NCBI GenBank assembly: GCA_964030785.1
Contig: OZ034968.1
Coordinates: 49,731,230 to 49,795,229, forward strand
Source: Siderastrea siderea
Taxonomy: Eukaryota; Cnidaria; Anthozoa; Scleractinia; Rhizangiidae
Direction of reading: 5' to 3'
Length of the DNA stretch: 64,000 bases
Position numbers and translations under genes: made by a program. The notes below the pieces were generated by a model. It saw nothing but the letters and a program-made list of their open reading frames with translations, made no database searches and was not told the origin of the DNA. This document shows positions 1 through 64,000 of the stretch, piece after piece (position 1 is the stretch's first letter; each line of letters begins with the position of its first letter).

Positions 1-1505
1 AAAAACAAGAATGCCGACAAACTGTAAGTTACTAATTGAAACCACTGCACCCCAACATAAGTCATATTTAACAATAAGATTATGAGCTTAAGATTTTGGC
101 CGAATCAACTACAATCACTTCATAGAAATCGATAGTGAATAATGTAATTGTTTTAGTAGAACTCGAACTCATTTTCCTTGAAACAATAATTTTTAACCTT
201 TTTTCTACAATGTGAACTCCATTATGAAGGAAGAAGTGGTATAACAAAGAAACAATTGCCATGCATCTGTATTGCCACTGACAAATGACTGTTTACCAAG
301 GCAGCACAGGACACTATCAAGCAAAATCTGCCCTTTACCACGAGTGAGAATTATGATGATGATGATGATGATGATCTTTTGTATATTAATTTGCTATTCC
401 TGTCATAATATAACATTACATCACAATGCCTGTTATGATCACATCACTGTAAATTCATGTGACCCTCCTAGCTCTTTCACTGCCTATTTTTTCATGGCTC
501 TCCCTTTTCAGGGACCTATTTACACTCCCCTCCCCCCTGCTAATTTCTGACAAGTCCCTAAGATTGACCAGGTAATGAATTGTCACTTTTCCTTTGAGTG
601 ACTCCCAGAATTTAAACCATATCTCAATCAATAGGAGCCATGAGTAGGTTCATCGTTGTGATATATCTCTCTGCCCAGTAAATATGCCTACCCCTGCCCT
701 TCCCAAGGCTGCCAACCTGCAACCCAATCCCATGAAACAAAATCAAATGTAACAATCTCTGTCCATAATTATAGGAGGGTGATACCCTTTTAAGGTTAAA
801 AACACCTGAAAGTGTTTCACTTGTGAGAATGGTGACATTTAACAACAGCAAGAACATGTTTAGTTGCCTTCAGTCTGACAAGAAATCTAAGCTTATACAA
901 GGATTTTCATTGAGCAGCAAGTTCTCTGTCATTCTCACCTGAAAGACCAATGGAAAACAGCTCAGTATGGGTGCCAGCCAATGTTCCTCATGCAGGCCGT
1001 GTCAACCTGCCAAAAAATTTAGACATTAAGTCTTATCTAAAACTGCATGGTGAGTCCCTAATCTAAGCTAGACAAGGGTCTTTCCACAGTATTGCGAAGG
1101 CATTGCATGAGTGCAAATGTACCATCACGGTGCACATGCAGATGTGAGATAAGAAAAGGCTATAAAATTGTGATAGAAAATGATCTCTTTTGCCAGCCAT
1201 CTAAGTTAAAATTAATATTCCTCAGACACTTTTCCTCCCTGTAGCAGCATTCCCCTTAGCAACCAAATTTCCCCTCCAGAACAGAAACTAATCATTATTT
1301 CTTTTGCACACCTTACATCCTGTTTTTCTAAATAAAGAAGTTAATTAAAGTAAAATAAGAAAGACTAAAATGAATCTGTTAACAAACTATTAGAGCAGCA
1401 GAAGTAATATAACTGACAGATTACCATTACCAACAGATGCCATTGCAATTTTTAACAAGTTAAAAATCTGGTAGCAGTAGTCCAAAGCTGGAATTTTCAT
1501 TCTCC
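1..1505. other. No gene recognised; microsatellite at 353-375
   Basis: AT-rich DNA with only short ORFs without family resemblance. A trinucleotide run (ATG/TGA) lies at 353-375 and produces a run of methionines in a 92-codon plus-strand ORF, which I do not accept as a gene. Exons of a larger gene cannot be excluded, but no convincing acceptor-donor pair with an open frame was found. Confidence 0.5.
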
Positions 1506-1655
1506 GGTCTCGCCGCCATCATCAAGTAGGTAATTCGAATATTGTTCGAATATTGTTCGAATATTTTTATCAAAACAAAACTGTAAAATTCATTTTAATG
1601 ATTAGTCAAATCCACGATATCCAGTTGGACTCATGTGGACATCATCAATTTCTTC

Positions 1656-1661
1656 TTTATT
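1656..1661 (-). terminator. Poly(A) signal AATAAA after the chromodomain-less ORF
   Basis: TTTATT on the plus strand reads AATAAA on the minus strand about 50 nt beyond the stop at 1,711. The duplicate copy at 6.4 kb keeps it. This contrasts with the stem-loop 3' end of the chromodomain paralogue. Confidence 0.4.
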
Positions 1662-1710
1662 TATGGGCTGTTTCAAATGAATTTACAGTTGGGAATTTAC
1701 AGCTCATCGA

Positions 1711-2055
1711 TCAGTTCAGCGTGTGATGTATAATTCGATGTCGATGTGTAATAAATGAATCGGCAATGTCATATTTTTTCCCACAACACTGTATTTCGAA
1801 GCCTGGGTGCTGTTTAAAAAAATACCGCACATAGTTCCTCCATGACAAATTCTCTATACCCTTCTCGTAGAACTGTCCATTTGTTCTTCTAGCTCTCTTG
1901 GAGAATTGTTCCGAATTCTTCCGCTTGCTGATCTCCTCGATTAAATTGTTTTGGAGACTGGTTGCATCCTCCGTAGCACTCGCTACCATCTCTGGCTGAC
2001 TGTCGTCAGCTTCCTCTGTAGCACTCGCCATCTCCTCCGTAGCACTCGCTACCAT
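1711..2055 (-). CDS. Chromodomain-less paralogue: acidic repeats plus C-terminal WRxY/CC module
   Basis: A 114-residue ORF ending in the same module as the chromodomain protein at 3,237: G-x-F-x2-K, then L-S-W-R-N-Y, FEIQCCGKKY and a histidine-rich tail ending HHTLN. The N-terminal half is a repeated acidic segment (SATEE, ADDSQPE). The reading frame stays open upstream of the methionine through a basic stretch to about 2,130, so the chosen ATG lies inside the repeats and the true 5' end may be spliced or lost. There is no chromodomain; the sequence upstream instead matches the first-exon flank of the split gene at ~30.5 kb, in opposite orientation. An AATAAA lies 50 nt past the stop (minus strand, 1,656-1,661), so this copy would use ordinary polyadenylation. 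Function unknown; possibly a pseudogene, although a second copy is also open. Confidence 0.5.
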   Translation of the reverse strand: MVASATEEMASATEEADDSQPEMVASATEDATSLQNNLIEEISKRKNSEQFSKRARRTNGQFYEKGIENLSWRNYVRYFFKQHPGFEIQCCGKKYDIADSFITHRHRIIHHTLN

Positions 2056-2612
2056 CTCTGGCTGACTGTCGTCAGCTTCCTCCGTAGCACTCGCCTTCCT
2101 TCTTTCTCTTACACGTTCACGTGAGTATTCAGAGCAGATTCACCGGCAATATCCTGGTTGTCGATTCACCATGGGTTCACCATGGGTTCATTCTGTAGTA
2201 GTGGGCCGAATGCAACAAATTATTTTGAAATTAAATTGTTGTGTGCTGGATCCAAGATGGCGGACAATTTTGCCGCCGAAACACATCTTGTCGAAAAAAG
2301 ACCTTTTCAATGTGGCTGGATCCAGATGAGATATGATCCAGCCAAAAGTCCGTAGAACTCAGCGAAACTCCTCAGTATCGCCAGGGTAATATTTTCAATT
2401 AATTTATTGGAAGCTAGTTTGAAAGTTTGAAAGGCGGGAAATCGGCGACGCGCGTGTAAATGTACAAAATCCCGCCAAAAGTACAGCCAAAACGAAAAAG
2501 AAATATTTTCTAACATTGCTGCAACCTCCACTATTAATTATCCACTATTTTTTTGTTTTTAATTTGGAGTTGAGTGCAAATTTTGAAATTTTTGAATGCA
2601 AATTTTGAAATT

Positions 2613-2697
2613 GTTGAGTGCAAAAACGTGAAATTGAATTTGATTGGCTAGTCGGTTCAAACTAGCCAATCAAATTTTCACTTTTTTGCACTCAAAA
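2613..2697. repeat. Inverted repeat with inner arms of 15 bp
   Basis: AATTTGATTGGCTAG (2,637-2,651) and its exact reverse complement (2,662-2,676) are separated by 10 nt. The pairing continues outward imperfectly to about 36 bp per arm, each with GAGTGCAAAAA. The same hairpin occurs in the copies near 7.4 kb and 37.5 kb. It contains CCAAT/ATTGG motifs. Overlapping ORFs on both strands (102 and 71 codons) follow from conservation of the DNA and show no recognisable protein. Confidence 0.75.
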
Positions 2698-3046
2698 GTT
2701 CAAAATAAATTTGGGTGCTCTCAGCCAATCAGATTGCAGAAATTTTTGTATGTATATTATTATGCAGATTATAAAAACAGTAATCATAAAAAAATGGAAA
2801 CATTTTCGATGCAAGTGAAAGCAAGTTTTGTTGATAAAATCTGTCGTTCGCGAACTGTCGAAATCAATGAAGATCAACAACTTTTCCGGCACTTCATAAA
2901 ACTGCACTTTGACGAATTTCAGAGTTTTATAATCACGACAAAAATGTTTTGAGTATCGGTGAAATTCTAGATCTGGATATGAAAAGTAGCTTTTCTAAAA
3001 ACGATAATTTGTTGATTGTTTTTTTAGCACTCTTTAGGTCTGCAGT

Positions 3047-3061
3047 GGCTCTAAAAGAGCC
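3047..3061 (-). promoter_or_regulatory. Degenerate histone-type 3' stem-loop (third)
   Basis: On the minus strand this reads GGCTCTTTTAGAGCC, one nucleotide shorter than the 16-nt metazoan histone mRNA stem-loop. It is followed by ACTGCAGACCTAAAGAG, including a purine run that could resemble a histone downstream element. Confidence 0.5.
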
Positions 3062-3101
3062 AGTATTTGCATTTATGGTCATGACTTTTTTGGTCTGTGG
3101 T

Positions 3102-3117
3102 GGCTCCGAAAAGAGCC
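3102..3117 (-). promoter_or_regulatory. Histone-type 3' stem-loop (second)
   Basis: The minus strand reads GGCTCTTTTCGGAGCC: a 6-bp stem with a closing U-G pair and a TTTC loop, then ACCACAGACCAAAAAAG. It sits in a ~58-bp unit sharing GGTCATGACTTTTTTGGTC with its neighbour. It may be a spare 3' processing site or a relic of unit duplication. Confidence 0.6.
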
Positions 3118-3195
3118 GGTTTTAGCATATATGGTCATGACTTTTTTGGTCAGTGGAATAAGAGAGCATGAGTCATGACTTTATCATATGTGGTT

Positions 3196-3211
3196 GGCTC
3201 TGAAAAGAGCC
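3196..3211 (-). promoter_or_regulatory. Canonical histone-type 3' stem-loop after the chromodomain ORF
   Basis: On the minus strand, GGCTCTTTTCAGAGCC is the canonical animal histone mRNA stem-loop: 6-bp stem, 4-nt TTTC loop, A-rich 5' flank (AACAAC) and AACCA after the stem. It begins 25 nt after the TGA at 3,237, within the usual spacing for replication-dependent histone messages. The plus strand would give a GAAA loop, which does not fit the consensus, so the signal is strand-specific. Known biology: SLBP binds this hairpin and U7 snRNP cuts after it. A downstream element is weak here (GATAAAG). Confidence 0.8.
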
Positions 3212-3236
3212 GTTGTTAGATGCTGAGCTCCATCGA

Positions 3237-3761
3237 TCAGTTCAGCGTGTGATGTATAAATCGATGTCGATGTGTAATAAATGAATCGGCAATGCTATAT
3301 TTTTTCCCACAACACTGCATTTCGAAGCCTGGGTGCTGTTTAAAAAAAACCCGCACATAGTTCCTCCATGACAAATTCTTTATACCCTTCTTGTAGAACT
3401 GTCCATCTGTTCGTGATCTTGCTTTCTTGGAGAATTGTTTCGAATTCTCCCGCTTGCTGATCTCCTCGACTAAATTGTCTTGGAGACTGGTTGCATCCTC
3501 CGTAGCACTCGCTACCATCTCTGGCTGACTGTCGTCAGCTTCCTCTGTAGCACTCGCCTTCCTCTTCTTCCGGCGGTTGCCGAAGGCTGCTACCATCTCT
3601 GGTGGTAAATTTTTCACTGGTTCCCAAGTGTTCTGATTTTCATAGTTAAGCCATGAAACGAGCAATTCTACTCTTCCGTTTCTCTTTCTTCTCTTTAGGA
3701 TCTCTTTGACGTAAAATATTCCTGGTAGTATTTCTGGCTCTGGCACCTTCCGTTTTGACAT
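3237..3761 (-). CDS. Intronless chromodomain protein with WRxY/CC C-terminal module
   Basis: A 174-residue protein. I start it at the ATG in ACCGCCAAGATG (good Kozak context); the frame stays open 16 codons further, but that upstream stretch begins at GTG. Residues ~15-54 form a chromodomain: FYVKEIL, then LLVSWLNY and NTWEPVKNLP. All three aromatic-cage positions of HP1-type domains are present (Y17, W37, Y40), so methyl-lysine binding is plausible. A basic patch RRKKRK (63-68) may be a nuclear localisation signal. Residues ~69-100 are acidic repeats (SATEE, DDSQPE). Residues 120-174 form a module with SWRNY and QCCGKKY and a His-rich tail. The gene is short, has CCAAT boxes upstream and a histone-type stem-loop 25 nt past the stop, suggesting histone-like cell-cycle expression. 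A 3'-truncated copy lies inverted at 4,624. HP1 proteins carry a chromoshadow domain instead of this C-terminus. The role is inferred. Confidence 0.75.
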   Translation of the reverse strand: MSKRKVPEPEILPGIFYVKEILKRRKRNGRVELLVSWLNYENQNTWEPVKNLPPEMVAAFGNRRKKRKASATEEADDSQPEMVASATEDATSLQDNLVEEISKRENSKQFSKKARSRTDGQFYKKGIKNLSWRNYVRVFFKQHPGFEMQCCGKKYSIADSFITHRHRFIHHTLN

Positions 3762-4034
3762 CTTGGCGGTTGTGATTAACGGCGTCCGTCCCTGCCCCCT
3801 TTTAACCACTCCTGCGGATCGGAATCAAAGCGTTTTGATTGGTTGTTCACGAGAGCCAATTAGAAGCGAATTAGAACAAAGACGGTAATCACAATACAGT
3901 GATTGGCATAAGTTTTAGAAGATAACTCGTGTATTACGCAACTTCGTTTGTGCGCCATTTTTTGCTCGCGCTACAAACTTCGCATCGGACAAAATATCAC
4001 AAACGAATTCTCGAGATATCAAGGTTTACTTTGG
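3545..4034 (+). repeat. Foldback, left arm (~490 bp)
   Basis: This arm is nearly the exact reverse complement of 4,351-4,840, with symmetry axis at about 4,192. It contains the N-terminal half of the chromodomain gene, its promoter and ~130 bp beyond. The outer end falls in codons for the acidic linker. The inner end reads AAGGTTTACTTTGG. Confidence 0.9.
3780..3910 (-). promoter_or_regulatory. Promoter region of the chromodomain gene with CCAAT boxes
   Basis: Upstream of the ATG at 3,761 the minus strand holds CCAAT at 3,838-3,842 and at 3,902-3,906, plus an opposite-facing CCAAT near 3,855. A TATA-like TTAAAA lies ~40 nt before the ATG. CCAAT plus TATA is common in histone promoters. The same promoter exists in the inverted arm at about 4,475-4,605. 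Confidence 0.4.
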
Positions 4035-4350
4035 TATAAAATTTATCGCCAGCCGTTGCGTAATACACGAGTTATCGTCCAAAACTTGAAACGACAAATT
4101 CAATAGTGAAGTCGTCGAGCGAACATGAAAAGACTCAGCTGCGCCATGAAAGTTTACTTCGTTTGTGCGCCATTTTTGGTCACGCAGTAAACTTCGCATC
4201 GGACAAAATATTATAAACGAATTCTCTAGATATCAAGGTTTACTTTGGTATAACACGAGTTATGTTTGGAAAGTGATAGCAATACTGAGCACAGGTGCTT
4301 TATACCCCTGTATATCCATTGTTTCATGCAAGGCTAATCACATAACAAAA
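4035..4350. repeat. Foldback spacer with diverged tandem copies of the arm end
   Basis: The 316-bp spacer holds a second, diverged copy of the arm's inner end. The sequence around TTCGTTTGTGCGCCATTTTT and TCGCATCGGACAAAATAT appears at ~3,946-4,034 and again at 4,141-4,256, and once more at 4,842-4,915 beyond the right arm. No gene; a 64-codon ORF here is not credible. Confidence 0.7.
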
Positions 4351-4840
4351 CCAAAGTAAACCTTGATATCTCGAGAATTCGTTTGTGATATTTTGTCCGA
4401 TGCGAAGTTTGTAGCGCGAGCAAAAAATGGCGCACAAACGAAGTTGCGTAATACACGAGTTATCGTCTAAAACTTATGCCAATCACTGTATTGTGATTAC
4501 CGTCTTTGTTCTAATTCGCTTCTAATTGGCTCTCGTGAACAACCAATCAAAACGCTTTGATTCCGATCCGCAGGAGTGGTTAAAAGGGGGCAGGGACGGA
4601 CGCCGTTAATCACAACCGCCAAGATGTCAAAACGGAAGGTGCCAGAGCCAGAAATACTACCAGGAATATTTTACGTCAAAGAGATCCTAAAGAGAAGAAA
4701 GAGAAACGGAAGAGTAGAATTGCTCGTTTCATGGCTTAACTATGAAAATCAGAACACTTGGGAACCAGTGAAAAATTTACCACCAGAGATGGTAGCAGCC
4801 TTCGGCAACCGCCGGAAGAAGAGGAAGGGGAGTGCTACAG
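4351..4840 (-). repeat. Foldback, right arm (~490 bp)
   Basis: Reverse complement of 3,545-4,034. Its outer end (4,840) switches abruptly to a copy of the spacer sequence from 4,137 onward, so this arm was cut in the acidic linker codons. Confidence 0.9.
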
Positions 4841-4851
4841 CTGCGCCATGA
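4624..4851 (+). pseudogene. 3'-truncated chromodomain copy in the foldback
   Basis: 75 codons from the same ATG context as the intact gene. The chromodomain and RRKKRK basic patch are kept, then after GSAT the frame runs into foreign sequence and stops (AAP-stop). It lacks the acidic repeats, the C-terminal module and any stem-loop. Transcription from its own inverted promoter would run head-to-head away from the intact gene; read-through of the foldback would give a ~490-bp hairpin RNA. Confidence 0.75.
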
Positions 4852-4914
4852 AAGTTTACTTCGTTTGTGCGCCATTTTTGGTCACGCAGTAAACTTCGCA
4901 TCGGACAAAATATT

Positions 4915-5110
4915 ATCCTAGGAATTTGTGTAAACCCCGTAGAAAGTTCATCCTAGCAATTTGTTTAAACCCCGTGGGATTTGATGGGCAGAGCTTCAAT
5001 GGTAGCTGGAACTTATTTGACCCATGGGTTCATCTTGGGAACTAACGTGACTTGGTGGGCAGAGCTTCAATGTTTAAACCATGTCCAGTTAGTTACCAAG
5101 AGTTTTTCGG
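4915..5110 (-). repeat. Satellite fragment, minus orientation
   Basis: About two monomers of the window's main satellite in reverse orientation, recognised by TTTGACCCATGGGTTCATC, GGGCAGAGCTTCAATGG and AATTTGTTTAAACCCCGTG. It is more diverged than the main array and joins the foldback relic directly. Confidence 0.75.
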
Positions 5111-5724
5111 AGTTTTTCGGATGTATTTTTTTGTTTACAGGTAGATGGGCCTATAACCGGGGGAGCTTATAAGCGGGGGGGCTTATAACCGGAATTTTAC
5201 GGTACCACATTTTAACCTTACGAACTTAATCTCGTACCCAGATCTTCTCAACCCCGGGAGGATACGAGCTACAAGGTAAGCTGTTTCTTATTACGAGACG
5301 GAGAGCGAAAGAGAAAATAAATTCGATTTTGCCATCAAAGTTGTTTGTGCTTTTCTTCATTCAAACAACAACAACTAAAGCGCGAGTCTCTAAGGACGAA
5401 AATCATTTTTTTCACGGCCCTAACGTGGAAGAATGGGCCAACCATGAATGACAACAGTTCGATGACACTAAAACCTAGCTACCGAACGAAAGTTTTCGCG
5501 TTTTAAGCGTTACACCAACGGCTCTGTTGTGATTTTTGTCGCTCGGGAAAAATTTATTCATCGGGCGATTCGTTCAACTACCGTTTTCAAAAGAAAAACG
5601 TTTATTTTCATCACGACCCTAATTCTACAACCACGAATGAAATCGGTCCAGAAAAATACTAAAAACTAAGCATGGAACCGAATTCTTTGACTCTTTTAAC
5701 CCTCGAAATCTGCTCGGCCGGTCA
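5111..5724. other. Unique sequence with short repeat ends; no gene
   Basis: 5,140-5,205 holds three spaced copies of CTTATAA with G-runs (ACCGGGGGAGCTTATAAGC), which resembles a terminal inverted repeat of a small element. AATCTCGTACCCAGATCTTC at ~5,228 has a related inverted fragment at 34,125. No coding sequence is recognised. Confidence 0.4.
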
Positions 5725-5926
5725 AATAAGTTCCCGGTACCATTGAAGCTCTAGGGTGATATTGGAAAACTTCAGGATTTTGTTTCCTTCGATGAGCTCT
5801 TTTTTTTTACTGGATTTCAACAAATTACCAGCATGAACCCATGGGTCAACCATATCACCCAAGCTATGCCAACCATGTCCTGTTAGTTACCAAGAGTTTT
5901 TACTGGATTTCAACAAATTACTAGCA
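5725..5926 (+). repeat. Satellite fragments interrupted by unrelated DNA
   Basis: GTTCCCGGTACCATTGAAGC (5,731 onward) is the GGTACC-type monomer, cut after ~30 bp. 5,811-5,926 is one complete monomer of the AACCATATCACCC type. It ends exactly where the hairpin at 5,927 starts. Confidence 0.75.
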
Positions 5927-6069
5927 ATGCGTGTTGAATTACTGTGCGCGCGACCATTACTACAATGGTCGCGCGCAAAGTACTTCAACACGCATGACGC
6001 GGTACAATCGAGTTACAATGGCCGCGCGCAAAGTACGTCAACACGCATGACGCGGTACAATCGAATTAT
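5927..6069. repeat. 32-bp-arm hairpin continuing into a 53-bp tandem repeat
   Basis: Arms 5,927-5,958 and 5,964-5,995 pair with two mismatches across 5 nt. Each holds GCGCGCGACCATT or its complement. The right arm begins a 53-bp unit that repeats at 6,017 and starts again at 6,070. The unit is CpG-rich, unlike its surroundings. Confidence 0.8.
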
Positions 6070-6267
6070 AATGGTTACATGTTGATCCCAAGGACACAAG
6101 AATAATGATGGCGGCGAGACCACCCATGTCATACCCATAGCAAAGAAAAAACATTTCCATTGAATCACTTGTTCGTCCTAAAACTGTTTTCATTGATATC
6201 CATCGTCTCCTATTCCTGTGTGGTTCATAAAGTGAGATTTTTCCCGAACGTTCTGCATGGCATGAGT
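6070..6267. other. Short unique spacer, no gene
   Basis: GATGATGGCGGCGAGACC near 6,108 is the reverse complement of the start of the next duplicated block at 6,268. Nothing else is recognised. Confidence 0.4.
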
Positions 6268-6472
6268 GGTCTCGCCGCCATCATCAAGTAGGTAATTCGA
6301 ATATTGTTCGAATATTGTTCGAATATTTTTATCAAAACAAAACTGTAAAATTCATTTTAATGATTAGTCAAATCCACGATATCCAGTTGGACTCATGTGG
6401 ACATCATCAATTTCTTCTTTATTTATGGGCTGTTTCAAATGAATTTACAGTTGGGAATTTAAAGCTCATCGA

Positions 6473-6817
6473 TCAGTTCAGTGTGTGATGTATAATTCGA
6501 TGTCGATGTGTAATAAATGAATCGGCAATGTCATATTTTTTCCCACAACACTGTATTTCGAAGCCTGGGTTCTGTTTAAAAAAATACCGCACATAGTTCC
6601 TCCATGACAAATTCTCTATACCCTTCTCGTAGAACTGTCCATTTGTTCTTCTAGCTCTCTTGGAGAATTGTTCCGAATTCTTCCGCTTGCTGATCTCCTC
6701 GATTAAATTGTTTTGGAGACTGGTTGCATCCTCCGTAGCACTCGCTACCATCTCTGGCTGACTGTCGTCAGCTTCCTCTGTAGCACTCGCCATCTCCTCC
6801 GTAGCACTCGCTACCAT
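6473..6817 (-). CDS. Chromodomain-less paralogue, second copy
   Basis: This is the duplicate of 1,711-2,055, with 114 residues and one visible change in the C-terminal module (QHPGF becomes QNPGF). The acidic repeats, SWRNY, QCCGKKY and His-rich tail are kept. The ATG again falls in the acidic repeats, with an open frame upstream. Two duplicates with the frame intact mildly favour a functional protein, but the divergence is too small to show selection. Poly(A) signal at the equivalent position. Confidence 0.45.
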   Translation of the reverse strand: MVASATEEMASATEEADDSQPEMVASATEDATSLQNNLIEEISKRKNSEQFSKRARRTNGQFYEKGIENLSWRNYVRYFFKQNPGFEIQCCGKKYDIADSFITHRHRIIHHTLN

Positions 6818-7806
6818 CTCTGGCTGACTGTCGTCAGCTTCCTCCGTAGCACTCGCCTTCCTTCTTTCTCTTACACGTTCACGTGAGTATTCAGAGCAGA
6901 TTCACCGGCAATATCCTGGTTGTCGATTCACCATGGGTTCACCATGGGTTCATTCTGTAGTAGTGGGCCGAATGCAACAAATTATTTTGAAATTAAATTG
7001 TTGTGTGCTGGATCCAAGATGGCGGACAATTTTGCCGCCGAAACACATCTTGTCGAAAAAAGACCTTTTCAATGTGGCTGGATCCAGATGAGATATGATC
7101 CAGCCAAAAGTCCGTAGAACTCAGCGAAACTCCTCAGTATCGCCAGGGTAATATTTTCAATTAATTTATTGGAAGCTAGTTTGAAAGTTTGAAAGGCGGG
7201 AAATCGGCGACGCGCGTGTAAATGTACAAAATCCCGCCAAAAGTACAGCCAAAACGAAAAAGAAATATTTTCTAACATTGCTGCAACCTCCACTATTAAT
7301 TATCCACTATTTTTTGTTTTTAATTTGGAGTTGAGTGCAAATTTTGAAATTTTTGAATGCAAATTTTGAAATTGTTGAGTGCAAAAACGTGAAATTGAAT
7401 TTGATTGGCTAGTCGGTTCAAACTAGCCAATCAAATATTCACTTTTTTGCACTCAAAAGTTCAAAATAAATTTGGGTGCTCTCAGCCAATCAGATTGCAG
7501 AAATTTTTGTATGTATATTATTATGCAGATTATAAAAACAGTAATCATAAAAAAATGGAAACATTTTCGATGCAAGTGAAAGCAAGTTTTGTTGATAAAA
7601 TCTGTCGTTCGCGAACTGTCGAAATCAATGAAGATCAACAACTTTTCCGGCACTTCATAAAACTGCACTTTGACGAATTTCAGAGTATTATAATCACGAC
7701 AAAAATGTTTTGAGTATCGGTGAAATTCTGGATCTGGATATGAAAAGTAGCTTTTCTAAAAACGATAATTTGTTGATTTTTTTTTAGCACTCTTTAGGTC
7801 TGCAGT

Positions 7807-7821
7807 GGCTCTAAAAGAGCC
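7807..7821 (-). promoter_or_regulatory. Histone-type stem-loop relic (copy B)
   Basis: Same 15-nt form as 3,047-3,061. Its upstream gene has been replaced by satellite. Confidence 0.45.
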
Positions 7822-7861
7822 AGTATTTGCATTTATGGTCATGACTTTTTTGGTCTGTGGT

Positions 7862-7877
7862 GGCTCCGAAAAGAGCC
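7862..7877 (-). promoter_or_regulatory. Histone-type stem-loop relic (copy B)
   Basis: Identical to 3,102-3,117 (minus strand GGCTCTTTTCGGAGCC). No coding sequence lies upstream any more, because the satellite array starts 35 bp away. Confidence 0.5.
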
Positions 7878-7911
7878 GGTTTTAGCATATATGGTCATGA
7901 CTTTTTTGGTC

Positions 7912-10900
7912 TGTTTTCTGTACCATTGAACCTCTGCCCACCAAGGCCCGTTAGTTCCCAAGACTTTCTATGGGGTTTACACAAATTCCTAGGATGAACC
8001 CATGGGTCGAATTAGTTTCCAATATAACCAGAGCTATGCCAACCATGTCCTGTTAGTTACCAAGAGTTTTTACTGGATTTCATCAAATTACTAGCATGAA
8101 CCCATGGGTCAAATTGAAGCCATGCCATTGAAGCTCTGCCCACCATGTCCCGCTAGTTCCAAAGAGTTTTCACTGGGTTTAAACAACGTTCTATAATGAA
8201 CCCATGGGTCAAATTAGTTTTCATTATTACTCATGCAACAACACCCATGTCCCGCTAGTTCCCAAGAGTTTTCACTGGGTTTAAACAAAGTTCTATGATG
8301 AACCCATGGGTCAAATTAGTTTTCATTATTACTCATGCAACAACAACCACGTCCCGCTAGTTCCCAAGAGTTTTCACTGGATTTAAACAAATTCCTGGGA
8401 TGAGCCCATGGGTCCAATTAGTTTCCAATATCACCCAAGCTATGCCAACCATGTCCTGTTAGTTACCAGGAGTTTTTACTGGATTTCAACAAATTACTAG
8501 CATGAACCCATGGGTCAACCATATCACCCAAGCTATGCCAACCATGTCCTGTTAGTTACCAGGAGTTTTTACTGGATTTCATCAAATTACTAGCATGAAC
8601 CCATAGGTCAAATTCCTAGGATGAACCCATGGGTCGAATTAGTTTCCAATATCACTAGAGCTATGCCAACCATGTCCTGTTAGTTCCGAAGAGTTTTTAC
8701 TGGATTTCAACAAATTACTAGCATGAACCCCTGGGTCAAATTAGTTTCCAATATCACCAAAGCTATGCCAACCATGTCCTGTTAGTTCCCAAGAGATTTT
8801 ACTGGATTTCAATAAATTACTAGCATGAACCCATGGGTCAAATTGAAGCCATGCCATTGAAGCTCTGCCCACCATGTCCCGCTAGTTTTCAAGAGTTTTC
8901 ACTGGGTTTAAACAACGTTCTATAATGAACCCATGGGTCAAATTAGTTTTCATTATTACTCATGCCACAACACCCATGTCCCGCTAGTTCGCAAGAGTTT
9001 TCACTGGGTTTAAACAAAGTTCTATGATGAACCCATGGGTCAAATTAGTTTTCATTATTACTCATGCAACAACAACCATGTCCCGCTAGTTCCCAAGAGT
9101 TTTCACTGGGTTTAAACAAATTCTTGGGATGAACCCATGGGTCCAATTAGTTTCCAATATCACCCAAGCTATGCCAACCATGTCCTGTTAGTTCCCAAGA
9201 GTTTTCACTGCGTTTAAACAAAGTTCTATGATGCACCCATGGGTCAAATAAGTTTCCGGTACCATTGAAGCTCTGCCCACCAAGTCCCGTTAGTTCCCAA
9301 GACTTTCCACGGGGTTTACACAAATTCCTAGGATGAACCCATGGGTCGAATTAGTTTCCAATATGACCAGAGCAATGCCAACCATGTCGTGTTAGTTACC
9401 AAGAGTTTTTACTGGATTTCATAAAATTACTAGCATGAACCCATGGGTCAAATTCCTAGGATGAACCCATGGGTCGAATTAGTTTCCAATATCACTAGAG
9501 CTATGCCAACCATGTCCTGTTAGTTCCCAAGAGTTTTTACTGGATTTCAAAAAATTACTAGCATGAACCCATGGGTCAAATTAGTTTCCAATATCACCAA
9601 AGCTATGCCAACCATGTCCTGTTAGTTCCCAAGAGATTTTACTGGATTTCATCAAATTACTAGCATGCACCCATGGGTCAACCATATCACCCAAGCTATG
9701 CCAACCATGTCCTGTTAGTTACGAAGAGTTTTTACTGGATTTCATCAAATTACTAGCATGAACCCATGGGTCAAATTCCTAGGATGAATCCATGGGTCGA
9801 ATTAGTTTCCAATATCACTAGAGCTATGCCAACCATGTCCTGTTAGTTCCCAAGAGTTTTTACTGGGCATGAACCCATGGGTGGAATTAGTTTCCAATAT
9901 CACCAGAGCAATGCCAACCATGTCCTGTTAGTTACCAAGAGTTTTTACTGGATTTCATCAAATTACTAGCATTCACCCATGAGTCGATCATATCACCCAA
10001 GCTATGCCAACCATGTCCTGTTAGTTGCCAAGAGTTTTTACTGGATTTCAACAAATTACTGGATTTCAACAAATTACTAGCATGAACCCATGGGTCAAAT
10101 TAGTTTCCAATATCACCAAAGCTATGCCAACCATGTCCTGTTAGTTCCCAAGAGATTTTACTGGATTTCAATAAATTACTAGCATGAACCCATGGGTCAA
10201 ATTGAAGCCATGCCATTGAAGCTCTGCCCACGATGTCCCGCTAGTTCCCAAGAGTTTTCACTGGGTTTAAACAACGTTCTATAATGAACCCATGGGTCAA
10301 ATTAGTTTTCATTATTACTCATGCCACAACACCCATGTCCCGCTAGTTCCCAAGAGTTTTCACTGGGTTTAAACAAAGTTCTATGATGAACCCATGGGTC
10401 AAATTAGTTTTCATTATTACTCATGCAACAACAACCATGTCCCGCTAGTTCCGAAGAGTTTTCACTGGATTTCAACAAATTCCTGGGATGAACCCATGGG
10501 TCCAATTAGTTTCCAATATCACCCAAGCTATGCCAACCATGTCCTGTTAGTTCCCAAGAGTTGTCACTGCGTTTAAACAAAGTTCTATGATGCACCCATG
10601 GGTCAAATAAGTTTCCGGTACCAATGAAGCTCTGCCCACCAAGTCCCGTTAGTTCCCAAGACTTTCCACGGGGTTTACACAAATTCCTAGGATGAACCCA
10701 TGGGTCGAATTAGTTTCCAATATCACCAGAGCAATGCCAACCATGTCCTGTTAGTTGCCAAGAGTTTTTACTGGATTTCAACAAATTACTAGCATGAACC
10801 CATGGTTCAAACATATCACCCAAGCTATGCCAACCATGTCCTGTTAGTTAGCAGGAGTTTTTACTGGATTTCAACAAATTACTAGCATGAACCCATGGTT

Positions 10901-13900
10901 CAAACATATCACCCAAGCTATGCCAACCATGTCCTGTTAGTTGCCAAGAGTTTTTACTGGATTTCAACAAATTACTAGCATGAACCCATGGGTCAAACAT
11001 ATCACCCAAGCTATGCCAACCATGTCCTGTTAGTTCCCAAGAGTTTTCAAAGTTCTATGATGAACCCATGGGTCAAATTAGTTTTCTGTATCAGTCAAGC
11101 TACACCAACCCTAGTTCCCAGGAGTTTTTATTGGGTTTAAACAAAGTTCTATGATGAACCCATGGGTCCAATTAGTTTCCAATATCACCCAAGCTATGCC
11201 AACCATGTCTTGTTAGTTCCCAAGAGTTTTCACTGGGTTTAAACAAAGTTCTATGATGAACCCATGGGTCAAATAAGTTTCCTGTACCATTGAACCTCTG
11301 CCCACCGAGGCCCGTTAGTTCCCAAGACTTTCTACGGGGTTTACACAAATTCCTAGGATGAACCCATGGGTCGAATTAGTTTCCAATATAACCAGAGCTA
11401 TGCCAACCATGTCCTGTTAGTTCCCAAGAGATTTTACTGGATTTTAATAAATTACTAGCATGAACCCATGGGTCAAATTGAAGCCACGCCATTGGAGTTC
11501 TGCCCACCATGTCCCGCTAGTTCCCAAGAGTTTTCACTGGGTTTAAACAACGTTCTATAATGAACCCATGGGTCAAATTAGTTTTCATTATTACTCATGC
11601 AACAACACCCAATTGTCCCGCTAGTTCCCAAGAGTTTTCACTGGGTTTAAACAAAGTTCTATCATGAACCCATGGGTCAAATTAGTTTTCATTATTACTC
11701 ATGCAACAACAACCATGTCCCGCTAGTTCCCAAGAGTTTTCACTGGATTTCAACAAATTCCTGGGATGAACCCATGGGTCCAATTAGTTTCCAATATCAC
11801 CCAAGCTATGCCAACCATGTCCTGTTAGTTCCCAAGAGTTTTCACTGCGTTTAAACAAAGTTCTATGATGCACCCATGGGTCAAATAAGTTTCCGGTACC
11901 ATTGAAGCTCTGCCCACCAAGTCCCGTTAGTTCCTAAGACTTTCCACGGGGTTTACACAAATTCCTAGGATGAACCCATGGGTCGAATTAGTTTCCAATA
12001 TCACCAGAGCAATGCCAACCATGTCCTGTTAGTTGCCAAGAGTTTTTACTGGATTTCAACAAATTACTAGCATGAACCCATTGGTCAAATTGAAGCCATG
12101 CCATTGAAGCTCTGCCCACCATGTCCCGCTTGTTCCCAAGAGTTTTCACTGGGTTTAAACAAATTCTTGGGATGAACCCATGGGTCCAATTAGTTTCCAA
12201 TATCACCCAAGCTATGCCAACCATGTCCTGTTAGTTCCCAAGAGTTTTCACTGGGTTTAAACAAAGTTCTATGATGAACCCATGGGTCAAATAAGTTTCC
12301 TGTACCATTGAACCTCTGCCCACCAAGGCCCGTTAGTTCCCAAGACTTTCTACGGGGTTTACACAAATTCCTAGGATGAACCCATGGGTCGAATTAGTTT
12401 CCAATATAACCAAAGCTATGCCAACCATGTCCTGTTAGTTTCCAAGAGATTTTACTGGATTTTAATAAATTACTAGCATGAACCCATGGGTCAAATTGAA
12501 GCCACGCCATTGGAGCTCTGCCCACCATGTCCCGCTAGTTCCCAAGAGTTTTCACTGGGTTTAAACAAAGTTCTATCATGAACCCATGGGTCAAATTAGT
12601 TTTCATTATTACTCATGCAACAACACCCATGTCCCGCTAGTTCCCAAGAGTTTTCACTGGGTTTAAACAAAGTTCTATGATGAACCCATGGGTCAAATTA
12701 GTTTTCATTATTACTCATGCAACAACAACCATGTCCCGCTAGTTCCGAAGAGTTTTCACTGGATTTCAACAAATTCCTGGGATGAACCCATGGGTCCAAT
12801 TAGTTTCCAATATCACCCAAGCTATGCCAACCATGTCCTGTTAGTTACCAAGAGTTTTTACTGGATTTCAACAAATTACTAGTATGAACCCATGGTTCAA
12901 ACATATCACCCAAGCTATGCCAACCATGTCCTGTTAGTTCCCAAGAGTTTTCACTGCGTTTAAACAAAGTTCTATGATGCACCCATGGGTCAAATAAGTT
13001 TCCGGTACCATTGAAGCTCTGCCCACCAAGTCCCGTTAGTTCCCAAGACTTTCCACGGGGTTTACACAAATTCCTAGGATGAACCCATGGGTCGAATTAG
13101 TTTCCCATATCACCAGAGCTATGCCAACCATGTCCTGTTAGTTCCCAAGAGATTTTACTGGATTTCAATAAATTACTAGCATGAACCCATGGGTCAAATT
13201 GAAGCCATGCCATTGAAGCTCTGCCCACCATGTCCAGCTAGTTCCCAAGAGTTTTCACTGGGTTTAAACAAATTCTTGGGATGAACCCATGGGTCCAATT
13301 AGTTTCCAATATCACCCAAGCTATGCCAACCATGTCCTGTTAGTTCCCAAGAGTTTTCACTGCGGTTAAACAAAGTTCTATGATGCACCCATGGGTCAAA
13401 TAAGTTTCCGGTACCATTGAAGCTCTGCCCACCAAGTCCCGTTAGTTCCCGAGACTTTCCACGGGGTTTACACAAATTCCTAGGATGAACCCATGGGTCG
13501 AATTAGTTTCCAATATCACCAGAGCAATGCCAACCATGTCCTGTTAGTTACCAAGAGTTTTCACTGGATTTCATCAAATTACTACCATGCACCCATGGGT
13601 CGATCATATCACCAAAGCTATGCCAACCATGTCCTGTTAGTTCCCAAGAGATTTTACTGGATTTCAATAAATTACTAGCATGAACCCATGGGTGAAATTG
13701 AAGCCATGCCATTGAAGCTCTGCCCACCATGTCCAGCTAGTTCCCAAGAGTTTTCACTGGGTTTAAACAAATTCTTGGGATGAACCCATGGGTCCAATTA
13801 GTTTCCAATATCACCCAAGCTATGCCAACCATGTCCTGTTAGTTCCCAAGAGTTTTCAAAGTTCTATGATGAACCCATGGGTCAAATTAGTTTTCTGTAT

Positions 13901-16900
13901 CAGTCAAGCTACACCAACCGTAGTTCCCAGGAGTTTTTATTGGGTTTAAACAAAGTTCTATGATGAACCCATGGGTCCAATTAGTTTCCAATATCACCCA
14001 AGCTATGCCAACCATGTCTTGTTAGTTCCCAAGAGTTTTCACTGGGTTTAAACAAAGTTCTATGATGAACCTATGGGTCAAATAAGTTTCCTGTACCATT
14101 GAACCTCTGCCCACGAAGGCCCGTTAGTTCCCAAGACTTTCTACGGGGTTTACACAAATTCCTAGGATGAACCCATGGGTCGAATTAGTTTCCAATATAA
14201 CCAGAGCTATGCCAACCATGTCCTGTTAGTTCCCAAGAGATTTTACTGGATTTTAATAAATTACTAGCATGAACCCATGGGTCAAATTCCTAGGATGAAC
14301 CCATGGGTCGAATTAGTTTCCAATATCACTAGAGCTATGCCAACCATGTCCTGTTAGTTCCCAAGAGATTTTACTGGATTTCAATAAATTACTAGCATGA
14401 ACCCATGGGTCAAATTGAAGCCATGCCATTGAAGCTCTGCCCACCATGTCCCGCTAGTTCCCAAGAGTTTTCACTGGGTTTAAACAACGTTCTATAATGA
14501 ACCCATGTTTCAAATTAGTTTTCATTATTACTCATGCAACAACAACCATGTCCCGCTAGTTCCCAAGAGTTTTCACTGGATTTCAACAAAAACCTGGGAT
14601 GAACCCATGGGTCCAATTAGTTTCCAATATCACCCAAGCTATGCCAACCATGTCCTGTTAGTTCCCAAGAGTTTTCACTGCGTTTAAACAAAGTTCTATG
14701 ATGCACCCATGGCTCAAATAAGTTTCCGGTACCATTGAAGCTCTGCCCACCAAGTCCCGTTAGTTCCCAAGACTTTCCACGGGGTTTACACAAATTCCTA
14801 GGATGAACCCATGGGTCGAATTACTTTCCAATATCACCAGAGCAATGCCACCCATGTCCTGTTAGTTACCAAGAGTTTTTCCTGGATTTCAACAAATTAC
14901 TAGCATGAACCCATGGGTCAAACATATCACCCAAGCTATGCCAATCATGTCCTGTTAGTTGCCAAGAGGTTTTACTGGATTTCATCAAATTACTAGCATG
15001 AACCCATGGGTCAAATTGAAGCCATGCCATTGAAGCTCTGCCCACCATGTCCCGCTAGTTCCCAAGAGTTTTCACTGGGTTTAAACAACGTTCTATAATG
15101 AACCCATGGGTCAAATTAGTTTTCATTATTACTCATGCCACAACACCCATGTCCCGCTAGTTCCCAAGAGTTTTCACTGGATTTAAACAAATTCCTGGGA
15201 TGAACCCATGGGTCCAATTAGTTTCCAATATCACCCAAGCTATGCCAACCATGTAGTGTTAGTTCCCAAGAGTTTTCACTGCGTTTAAACAAAGTTCTAT
15301 GATGCACCCATGGGTCAAATAAGTTTCAGGTACCATTGAAGCTCTGCCCACCAAGTCCCGTTAGTTCCCAAGACTTTCCACGGGGTTTACACAAATTCCT
15401 AGGATGAACCCATGGGTGGAATTAGTTTCCAATATCACCAGAGCAGTGCCAACCATGTCCTGTTAGTTACCAAGAGTTTTTACTGGATTTCAGCAAATTA
15501 CTAGCATGCACCCATGGGTCAACCTTATCACCCAAGCTATGCCAACCATGTCCTGTTAGTTACCAAGAGTTTTTACTGGATTTCATCAAATTACTAGCAT
15601 GAACCCATGGGTCAAATTCCTAGGATGAATCCATGGGTCGAATTAGTTTCCAATATAACTAGAGCTATGCCAACCATGTCGTGTTAGTTCCCAAGAATTT
15701 TTACTGGATTTCAACAAATTACTAGCATGAACCCATGGGTCAAATTAGTTTCCAATATCACCAAAGCTATGCCAACCATGTCCTGTTAGTTCCCAAGAGA
15801 TTTTACTGGATTTCAATAAATTACTAGCATGAACCCATGGGTCAAATTGAAGCCATGCAATTGAAGCTCTGCCCACCATGTCCCGCTAGTTCCCAAGAGT
15901 TTTCAAAGTTCTATGATGAACCCATGGGTCAAATTAGTTTTCTGTATCAGTCAAGCTACACCAACCCTAGTTCCCAGGAGTTTTTACTGGGTTTAAACAA
16001 AGTTTTATGATGAACCCATGGGTCCAATTAGTTTCCAATATCACCCAAGCTATGCCAACCATGTCTTGTTAGTTCCCAAGAGTTTTCACTGGGTTTAAAC
16101 AAAGTTCTATGATGAACCCATGGGTCAAATAAGTTTCCTGTACCATTGAACCTCTGCCCACCAAGGCCCGTTAGTTCCCAAGACTTTCTACGGGGTTTAC
16201 ACAAATTCCTAGGATGAACCCATGGGTCGAATTAGTTTCCAATATAACCAGAGCTATGCCAACCATGTCCTGTTAGTTCCCAAGAGATTTTACTGGATTT
16301 TAATAAATTACTAGCATGAACCCATGGGTCAAATTGAAGCCACGCCATTGGAGCTCTGCCCACTATGTCCCGCTAGTTCCCAAGAGTTTTCACTGGGTTT
16401 AAACAACGTTCTATAATGAACCCATGGGTCAAATTACTTTTCATTATTACTCATGCAACAACAACCATGTCCCGCTAGTTCCCAAGAGTTTTCACTGGAT
16501 TTAAGCAAATTCCTGGGATGAACCCATGGGTCCAATTAGTTTCCAATATCACCCAAGCTATGCCAACCATGTCCTGTTAGTTCCCAAGAGTTTTCACTGC
16601 GTTTAAACAAAGTTCTATGATGCACCCATAGGTCAAATAAGTTTGCGGTACCATTGAAGCTCTGCCCACCAAGTCCCGTTAGTTCCGAAGACTTTCCACG
16701 GGGTTTACACAAATTCCTAGGATGAACCCATGGGTCGAATTAGTTTCCAATATCACCAGAGCAATGCCAACCATGTCCTGTTAGTTGCCAAGAGTTTTTA
16801 CTGGATTTCATAAAATTACTAGCATGCACCCATGGGTCGATCATATCACCCAAGCTATGCCAACCATGTCCTGTTAGTTGCCAAGAGTTTTTACTGGATT

Positions 16901-17768
16901 TCAACAAATTACTAGCATGAACCCATGGATCGACCATATCATACAAGGTATGCCAACGATGTCCTGTTAGTTCCCAGGAGTTTTTACTGGATTTCAACAA
17001 ATTACTAGCATGAACCCATGGGTCAACCATTTCACCCAAGCTATGCCAACCATGTCCTGTTAGTTCCCAAGACTTTCCACGGGGTTTACACAAATTCCTA
17101 GGATGAACCCATGAGTCGAATTATAGTTTCCAATATCACGAGAGCAATTCCAACCATGTCCTGTTAGTTACCAAGAGTTTTTACTGGATTTCATCAAATT
17201 ACTAGCATGCACCCACCCATGGGTCGATCATATCACCCAAGCTATGCCAACCATGTCCTGTTAGTTCCCAAGAGTTTTTACTGGATTTCATCAAATTACT
17301 AGCATGAACCCATGGGTCAAATTGAAGCCATGCCATTGAAGCTCTGCCCACCATGTCCCGCTAGTTCCCAAGAGTTTTCACTGGGTTTAAACAACGTTCT
17401 ATAATGAACCCATGGGTCAAATTAGTTTTCATTATTACTCATGCCACAACACCCATGTCCCGTTAGTTCCCAAGAGTTTTCACTGCGTTTAAACAAAGTT
17501 CTATGATGCAGCCATGGGTCAAATAAGTTTCCGGTACCATTGAAGCTCTGCCCACCAAGTCCCGTTAGCTCCCAAGACTTTCCACGGGGTTTACACAAAT
17601 TCCTAGGATGAACCCATGGGTCGAATTAGTTTCCAATATCACCAGAGCAATGCCAACCATGTCCTGTTAGTTACCAAGAGTTTTTACTGGATTTCATAAA
17701 ATTACTAGCATGCACCCATGGGTCGATCATATCACCCAAGCTATGCCAACCATGTCCTGTTAGTTACC
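7912..17768 (+). repeat. Satellite array 1, forward monomers
   Basis: Roughly one hundred head-to-tail monomers of ~93-102 bp. Each starts near GAACCCATGGGTC and ends in a block such as GGATTTCAACAAATTACTAG, GTTTAAACAAAGTTCTATGA or CACAAATTCCTAGGAT. Monomer classes differ in the middle: CCAATATCACCCAAGCTATG, CCATATCACCC (shorter), GAAGCCATGCCATTGAAGC, CATTATTACTCATGCAAC, CCGGTACCATTGAAGC and CTGTATCAGTCAAGCTAC. Classes recur in a partly ordered, higher-order succession. The ~60-80-codon ORFs here repeat with the monomers and are not genes. Confidence 0.95.
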
Positions 17769-18283
17769 TGGAACTAACAGAACATGGTTGGCAGAGCTTG
17801 GGTGATATGGTCGACCCATGGGTTCATGCTAGTAATTTGTTGAAATCCAGTAAAAACTCTTGGCAACTAACAGGACATGGTTGGCATAGCTTGAGTGATA
17901 TGATCGACCCATGGGTGCATGCTAGTAATTTGATGAAATCCAGTAAAAACTCTTGGTAACTAACATGACATGGTTGGAATTGCTCTGGTGATATTGGAAA
18001 CTAATTCGACCCATGGGTTCATCCTAGGAATTTGTGTAAACCCCGTGGAAAGTCTTGGGAACTAACGGAACTTGGTGGGCAGAGCTTCAATGGTACCGGA
18101 AGGTTATTTGACCCATGGGTTCATCATAGAACTTTGTTTAAACGCAGTGAAAACTCTTGGAAACTAACAGGACGTGGTTGGCATAGCTTGGGTGATATTG
18201 GAAACTAATTCGACCCATGGGTTCATCCTAGGAATTTGTGTAAACCCCGTAGAAAGTCTTGGGAACTAACGGGCCTTGGTGGG
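17769..18283 (-). repeat. Inverted segment of satellite array 1
   Basis: At 17,769 (TTAGTTACC to TGGAACTAAC) the monomers flip to reverse orientation for ~515 bp and flip back at 18,284. The head-to-head junction forms a large potential cruciform. Confidence 0.9.
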
Positions 18284-18524
18284 CTGTTAGTTACCAAGAG
18301 TTTTTACTGGATTTCATCAAATTACTAGCATGAACCCATGGTAAAAACCCACTGGTCAACCATATGTTAGTTTCACTGTATTTCAACAAATTACTAGCCT
18401 GAACCCATGGGTCAAATTAGGTTTGATTGTAACTCTTGCTACAACAACCATGTCCCCCTAGTTCCCAAGAGTTTTCACTGGGTTCAAGCAAATTCCTAGG
18501 ATGAACCCATGGGTTAAATTAGTT
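18284..18524 (+). repeat. Edge of satellite array 1, degenerate monomers
   Basis: Forward monomers with more substitutions and small deletions than the core, as expected at an array edge. The last recognisable motif is GAACCCATGGGTTAAATTAG. Confidence 0.85.
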
Positions 18525-18698
18525 TGTTGTAAAATGATATTCTATTAAAAAAATGACATTTTAATTTTATACATTCTCTTTTGTTTAATTTTCAAAAAGG
18601 CTGAAATACATACACATACAATATGAAGTCCCAACCGACTTGTCTTTGTGGTTAATTAACTAATGTTTCCTATAGATATGTGAGATCAATCCCTCAGC
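18525..18698. other. 3' flank of the split gene, no gene
   Basis: AT-rich sequence after the stop at 18,699 (minus strand). It includes an ATTAAA-type variant poly(A) signal on the minus strand near 18,570. It is only 174 bp wide before the satellite begins. Confidence 0.4.
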
Positions 18699-19105
18699 TT
18701 AGTGGTATTTACCTTTACAACATACAATAAAAAATGCAGTAGTTCTGAGAGAAAACTCTTTTTTACAATAACGCCTCCACCCCAACATATGAAGGGGTTT
18801 CGTCTTAAATTTGCCATCCCCCGCTTTAAACTTTTTTTTATAGTTTTCTATTTTTGCTATCTTCCTCTCGAGCATGTTCTGTAGGACAAGGGCTGCTGGC
18901 TTGAAGTTGACAGGGGCATCGGTGGTCTCGTTATTCTCGGCATCGGTGGTCTCAGCATTCTCGGCATCGGTGGTCTCGGCATTCTCGGCATCGGTGGTCT
19001 CGTCATTCTCGGCATCGGTGGTCTCGTCATTCTCGGCATCGGTGGTCTCGGCATTCTCGGCATCGGTGGTCTCGGGGGTCTTGGTCTCCGAGTCGACTTT
19101 TCTTT
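18699..19105 (-). CDS. Terminal exon of split gene: 8-residue acidic repeats plus WRxY/CC module
   Basis: The acceptor AACTTCAG precedes the exon (phase 1). The frame reads KVDSETKTP, then about six units of ETTDAEN(A/D) from a 24-bp DNA repeat, then APVNFKPAALVLQNML, a lysine-rich stretch, and GKFKTKPLHMLGWRRY with FFIVCCKGKYH-stop. The last part aligns with the C-terminus of the chromodomain protein family: G-x-F-x2-K-x4-L-x-W-R-x-Y, then C-C-x2-K-Y, with one gap. A donor-like GTAAAT just after the CCK codons (18,712) means splicing to a further lost exon is possible. Function unknown; a nuclear protein is inferred from the companion exons. A longer-looking frame full of MPRxxRPP on the same strand is the shadow of the 24-bp repeat. 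Confidence 0.6.
18915..19072. repeat. 24-bp coding minisatellite, 7 units
   Basis: Plus-strand unit is built on GGCATCGGTGGTCTCG plus (T/G)CATTCTC. Seven GCATCGGTGGTCTC cores are present here and eight in the copy at 52 kb. Indels of 24 bp keep the frame. Related units also end the Tudor-like exon near 20.42-20.52 kb. Confidence 0.95.
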
Positions 19106-19434
19106 CTGAAGTTAAATCATAAATACATGAAACATCTCACACAACAATTTAATTTAGGGGTTCTTGGTCTCCGAGTCGACTTTTCTTTCTGAAGTTAAAT
19201 CATCCTCATAGTTCATCCTCATTCCTCATCTGGATCCAGCCAAAAGTCCATAGAACTCAGCGAAACTCTGGATCCAGCACACAACAATTTAATTTCAAAA
19301 TAATTTGTTGATTATTTTGTTGATTAAGTTGATTATTTTGTTGATTAAGTTAAATCATAAATACATGAAACATCTGACATAACAATGTTTGTTGATTATT
19401 ATTTTTTTATTTGTGTAGATGACCCTAAGCTTAC
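19106..19434. other. Intron with a truncated duplicate exon start
   Basis: 19,157-19,198 repeats the first ~40 bp of the terminal exon with its acceptor, then breaks into AATTTAAATTGTTG-type sequence. GGATCCAGCCAAAAGTCC fragments and TTGTTGATTATTTTG tandem repeats follow. Confidence 0.5.
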
Positions 19435-19575
19435 TTTTGCTCTTGGCGGCATCGGCCTCGTAGTTGACAGGGGGTTCCTCAAAGTCCAAGTCGGGTTCCA
19501 AGTCTTTGGTGCTCGATGGCCTGATGGCTGCTGCCTTGGAGTTGACAGGGGATTCCTCCGAGTCGACTTTTCTTT
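19435..19575 (-). CDS. Acidic linker exon, copy 1
   Basis: A 141-nt phase 1-1 exon between acceptor AACTTCAG and donor GTAAGC. It encodes 47 residues: KVDSEESPVNSKAAAIRP, then TKDLEPDLDFEEPPVNY and ADAAKSK. It is acidic, has PVN twice, and is probably disordered. It starts with the same KVDSE as the terminal exon and ends with the same AKSK as the Tudor-like exon, so the exons share ends. Its length (a multiple of three) and symmetric phase mean added or skipped copies keep the frame. It lies in a 527-bp tandem duplication. Confidence 0.6.
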
Positions 19576-19711
19576 CTGAAGTTAAATCATAAATACATGA
19601 AACATCTCACACAACAATGTTTGTTGATTATTATTTTTTTATGGACTTTTGGCTGGATCCAGATGAGGTATGAGGGTGAACCCATGGCTCAAATTAACTG
19701 GCGATACTGAG

Positions 19712-19795
19712 GAGTTTCGCTGAGTTCTACGGACTTTTGGCTGGATCATATCTCATCTGGATCCAGCCAAAAGTCCATAGAACTCAGCGAAACTC
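19712..19795. repeat. Inverted repeat with GGATCC arms
   Basis: 36-bp arms (19,712-19,747 and 19,760-19,795) with one mismatch and a 12-nt spacer, centred on GGACTTTTGGCTGGATC and its complement. It repeats 527 bp later at 20,239-20,322. Single arms occur near 2.3, 7.1, 19.2, 28.6, 29.2 and 30.3 kb. Confidence 0.9.
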
Positions 19796-19961
19796 TGGAT
19801 CCAGCACACAACAATTTAATTTCAAAATAATTTGTTGATTATTTTGTTGATTAAGTTGATTATTTTGTTGATTAAGTTAAATCATAAATACATGAAACAT
19901 CTGACATAACAATGTTTGTTGATTATTATTTTTTTATTTGTGTAGATGACCCTAAGCTTAC

Positions 19962-20102
19962 TTTTGCTCTTGGCGGCATCGGCCTCGTAGTTGACAGGGG
20001 GTTCCTCAAAGTCCAAGTCGGGTTCCAAGTCTTTGGTGCTCGATGGCCTGATGGCTGCTGCCTTGGAGTTGACAGGGGATTCCTCCGAGTCGACTTTTCT
20101 TT
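19962..20102 (-). CDS. Acidic linker exon, copy 2
   Basis: Duplicate of 19,435-19,575 in the second 527-bp unit, with acceptor, donor and frame intact. If both are spliced in, the protein has two consecutive 47-residue linkers. Confidence 0.6.
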
Positions 20103-20403
20103 CTGAAGTTAAATCATAAATACATGAAACATCTCACACAACAATGTTTGTTGATTATTATTTTTTTATGGACTTTTGGCTGGATCCAGATGAGGTATGA
20201 GGGTGAACCCATGGCTCAAATTAACTGGCGATACTGAGGAGTTTCGCTGAGTTCTACGGACTTTTGGCTGGATCATATCTCATCTGGATCCAGCCAAAAG
20301 TCCATAGAACTCAGCGAAACTCTGGATCCAGCACACAACAATTTAATTTCAAAATAATTTGTTGATTATTTTTTTTTATTTGTGTAGATGACCCTAAGCT
20401 TAC

Positions 20404-20988
20404 TTTTGCTCTTGGCGGCATCGGTGGGCTCGGCATTCTCGGCATCGGTGGTCTCGTCATTCTCGGCATCGGTGGTCTCGGCATTCTTGGCATCGGTGGT
20501 TGGCATTCTCGGCATCGGTGGTGTCTGGGGTCTAAGGTACAGAGTACCCACCAACCAAGTTTTGGATGACTTTTCTGTCGTCACCGAATATTTTTGGGTT
20601 GCTTCGTCGATATCCACCACCTTAACATTAAGGAAATGATTCTTCCATTTGGCCATATATTCAAACTTGTCCATACTTATTATATCGTCTTCACTGACTT
20701 TCTTGGGCGGGCTCTTGGGTTTCTTGGGTTTTGTTTGTTTGGATGTTTTCTTGGATACACTTGGCAGACCTTCTAAGGGTTCTCTGTAGTCCTTGGGAAC
20801 TGCCTTTCCCCCGGAACCTGCCTCACAGAAGCCACCTTTGAACCAGATGGTTGAAGACCAAATCTCCTTCCCCTCTGCTGTCACGAGGCAAAACTGCCCT
20901 GTCATACTGTCACATGCCAGTGTTTTCATTGTACCTAAGACATTTTTTTTAGCCTCATGGTCTCTGATATGGTACCACAGTGGTCGTG
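20404..20988 (-). CDS. Tudor/chromo-barrel-like exon of the split gene
   Basis: A 585-nt phase 1-1 exon with acceptor ATATCTTTTCAG and donor GTAAGC, encoding 195 residues. The first ~75 (LWYHIRDHEAKK, CDSMTGQFCLVTAEGKEIW, WFKGGFCEAG) are well ordered but unassigned. A Lys/Pro-rich linker follows. Then comes a ~45-residue segment with EYMAKWKN, VKVVDIDE, KYSV and W-x4-LYLRP, which reads like a small SH3-like barrel of the Tudor/chromo-barrel type (low-confidence assignment). The end carries ETTDAEN repeats and AKSK. The methionine ORF extends into upstream satellite because the acceptor lies in frame; that extension is intronic. A broken copy is at 27,721. Confidence 0.6.
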
Positions 20989-21025
20989 CTGAAAAGATAT
21001 TAGAATAAATATTAAATAATTGATA

Positions 21026-22098
21026 TGATTGACCCATGGGTTCATGCTAGTAACTTGTTGAAATCCAGTAAAAACTCTTGGAACTAACAGGACATGGTTG
21101 GCATAGCTTGAGTGATATGATCGACCCATGGGTGCATGCTAGTAATTTTATGAAATCCAGTAAAAACTCTTGGTAACTAACAGGACATGGTTGGCATTGC
21201 TCTGGTGATATTGGAAACTAATTCGACCCATGGGTTCATCCTAGGAATTTGTGTAAAACCCGTGGAAAGTCTTGGGAACTAACAGGACTTGGTGGGCAGA
21301 GCTTCAATGGTACCGGAAACTTATTTGACCCATGGGTTCATCATAGAACTTTGTTTAAACCCAGTGAAAACTCTTGGAAACTGACAGGACATGGTTGGCA
21401 TAGCTTGGGTGATATTGGAAACTAATTGGACCCATGGGTTCATCCCAGGAATTTGTTTAAACCAAGTGAAAACTCTTGGAACTAGCGGGATATGGTTGTT
21501 GTTGCATGAGTAATAATGAAAATTAATTTGACCCATGGGTTCATCATAGAACTTTGTTTAAACCCAGTGAAAACTCTTGGGAACTAGCGGCACATGGTTG
21601 GTGTAGCTTGACTGATACAGAAAACTAATTTGACCCATGGGTTCATCATAGAACTTTGAAAACTCTTGGGAACTAGCGGGACATGGTGGGCAGAGCTTCA
21701 ATGGCATGGCTTCAATTTGACCCATGGGTTCATGCTAGTGTTGAAATCCAGTAAAAACTCCTGGGAACTAACAGGACATGGTTGGCATAGCTAGGGTGAT
21801 ATGGTTGACCCATGGGTTCATGCTAGTAATTTGTTGAAATCCAGTAAAAACTCTTGAGAACTAACAGGACATGGTTGGCATAGCTTTGGTGATATTGGAA
21901 ACTAATTTGACCCATGGGTTCATGCCAGTAATTTGATGAAATCCAGTAAAAACTCTTGGTAACTAACAGGACATGGTTGGCATAGCTTTGGTGATATTGG
22001 AAACTAATTTGACCCATGGGTTCATGCCAGTAATTTGATGAAATCCAGTAAAAACTCTTGGTAACTAACAGGACATGGTCGGCATAGCTTGGGTGATA
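21026..22098 (-). repeat. Satellite array 2, reverse monomers
   Basis: About ten to eleven reverse-oriented monomers directly upstream (in gene sense) of the Tudor-like exon. They end inside a monomer at GGTGATA, where the TIR of the next element starts. The monomer resumes at 26,631. Confidence 0.95.
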
Positions 22099-22240
22099 CA
22101 GTAAACACCCGCATATAAGAACACATGATTTCGGAGGTCAGGCTGATCGGGTTCTTATTTAATGGGTGCTTAGTGACAAATCAGCCTCAAAGTGTTCTTA
22201 AAATGTTCTTAAATTTTTAAATTAGTAATACTACCCAAAA

Positions 22241-23140
22241 ATGCCCCTAGATGTAAAGTTAGCATAAATTAATAAATATTCTTTGATTTTAATGATCACA
22301 ATCAATACTGTATCATTGAGCCTATAGATGAGATGACTGGCTGTCCTTCATTATAGGTAATGATGAATAAATACACTACTGTGTCACACAATCCAAGGTT
22401 TACGTTATCCCCGGCTATTTTTAGCTTGGTGTTTTTTCCCCTACTAATGACGCAACACTTGCAGGTTCGGACACACTCAGTTGTTTATCTCAGCAAATAT
22501 TTAATTTTCCTTCAAATCTCTGAACTCGCTTCGATGAAACAGCCAAAAAATTCACTTTATAATTGCCTAGATCCACAAGAAAAAGTCGCAAAATTGCTAA
22601 GTAATTATTGACTGTCGCTTATGGCAAAATAAACTTGCAAAGTAAACACAATCTTATTTGTCACCTATACATAGTGAAAGTGAAAGCTGAACATCAGCGC
22701 ATTCCATGGCTGACGTAATACCTTTTTTAGTGTATTCAAAATTTCCTTTGAATCCAACACTTCGATAAAGCCAAAAGAAAATATCCTTTATACACAATAA
22801 AGAAAACAATATCCATAACATGTTCCATACATTAATGTTTTAACAGCTTTTGGCGATTAAACATCACAGGTTGCGTGATTGAAAGTCCTGATCAGAATTT
22901 GCCTGAGCGGAGGTTTGGGTCTGGTCACCGACAAAAGAAAATTATAATAAGAAGAAATGCTGTGCAGAGCAAGAACCATGCTTGGCCCATGGCCACACGG
23001 TTAATAAGTGTTTAATGAGTTCTTTTTATCTGATAAAGACACAGCTTAACTCTACATCCAATTTTCTAGGCCAAAATAACCCCAAATCTAAATAGTATAG
23101 TGCAAGAATGAGTTGATCTACATTAAAAGATTTTGAAGCC
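22241..23140. other. Cargo DNA, no gene recognised
   Basis: AT-rich sequence. An 83-codon plus-strand ORF at 22,360-22,611 has no recognisable motif and is probably chance. Confidence 0.4.
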
Positions 23141-23238
23141 GTTTAATAAATTCGCAGCTCGTGTTTCATCAAGTGTAAAACACTTGGCTGCGCCTTGTGT
23201 TTTAAACTTGATAAAACGCTGCTGCCCATTTATTAAAC
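23141..23238. repeat. Imperfect foldback, ~43-bp arms
   Basis: Arms 23,141-23,183 and 23,197-23,238 (GTTTAATAAAT ... AAAACAC) pair with several mismatches over a 13-nt spacer. This explains the mirrored ~66-codon ORFs on both strands. Confidence 0.75.
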
Positions 23239-23356
23239 ATACCTTAAAAATGTTCAAACCAAAAATATTGTGCAAGCATGTACAGACCAAAAGAAATATC
23301 CTGCACAGCTGGGAGAATGTAAACATAAAATAGAGCAGCTAAAATTTCTGCACCCA

Positions 23357-23368
23357 CCCCCCCCCCCC
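23357..23368. repeat. Poly-C run, 12 (14 in the second copy)
   Basis: Twelve C here and fourteen at ~56.54 kb. This accounts for the offset between the two large copies changing from 33,183 to 33,185. Confidence 0.95.
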
Positions 23369-23564
23369 AATCAAAAATCTAATATATAGTATTGAAAATA
23401 TGTGAAATAATGTATTGCAAGCATAATTGGCCTGCTGTGCACGTATACATTATAAGCACTGTTGCCAGGTCACATATATGCAGCCATCCATGACTGGACA
23501 CAGGCCAGGAGAGTGATGGAAAATGCTGCCTTTCTAATCTATAAAATCTTTAAATTAGCCTTAC

Positions 23565-23624
23565 CTGCACCATTAACAGCAAATTCAGACTTGTTTGAGT
23601 CACTGTCTTCATTTGGCGTGGAAA
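23565..23624 (-). CDS. Small acidic exon (60 nt)
   Basis: Acceptor TCTTTTTAAG and donor GCAG/GTAAGG bound a 60-nt phase 1-1 exon reading (V)STPNEDSDSNKSEFAVNGA. Its incoming phase matches the exon at 24,251. It is short and acidic with no domain. It may belong to the split gene or be cargo carried from elsewhere. Confidence 0.4.
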
Positions 23625-23734
23625 CTTAAAAAGAGACAGATAATATTACCTGATCAGACATTAGTAAGATTGCACACCATAATTTTTTTTATTATAATGC
23701 AAGTACAAATTAAGACTGCAGCTGTAAATTAATA

Positions 23735-24202
23735 CAGTTAAGAACCCCTATTAAGTGGTCACCCTCTATTAAACAGCCAGTTGTCAAAGTCCTGAAACTA
23801 TTGTCAGTATAATACTGTAGATAAAACCTTTATTTAGCGGTCACCTCTATTAAGTGGCCGCTGCCACCTTTTGGCCGTCCAGATGAGTGTTCTTCTATTG
23901 TTTATTCTATTGTTTATTCCTCTTATTTAGTGACCAGCAAGACTGTACATAATAAATAAAGTTTAGCTTTGTCTTCAACAAGATCTGACAGACAAGAGTC
24001 TAGAATAGAAAGTAACTACAAAAAATTATTCAAACACAAGTTTGCTACCATCTTCATGTGATTCCGTGATTCCTTTTTACGCTATTTTGTACTGAAATAA
24101 AGTGACCTTTCCAAAAGGCCTAATGCTAATTTCTGACGAACCCCTATTAAGCGGCCAACCTCTCATTTCCCCAAGGGTGGCCACTTAATAGGGGTTCTAC
24201 TG
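23735..24202. mobile_element. 468-bp MITE, pogo/Tc1-mariner type
   Basis: The TIRs read CAGTTAAGAACCCCTATTAA (left) and, reversed, CAGTAGAACCCCTATTAAGT (right), flanked by TA on both sides. Interior copies of CTATTAAGTGG and CTATTAAACAGCC recur. No ORF. It ends 48 bp from the cysteine-rich exon's donor. Confidence 0.85.
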
Positions 24203-24250
24203 TACAAATTCAATTGGAAAAGAGAATTTCACTTGCATTAGTACATGTAC

Positions 24251-24451
24251 CTGAAGGCAATGAAGACAACACTGAATGTGAACAATTCTTGCAAATGTAC
24301 ACAGGAGGTGAAAAGTCATCTTCCTCATGTGCAGCTGAGCATGATGGAAAAGTGCAGATAACCTTTCTGCACTTATTACAGGAATGTTTATATACCACTT
24401 CCCGGGAACACATGTAGCAGCTGTTGCCTGCAGTTGCTGTCTGATCATGAG
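24251..24451 (-). CDS. Cysteine-rich zinc-binding exon
   Basis: A 201-nt phase 1-1 exon: acceptor TTATTATCACAG, donor TTCAG/GTACAT. It encodes 67 residues with C-x2-C-x9-C-x2-C-x4-C-x4-C-x3-H and, 12 residues later, C-x2-C. The spacing suggests a cross-brace zinc finger. It recalls the cysteine-rich C-terminal domain of PiggyBac-type proteins, but PHD- or RING-like folds are equally possible; no search was available. It lies in the composite insertion, so it may be captured cargo rather than part of the split gene, although the phases agree. In the second large copy one substitution just outside the exon lengthens the raw ORF; the exon itself is unaffected. Confidence 0.5.
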
Positions 24452-24744
24452 CTGTGATAATAACAGAATAAAGTCCAATTAATTCATTACTGAACACAGG
24501 CTTTTGTTCTAGAAGGAAACAAACCTAATCTTAATACATAATTATACCATAACTTTATAGAAAATTATTCCCATAGCAAAAGATGAGTTGAAAAGATGAG
24601 TCAACCTCTTCTGTTATTGGCATAATACAAATTTAAATAGGACATAAATGTAAACTAGGTATATGTATTTCATGTAGCATAATGAACAGTACTGCATGAA
24701 CGGCATTGCTTTGTAGTGAATATTCAGATATTCTTTTAATTGTT

Positions 24745-24976
24745 AAACACGGAGCGAGCCTATAAAAGGGCCCCATCAAGAACTTTGTTGGCTTCAATTT
24801 TAAAAAGTCGTGTCAGAGTAACTGTAATGAAACAGAAGAGCACCGTAAAATTTTGCTTATAAACACAGAGCGAGCCTACAAAAAGGCCCCAGTCTAGCAC
24901 TTTGCTGGCTTCAATTTTAAAAAGCGGTGTCAGAGTAACAGTCATGAAACAAAAAGAGCTCCACAAATTTTACTTT
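24745..24976. repeat. Diverged 116-bp tandem duplication
   Basis: AAACACGGAGCGAGCC at 24,745 and AAACACAGAGCGAGCC at 24,861 start two units that share GGCTTCAATTTTAAAAAG and GTGTCAGAGTAAC. A 68-codon minus-strand ORF across them repeats accordingly and is not considered a gene. Confidence 0.85.
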
Positions 24977-26001
24977 TTGAATGCGATCCCAGTTCTACAA
25001 ATAATCATTTCCATACAAGCTAAAAGAAAATTTAAACAGAATTTATGCAATAATCCTGAAAATTCAAAATTCATGTTGACCACGCACAAACACTGTTATG
25101 GCATGAAAGCTCAAATAGATAATGCTGAACACATCAATGACAATCATTCAGTATTTTGATTTTTTGGGTCAAGAATCCAAACAACAAGTATAGTGATACT
25201 TTGGAATCAATCTGTAGCTTTCAAAATGTATGAATGAATGACAACTTTATTTAAACACGATAAAATATCAGTACAATAATAGAAAAAATATATACATGTG
25301 AAACAGGAGAGGACACTCTTAACACGTGTTCTTGTTATAATGTCGTGAAACGGGAACAACAACCAAAACATTGCATTGTGGTCATGTGCCAATTGAATAT
25401 TTAACTATGTTGAACAGCATCCTATTCGTCAGCAAAATATTGGACTGAAATCATCCAGGCAACTTTTTTTCTTTTTTTTTATTAAAAAGATAATAAAAGA
25501 GGAGCATAATAGTTTATAAGTTCAGGTGTCAATGTGTCAGATTTTCCACTTTGTATTTAAGATTGAGTTTGTTGCTAAAATCAGTCAGACAAAGTAAGCT
25601 GTTATTTAGCTTACATGAATATATATAGTATTTCATGAAGAGGAGGGTGTAATTGACTTTTCTCTCTAGCACGGGGTTGTTTGGGTATTTACAGGTTGAA
25701 AAGCAATTAAACATGGCACCATCTTCATTCATTTAAAAGGAATATCTCCAAGTCTGAGATATTCAAAGCAGTGGGAAATAATTACATGGAAAATTGACTA
25801 CAAAGCCTTTATCAATTGACAAAAAATATTTTCAAGATATGGAGCTAAAGGCATTAAAAGATCATAAACACAATTTCATGTACAGTGGTCTTGTACATTG
25901 TGTGGCCATGAAAAACTGCATGTGGCAGATCAGGGCTGCAAATAATTTTTTCGCTTGAAAGGACAAAAATGAATGTAAGAGCACAGGAGCTGAGAGAGAT
26001 A
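24977..26001. other. Cargo DNA, no gene recognised
   Basis: AT-rich sequence with short ORFs (85, 61 and 67 codons) of low complexity and no motif, plus several poly-T tracts. The TA at 26,000-26,001 is the target site of the MITE that follows. Confidence 0.4.
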
Positions 26002-26630
26002 CAGTAAAAACCCGCGTATAAGAACACCTATTTTGGCAGTTCAGGCTGATTTGGTTCTTATATAAAGGGTTATAATCTGCAAAATCAGCCTGTAAGTGTT
26101 CTTAAGTGTTCTTAAAAAAAGTTTCTTAAAATAAGGAACATATTAGGCTATCAATAGATGAAATCAATATATATGCACACAATTGTATTTTAATTTTAAT
26201 AAAATTGATAAATCAAGGCAATACTGTACTGTAATTGGGGTGGAACTATTATGTGTGCAATGAAAAGTAGTGTTGATCTTTGATATTTTTCCATATAAGA
26301 ACAACTTTCATTTTTCAGGCTGAATGTGTTCTTATATAAATGGTACTTTATTTCGGTGACATGGGAAACAAAGAATTATGATTCCATGTATAGTCACACA
26401 GAATTAAATAGCACCCCTTCCCCCCTCCCTTATACAATTAGAAAGAAAGGAAGATGTATTTAGGTCTGGTCATTTTTGAAGAAGTCCTTGTGAATCCTGC
26501 TGTCTAGGCGATTTCATCCTTAACTTTCATTTTTCAGGCTGAATGTGTTCTTATATAAATGGTACTTTATTTCCTAAAATCAGGCCTGGGTGTTCTTAAT
26601 CCACATGTTCTTATACGCGGGTTTTTACTG
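26002..26630. mobile_element. 629-bp MITE with CAGTAAAAACCCGCG ends
   Basis: Near-perfect TIRs begin CAGTAAAAACCCGCGTATAA at both ends, with TA on each side. A ~53-bp internal segment around TTTTTCAGGCTGAATGTG occurs twice (from ~26,302 and ~26,521). No coding capacity. It forms the right end of the 4.5-kb composite. Confidence 0.85.
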
Positions 26631-27010
26631 TATTGGAAACTAATTGGACCCATGGGTTCATCCCAAGAATTTGTTTAAACCCAGTGAAAACTCTTGGGAA
26701 CTAGCGGGACATGGTGGGCAGAGCTTCAGTGGCATGGCTTAAATTTGACCCATGGGTTCATGCTAGTAGTTTGTTGAAATCCAGTAAAAACTCCTGAGAA
26801 CTAACAGGACATCGTTGGCATAGCTTGGATGATATGGTTGACCCATGGGTTCATGCTAGTAATTTGTTGAAATCCAGTAAAAACTCTTGGTAACTAACAT
26901 TACATTGTTGACATAGCTTGGGTGATATGGTTGACCCATTGGTTCATGCTAGTAATTTGTTGAAATCCAGTAAAAGTTCTTGGTAACTAACAGGACATGA
27001 TTGGCATAGC
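26631..27010 (-). repeat. Satellite array 2 resumed, reverse monomers
   Basis: The monomer interrupted at 22,098 continues (TTGGAAACTAATTGGACCC). About four monomers run to the orientation switch at ~27,010. Confidence 0.9.
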
Positions 27011-27720
27011 CAATTTGGATTTCAACAAATTACTAGCATGAAAACATGGGTCAACCATATCACCCAAGCTATGTCAGCAATGTCCTGTTAGTTACCAAGA
27101 GTTTTTACTTGATTTCAACAAACTTATTTCAGCTACCATTGAAGCTCTGCCCATCAAATCCCACGGGGTTTAAACAAATTGCTAGGATGAACCCATGGGT
27201 CGAATTAGTTTCTAATATTATTTCCAATATCACCAAAGCTATGCCAACCATGTCCTGGGTTTAAACAAATTCCTAGGATGAACCCATGGGTCAATTAAGT
27301 TCCAGGTACCATTGAAGCTCTGCCCATCAAATATCGTTACTTCCCAAGAGTTTGTAATGGGTTTAAACAAATTACTAGCATGAACCCATGGTTCAAATAA
27401 GTTCCCGGTACCATTGAAGCTCTGCCCACCAAGTTGCGTTAGTTCCCAAGAGTTTTCACGGGGTTTAAGCAAATTGCTAGCATGAACCCATGGGTCGAAT
27501 AAGTTTCCAATATCACCAAAGCTATGCCAACCATGTCCTGTTAGTTACCAAGAGTTTTTACTGGATTTCAACAAATTACTAGGATGAACCCATGGGTCAA
27601 ATAAGTTTGTTGAAATCCAGTAAAAACTCCCAAGCTATGCCAACCATGTCCTGTTAGTTACCAAGAGTTTTTACTGGATTTCAACAAATTACTAAGCTAT
27701 GCCAACCATGTCCTGTTAGT
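27011..27720 (+). repeat. Satellite array 2, forward monomers
   Basis: Forward monomers, several shortened. They end abruptly inside the Tudor-like exon copy. 26,619-27,602 recurs at 29,233-30,216 (offset 2,614). Confidence 0.9.
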
Positions 27721-28194
27721 TCGGTGGTCTCTGGGGTCTAAGGTACAGAGTATCCACCAACCAAGTTTTGGATGACTTTTCTGTCATCACCGAATATTTT
27801 TGGGTTGCTTCGTCGATATCCACCACCTTAACATTAAGGAAATGATTCTTCCGTTTGGCCATATATTCAAACTTGTCCATACTTATTATATCGTCTTCAC
27901 TGACTTTCTTGGGCGGGCTCTTGGGTTTCTTGGGTTTTGTTCGATTGGATGTTTTCTTGGATACACTTGGCAGACCTTCTAAGGGTTCTCTGTAGTCCTT
28001 GGGAACTGCCTTTCCCCCGGAACCTGCCTCACAGAAGCCACCTTTGAACCAGATGGTTGAAGACCAAATCTCCTTCCCCTCTGCTGTCACGAGGCAAAAC
28101 TGCCCTGTCGTACTGTCACATGCCAGTGTTTTCATTGTACCTAAGACATTTTTTTTAGCCTCATGGTCTCTGATATGGTACCACAGTGGTCGTG
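27721..28194 (-). pseudogene. Satellite-truncated copy of the Tudor-like exon
   Basis: Same acceptor and reading frame as 20,404-20,988, with changes such as QTKPKK to RTKPKK and AKWKN to AKRKN. It stops after YLRPQRPP, where satellite replaces the ETTDAEN repeats and donor, and translation ends within one codon. The lost tryptophan (AKWKN) in the barrel-like segment and the missing donor argue that it is not a working exon. Confidence 0.75.
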
Positions 28195-28793
28195 CTGAAA
28201 AGATATTAGAATAAATATTAAATAATTGATATTAAATATTCCCAGCAAACACATAACGTAATAATTACGTGTTTAACTGGTTACATTCTGGTTATGTTTG
28301 GTAGTTTGTGTGGGCGCTGCCCGAGGCTGCCCGAAACTGGACTACGATCAATACGGCACTAACAATAAACTACACAAAAACTAAATGCCTATAGGCTTAA
28401 CTATAAATACCAGTATACGAAAAGACGCTCAAAAAACGCCAAATTTTTCTTTCTGAAGTTAAATCATAAATACATGAAACATCTCACACAACAATTTAAT
28501 TTTGGGGTTCTTGGTCTCCGAGTCGACTTTTCTTTCTGAAGTTAAATCATCCTCATAGTTCATCCTCATTCCTCATCTGGATCCAGCCAAAAGTCCGTAG
28601 AACTCAGCGAAACTCTGAATCCAGCACACAACAATTTAATTTCAAAATAATTTGTTGATTATTTTGTTGATTATTTTGTTGATTTAGTTGATTATTTTGT
28701 TGATTAAGTTAAATCATAAATACATGAAACATCTCACATAACAATGTTTGTTGATTATTATTTTTTTATTTGCGTAGATGACCCTAAGCTTAC
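28195..28793. other. Intron-like sequence with exon-start fragments
   Basis: 28,230-28,445 is unique to this position and contains ACGTAATAATTACGT, a short palindrome. Two acceptor-plus-exon-start fragments (near 28,450 and 28,510-28,550) match the start of the linker or terminal exon and then break. GGATCCAGCC and TTGTTGATTATTTTG repeats follow. Confidence 0.5.
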
Positions 28794-28934
28794 TTTTGCT
28801 CTTGGCGGCATCGGCCTCGTAGTTGACAGGGGGTTCCTCAAAGTCCAAGCCGGGTTCCAAGTCTTTGGTGCTCGATGGCCTGATGGCTGCTGCCTTGGAG
28901 TTGACAGGGGATTCCTCCGAGTCGACTTTTCTTT
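28794..28934 (-). CDS. Acidic linker exon, copy 3
   Basis: 141 nt, phase 1-1, with AACTTCAG acceptor and GTAAGC donor. It differs from copies 1-2 by EPDLD to EPGLD. As the next intact exon after the first exon at 30,524, it would give a start of MKTRSQRKVDSEESPVN. Confidence 0.55.
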
Positions 28935-29012
28935 CTGAAGTTAAATCATAAATACATGAAACATCTCACACAACAATTTAATTTCGGGGACATTATTGCC
29001 GTTAGGGAGAAA

Positions 29013-30216
29013 ATTACTAGCATGAACCCATGGTCAAATAAGTTCCCGGTACCATTGAAGCTATGCCTACCCAGGCTATGCCAACCATGTCCTGTTAGTA
29101 ACCAAGAGTTTTCACTGAGTTAAAAAAAAATTCCTAGGATGAACCCATGGGTCAAATTAGCTTCCAATAAATTAATTGAAAATATTACCCTGGCGATACT
29201 GAGGAGTTTCGCTGAGTTCTACGGACTTTTGGGGGTTTTTACTGTATTGGAAACTAATTGGACCCATGGGTTCATCCCAAGAATTTGTTTAAACCCAGTG
29301 AAAACTCTTGGGAACTAGCGGGACATGGTGGGCAGAGCTTCAGTGGCATGGCTTAAATTTGACCCATGGGTTCATGCTAGTAGTTTGTTGAAATCCAGTA
29401 AAAACTCCTGAGAACTAACAGGACATCGTTGGCATAGCTTGGATGATATGGTTGACCCATGGGTTCATGCTAGTAATTTGTTGAAATCCAGTAAAAACTC
29501 TTGGTAACTAACATTACATTGTTGACATAGCTTGGGTGATATGGTTGACCCATTGGTTCATGCTAGTAATTTGTTGAAATCCAGTAAAAGTTCTTGGTAA
29601 CTAACAGGACATGATTGGCATAGCCAATTTGGATTTCAACAAATTACTAGCATGAAAACATGGGTCAACCATATCACCCAAGCTATGTCAGCAATGTCCT
29701 GTTAGTTACCAAGAGTTTTTACTTGATTACAACAAACTTATTTCAGCTACCATTGAAGCTCTGCCCATCAAATCCCACGGGGTTTAAACAAATTTGTAGG
29801 ATGAACCCATGGGTCGAATTAGTTTCTAATATTATTTCCAATATCACCAAAGCTATGCCAACCATGTCCTGGGTTTAAACAAATTCCTAGGATGAACCCA
29901 TGGGTCAAATAAGTTCCAGGTACCATTGAAGCTCTGCCCATCAAATATCGTTACTTCCCAAGAGTTTGTAATGGGTTTAAACAAATTACTAGCATGAACC
30001 CATGGTTCAAATAAGTTCCCGGTACCATTGAAGCTCTGCCCACCAAGTTGCGTTAGTTCCCAAGAGTTTTCACGGGGTTTAAGCAAATTGCTAGCATGAA
30101 CCCATGGGTCGAATAAGTTTCCAATATCACCAAAGCTATGCCAACCATGTCCTGTTAGTTACCAAGAGTTTTTACTGGATTTCAACAAATTCCTAGGATG
30201 AACCCATGGGTCAAAT
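29013..30216. repeat. Satellite patches, both orientations
   Basis: Forward monomers at 29,013-29,170, a GGATCCAGCC-type fragment at 29,171-29,232, then a duplicate of 26,619-27,602 at 29,233-30,216 (reverse to ~29,624, then forward). The duplicate starts with 12 bp of the MITE's right end (GGGTTTTTACTG). Confidence 0.9.
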
Positions 30217-30523
30217 TAGCTTCCAATAAATTAATTGAAAATATTACCCTGGCGATACTGAGGAGTTTCGCTGAGTTCTACGGACTTTTGGCTGGATCAT
30301 ATCTCATCTGGATCCAGCCACATTGAAAAGGTCTTTTTTCGACAAGATGTGTTTCGGCGGCAAAATTGTCCGCCATCTTGGATCCAGCACACAACAATTT
30401 AATTTCAAAATAATTTGTTGCATTCGGCCCACTACTACAGAATGAACCCATGGTGAACCCATGTCGAACCCATGGTGAATCGACAACCAGGATATTGCCG
30501 GTGAATCTGCTCTGAATACTTAC
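30217..30523 (-). other. First-intron sequence shared with the 2.1-2.4 kb block
   Basis: This region is the reverse complement of ~2,110-2,410. It includes CCAAGATGGCGG (a YY1-like motif), GGATCCAGC copies, and three short GAACCCATG motifs at 30,443-30,476, the same core as the satellite. A 60-codon ORF here is not considered a gene. Confidence 0.6.
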
Positions 30524-30539
30524 GTGAACGTGTTTTCAT
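30524..30539 (-). CDS. Putative first coding exon of the split gene (MKTRS)
   Basis: ATGAAAACACGTTCAC followed by the strong donor GTAAGT, phase 1, matching the entry phase of every downstream exon I could delimit. The 5' UTR would extend to roughly 30.7 kb. The assignment rests on the donor, the phase and the position upstream of the exon series; no transcript evidence is available. An in-frame start further upstream is not needed. Confidence 0.4.
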
Positions 30540-30781
30540 TTTCTTTTCCGTTAACTTTCGACAGACTCGTACCCAGTCGTTACTCTTCGCGCGCCGCGTA
30601 TCGCAAAGCCTCAAGGGGTGGACGCGATCCACGTGATCCAGCGAACAGGAGTGCGCATGCTCAATTTCAAACAACGCATTTTCTCGTGTGACTTTGCAAC
30701 AACATACAACAACACAGTCGGTTCACAATTTTCGTCGGGTTTGTTAGCATCTGCAAGCTGAACAACCGACAACAGCAACAC
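30540..30781. promoter_or_regulatory. CpG-rich, possibly bidirectional promoter
   Basis: Richer in CpG than its flanks (GCGCGCCGCG, ATCCACGTGATCC with an E-box). On the minus side it leads to MKTRS and GTAAGT. On the plus side it leads to ATGAA/GTAAGC at 30,783. The second copy is at 63,725-63,966. Confidence 0.35.
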
Positions 30782-30782
30782 G

Positions 30783-30787
30783 ATGAA
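30783..30787 (+). CDS. Possible plus-strand first exon start (ATGAA/GTAAGC)
   Basis: ATG in the context CAACACGATG, followed after two bases by a donor-like GTAAGC. This would start a gene running into the single-copy region. No following exon was identified, so this is only a candidate. Confidence 0.2.
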
Positions 30788-31922
30788 GTAAGCTTAAGTT
30801 TTATATAATAATCTTTAATAATCTTTAATCCAAATCACACCATAAAAGGCATATAAGGATACAGAGTACAAACTAGCGGTTTCTAAGAGAAAGTGAAGTA
30901 CTCGCGGCCACAGACAAAGAAAAAACAATATGTTACCAGAGGTATTTTTCTCTACCCAGCGAAATACAGAAAAGAGGCCTCTGCTAGCAGGGTAGAGCGA
31001 GTAAGACTTAAGTTTTAGCATGATTTTTTACATCGGAGTATTGTGCTAAAATCGTGGCGATTGGGCATTGAACAACTTTTCACTGCATATAGTCAACGTT
31101 TTGCCGCAAGTCTCCTGAAGTTCCTTCTCCACTTACACCTACTGTATTCTCCAGATTATTCGCGTAGCTATTTCCGAATATATATATCTTATTAGACGGT
31201 TTGATGTGTAGTATGGCTGGATATTTTACGAGTCACGCAGTATTTTGGCGAGCCTTTAAGTTATTTATTATCCAACTGAACTTACTTTTGCCTAGACTTG
31301 CCCCAAGTCGCTCGTTTTTCTTTGTATCTATAGTTACTTAAATAAAATCGCTTTGAAATCAAGCGCGAAAGATCACTTGAGTAAAATCGCCTTTGAAATC
31401 GCGCGCGAGAGATCGCGCGGGATTCATTTGTGTGAACGCGCGCGCGAAGGAAAACAAATGACACTTCATCGAGGAATGGCTCGGAACGAGCGACTTGTGT
31501 CACCTGCAGGAAATCGATTCTAGCTGACGTTTTTTGCCGCGAAAATATTGCATCATTTCGTGTGCATTGAGTTGGTTTCTTTTATCGTGTTGACGTCAGT
31601 TTCGTGCGCCGTGTGCAGTTGACACGCGCCGTGCCGTGGCGTGTGTCAAAATTGCGATTTTCTTCCCTTTTTTGTGGGAAATCATACTCAAGGCCCTTGA
31701 TGGCTCTCTCATTTCTGTAAGATTTAAAAGGGACAGGTACAAAAGAAGACATTTGTAATGTTTGTTCCAAAACTGGTTTAACTGCCGATGTGAGAAGGAA
31801 ACAAGTCTACTCAAGAAGTAAAAAGTTAAACGCAAGCTTGTCTCGCGAGCAGAGCGCGCTAAGTTTGCGGGCAGAGCGCGCTCAGTAAGTTTGCGCGCAA
31901 TAATATGATTGACATAATCTCG
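30788..31922. other. Single-copy region, left part; no gene recognised
   Basis: CAAGTCGCTCGTT near 31,302 and AACGAGCGACTTG near 31,485 bracket a ~200-bp, CpG-rich segment that may be a small inverted-repeat element. Related ends appear at ~33,889 and ~33,975. Short ORFs have no motif. Confidence 0.35.
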
Positions 31923-31923
31923 A

Positions 31924-31959
31924 TGGCGTCACCGGTGGAAAAATCCACCGGTGACGCCA
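31924..31959. repeat. Perfect 16-bp hairpin
   Basis: TGGCGTCACCGGTGGA and its exact reverse complement flank AAAA. The arms carry CACCGGTG. There is no downstream T-run, so it does not look like a terminator. Confidence 0.95.
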
Positions 31960-32002
31960 CATTTCAGAATTGGCGCGCTGCAGGTGAGACAAGTCGCTTG
32001 TT

Positions 32003-32072
32003 CAACCTCGTCCCCAGGGTCTTATCGCTTTTCAATATGGCGGCGGCTCGGGAGAAGACCCTGGCACATAGC
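32003..32072. repeat. Short interspersed repeat with ATGGCGGCGG core, copy 1
   Basis: CAACCTCGTCCCCAGGGT ... AATATGGCGGCGGCTCGG ... GAAGACCCTGG. The ends pair (CCAGGGTCTT / AAGACCCTGG). Nearly identical to 33,987-34,056; probably a MITE or SINE fragment. Confidence 0.8.
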
Positions 32073-33986
32073 GACCTAAAACGGTCGCTGATTGGCGCCA
32101 TTCTTACATGAGTTCTGATTGGTTTATGTCTTCCAAAAGCAAAGATGGCGGATCTTTGTGGGTTCTTCCTGCAACCCAAACATTGCTATTTCTAGGTCTC
32201 TGTGATGTGAAAGCTGAACAGTTTTTCTGTTTGACAATTTACAAAACTGCAGCTGTTCCGTATGAGGAAGATCTGAAGTACCAAACCCAAGATTCGTAGA
32301 TTATTCGGGTTAAAAGTTCCTCGATCGCGATCGGCTGGTGATCTACGTAAGAACCTTACCAATCGTCAATGTGCACGATACCTTAGAGTTTTGGAATGGC
32401 AGTCGCTGGATATAATGTGGCGTAGTGGACTGTGAAATACTTAATGGTAATGTACTTGCTCCGATTTTTTGTCATAAATAAAGCATAATCGCGCACTAAT
32501 TATTTGTGTTTCCATGGTCATTGAAAACTTGTAAGGCACTTGTATGTCTTATGTATGTATTGTTTTATTTATACATGTTAGATTCATTCGCAAAATTGCC
32601 CTATCGCTGCGAATTTGCTGTGCAATTAAGGAATCTAATAAAAATGAAAAACCGGTGTAAATCAAATAAAATTATATAAAATAACTTAAATGAGTCAGCT
32701 GCTGCTTAGGGCATTCCATTCTTTGATAAATTTGTAGAAGCTAAATTTACAGATGCTGTTGCTATAGCTGCTGATATTAATAAATAATTTCAAGTGCGGA
32801 GAACAAGTTGCTTGGATAGGCAAATTAGGTAATTTGAGGATTTCCATCGCAGGGATAAATAGCTTTATACACATTGGACGGCTACATGCACGTGATTCTA
32901 CAACGTTGCTTTAATTATTAAGTTACTCAGAATGGTTGAGACTGTTCCAAGTTCACACTTGTAGAAGTGAATTGAATGAATTTAGAGGGTGTTTTTAGTC
33001 CTTCCACACCATGAGAGTGTTTCTGCTTACGGGGACTCATGCAGCTAACTACTGGCATTTTCAAGGCGTGACTTAACTGGGGTAATATAAACCTGAATCT
33101 TAAATATATGATAGTGATGTGGGCAATGGGACAGAACTGAGCTGTGTTCATGAGCTTGCTAGGATTTTCAAGGCAAGGCCTAATTTGGGTTCACAAGCCT
33201 GATTCTCCTTGGTATCAGGACAGCTAGCCAGGATTACATTTTCAAAAATTATTGGTAACTTGTCAGTGAAGTTTTAGTGATCATAACACGATAAGGCAGC
33301 CAATTGCTTAGGAGTAAACCATGCTTCCAAGCTTGCTAATCCCAAAAAGGGATTGTAACATATTTGCTGTAATCTTTTGAATGGCAGACTGCTTCTGTGT
33401 TGTTGCTTGAAGGTGGAGTTGAGAACTAGACATCGTGAGCATCCAACTGCCAGGGCTAGTGAATTACTATTCTAGTGCAAGTCTCCTTTCGTCTCCTTTG
33501 CTATTCTAGTGAATTACTATTCTCCTGTTGGACCAGCTTCATGTACAATACCAGAGCGCCTGAAAAAATATTATTAAACTGATATGTATACTCAATGTAG
33601 GCCGTTCTTTATGATACAAGTGATAATCAAACAGGCAAAGCCTATACTTAAATCTTTTTAGGTCATTAAAATATTACCATGCATTGATATTTTCCAATCA
33701 CTTTCACTTAAGCATACAATAATTACAATCAGCATTTATATTTCGGTTGTTAGAAAACTTGTTTAACCGGTTTGTGCGTATTAGCCAATCAAAAATCGTA
33801 TTGCTGGTCATGTTGAGTAACGCAATGTCACGCGACAATAAAATGATTTCACAAAATTGTCCTTTTGGGCAAAAGTTAGACTTGCTCCAAGTCGCTCGTT
33901 AGATTCGCAGACCGCTGGATACGGAAACGGAGGGCGCGCGCGAGCATGAAAAACAAAATGGCGGAGGATCGTGCGGAACAAGCGAC
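32073..33986. other. Single-copy region, middle part; no gene recognised
   Basis: Mostly AT-rich, with no convincing exon. AAGATGGCGGA at 32,143 is another YY1-like site. CTATTCTAGTGAATTACTATTC-type text near 33,465-33,525 is a short local repeat. Confidence 0.35.
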
Positions 33987-34056
33987 CAACCTCGTCCCCA
34001 GGGTGTTCTCGCTTTTCAATATGGCGGCGGCTCGGGAGAAGACCCTGGCACACAGC
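33987..34056. repeat. Short interspersed repeat with ATGGCGGCGG core, copy 2
   Basis: Matches 32,003-32,072 with a few substitutions. Followed by an E-box-like TCACGTGACC. Confidence 0.8.
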
Positions 34057-36514
34057 AGAATCACGTGACCAAAATTTCCAACGAGGATGGAAATGTATTC
34101 AAAATGGCGGCTAAGGCGAAGTGAGTGAGAAGATCTGGGTATGAGATTACGGCTGAGGTCAAGATAAACAAGATAAACAAGGCTGAAGGTTGGTTCAAAC
34201 ATGCGTGAAGAAAAAGAGAAAAACAAAGACAAGTTATACATATACGGGCTTTAGGAACACGGCAAAGTGTTAGAGGTCTTGTTTTGGCCGTTCATTTAAT
34301 ATGGTTTGTGCGTACAGTATAAAGCTCGCCGAACTCATAGATCACGCGCAAAATAGAAAATAATCAGGGTAATTTAAGCTGAAGTCTTACATCTTCCCCT
34401 GACCACTTGTTTTTAAATGTTGATCAAGTGAAATTGTTCGCTTACGAATACACTCGAACGAACGTGTATTTTTGTTTCATGAGGATAGGCGGCTTTTGGC
34501 ATAATTTATCTTACGGTAAATTGTTGCAAATTATTTATTTATTTATCTATTTATGCTCAACCAGTCTATTTATTTTTTACTTGCTGATCCTAGCCAACTT
34601 GGTTTGGTAAATGTAACTCTTATGACTGTTTGTTTATGACTCTTATGACTGTTTGTTTATGGATTGATCCATACCAAAGATCTTTGGCATAGTATACCCT
34701 AGCATGGACTGCACATCTATTTGCAACTTTCTTTTTATTTTCAAAGATTTATATGTTCAAGTAACAAAGTTTGTATGTAATCTTAAGTTACTTTACTCTG
34801 CTTGCTATCCCATAGCAATCTGTTTCTTGAGCTTTTCAATTCATGGGTAACACTTCTCATTATCCTGTTCAACCACTGGAGATAAAAAAAAATGCTCATG
34901 TTTATTTATATTTAGGAGTGATTACATAAGTCTTTGAACATTTTTAACATTTCGTCATCTTTAGAGCTTACAATAAAATACCGGTAAGGGCTGGTATGCT
35001 TGAGATGAGGGACGAATCATTGTTCATCATCATCATAAGATTTATTTAGAAGTTACAGCATCCCATTTATTGCAAGTGCTCTTCCAGAGAGCCATGTTGC
35101 AATTGCATAGTCAAACAGTTAGTGGTGTTTAATCCAGCAAAACCCAGGTGTGGCTTTAAAGGGAACCGTGGTCATGTTGACATTGTTGGATTTATTTAGT
35201 CCCATTCCTGTCTACATATTTGCTTGTTCAATTGCAGATCTCCTAGGATTTGTCACTTTCAATACTGCTTTCTGTGCTTTAGCTGTCCAGTTTACAAATA
35301 TTTCCTCATGATACTTTATGTGCATGTTTTTTTGAGTTAGAAATATCGTTTGTATTTATTTATTATTTACTGTTAATATTGTTAGAAATATCATTGTAGA
35401 CGAGTGTCCAATACTAACACACTTGTGTTATTAATAACTGATTGGGCTAATGATAAGGTATGATATCAACAACAATTTACTTTTGGAAAAAGTTATGTGT
35501 GTAATCTTCGCTGTTAGAATTTAGTAAAATAAGCGCCTGTAAAGAATGGGCAAATAAAGCATTTGAACAGTTGATAGATACAGTCCTCTTTGTTTGTTCA
35601 ACCAGTGCTGGGGATAATATTCCTTTATAGGTTTTAAGAAATTTCCTCCTTGAGTACTTCAATGAATTGAGTTATTTGGGTGAAGTTTGGAACTGTTTAA
35701 AAATGGAAATCAATGGGAAATGGGGGGTTCAAGAAGAAAAGGAGAAAAAATGACTATTTTAATGAAGTTCTTTAATGAGAATTTAAAATTAACATTGAGT
35801 AAAGGAAATATAACACAATATAACTTGCTATCAACCTAGGGTGCTCTTATGTTGATATCACATTTTTGTTGATGTTTGAAAAATAAAAGGAAACATGATC
35901 AAATCAAGTGCCATACATACATTTATATATGTTAGAGGCAACATTATCCCTTCTAAGAAGGACAATTTATTTTTCCAGTGGCCATTTAATGTATTTGACT
36001 GGCAATAAATTGAATATGGTGACAGAAAATTCAAGTAACAGGGAGGTGAGAATAATGACAAGTCATGAAGTTATAACCTGACAATATCAATGAGTGCAAG
36101 GTCAAATTCCATGCCTGTTTGGCAAAAAATGCTAACCTGAAAAAAAGTATGTTGTGAATTATGAAAAATAGAAAACATTTTGTTGCAAATTCCAGGTCCC
36201 TTACATTCTTCACACCATCAATCCCCTACCCCTTGATATTTAGACACTAAGAGGGGCATGGGTTATGGTAACTTGCAAAGGAGACGATTGGCTGAAAGTA
36301 GCATGTTACATTTGTATGCCTTATGCCCAGACCCAGACTGTGCTAGAAGAAACCCTGCAATTAAAACAAGAACACAAGGAAGAACTTCGGCATATAACTG
36401 AGAACCCCAGAGAATCCCTATGTGCTAAAGTGATTTATACTGAACTACGTATCATAAAACCTCTGAAATCTTAAGGGCTCTTCCAGAAAAAAACGTGTGG
36501 GGGGGGGGGGGACA
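34057..36514. other. Single-copy region, right part; no gene recognised
   Basis: AT-rich, with low-complexity TTTATTTATT tracts near 34,540 and a GATCTGGGTATGAGATT fragment at 34,125. A 69-codon ORF (36,265-36,474) has a polar, helix-like composition without a recognised motif. A poly-G run lies at ~36,498-36,511. Confidence 0.35.
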
Positions 36515-36706
36515 AACTTATTTGACCCATGGGTTCATCCTAGTAATTTGTTGAAATCCAGTAAAAACTCTTGGTAACAAATATTACATGGTTGGCATAG
36601 CTTTGGTGATATTGGAAAGGGTTTAAACAAATTCCTGGGATGAACCCATGGGTCCAATTAGTTTCCAATATCACCCAAGCTTGGGTGATATGGTGGACCC
36701 ATGGGT
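36515..36706. repeat. Isolated satellite island, both orientations
   Basis: One reverse monomer (TTTGACCCATGGGTTCATCC), then a partial forward monomer (CTGGGATGAACCCATGGGTC), then another reverse start, all within ~190 bp of otherwise single-copy DNA. A homopyrimidine C/T tract follows to ~36,775. Confidence 0.9.
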
Positions 36707-36775
36707 TCCCCTCCTCCTCCCCTCCCCTCCCATCCCCTCCTTTCCTGGCCCCAGTCCCCCCTCGCCTCCCCGAAA

Positions 36776-37280
36776 GCCGCTATGCAGGCTAGCTATTTGA
36801 TTGTTCCCTCAATTAAAATTTTTGAAAAAGGTGAGCAAATATGGAAGTTATAAAACAGACATATATCTATTTTTCTCATTTTCTCTTGGAACCAGAATTC
36901 GAAGTGCCACGCAGACCTTATATTTTGTACCTTTTAATTTTAATTTTGATATAATTATAGGCCTTATTGTTTTAGATGTGCATGGTGTTCGTACTGACTC
37001 TTTGTAAATAATTATTTTTTCTGTAAATGTTTATATTGTAAAAGTTGTAAATATAATAAAATGTAAATATAAGTGAAAATTTGTAAATTTGTAAATATTT
37101 TTTCTGTAATTATTAGGACAAGTCGTAGTCTCCTTCGCAGCCGTCTTTAGTGTCGTCACGCAACGCTCCCTCCACACTAGTTAGCTAGAGCGTTGCGTGG
37201 GACGAGACAAGCCGGTATGTCTTCCTTGCTGACAAATGTCTGCCCCGCAGCCGTTCTTTGTGTCGTTCCCTCAAAAAAAC
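36776..37280. other. AT-rich tract, no gene
   Basis: Contains repeated TGTAAAT motifs near 37,000-37,100 and GAGCGTTGCGTGGGACGAGA at 37,189. The second large copy starts at 37,281. Confidence 0.4.
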
Positions 37281-37976
37281 GTTTGAAAGTTTGAAAGGCG
37301 GGAAATCGGCGACGCGCGTGTAAATGTACAAAATCCCGCCAAAAGTACAGCCAAAACGAAAAAGAAATATTTTCTAACATTGCTGCAACCTCCACTATTA
37401 ATTATCCACTATTTTTTGTTTTTAATTTGGAGTTGAGTGCAAATTTTGAAATTTTTGAATGCAAATTTTGAAATTGTTGAGTGCAAAAACGTGAAATTGA
37501 ATTTGATTGGCTAGTCGGTTCAAACTAGCCAATCAAATTTTCACTTTTTTGCACTCAAAAGTTCAAAATAAATTTGGGTGCTCTCAGCCAATCAGATTGC
37601 AGAAATTTTTGTATGTATATTATTATGCAGATTATAAAAACAGTAATCATAAAAAAATGGAAACATTTTCGATGCAAGTGAAAGCAAGTTTTGTTGATAA
37701 AATCTGTCGTTCGCGAACTGTCGAAATCAATGAAGATCAACAACTTTTCCGGCACTTCATAAAACTGCACTTTGACGAATTTCAGAGTATTATAATCACG
37801 ACAAAAATGTTTTGAGTATCGGTGAAATTCTGGATCTGGATATGAAAAGTAGCTTTTCTAAAAACGATAATTTGTTGATTTTTTTTTAGCACTCTTTAGG
37901 TCTGCAGTGGCTCTAAAAGAGCCAGTATTTGCATTTATGGTCATGACTTTTTTGGTCTGTGGTGGCTCCGAAAAGA
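37281..37976. repeat. Partial third copy of the 1.64-kb block
   Basis: Matches 7,179-7,874 (offset 30,102). It starts in the middle of the block and ends inside the second stem-loop (GGCTCCGAAAAG then AAAGAAATAAATT), where satellite begins. Confidence 0.9.
37909..37923 (-). promoter_or_regulatory. Histone-type stem-loop relic (third copy)
   Basis: Same as 3,047-3,061 and 7,807-7,821. The neighbouring stem-loop at 37,965 is cut by the satellite junction. Confidence 0.45.
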
Positions 37977-38805
37977 AAGAAATAAATTACTAGCATGAAC
38001 CCATGGGTCAAATTGAAGCCATGCCATTGAAGCTCTGCCCACCATGTCCCGCTAGTTTTCAAGAGTTTTCACTGGGTTTAAACAACGTTCTATAATGAAC
38101 CCATGGGTCAAATTAGTTTTCATTATTACTCATGCCACAACACCCATGTCCCGCTAGTTCGCAAGAGTTTTCACTGGGTTTAAACAAAGTTCTATGATGA
38201 ACCCATGGGTCAAATTAGTTTTCATTATTACTCATGCAACAACAACCATGTCCCGCTAGTTCCCAAGAGTTTTCACTGGGTTTAAACAAATTCTTGGGAT
38301 GAACCCATGGGTCCAATTAGTTTCCAATATCACCCAAGCTATGCCAACCATGTCCTGTTAGTTCCCAAGAGTTTTCACTGCGTTTAAACAAAGTTCTATG
38401 ATGCACCCATGGGTCAAATAAGTTTCCGGTACCATTGAAGCTCTGCCCACCAAGTCCCGTTAGTTCCCAAGACTTTCCACGGGGTTTACACAAATTCCTA
38501 GGATGAACCCATGGGTCGAATTAGTTTCCAATATCACCAGAGCAATGCCAACCATGTCGTGTTAGTTACCAAGAGTTTTTACTGGATTTCATAAAATTAC
38601 TAGCATGAACCCATGGGTCAAATTCCTAGGATGAACCCATGGGTCGAATTAGTTTCCAATATCACTAGAGCTATGCCAACCATGTCCTGTTAGTTCCCAA
38701 GAGTTTTTACTGGATTTCAAAAAATTACTAGCATGAACCCATGGGTCAAATTAGTTTCCAATATCACCAAAGCTATGCCAACCATGTCCTGTTAGTTCCC
38801 AAGAG

Positions 38806-41800
38806 ATTTTACTGGATTTCATCAAATTACTAGCATGCACCCATGGGTCAACCATATCACCCAAGCTATGCCAACCATGTCCTGTTAGTTACGAAGAGTT
38901 TTTACTGGATTTCATCAAATTACTAGCATGAACCCATGGGTCAAATTCCTAGGATGAATCCATGGGTCGAATTAGTTTCCAATATCACTAGAGCTATGCC
39001 AACCATGTCCTGTTAGTTCCCAAGAGTTTTTACTGGGCATGAACCCATGGGTGGAATTAGTTTCCAATATCACCAGAGCAATGCCAACCATGTCCTGTTA
39101 GTTACCAAGAGTTTTTACTGGATTTCATCAAATTACTAGCATTCACCCATGAGTCGATCATATCACCCAAGCTATGCCAACCATGTCCTGTTAGTTGCCA
39201 AGAGTTTTTACTGGATTTCAACAAATTACTGGATTTCAACAAATTACTAGCATGAACCCATGGGTCAAATTAGTTTCCAATATCACCAAAGCTATGCCAA
39301 CCATGTCCTGTTAGTTCCCAAGAGACTTTACTGGATTTCAATAAATTACTAGCATGAACCCATGGGTCAAATTGAAGCCATGCCATTGAAGCTCTGCCCA
39401 CGATGTCCCGCTAGTTCCCAAGAGTTTTCACTGGGTTTAAACAACGTTCTATAATGAACCCATGGGTCAAATTAGTTTTCATTATTACTCATGCCACAAC
39501 ACCCATGTCCCGCTAGTTCCCAAGAGTTTTCACTGGGTTTAAACAAAGTTCTATGATGAACCCATGGGTCAAATTAGTTTTCATTATTACTCATGCAACA
39601 ACAACCATGTCCCGCTAGTTCCGAAGAGTTTTCACTGGATTTCAACAAATTCCTGGGATGAACCCATGGGTCCAATTAGTTTCCAATATCACCCAAGCTA
39701 TGCCAACCATGTCCTGTTAGTTCCCAAGAGTTGTCACTGCGTTTAAACAAAGTTCTATGATGCACCCATGGGTCAAATAAGTTTCCGGTACCAATGAAGC
39801 TCTGCCCACCAAGTCCCGTTAGTTCCCAAGACTTTCCACGGGGTTTACACAAATTCCTAGGATGAACCCATGGGTCGAATTAGTTTCCAATATCACCAGA
39901 GCAATGCCAACCATGTCCTGTTAGTTGCCAAGAGTTTTTACTGGATTTCAACAAATTACTAGCATGAACCCATGGTTCAAACATATCACCCAAGCTATGC
40001 CAACCATGTCCTGTTAGTTAGCAGGAGTTTTTACTGGATTTCAACAAATTACTAGCATGAACCCATGGTTCAAACATATCACCCAAGCTATGCCAACCAT
40101 GTCCTGTTAGTTGCCAAGAGTTTTTACTGGATTTCAACAAATTACTAGCATGAACCCATGGGTCAAACATATCACCCAAGCTATGCCAACCATGTCCTGT
40201 TAGTTCCCAAGAGTTTTCACTGGGTTTAAACAAATTCTTGGGATGAACCCATGGGTCCAATTAGTTTCCAATATCACCCAAGCTATGCCAACCATGTCTT
40301 GTTAGTTCCCAAGAGTTTTCACTGGGTTTAAACAAAGTTCTATGATGAACCCATGGGTCAAATAAGTTTCCTGTACCATTGAACCTCTGCCCACCGAGGC
40401 CCGTTAGTTCCCAAGACTTTCTACGGGGTTTACACAAATTCCTAGGATGAACCCATGGGTGGAATTAGTTTCCAATATAACCAGAGCTATGCCAACCATG
40501 TCCTGTTAGTTCCCAAGAGATTTTACTGGATTTTAATAAATTACTAGCATGAACCCATGGGTCAAATTGAAGCCACGCCATTGGAGTTCTGCCCACCATG
40601 TCCCGCTAGTTCCCAAGAGTTTTCACTGGGTTTAAACAAATTCTTGGGATGAACCCATGGGTCCAATTAGTTTCCAATATCACCCAAGCTATGCCAACCA
40701 TGTCTTGTTAGTTCCCAAGAGTTTTCACTGGGTTTAAACAAAGTTCTATGATGAACCCATGGGTCAAATAAGTTTCCTGTACCATTGAACCTCTGCCCAC
40801 CGAGGCCCGTTAGTTCCCAAGACTTTCTACGGGGTTTACACAAATTCCTAGGATGAACCCATGGGTGGAATTAGTTTCCAATATAACCAGAGCTATGCCA
40901 ACCATGTCCTGTTAGTTCCCAAGAGATTTTACTGGATTTTAATAAATTACTAGCATGAACCCATGGGTCAAATTGAAGCCACGCCATTGGAGTTCTGCCC
41001 ACCATGTCCCGCTAGTTCCCAAGAGTTTTCACTGGGTTTAAACAAATTCTTGGGATGAACCCATGGGTCCAATTAGTTTCCAATATCACCCAAGCTATGC
41101 CAACCATGTCTTGTTAGTTCCCAAGAGTTTTCACTGGGTTTAAACAAAGTTCTATGATGAACCCATGGGTCAAATAAGTTTCCTGTACCATTGAACCTCT
41201 GCCCACCGAGGCCCGTTAGTTCCCAAGACTTTCTACGGGGTTTACACAAATTCCTAGGATGAACCCATGGGTCGAATTAGTTTCCAATATAACCAGAGCT
41301 ATGCCAACCATGTCCTGTTAGTTCCCAAGAGATTTTACTGGATTTTAATAAATTACTAGCATGAACCCATGGGTCAAATTGAAGCCACGCCATTGGAGTT
41401 CTGCCCACCATGTCCCGCTAGTTCCCAAGAGTTTTCACTGGGTTTAAACAACGTTCTATAATGAACCCATGGGTCAAATTAGTTTTCATTATTACTCATG
41501 CAACAACACCCAATTGTCCCGCTAGTTCCCAAGAGTTTTCACTGGGTTTAAACAAAGTTCTATCATGAACCCATGGGTCAAATTAGTTTTCATTATTACT
41601 CATGCAACAACAACCATGTCCCGCTAGTTCCCAAGAGTTTTCACTGGATTTCAACAAATTCCTGGGATGAACCCATGGGTCCAATTAGTTTCCAATATCA
41701 CCCAAGCTATGCCAACCATGTCCTGTTAGTTCCCAAGAGTTTTCACTGCGTTTAAACAAAGTTCTATGATGCACCCATGGGTCAAATAAGTTTCCGGTAC

Positions 41801-44800
41801 CATTGAAGCTCTGCCCACCAAGTCCCGTTAGTTCCTAAGACTTTCCACGGGGTTTACACAAATTCCTAGGATGAACTCATGGGTCGAATTAGTTTCCAAT
41901 ATCACCAGAGGAATGCCAACCATGTCCTGTTAGTTGCCAAGAGTTTTTACTGGATTTCAACAAATTACTAGCATGAACCCATTGGTCAAATTGAAGCCAT
42001 GCCATTGAAGCTCTGCCCACCATGTCCCGCTAGTTCCCAAGAGTTTTCACTGGGTTTAAACAAATTCTTGGGATGAACCCATGGGTCCAATTAGTTTCCA
42101 ATATCACCCAAGCTATGCCAACCATGTCCTGTTAGTTCCCAAGAGTTTTCACTGGGTTTAAACAAAGTTCTATGATGAACCCATGGGTCAAATAAGTTTC
42201 CTGTACCATTGAACCTCTGCCCACCAAGGCCCGTTAGTTCCCAAGACTTTCTACGGGGTTTACACAAATTCCTAGGATGAACCCATGGGTCGAATTAGTT
42301 TCCAATATAACCAAAGCTATGCCAACCATGTCCTGTTAGTTTCCAAGAGATTTTACTGGATTTTAATAAATTACTAGCATGAACCCATGGGTCAAATTGA
42401 AGCCACGCCATTGGAGCTCTGCCCACCATGTCCCGCTAGTTCCCAAGAGTTTTCACTGGGTTTAAACAACGTTCTATAATGAACCCATGGGTCAAATTTG
42501 TTTTCATTATTACTCATGCAACAACACCCATGTCCCGCTAGTTCCCAAGAGTTTTCACTGGGTTTAAACAACGTTCTATAATGAACCCATGGATCAAATT
42601 AGTTTTCATTATTACTCATGCAACAACACCCATGTCCCGCTAGTTCCCAAGAGTTTTCACTGGGTTTAAACAAAGTTCTATCATGAACCCATGGGTCAAA
42701 TTAGTTTTCATTATTACTCATGCAACAACACCCATGTCCCGCTAGTTCCCAAGAGTTTTCACTGGGTTTAAACAAAGTTCTATGATGAACCCATGGGTCA
42801 AATTAGTTTTCATTATTACTCATGCAACAACAACCATGTCCCGCTAGTTCCGAAGAGTTTTCACTGGATTTCAACAAATTCCTGGGATGAACCCATGGGT
42901 CCAATTAGTTTCCAATATCACCCAAGCTATGCCAACCATGTCCTGTTAGTTCCCAAGAGTTGTCACTGCGTTTAAACAAAGTTCTATGATGCACCCATGG
43001 GTCAAATAAGTTTCCGGTACCAATGAAGCTCTGCCCACCAAGTCCCGTTAGTTCCCAAGACTTTCCACGGGGTTTACACAAATTCCTAGGATGAACCCAT
43101 GGGTCGAATTAGTTTCCAATATCACCAGAGCAATGCCAACCATGTCCTGTTAGTTGCCAAGAGTTTTTACTGGATTTCAACAAATTACTAGCATGAACCC
43201 ATGGTTCAAACATATCACCCAAGCTATGCCAACCATGTCCTGTTAGTTAGCAGGAGTTTTTACTGGATTTCATCAAATTACTAGCATGAACCCATGGGTC
43301 AAATTCCTAGGATGAATCCATGGGTCGAATTAGTTTCCAATATAACTAGAGCTATGCCAACCATGTCGTGTTAGTTCCCAAGAGTTTTTACTGGATTTCA
43401 ACAAATTACTAGCATGAACCCATGGGTCAAATTAGTTTCCAATATCACCAAAGCTATGCCAACCATGTCCTGTTAGTTCCCAAGAGATTTTACTGGATTT
43501 CAATAAATTACTAGCATGAACCCATGGGTCAAATTGAAGCCATGCAATTGAAGCTCTGCCCACCATGTCCCGCTAGTTCCCAAGAGTTTTCAAAGTTCTA
43601 TGATGAACCCATGGGTCAAATTAGTTTTCTGTATCAGTCAAGCTACACCAACCCTAGTTCCCAGGAGTTTTTACTGGGTTTAAACAAAGTTTTATGATGA
43701 ACCCATGGGTCCAATTAGTTTCCAATATCACCCAAGCTATGCCAACCATGTCTTGTTAGTTCCCAAGAGTTTTCACTGGGTTTAAACAAAGTTCTATGAT
43801 GAACCCATGGGTCAAATAAGTTTCCTGTACCATTGAACCTCTGCCCACCAAGGCCCGTTAGTTCCCAAGACTTTCTACGGGGTTTACACAAATTCCTAGG
43901 ATGAACCCATGGGTCGAATTAGTTTCCAATATAACCAGAGCTATGCCAACCATGTCCTGTTAGTTCCCAAGAGATTTTACTGGATTTTAATAAATTACTA
44001 GCATGAACCCATGGGTCAAATTGAAGCCACGCCATTGGAGCTCTGCCCACTATGTCCCGCTAGTTCCCAAGAGTTTTCACTGGGTTTAAACAACGTTCTA
44101 TAATGAACCCATGGGTCAAATTACTTTTCATTATTACTCATGCAACAACAACCATGTCCCGCTAGTTCCCAAGAGTTTTCACTGGATTTAAGCAAATTCC
44201 TGGGATGAACCCATGGGTCCAATTAGTTTCCAATATCACCCAAGCTATGCCAACCATGTCCTGTTAGTTCCCAAGAGATTTTACTGGATTTCATCAAATT
44301 ACTAGCATGCACCCATGGGTCAACCATATCACCCAAGCTATGCCAACCATGTCCTGTTAGTTACGAAGAGTTTTTACTGGATTTCATCAAATTACTAGCA
44401 TGAACCCATGGGTCAAATTCCTAGGATGAATCCATGGGTCGAATTAGTTTCCAATATCACTAGAGCTATGCCAACCATGTCCTGTTAGTTCCCAAGAGTT
44501 TTTACTGGGCATGAACCCATGGGTGGAATTAGTTTCCAATATCACCAGAGCAATGCCAACCATGTCCTGTTAGTTACCAAGAGTTTTTACTGGATTTCAT
44601 CAAATTACTAGCATTCACCCATGAGTCGATCATATCACCCAAGCTATGCCAACCATGTCCTGTTAGTTGCCAAGAGTTTTTACTGGATTTCAACAAATTA
44701 CTGGATTTCAACAAATTACTAGCATGAACCCATGGGTCAAATTAGTTTCCAATATCACCAAAGCTATGCCAACCATGTCCTGTTAGTTCCCAAGAGACTT

Positions 44801-47800
44801 TACTGGATTTCAATAAATTACTAGCATGAACCCATGGGTCAAATTGAAGCCATGCCATTGAAGCTCTGCCCACGATGTCCCGCTAGTTCCCAAGAGTTTT
44901 CACTGGGTTTAAACAACGTTCTATAATGAACCCATGGGTCAAATTAGTTTTCATTATTACTCATGCAACAACACCCATGTCCCGCTAGTTCCCAAGAGTT
45001 TTCACTGGGTTTAAACAAAGTTCTATGATGAACCCATGGGTCAAATTAGTTTTCATTATTACTCATGCAACAACAACCATGTCCCGCTAGTTCCGAAGAG
45101 TTTTCACTGGATTTCAACAAATTCCTGGGATGAACCCATGGGTCCAATTAGTTTCCAATATCACCCAAGCTATGCCAACCATGTCCTGTTAGTTCCCAAG
45201 AGTTGTCACTGCGTTTAAACAAAGTTCTATGATGCACCCATGGGTCAAATAAGTTTCCGGTACCAATGAAGCTCTGCCCACCAAGTCCCGTTAGTTCCCA
45301 AGACTTTCCACGGGGTTTACACAAATTCCTAGGATGAACCCATGGGTCGAATTAGTTTCCAATATCACCAGAGCAATGCCAACCATGTCCTGTTAGTTGC
45401 CAAGAGTTTTTACTGGATTTCAACAAATTACTAGCATGAACCCATGGTTCAAACATATCACCCAAGCTATGCCAACCATGTCCTGTTAGTTAGCAGGAGT
45501 TTTTACTGGATTTCAACAAATTACTAGCATGAACCCATGGTTCAAACATATCACCCAAGCTATGCCAACCATGTCCTGTTAGTTGCCAAGAGTTTTTACT
45601 GGATTTCAACAAATTACTAGCATGAACCCATGGGTCAAACATATCACCCAAGCTATGCCAACCATGTCCTGTTAGTTCCCAAGAGTTTTCACTGGGTTTA
45701 AACAAATTCTTGGGATGAACCCATGGGTCCAATTAGTTTCCAATATCACCCAAGCTATGCCAACCATGTCTTGTTAGTTCCCAAGAGTTTTCACTGGGTT
45801 TAAACAAAGTTCTATGATGAACCCATGGGTCAAATAAGTTTCCTGTACCATTGAACCTCTGCCCACCGAGGCCCGTTAGTTCCCAAGACTTTCTACGGGG
45901 TTTACACAAATTCCTAGGATGAACCCATGGGTGGAATTAGTTTCCAATATAACCAGAGCTATGCCAACCATGTCCTGTTAGTTCCCAAGAGATTTTACTG
46001 GATTTTAATAAATTACTAGCATGAACCCATGGGTCAAATTGAAGCCACGCCATTGGAGTTCTGCCCACCATGTCCCGCTAGTTCCCAAGAGTTTTCACTG
46101 GGTTTAAACAAATTCTTGGGATGAACCCATGGGTCCAATTAGTTTCCAATATCACCCAAGCTATGCCAACCATGTCTTGTTAGTTCCCAAGAGTTTTCAC
46201 TGGGTTTAAACAAAGTTCTATGATGAACCCATGGGTCAAATAAGTTTCCTGTACCATTGAACCTCTGCCCACCGAGGCCCGTTAGTTCCCAAGACTTTCT
46301 ACGGGGTTTACACAAATTCCTAGGATGAACCCATGGGTGGAATTAGTTTCCAATATAACCAGAGCTATGCCAACCATGTCCTGTTAGTTCCCAAGAGATT
46401 TTACTGGATTTTAATAAATTACTAGCATGAACCCATGGGTCAAATTGAAGCCACGCCATTGGAGTTCTGCCCACCATGTCCCGCTAGTTCCCAAGAGTTT
46501 TCACTGGGTTTAAACAAATTCTTGGGATGAACCCATGGGTCCAATTAGTTTCCAATATCACCCAAGCTATGCCAACCATGTCTTGTTAGTTCCCAAGAGT
46601 TTTCACTGGGTTTAAACAAAGTTCTATGATGAACCCATGGGTCAAATAAGTTTCCTGTACCATTGAACCTCTGCCCACCGAGGCCCGTTAGTTCCCAAGA
46701 CTTTCTACGGGGTTTACACAAATTCCTAGGATGAACCCATGGGTCGAATTAGTTTCCAATATAACCAGAGCTATGCCAACCATGTCCTGTTAGTTCCCAA
46801 GAGATTTTACTGGATTTTAATAAATTACTAGCATGAACCCATGGGTCAAATTGAAGCCACGCCATTGGAGTTCTGCCCACCATGTCCCGCTAGTTCCCAA
46901 GAGTTTTCACTGGGTTTAAACAACGTTCTATAATGAACCCATGGGTCAAATTAGTTTTCATTATTACTCATGCAACAACACCCAATTGTCCCGCTAGTTC
47001 CCAAGAGTTTTCACTGGGTTTAAACAAAGTTCTATCATGAACCCATGGGTCAAATTAGTTTTCATTATTACTCATGCAACAACAACCATGTCCCGCTAGT
47101 TCCCAAGAGTTTTCACTGGATTTCAACAAATTCCTGGGATGAACCCATGGGTCCAATTAGTTTCCAATATCACCCAAGCTATGCCAACCATGTCCTGTTA
47201 GTTCCCAAGAGTTTTCACTGCGTTTAAACAAAGTTCTATGATGCACCCATGGGTCAAATAAGTTTCCGGTACCATTGAAGCTCTGCCCACCAAGTCCCGT
47301 TAGTTCCTAAGACTTTCCACGGGGTTTACACAAATTCCTAGGATGAACTCATGGGTCGAATTAGTTTCCAATATCACCAGAGGAATGCCAACCATGTCCT
47401 GTTAGTTGCCAAGAGTTTTTACTGGATTTCAACAAATTACTAGCATGAACCCATTGGTCAAATTGAAGCCATGCCATTGAAGCTCTGCCCACCATGTCCC
47501 GCTAGTTCCCAAGAGTTTTCACTGGGTTTAAACAAATTCTTGGGATGAACCCATGGGTCCAATTAGTTTCCAATATCACCCAAGCTATGCCAACCATGTC
47601 CTGTTAGTTCCCAAGAGTTTTCACTGGGTTTAAACAAAGTTCTATGATGAACCCATGGGTCAAATAAGTTTCCTGTACCATTGAACCTCTGCCCACCAAG
47701 GCCCGTTAGTTCCCAAGACTTTCTACGGGGTTTACACAAATTCCTAGGATGAACCCATGGGTCGAATTAGTTTCCAATATAACCAAAGCTATGCCAACCA

Positions 47801-49749
47801 TGTCCTGTTAGTTTCCAAGAGATTTTACTGGATTTTAATAAATTACTAGCATGAACCCATGGGTCAAATTGAAGCCACGCCATTGGAGCTCTGCCCACCA
47901 TGTCCCGCTAGTTCCCAAGAGTTTTCACTGGGTTTAAACAACGTTCTATAATGAACCCATGGGTCAAATTTGTTTTCATTATTACTCATGCAACAACACC
48001 CATGTCCCGCTAGTTCCCAAGAGTTTTCACTGGGTTTAAACAACGTTCTATAATGAACCCATGGATCAAATTAGTTTTCATTATTACTCATGCAACAACA
48101 CCCATGTCCCGCTAGTTCCCAAGAGTTTTCACTGGGTTTAAACAAAGTTCTATCATGAACCCATGGGTCAAATTAGTTTTCATTATTACTCATGCAACAA
48201 CACCCATGTCCCGCTAGTTCCCAAGAGTTTTCACTGGGTTTAAACAAAGTTCTATGATGAACCCATGGGTCAAATTAGTTTTCATTATTACTCATGCAAC
48301 AACAACCATGTCCCGCTAGTTCCGAAGAGTTTTCACTGGATTTCAACAAATTCCTGGGATGAACCCATGGGTCCAATTAGTTTCCAATATCACCCAAGCT
48401 ATGCCAACCATGTCCTGTTAGTTCCCAAGAGTTGTCACTGCGTTTAAACAAAGTTCTATGATGCACCCATGGGTCAAATAAGTTTCCGGTACCAATGAAG
48501 CTCTGCCCACCAAGTCCCGTTAGTTCCCAAGACTTTCCACGGGGTTTACACAAATTCCTAGGATGAACCCATGGGTCGAATTAGTTTCCAATATCACCAG
48601 AGCAATGCCAACCATGTCCTGTTAGTTGCCAAGAGTTTTTACTGGATTTCAACAAATTACTAGCATGAACCCATGGTTCAAACATATCACCCAAGCTATG
48701 CCAACCATGTCCTGTTAGTTAGCAGGAGTTTTTACTGGATTTCATCAAATTACTAGCATGAACCCATGGGTCAAATTCCTAGGATGAATCCATGGGTCGA
48801 ATTAGTTTCCAATATAACTAGAGCTATGCCAACCATGTCGTGTTAGTTCCCAAGAGTTTTTACTGGATTTCAACAAATTACTAGCATGAACCCATGGGTC
48901 AAATTAGTTTCCAATATCACCAAAGCTATGCCAACCATGTCCTGTTAGTTCCCAAGAGATTTTACTGGATTTCAATAAATTACTAGCATGAACCCATGGG
49001 TCAAATTGAAGCCATGCAATTGAAGCTCTGCCCACCATGTCCCGCTAGTTCCCAAGAGTTTTCAAAGTTCTATGATGAACCCATGGGTCAAATTAGTTTT
49101 CTGTATCAGTCAAGCTACACCAACCCTAGTTCCCAGGAGTTTTTACTGGGTTTAAACAAAGTTTTATGATGAACCCATGGGTCCAATTAGTTTCCAATAT
49201 CACCCAAGCTATGCCAACCATGTCTTGTTAGTTCCCAAGAGTTTTCACTGGGTTTAAACAAAGTTCTATGATGAACCCATGGGTCAAATAAGTTTCCTGT
49301 ACCATTGAACCTCTGCCCACCAAGGCCCGTTAGTTCCCAAGACTTTCTACGGGGTTTACACAAATTCCTAGGATGAACCCATGGGTCGAATTAGTTTCCA
49401 ATATAACCAGAGCTATGCCAACCATGTCCTGTTAGTTCCCAAGAGATTTTACTGGATTTTAATAAATTACTAGCATGAACCCATGGGTCAAATTGAAGCC
49501 ACGCCATTGGAGCTCTGCCCACTATGTCCCGCTAGTTCCCAAGAGTTTTCACTGGGTTTAAACAACGTTCTATAATGAACCCATGGGTCAAATTACTTTT
49601 CATTATTACTCATGCAACAACAACCATGTCCCGCTAGTTCCCAAGAGTTTTCACTGGATTTAAGCAAATTCCTGGGATGAACCCATGGGTCCAATTAGTT
49701 TCCAATATCACCCAAGCTATGCCAACCATGTCCTGTTAGTTCCCAAGAG
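38806..49749 (+). repeat. 5,472-bp tandem duplication within the array
   Basis: 38,806-44,277 and 44,278-49,749 are almost identical; one difference seen is ATGCCACAAC at 39,491 versus ATGCAACAAC. The junction lies at TCCCAAGAG, a motif present in most monomers, as expected for unequal crossing-over. Confidence 0.95.
40207..41430 (+). repeat. 406-bp higher-order repeat, three units
   Basis: AAATTCTTGGGATGAACCC occurs at 40,232, 40,638 and 41,044, and the intervening four monomers are the same each time. The set recurs 5,472 bp later. Copy 1 has no such triplet. Confidence 0.95.
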
Positions 49750-50926
49750 TTTTCACTGCGTTTAAACAAAGTTCTATGATGCACCCATAGGTCAAATAAG
49801 TTTCCGGTACCATTGAAGCTCTGCCCACCAAGTCCCGTTAGTTCCGAAGACTTTCCACGGGGTTTACACAAATTCCTAGGATGAACCCATGGGTCGAATT
49901 AGTTTCCAATATCACCAGAGCAATGCCAACCATGTCCTGTTAGTTGCCAAGAGTTTTTACTGGATTTCATAACATTACTAGCATGCACCCATGGGTCGAT
50001 CATATCACCCAAGCTATGCCAACCATGTCCTGTTAGTTGCCAAGAGTTTTTACTGGATTTCAACAAATTACTAGCATGAACCCATGGATCGACCATATCA
50101 TACAAGGTATGCCAACGATGTCCTGTTAGTTCCCAGGAGTTTTTACTGGATTTCAACAAATTACTAGCATGAACCCATGGGTCAACCATTTCACCCAAGC
50201 TATGCCAACCATGTCCTGTTAGTTCCCAAGACTTTCCACGGGGTTTACACAAATTCCTAGGATGAACCCATGAGTCCAATTATAGTTTCCAATATCACGA
50301 GAGCAATTCCAACCATGTCCTGTTAGTTACCAAGAGTTTTTACTGGATTTCATCAAATTACTAGCATGCACCCACCCATGGGTCGATCATATCACCCAAG
50401 CTATGCCAACCATGTCCTGTTAGTTCCCAAGAGTTTTTACTGGATTTCATCAAATTACTAGCATGAACCCATGGGTCAAATTGAAGCCATGCCATTGAAG
50501 CTCTGCCCACCATGTCCCGCTAGTTCCCAAGAGTTTTCACTGGGTTTAAACAACGTTCTATAATGAACCCATGGGTCAAATTAGTTTTCATTATTACTCA
50601 TGCCACAACACCCATGTCCCGTTAGTTCCCAAGAGTTTTCACTGCGTTTAAACAAAGTTCTATGATGCAGCCATGGGTCAAATAAGTTTCCGGTACCATT
50701 GAAGCTCTGCCCACCAAGTCCCGTTAGCTCCCAAGACTTTCCACGGGGTTTACACAAATTCCTAGGATGAACCCATGGGTCGAATTAGTTTCCAATATCA
50801 CCAGAGCAATGCCAACCATGTCCTGTTAGTTACCAAGAGTTTTTACTGGATTTCATAAAATTACTAGCATGCACCCATGGGTCGATCATATCACCCAAGC
50901 TATGCCAACCATGTCCTGTTAGTTAC

Positions 50927-51683
50927 CTGGAACTAACAGAACATGGTTGGCAGAGCTTGGGTGATATGGTCGACCCATGGGTTCATGCTAGTAATTTGTT
51001 GAAATCCAGTAAAAACTCTTGGCAACTAACAGGACATGGTTGGCATAGCTTGAGTGATATGATCGACCCATGGGTGCATGCTAGTAATTTGATGAAATCC
51101 AGTAAAAACTCTTGGTAACTAACATGATATGGTTGGAATTGCTCTGGTGATATTGGAAACTAATTCGACCCATGGGTTCATCCTAGGAATTTGTGTAAAC
51201 CCCGTGGAAAGTCTTGGGAACTAACGGAACTTGGTGGGCAGAGCTTCAATGGTACCGGAAGGTTATTTGACCCATGGGTTCATCATAGAACTTTGTTTAA
51301 ACGCAGTGAAAACTCTTGGAAACTAACAGGACGTGGTTGGCATAGCTTGGGTGATATTGGAAACTAATTCGACCCATGGGTTCATCCTAGGAATTTGTGT
51401 AAACCCTGTAGAAAGTCTTGGGAACTAACGGGCCTTGGTGGGCTGTTAGTTACCAAGAGTTTTTACTGGATTTCATCAAATTACTAGCATGAACCCATGG
51501 TAAAAACCCACTGGTCAACCATATGTTAGTTTCACTGTATTTCAACAAATTACTAGCCTGAACCCATGGGTCAAATTAGGTTTGATTGTAATTCTTGCTA
51601 CAACAACCATGTCCCCCTAGTTCCCAAGAGTTTTCACTGGGTTCAAGCAAATTCCTAGGATGAACCCATGGGTTAAATTAGTT
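50927..51683. repeat. Inverted segment and edge of the second array
   Basis: Reverse monomers 50,927-51,442, forward 51,443-51,683; counterparts of 17,769-18,524. Confidence 0.9.
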
Positions 51684-51857
51684 TGTTGTAAAATGATATT
51701 CTATTAAAAAAATGACATTTTAATTTTATACATTCTCTTTTGTTTAATTTTCAAAAAGGCTGAAATACATACACATACAATATGAAGTCCCAACCGACTT
51801 GTCTTTGTGGTTAATTAACTAATGTTTCCTATAGATATGTGAGATCAATCCCTCAGC

Positions 51858-52288
51858 TTAGTGGTATTTACCTTTACAACATACAATAAAAAATGCAGTA
51901 GTTCTGAGAGAAAACTCTTTTTTACAATAACGCCTCCACCCCAACATATGAAGGGGTTTCGTCTTAAATTTGCCATCCCCCGCTTTAAACTTTTTTTTAT
52001 AGTTTTCTATTTTTGCTATCTTCCTCTCGAGCATGTTCTGTAGGACAAGGGCTGCTGGCTTGAAGTTGACAGGGGCATCGGTGGTCTCGTTATTCTCGGC
52101 ATCGGTGGTCTCAGCATTCTCGGCATCGGTGGTCTCGTCATTCTCGGCATCGGTGGTCTCGGCATTCTCGGCATCGGTGGTCTCGTCATTCTCGGCATCG
52201 GTGGTCTCGTCATTCTCGGCATCGGTGGTCTCCGCATTCTCGGCATCGGTGGTCTCGGGGGTCTTGGTCTCCGAGTCGACTTTTCTTT
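51858..52288 (-). CDS. Terminal exon, second copy (8 cores of the 24-bp repeat)
   Basis: Counterpart of 18,699-19,105 with one additional 24-bp unit, so the protein gains eight residues and stays in frame. The acceptor, the GWRRY and VCCKGKY module and the stop are the same. Confidence 0.6.
52074..52255. repeat. 24-bp coding minisatellite, 8 units
   Basis: One unit longer than at 18,915-19,072. The order of A- and D-type units also differs, so the change is not a simple end addition. Confidence 0.95.
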
Positions 52289-52617
52289 CTGAAGTTAAAT
52301 CATAAATACATGAAACATCTCACACAACAATTTAATTTAGGGGTTCTTGGTCTCCGAGTCGACTTTTCTTTCTGAAGTTAAATCATCCTCATAGTTCATC
52401 CTCATTCCTCATCTGGATCCAGCCAAAAGTCCATAGAACTCAGCGAAACTCTGGATCCAGCACACAACAATTTAATTTCAAAATAATTTGTTGATTATTT
52501 TGTTGATTAAGTTGATTATTTTGTTGATTAAGTTAAATCATAAATACATGAAACATCTGACATAACAATGTTTGTTGATTATTATTTTTTTATTTGTGTA
52601 GATGACCCTAAGCTTAC

Positions 52618-52758
52618 TTTTGCTCTTGGCGGCATCGGCCTCGTAGTTGACAGGGGGTTCCTCAAAGTCCAAGTCGGGTTCCAAGTCTTTGGTGCTCGAT
52701 GGCCTGATGGCTGCTGCCTTGGAGTTGACAGGGGATTCCTCCGAGTCGACTTTTCTTT
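52618..52758 (-). CDS. Acidic linker exon copy 1, second region
   Basis: Counterpart of 19,435-19,575 with intact splice sites and no difference noticed. Confidence 0.6.
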
Positions 52759-53144
52759 CTGAAGTTAAATCATAAATACATGAAACATCTCACACAACAA
52801 TGTTTGTTGATTATTATTTTTTTATGGACTTTTGGCTGGATCCAGATGAGGTATGAGGGTGAACCCATGGCTCAAATTAACTGGCGATACTGAGGAGTTT
52901 CGCTGAGTTCTACGGACTTTTGGCTGGATCATATCTCATCTGGATCCAGCCAAAAGTCCATAGAACTCAGCGAAACTCTGGATCCAGCACACAACAATTT
53001 AATTTCAAAATAATTTGTTGATTATTTTGTTGATTAAGTTGATTATTTTGTTGATTAAGTTAAATCATAAATACATGAAACATCTGACATAACAATGTTT
53101 GTTGATTATTATTTTTTTATTTGTGTAGATGACCCTAAGCTTAC

Positions 53145-53285
53145 TTTTGCTCTTGGCGGCATCGGCCTCGTAGTTGACAGGGGGTTCCTCAAAGTCCAAG
53201 TCGGGTTCCAAGTCTTTGGTGCTCGATGGCCTGATGGCTGCTGCCTTGGAGTTGACAGGGGATTCCTCCGAGTCGACTTTTCTTT
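53145..53285 (-). CDS. Acidic linker exon copy 2, second region
   Basis: Counterpart of 19,962-20,102. The 527-bp tandem pair is preserved, so it predates the large duplication. Confidence 0.6.
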
Positions 53286-53586
53286 CTGAAGTTAAATCAT
53301 AAATACATGAAACATCTCACACAACAATGTTTGTTGATTATTATTTTTTTATGGACTTTTGGCTGGATCCAGATGAGGTATGAGGGTGAACCCATGGCTC
53401 AAATTAACTGGCGATACTGAGGAGTTTCGCTGAGTTCTACGGACTTTTGGCTGGATCATATCTCATCTGGATCCAGCCAAAAGTCCATAGAACTCAGCGA
53501 AACTCTGGATCCAGCACACAACAATTTAATTTCAAAATAATTTGTTGATTATTTTTTTTTATTTGTGTAGATGACCCTAAGCTTAC

Positions 53587-54171
53587 TTTTGCTCTTGGCG
53601 GCATCGGTGGGCTCGGCATTCTCGGCATCGGTGGTCTCGTCATTCTCGGCATCGGTGGTCTCGGCATTCTTGGCATCGGTGGTTGGCATTCTCGGCATCG
53701 GTGGTGTCTGGGGTCTAAGGTACAGAGTACCCACCAACCAAGTTTTGGATGACTTTTCTGTCGTCACCGAATATTTTTGGGTTGCTTCGTCGATATCCAC
53801 CACCTTAACATTAAGGAAATGATTCTTCCATTTGGCCATATATTCAAACTTGTCCATACTTATTATATCGTCTTCACTGACTTTCTTGGGCGGGCTCTTG
53901 GGTTTCTTGGGTTTTGTTTGTTTGGATGTTTTCTTGGATACACTTGGCAGACCTTCTAAGGGTTCTCTGTAGTCCTTGGGAACTGCCTTTCCCCCGGAAC
54001 CTGCCTCACAGAAGCCACCTTTGAACCAGATGGTTGAAGACCAAATCTCCTTCCCCTCTGCTGTCACGAGGCAAAACTGCCCTGTCATACTGTCACATGC
54101 CAGTGTTTTCATTGTACCTAAGACATTTTTTTTAGCCTCATGGTCTCTGATATGGTACCACAGTGGTCGTG
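53587..54171 (-). CDS. Tudor/chromo-barrel-like exon, second region
   Basis: Counterpart of 20,404-20,988, 195 codons, open, with the same acceptor and donor. The raw translated ORF is identical to that of the first copy. Confidence 0.6.
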
Positions 54172-54208
54172 CTGAAAAGATATTAGAATAAATATTAAAT
54201 AATTGATA

Positions 54209-55281
54209 TGATTGACCCATGGGTTCATGCTAGTAACTTGTTGAAATCCAGTAAAAACTCTTGGAACTAACAGGACATGGTTGGCATAGCTTGAGTGATA
54301 TGATCGACCCATGGGTGCATGCTAGTAATTTTATGAAATCCAGTAAAAACTCTTGGTAACTAACAGGACATGGTTGGCATTGCTCTGGTGATATTGGAAA
54401 CTAATTCGACCCATGGGTTCATCCTAGGAATTTGTGTAAAACCCGTGGAAAGTCTTGGGAACTAACAGGACTTGGTGGGCAGAGCTTCAATGGTACCGGA
54501 AACTTATTTGACCCATGGGTTCATCATAGAACTTTGTTTAAACCCAGTGAAAACTCTTGGAAACTGACAGGACATGGTTGGCATAGCTTGGGTGATATTG
54601 GAAACTAATTGGACCCATGGGTTCATCCCAGGAATTTGTTTAAACCAAGTGAAAACTCTTGGAACTAGCGGGATATGGTTGTTGTTGCATGAGTAATAAT
54701 GAAAATTAATTTGACCCATGGGTTCATCATAGAACTTTGTTTAAACCCAGTGAAAACTCTTGGGAACTAGCGGCACATGGTTGGTGTAGCTTGACTGATA
54801 CAGAAAACTAATTTGACCCATGGGTTCATCATAGAACTTTGAAAACTCTTGGGAACTAGCGGGACATGGTGGGCAGAGCTTCAATGGCATGGCTTCAATT
54901 TGACCCATGGGTTCATGCTAGTGTTGAAATCCAGTAAAAACTCCTGGGAACTAACAGGACATGGTTGGCATAGCTAGGGTGATATGGTTGACCCATGGGT
55001 TCATGCTAGTAATTTGTTGAAATCCAGTAAAAACTCTTGAGAACTAACAGGACATGGTTGGCATAGCTTTGGTGATATTGGAAACTAATTTGACCCATGG
55101 GTTCATGCCAGTAATTTGATGAAATCCAGTAAAAACTCTTGGTAACTAACAGGACATGGTTGGCATAGCTTTGGTGATATTGGAAACTAATTTGACCCAT
55201 GGGTTCATGCCAGTAATTTGATGAAATCCAGTAAAAACTCTTGGTAACTAACAGGACATGGTCGGCATAGCTTGGGTGATA
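54209..55281 (-). repeat. Satellite array 2 of the second copy, reverse monomers
   Basis: Counterpart of 21,026-22,098, ending at the same GGTGATA insertion point. Confidence 0.95.
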
Positions 55282-56749
55282 CAGTAAACACCCGCATATA
55301 AGAACACATGATTTCGGAGGTCAGGCTGATCGGGTTCTTATTTAATGGGTGCTTAGTGACAAATCAGCCTCAAAGTGTTCTTAAAATGTTCTTAAATTTT
55401 TAAATTAGTAATACTACCCAAAAATGCCCCTAGATGTAAAGTTAGCATAAATTAATAAATATTCTTTGATTTTAATGATCACAATCAATACTGTATCATT
55501 GAGCCTATAGATGAGATGACTGGCTGTCCTTCATTATAGGTAATGATGAATAAATACACTACTGTGTCACACAATCCAAGGTTTACGTTATCCCCGGCTA
55601 TTTTTAGCTTGGTGTTTTTTCCCCTACTAATGACGCAACACTTGCAGGTTCGGACACACTCAGTTGTTTATCTCAGCAAATATTTAATTTTCCTTCAAAT
55701 CTCTGAACTCGCTTCGATGAAACAGCCAAAAAATTCACTTTATAATTGCCTAGATCCACAAGAAAAAGTCGCAAAATTGCTAAGTAATTATTGACTGTCG
55801 CTTATGGCAAAATAAACTTGCAAAGTAAACACAATCTTATTTGTCACCTATACATAGTGAAAGTGAAAGCTGAACATCAGCGCATTCCATGGCTGACGTA
55901 ATACCTTTTTTAGTGTATTCAAAATTTCCTTTGAATCCAACACTTCGATAAAGCCAAAAGAAAATATCCTTTATACACAATAAAGAAAACAATATCCATA
56001 ACATGTTCCATACATTAATGTTTTAACAGCTTTTGGCGATTAAACATCACAGGTTGCGTGATTGAAAGTCCTGATCAGAATTTGCCTGAGCGGAGGTTTG
56101 GGTCTGGTCACCGACAAAAGAAAATTATAATAAGAAGAAATGCTGTGCAGAGCAAGAACCATGCTTGGCCCATGGCCACACGGTTAATAAGTGTTTAATG
56201 AGTTCTTTTTATCTGATAAAGACACAGCTTAACTCTACATCCAATTTTCTAGGCCAAAATAACCCCAAATCTAAATAGTATAGTGCAAGAATGAGTTGAT
56301 CTACATTAAAAGATTTTGAAGCCGTTTAATAAATTCGCAGCTCGTGTTTCATCAAGTGTAAAACACTTGGCTGCGCCTTGTGTTTTAAACTTGATAAAAC
56401 GCTGCTGCCCATTTATTAAACATACCTTAAAAATGTTCAAACCAAAAATATTGTGCAAGCATGTACAGACCAAAAGAAATATCCTGCACAGCTGGGAGAA
56501 TGTAAACATAAAATAGAGCAGCTAAAATTTCTGCACCCACCCCCCCCCCCCCCAATCAAAAATCTAATATATAGTATTGAAAATATGTGAAATAATGTAT
56601 TGCAAGCATAATTGGCCTGCTGTGCACGTATACATTATAAGCACTGTTGCCAGGTCACATATATGCAGCCATCCATGACTGGACACAGGCCAGGAGAGTG
56701 ATGGAAAATGCTGCCTTTCTAATCTATAAAATCTTTAAATTAGCCTTAC

Positions 56750-56809
56750 CTGCACCATTAACAGCAAATTCAGACTTGTTTGAGTCACTGTCTTCATTTG
56801 GCGTGGAAA
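56750..56809 (-). CDS. Small acidic exon, second copy
   Basis: Counterpart of 23,565-23,624; sequence unchanged. Confidence 0.4.
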
Positions 56810-56919
56810 CTTAAAAAGAGACAGATAATATTACCTGATCAGACATTAGTAAGATTGCACACCATAATTTTTTTTATTATAATGCAAGTACAAATTAAGA
56901 CTGCAGCTGTAAATTAATA

Positions 56920-57387
56920 CAGTTAAGAACCCCTATTAAGTGGTCACCCTCTATTAAACAGCCAGTTGTCAAAGTCCTGAAACTATTGTCAGTATAATAC
57001 TGTAGATAAAACCTTTATTTAGCGGTCACCTCTATTAAGTGGCCGCTGCCACCTTTTGGCCGTCCAGATGAGTGTTCTTCTATTGTTTATTCTATTGTTT
57101 ATTCCTCTTATTTAGTGACCAGCAAGACTGTACATAATAAATAAAGTTTAGCTTTGTCTTCAACAAGATCTGACAGACAAGAGTCTAGAATAGAAAGTAA
57201 CTACAAAAAATTATTCAAACACAAGTTTGCTACCATCTTCATGTGATTCCGTGATTCCTTTTTACGCTATTTTGTACTGAAATAAAGTGACCTTTCCAAA
57301 AGGCCTAATGCTAATTTCTGACGAACCCCTATTAAGCGGCCAACCTCTCATTTCCCCAAGGGTGGCCACTTAATAGGGGTTCTACTG
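56920..57387. mobile_element. 468-bp MITE, second copy
   Basis: Counterpart of 23,735-24,202 with TA flanks intact. Confidence 0.85.
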
Positions 57388-57435
57388 TACAAATCCAATT
57401 GGAAAAGAGAATTTCACTTGCATTAGTACATGTAC

Positions 57436-57636
57436 CTGAAGGCAATGAAGACAACACTGAATGTGAACAATTCTTGCAAATGTACACAGGAGGTGAAAAG
57501 TCATCTTCCTCATGTGCAGCTGAGCATGATGGAAAAGTGCAGATAACCTTTCTGCACTTATTACAGGAATGTTTATATACCACTTCCCGGGAACACATGT
57601 AGCAGCTGTTGCCTGCAGTTGCTGTCTGATCATGAG
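57436..57636 (-). CDS. Cysteine-rich zinc-binding exon, second copy
   Basis: Counterpart of 24,251-24,451 with the same cysteine pattern and splice sites. A substitution downstream of the donor (AATTCAATTGG to AATCCAATTGG) removes a stop in the raw frame, which is irrelevant if spliced. Confidence 0.5.
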
Positions 57637-59186
57637 CTGTGATAATAACAGAATAAAGTCCAATTAATTCATTACTGAACACAGGCTTTTGTTCTAGAAG
57701 GAAACAAACCTAATCTTAATACATAATTATACCATAACTTTATAGAAAATTATTCCCATAGCAAAAGATGAGTTGAAAAGATGAGTCAACCTCTTCTGTT
57801 ATTGGCATAATACAAATTTAAATAGGACATAAATGTAAACTAGGTATATGTATTTCATGTAGCATAATGAACAGTACTGCATGAACGGCATTGCTTTGTA
57901 GTGAATATTCAGATATTCTTTTAATTGTTAAACACGGAGCGAGCCTATAAAAGGGCCCCATCAAGAACTTTGTTGGCTTCAATTTTAAAAAGTCGTGTCA
58001 GAGTAACTGTAATGAAACAGAAGAGCACCGTAAAATTTTGCTTATAAACACAGAGCGAGCCTACAAAAAGGCCCCAGTCTAGCACTTTGCTGGCTTCAAT
58101 TTTAAAAAGCGGTGTCAGAGTAACAGTCATGAAACAAAAAGAGCTCCACAAATTTTACTTTTTGAATGCGATCCCAGTTCTACAAATAATCATTTCCATA
58201 CAAGCTAAAAGAAAATTTAAACAGAATTTACGCAATAATCCTGAAAATTCAAAATTCATGTTGACCACGCACAAACACTGTTATGGCATGAAAGCTCAAA
58301 TAGATAATGCTGAACACATCAATGACAATCATTCAGTATTTTGATTTTTTGGGTCAAGAATCCAAACAACAAGTATAGTGATACTTTGGAATCAATCTGT
58401 AGCTTTCAAAATGTATGAATGAATGACAACTTTATTTAAACACGATAAAATATCAGTACAATAATAGAAAAAATATATACATGTGAAACAGGAGAGGACA
58501 CTCTTAACACGTGTTCTTGTTATAATGTCGTGAAACGGGAACAACAACCAAAACATTGCATTGTGGTCATGTGCCAATTGAATATTTAACTATGTTGAAC
58601 AGCATCCTATTCGTCAGCAAAATATTAGACTGAAATCATCCAGGCAACTTTTTTTCTTTTTTTTTATTAAAAAGATAATAAAAGAGGAGCATAATAGTTT
58701 ATAAGTTCAGGTGTCAATGTGTCAGATTTTCCACTTTGTATTTAAGATTGAGTTTGTTGCTAAAATCAGTCAGACAAAGTAAGCTGTTATTTAGCTTACA
58801 TGAATATATATAGTATTTCATGAAGAGGAGGGTGTAATTGACTTTTCTCTCTAGCACGGGGTTGTTTGGGTATTTACAGGTTGAAAAGCAATTAAACATG
58901 GCACCATCTTCATTCATTTAAAAGGAATATCTCCAAGTCTGAGATATTCAAAGCAGTGGGAAATAATTACATGGAAAATTGACTACAAAGCCTTTATCAA
59001 TTGACAAAAAATATTTTCAAGATATGGAGCTAAAGGCATTAAAAGATCATAAACACAATTTCATGTACAGTGGTCTTGTACATTGTGTGGCCATGAAAAA
59101 CTGCATGTGGCAGATCAGGGCTGCAAATAATTTTTTCGCTTGAAAGGACAAAAATGAATGTAAGAGCACAGGAGCTGAGAGAGATA

Positions 59187-59815
59187 CAGTAAAAACCCGC
59201 GTATAAGAACACCTATTTTGGCAGTTCAGGCTGATTTGGTTCTTATATAAAGGGTTATAATCTGCAAAATCAGCCTGTAAGTGTTCTTAAGTGTTCTTAA
59301 AAAAAGTTTCTTAAAATAAGGAACATATTAGGCTATCAATAGATGAAATCAATATATATGCACACAATTGTATTTTAATTTTAATAAAATTGATAAATCA
59401 AGGCAATACTGTACTGTAATTGGGGTGGAACTATTATGTGTGCAATGAAAAGTAGTGTTGATCTTTGATATTTTTCCATATAAGAACAACTTTCATTTTT
59501 CAGGCTGAATGTGTTCTTATATAAATGGTACTTTATTTCGGTGACATGGGAAACAAAGAATTATGATTCCATGTATAGTCACACAGAATTAAATAGCACC
59601 CCTTCCCCCCTCCCTTATACAATTAGAAAGAAAGGAAGATGTATTTAGGTCTGGTCATTTTTGAAGAAGTCCTTGTGAATCCTGCTGTCTAGGCGATTTC
59701 ATCCTTAACTTTCATTTTTCAGGCTGAATGTGTTCTTATATAAATGGTACTTTATTTCCTAAAATCAGGCCTGGGTGTTCTTAATCCACATGTTCTTATA
59801 CGCGGGTTTTTACTG
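59187..59815. mobile_element. 629-bp MITE, second copy
   Basis: Counterpart of 26,002-26,630. Confidence 0.85.
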
Positions 59816-60905
59816 TATTGGAAACTAATTGGACCCATGGGTTCATCCCAAGAATTTGTTTAAACCCAGTGAAAACTCTTGGGAACTAGCGGGACATGGT
59901 GGGCAGAGCTTCAGTGGCATGGCTTAAATTTGACCCATGGGTTCATGCTAGTAGTTTGTTGAAATCCAGTAAAAACTCCTGAGAACTAACAGGACATCGT
60001 TGGCATAGCTTGGATGATATGGTTGACCCATGGGTTCATGCTAGTAATTTGTTGAAATCCAGTAAAAACTCTTGGTAACTAACATTACATTGTTGACATA
60101 GCTTGGGTGATATGGTTGACCCATTGGTTCATGCTAGTAATTTGTTGAAATCCAGTAAAAGTTCTTGGTAACTAACAGGACATGATTGGCATAGCCAATT
60201 TGGATTTCAACAAATTACTAGCATGAAAACATGGGTCAACCATATCACCCAAGCTATGTCAGCAATGTCCTGTTAGTTACCAAGAGTTTTTACTTGATTT
60301 CAACAAACTTATTTCAGCTACCATTGAAGCTCTGCCCATCAAATCCCACGGGGTTTAAACAAATTGCTAGGATGAACCCATGGGTCGAATTAGTTTCTAA
60401 TATTATTTCCAATATCACCAAAGCTATGCCAACCATGTCCTGGGTTTAAACAAATTCCTAGGATGAACCCATGGGTCAATTAAGTTCCAGGTACCATTGA
60501 AGCTCTGCCCATCAAATATCGTTACTTCCCAAGAGTTTGTAATGGGTTTAAACAAATTACTAGCATGAACCCATGGTTCAAATAAGTTCCCGGTACCATT
60601 GAAGCTCTGCCCACCAAGTTGCGTTAGTTCCCAAGAGTTTTCACGGGGTTTAAGCAAATTGCTAGCATGAACCCATGGGTCGAATAAGTTTCCAATATCA
60701 CCAAAGCTATGCCAACCATGTCCTGTTAGTTACCAAGAGTTTTTACTGGATTTCAACAAATTACTAGGATGAACCCATGGGTCAAATAAGTTTGTTGAAA
60801 TCCAGTAAAAACTCCCAAGCTATGCCAACCATGTCCTGTTAGTTACCAAGAGTTTTTACTGGATTTCAACAAATTACTAAGCTATGCCAACCATGTCCTG
60901 TTAGT
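59816..60905. repeat. Satellite array 2 resumed, second copy
   Basis: Counterpart of 26,631-27,720: reverse, then forward monomers, ending within the broken exon. Confidence 0.9.
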
Positions 60906-61379
60906 TCGGTGGTCTCTGGGGTCTAAGGTACAGAGTATCCACCAACCAAGTTTTGGATGACTTTTCTGTCATCACCGAATATTTTTGGGTTGCTTCGTCG
61001 ATATCCACCACCTTAACATTAAGGAAATGATTCTTCCGTTTGGCCATATATTCAAACTTGTCCATACTTATTATATCGTCTTCACTGACTTTCTTGGGCG
61101 GGCTCTTGGGTTTCTTGGGTTTTGTTCGATTGGATGTTTTCTTGGATACACTTGGCAGACCTTCTAAGGGTTCTCTGTAGTCCTTGGGAACTGCCTTTCC
61201 CCCGGAACCTGCCTCACAGAAGCCACCTTTGAACCAGATGGTTGAAGACCAAATCTCCTTCCCCTCTGCTGTCACGAGGCAAAACTGCCCTGTCGTACTG
61301 TCACATGCCAGTGTTTTCATTGTACCTAAGACATTTTTTTTAGCCTCATGGTCTCTGATATGGTACCACAGTGGTCGTG
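60906..61379 (-). pseudogene. Satellite-truncated Tudor-like exon, second copy
   Basis: Counterpart of 27,721-28,194 with the same truncation and the same substitutions. Confidence 0.75.
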
Positions 61380-61978
61380 CTGAAAAGATATTAGAATAAA
61401 TATTAAATAATTGATATTAAATATTCCCAGCAAACACATAACGTAATAATTACGTGTTTAACTGGTTACATTCTGGTTATGTTTGGTAGTTTGTGTGGGC
61501 GCTGCCCGAGGCTGCCCGAAACTGGACTACGATCAATACGGCACTAACAATAAACTACACAAAAACTAAATGCCTATAGGCTTAACTATAAATACCAGTA
61601 TACGAAAAGACGCTCAAAAAACGCCAAATTTTTCTTTCTGAAGTTAAATCATAAATACATGAAACATCTCACACAACAATTTAATTTTGGGGTTCTTGGT
61701 CTCCGAGTCGACTTTTCTTTCTGAAGTTAAATCATCCTCATAGTTCATCCTCATTCCTCATCTGGATCCAGCCAAAAGTCCGTAGAACTCAGCGAAACTC
61801 TGGATCCAGCACACAACAATTTAATTTCAAAATAATTTGTTGATTATTTTGTTGATTATTTTGTTGATTTAGTTGATTATTTTGTTGATTAAGTTAAATC
61901 ATAAATACATGAAACATCTCACATAACAATGTTTGTTGATTATTATTTTTTTATTTGCGTAGATGACCCTAAGCTTAC

Positions 61979-62119
61979 TTTTGCTCTTGGCGGCATCGGC
62001 CTCGTAGTTGACAGGGGGTTCCTCAAAGTCCAAGCCGGGTTCCAAGTCTTTGGTGCTCGATGGCCTGATGGCTGCTGCCTTGGAGTTGACAGGGGATTCC
62101 TCCGAGTCGACTTTTCTTT
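61979..62119 (-). CDS. Acidic linker exon copy 3, second region
   Basis: Counterpart of 28,794-28,934; splice sites intact. Confidence 0.55.
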
Positions 62120-62195
62120 CTGAAGTTAAATCATAAATACATGAAACATCTCACACAACAATTTAATTTCGGGGACATTATTGCCGTTAGGGAGA

Positions 62196-63401
62196 AAATT
62201 ACTAGCATGAACCCATGGTCAAATAAGTTCCCGGTACCATTGAAGCTATGCCTACCCAGGCTATGCCAACCATGTCCTGTTAGTAACCAAGAGTTTTCAC
62301 TGAGTTAAAAAAAAATTCCTAGGATGAACCCATGGGTCAAATTAGCTTCCAATAAATTAATTGAAAATATTACCCTGGCGATACTGAGGAGTTTCGCTGA
62401 GTTCTACGGACTTTTGGGGGTTTTTACTGTATTGGAAACTAATTGGACCCATGGGTTCATCCCAAGAATTTGTTTAAACCCAGTGAAAACTCTTGGGAAC
62501 TAGCGGGACATGGTGGGCAGAGCTTCAGTGGCATGGCTTAAATTTGACCCATGGGTTCATGCTAGTAGTTTGTTGAAATCCAGTAAAAACTCCTGAGAAC
62601 TAACAGGACATCGTTGGCATAGCTTGGATGATATGGTTGACCCATGGGTTCATGCTAGTAATTTGTTGAAATCCAGTAAAAACTCTTGGTAACTAACATT
62701 ACATTGTTGACATAGCTTGGGTGATATGGTTGACCCATTGGTTCATGCTAGTAATTTGTTGAAATCCAGTAAAAGTTCTTGGTAACTAACAGGACATGAT
62801 TGGCATAGCCAATTTGGATTTCAACAAATTACTAGCATGAAAACATGGGTCAACCATATCACCCAAGCTATGTCAGCAATGTCCTGTTAGTTACCAAGAG
62901 TTTTTACTTGATTACAACAAACTTATTTCAGCTACCATTGAAGCTCTGCCCATCAAATCCCACGGGGTTTAAACAAATTTGTAGGATGAACCCATGGGTC
63001 GAATTAGTTTCTAATATTATTTCCAATATCACCAAAGCTATGCCAACCATGTCCTGGGTTTAAACAAATTCCTAGGATGAACCCATGGGTCAAATAAGTT
63101 CCAGGTACCATTGAAGCTCTGCCCATCAAATATCGTTACTTCCCAAGAGTTTGTAATGGGTTTAAACAAATTACTAGCATGAACCCATGGTTCAAATAAG
63201 TTCCCGGTACCATTGAAGCTCTGCCCACCAAGTTGCGTTAGTTCCCAAGAGTTTTCACGGGGTTTAAGCAAATTGCTAGCATGAACCCATGGGTCGAATA
63301 AGTTTCCAATATCACCAAAGCTATGCCAACCATGTCCTGTTAGTTACCAAGAGTTTTTACTGGATTTCAACAAATTCCTAGGATGAACCCATGGGTCAAA
63401 T
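62196..63401. repeat. Satellite patches, second copy
   Basis: Counterpart of 29,013-30,216, including the 12-bp MITE tail. Confidence 0.9.
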
Positions 63402-63708
63402 TAGCTTCCAATAAATTAATTGAAAATATTACCCTGGCGATACTGAGGAGTTTCGCTGAGTTCTACGGACTTTTGGCTGGATCATATCTCATCTGGATCC
63501 AGCCACATTGAAAAGGTCTTTTTTCGACAAGATGTGTTTCGGCGGCAAAATTGTCCGCCATCTTGGATCCAGCACACAACAATTTAATTTCAAAATAATT
63601 TGTTGCATTCGGCCCACTACTACAGAATGAACCCATGGTGAACCCATGTCGAACCCATGGTGAATCGACAACCAGGATATTGCCGGTGAATCTGCTCTGA
63701 ATACTTAC

Positions 63709-63724
63709 GTGAACGTGTTTTCAT
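63709..63724 (-). CDS. Putative first coding exon, second copy
   Basis: Counterpart of 30,524-30,539 (MKTRS, donor GTAAGT). The CpG-rich promoter region follows to 63,966, and the plus-strand ATGAA/GTAAGC is at 63,968. Confidence 0.4.
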
Positions 63725-64000
63725 TTTCTTTTCCGTTAACTTTCGACAGACTCGTACCCAGTCGTTACTCTTCGCGCGCCGCGTATCGCAAAGCCTCAAG
63801 GGGTGGACGCGATCCACGTGATCCAGCGAACAGGAGTGCGCATGCTCAATTTCAAACAACGCATTTTCTCGTGTGACTTTGCAACAACATACAACAACAC
63901 AGTCGGTTCACAATTTTCGTCGGGTTTGTTAGCATCTGCAAGCTGAACAACCGACAACAGCAACACGATGAAGTAAGCTTAAGTTTTATATAATAATCTT

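Follow-up and report, generated by a model that had tools for sequence, protein, structure and literature searches.

A non-histone chromodomain gene with a candidate replication-dependent histone 3' end in the coral Siderastrea siderea

The chromodomain gene and its product

The window, a 64,000-nt stretch of the Siderastrea siderea genome (C3:49731230-49795229, in an assembly of 831 Mb and 402 contigs), carries on its minus strand an open reading frame of 174 amino acids plus stop (3237..3761), the coding part of which (3240-3761) is free of internal stops and is followed by TGA at 3237-3239. Evidence for the gene comes from the open frame itself, a Pfam Chromo match (29.7 bits against a cutoff of 25.1, E 6e-7), PDB matches to CBX/HP1 chains, the best being CBX4 (E 3.3e-8), and a family of homologs. 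The initial annotation, made from the sequence of this stretch, had described an intronless chromodomain ORF; Pfam bears out the chromodomain, which spans approximately residues 15-66, and the lack of introns is suggested by the open frame only. F16, W37 and Y40 are aromatic at three cage positions in the alignment to CBX4, positions that we take to be those of the chromodomain's aromatic cage.

The protein resembles HP1/CBX proteins in having a chromodomain with aromatic cage residues and differs from them in its histone-type 3' end, described below, in its C-terminus, which bears a CC...H..H motif of its own, and in its domain content, as Pfam found neither a Polycomb-box domain nor, at E up to 1, a chromoshadow domain in the 174-aa protein. 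Because the chromoshadow domain was not found, the protein was not filed as HP1 proper (CBX1/3/5), its chromodomain notwithstanding. Within the best overall explanation of the locus, the gene product is probably a small HP1/CBX-like methyl-lysine reader. A predicted structure (mean pLDDT 60.8, pTM 0.40) was too poor for a fold search and was not used.

An initial homolog search returned eight homologs and a profile search 128, and among the 120 of these 128 that were listed, many were ordinary HP1/CBX or polycomb proteins. In an alignment of 12 homologs with the window protein, some of them partial, the chromodomain and a C-terminal SWRNYVRxFF...CC...H motif (in its fuller form SWRNYVRxFF...CCGKxY...FITH..R..HH) were common to most. 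Family members from other sources share 43-72% identity and retain the cage residues and the C-terminal motif; the closest named near-full-length relative among the matches listed is chromobox protein homolog 5-like of Montipora foliosa (40% identity over 99% of the query). No relatives were confirmed in viral and prokaryotic contigs.

The window is rich in repeats, with a 102-bp satellite, a duplication at an offset of approximately 33 kb and a palindrome at 3545..4840, the arms of which (3545-4035 and 4350-4840) are listed as 100% complementary and align at 99.6% by BLAST. The palindrome yields a second 5' half of the same chromodomain gene, head-to-head with it, on the plus strand at 4576-4851, and it looks like a head-to-head gene pair with one half cut; elsewhere on C3 the corresponding halves are two whole genes, each with its own stem-loop. 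The satellite, with higher-order periods of 204 and 406 bp, forms long arrays at 7935-17765 and 38041-50883. Within the duplication lie two identical 223-aa ORFs without a Pfam family (20366-21037 and 53549-54220, 33183 bases apart), a shortened relative of which is found at 27716-28135 and 60901-61320.

Stem-loops and downstream elements behind the gene

Read on the minus strand, the stop codon TGA is followed after 25 nt by CTAACAAC-GGCTCTTTTCAGAGCC-AACCACATATG, in which GGCTCTTTTCAGAGCC (SL1, 3196..3211) forms a six-base-pair stem with a four-base loop. The distance to the stop, the shared strand, and the AACAAC before and AACCA after the stem can thus be read directly in the sequence, as the initial annotation had stated. 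Twelve nucleotides past the stem lies TAAAGTCATGACT (3171..3183, minus strand), which scores 13.1 bits with a position weight matrix built from 12 distinct histone downstream elements. SL1 is followed on the same strand by SL2, GGCTCTTTTCGGAGCC (3102..3117), with its own element AAAAGTCATGACC at 3077..3089, again 12 nt past the stem and matching letter for letter the one found in several of this genome's H4 genes, and by SL3, GGCTCTTTTAGAGCC (3047..3061), a decayed copy that is one base short and for which the position weight matrix found no downstream element. Element scores as high as that of SL1 occur at 6, and as high as that of SL2 at 5, of 127974 window positions, their own elements and copies of them included. 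SL2 and its downstream element recur as an orphan at 7829..7884 on the minus strand, bordering the 102-bp satellite, and no ORF of at least 50 aa ends within 400 nt upstream of this copy.

Two covariance models were applied to these sites. The minus-strand match to the Rfam histone stem-loop model that the initial annotation had named as a check was obtained for SL1 (RF00032, 33.8 bits, E 5.4e-6), missing the gathering cutoff of 34 by 0.2 bits, so that no Rfam match in the window passes at curated cutoffs; SL2 and its duplicate scored 30.3 bits (E 1.2e-4), and SL3 was absent from the RF00032 matches at E up to 10. The second model, R1, had 25 3' ends of H3 and H4 genes of this genome as its sole training set, and its E-values are rough. 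On the 64-kb window it matched SL2 at 41.5 bits (E 4.2e-6), the 7829-7884 duplicate equally and SL1 at 33.1 bits (E 2.1e-4); the next matches, at E of at least 1.7, are remnants of the same block, and SL3 scored 13.1 bits (E 2.3). The two further stem-loops had been described as weaker than the first: they do stand in tandem and SL3 is weak, having lost a base and having no downstream element, but SL2 is not the weaker signal by R1, which counts the downstream element. Matches in the window to MIR821 and other miRNA-like Rfam models fell under their cutoffs and were rejected, those over the palindrome being due to its inverted repeat.

Histone 3' ends of the same genome

The histone genes of this genome provide the standard for comparison. 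At least 150 PF00125 matches were obtained (150 of 624 candidates were scored), many of them in C10 arrays with a spacing of approximately 5.5 kb. In 30 fetched loci, all around H3 matches, 56 histone-type stem-loops were counted, of which 36 read GGCTCTTTTAGGAGCC, 19 GGCTCCTTTAGGAGCC and one GGCTCTTTTAAGAGCC; a pattern match to GGGGTTTTTTGACTCC was set aside from this count. The histone genes examined use GGCTC(T/C)TTTAGGAGCC, once with TTTAAG. Distinct 3' ends with enough sequence numbered 27, and two without an upstream ORF were dropped to leave the 25 used for R1. H3 and H4 are arranged head-to-head, and where the frame of either is complete the stem-loop lies 22-32 nt past the stop; the repeated C10 unit departs from this in its H4, the broken frame of which ends at 70 residues and leaves 131 nt up to the stem-loop. 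The downstream element of these genes is (A/T)AAAGTCATGAC(C/T), occurring as AAAAGTCATGACC (H4 type), as AAAAGCAATGACC (H3 type) and as variants.

One C10 unit was read whole, its histones being identified from their protein sequence, and it has five stem-loops of the TTTAGGAGCC kind, behind H3, H2B and H1 with whole frames and behind H2A and H4 with shifted frames. L038 and L058, which represent the same unit (C10:23124000-23129900), have intact stem-loops behind the frame-shifted H4 and H2A, which are either pseudogenes or assembly errors.

Measured against these genes, the chromodomain gene is alike in having a stem-loop soon past the stop, mostly ACCA after the stem, an element AAAAG(TC/CA)ATGACC approximately 12 nt later, CCAAT boxes, multiple copies, and head-to-head pairs, which in the histones join H3 and H4. 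It is unlike them in its non-histone product, in a loop and closing pair of TTTC-A or TTTC-G as opposed to TTTA-G, in a TTAAAAG where they have TATAAA, and in the tandem triplication of its stem-loops.

The promoter region

The promoter-like stretch at 3799..3906 (minus strand) contains CCAAT at 3902-3906 and 3838-3842, ATTGG at 3856-3860, GATCCG at 3815-3820 and TTAAAAG at 3799-3805. The upstream CCAAT boxes noted at the outset were recovered at -81 and -145, with the inverted one at -99. The TTAAAAG lies at -44, in contrast to the TATAAA of most H3/H4 promoters shown. Because similarity to the other copies begins approximately 150 bp before the ATG in L017, with the flank beyond unrelated, this stretch is part of the duplicated unit. 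An element TTTCGATCCG(A), or a near variant, occurs upstream of H3 in 11 of the 30 loci (L025-L029, L031-L035 and L037) and was not found in the H3 promoters of the repeated C10 units. A TTTCGATCCG-like site 65 nt before the chromodomain ATG (corrected p approximately 0.009) is unlike the histone promoters in distance and orientation; with 11 of 30 H3 promoters carrying it, and at differing distance and orientation, TTTCGATCCG is weak as a shared histone-promoter element and was rejected as such. Sites of this kind were also seen upstream of the second-family genes L018 and L020, described below.

Genome-wide copies of the stem-loop

From base composition, the number of exact 16-mer sites to be expected is 1.4e-5 for the window and 0.19 for the whole 831-Mb genome; the genome has 29 of them, and a reversed control was found once. 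Within the window, three sites with up to three mismatches were counted against 0.42 expected, and none of 100 shuffles reached three. All 29 exact sites lie 3' of members of two gene families, the chromodomain gene accounting for 16 and a second family for 13, and none lies behind a histone. A neighbouring histone gene was rejected as owner of the stem-loop, there being no histone among the window ORFs of at least 90 aa and none just upstream of the 29 exact sites. That the stem-loop arose by chance, for which one might cite the Rfam score just below the curated cutoff, is hardly credible in view of these expectations, of a downstream element that is both specific to the species and correctly spaced, and of the second family with the same signal; the genome-wide counts in effect refute it.

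The 174-aa frame is complete in 12 of the 16 chromodomain copies that precede an exact stem-loop, and the remaining 4 are broken or fused. Coding sequences of the 12 intact copies are identical save one base in L017, and because the copies are near-identical, the stem-loop that they share is mute on selection. R1 matches SL1 at 14 of the 16 sites (one in the window and 13 distinct sites elsewhere); that 14 gene copies out of 16 carry the signal in full further backs the reading of a histone-type 3' end. Two broken copies on C10 have lost the downstream element and give no R1 match at E up to 1. On C3, several chromodomain genes stand in head-to-head pairs, with approximately 2 kb between their stem-loops, and two of these pairs look, from their spacing, like duplicates of two others.

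Such an amplified gene might itself be a non-functional or barely expressed repeat that captured a histone 3' end at gene duplication and has carried it along as a relic or hitch-hiker. The setting fits this view, with a repeat-rich locus, palindromes, identical and truncated copies and orphan SL2/SL3 blocks, as does the fact that purifying selection between paralogs was not seen. Against it stand a TTTC loop followed by AGAGCC where the histones have TTTAGGAGCC, or once TTTAAGAGCC; the stem, loop and element intact at 14 of 16 sites, the two element-less sites being broken genes; and a protein family that keeps its cage residues and C-terminal motif in other sources. Because the stem-loop differs from those of the examined histone genes, these were not its recent source, and a recent copy of an own-genome histone 3' end was rejected on the different loop and closing pair in the H3/H4 loci fetched and in one histone unit. 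On balance a relic appears unlikely, and a functional 3' end made by the histone pathway is preferred.

Paralogs without a stem-loop

A close paralog of the chromodomain gene, of the MPKRKAPEPE type, is whole on C10 (L021:1840-2424) and twice 5'-truncated in the window, on the minus strand at 1711..2104 and 6473..6866, the latter inside a duplicate, 99.5% identical, of the sequence around the former. All three are without a stem-loop and carry a hexamer after the stop, AATAAA in the window paralogs (approximately 50 nt past the stop at 1711..2104) and TATAAA in the L021 paralog. Because close paralogs without a stem-loop carry AATAAA or TATAAA, the chromodomain family has two kinds of 3' end, and the stem-loop-less paralogs are a possible replication-independent form. 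Comparison with the C10 paralog gave a dN/dS of 1.76, which is indistinguishable from 1 (Fisher p 0.63), and the selection test is uninformative.

The paralogs raise the alternative that the principal mRNA, the stem-loop notwithstanding, receives its poly(A) tail at a site beyond it, as the excerpt of one study reports for H2A.X, a precedent for dual 3' ends (PMC7807067). Hexamers approximately 50 nt past the stop in family members speak for such dual or poly(A)-dependent expression. The signal behind the chromodomain gene is nevertheless complete, duplicated and close to the stop, and no AATAAA occurs from the stop to 3047 in the sequence read, so that this alternative is considered very improbable beside histone-type processing.

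A second family with the same 3' end

The second family (L001-L008, L018-L020, L022 and L023) encodes proteins of 75-82 aa that are unrelated to the chromodomain gene. Frames are whole in 11 of the 13 copies and broken in L005 and L007, and four of the proteins gave no Pfam match over cutoff. Three of the four subgroups share 32-41% identity with the fourth, and the stem-loop is kept in all four, 3-35 nt past the stop in copies whose frame was located. With R1, 12 of the 13 sites gave E 1.1e-4 or lower, and the remaining one, L005, gave E 0.028. Because a second, unrelated family has the same 3' end, a one-off accident is less likely. In L001, L002, L006, L019 and L020, two stem-loops stand in a row, GGCTCTTTTAGGAGCC or GGCTCTCCTC(C/A)GAGCC before GGCTCTTTTCAGAGCC, which may be compared with the tandem behind the chromodomain gene.

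A profile search with this family returned 63 homologs, 39 of them of 79 aa. Three of the 63 (P0048, P0049 and P0066) contain near their ends TALLRAT or TAVLRAT, the former being the peptide encoded by ACGGCTCTTTTAAGAGCCAC, and at the protein level they finish in NKTALLRATK or NKTAVLRATK, the former encoded by AACAAAACGGCTCTTTTAAGAGCCACCAAA. These three proteins look frame-shifted near the end, and conservation of the stem-loop signal in database homologs of the second family is suggested by them, three of 63. The L022 copy adjoins two ORFs with Pfam matches, one to DUF7869 (E 1.6e-14) and one to a BEN domain (E 5.6e-5), and the L023 ORFs are closely similar; the second-family copies beside the DUF7869 ORF look like part of a mobile unit.

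A probable histone-type 3' end outside the histones

SLBP is encoded in this genome, as two open stretches that neighbour each other matched PF15247, one at E 5e-12 and the other at E 6.8e-7. No U7 snRNA was found by Rfam RF00066 over its cutoff of 34 (best 24.5 bits, E 1.4); U7 being a short RNA of low conservation, this result weighs weakly against the proposed processing. The initial proposal, in which a chromatin gene other than a histone gene has a 3' end of the replication-dependent histone type, is supported by the RF00032 and R1 matches, by downstream elements at histone spacing and by SLBP. Taken as a whole, the best explanation, to which a probability of roughly three in four is assigned, is that the 3' end of the chromodomain mRNA is made by the histone pathway. 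SLBP would bind the stem-loop, the U7 snRNP would pair with (A)AAAGTCATGAC, and the transcript would be cut just past the stem without receiving a poly(A) tail. The mRNA would then be stable in S phase only, and a methyl-lysine reader would be supplied alongside new histones during chromatin copying, with the 12 intact copies, several of them head-to-head like H3-H4 pairs, perhaps providing a large S-phase dose.

From the genomic patterns, it is most likely that both non-histone families use poly(A)-free 3' ends of the SLBP/U7 type. Slightly favoured is the broader proposal of a coral S-phase regulon beyond histones, in which at least two unrelated small-protein families would have acquired the SLBP/U7 3' end in its entirety, namely the amplified HP1-like reader and the second family, with some copies of the latter in repeated units resembling mobile elements, and in which the chromodomain family would be split between stem-loop and poly(A) members in the manner of replication-coupled and replacement histones.

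To our knowledge, most accounts treat the 3' end without a poly(A) tail as a peculiarity of histone mRNAs. Judged by titles and the beginnings of abstracts, searches of the open-access PMC literature turned up no gene outside the histones that carries the histone 3' end in complete form, and a 2009 account, in the portion available, states that SLBP had never been implicated in direct regulation of non-histone genes (PMC2781718). The closest parallel comes from Hydractinia, in which, according to excerpts of PMC5011920, the canonical histones and H3.3.2 have a 16-nt stem-loop and a purine-rich downstream element without a poly(A) signal, and H3.3 is likewise split between a stem-loop member, H3.3.2, and a poly(A) member, H3.3.1. 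The Hydractinia genes differ from those described here in that all are histones and in that S-phase expression was shown, again in those excerpts, by EdU and in situ hybridisation (PMC5011920), whereas for the coral genes it is deduced.

If the proposed processing is correct, the S-phase pulse that brings new histones would also deliver a methyl-lysine reader, a point that would bear on the re-establishment of heterochromatin behind the replication fork. It would further mean that genes outside the histones, perhaps selfish ones among them, are able to take up the histone 3'-end pathway, and one could then test directly which features allow such a 3' end to pass from gene to gene.
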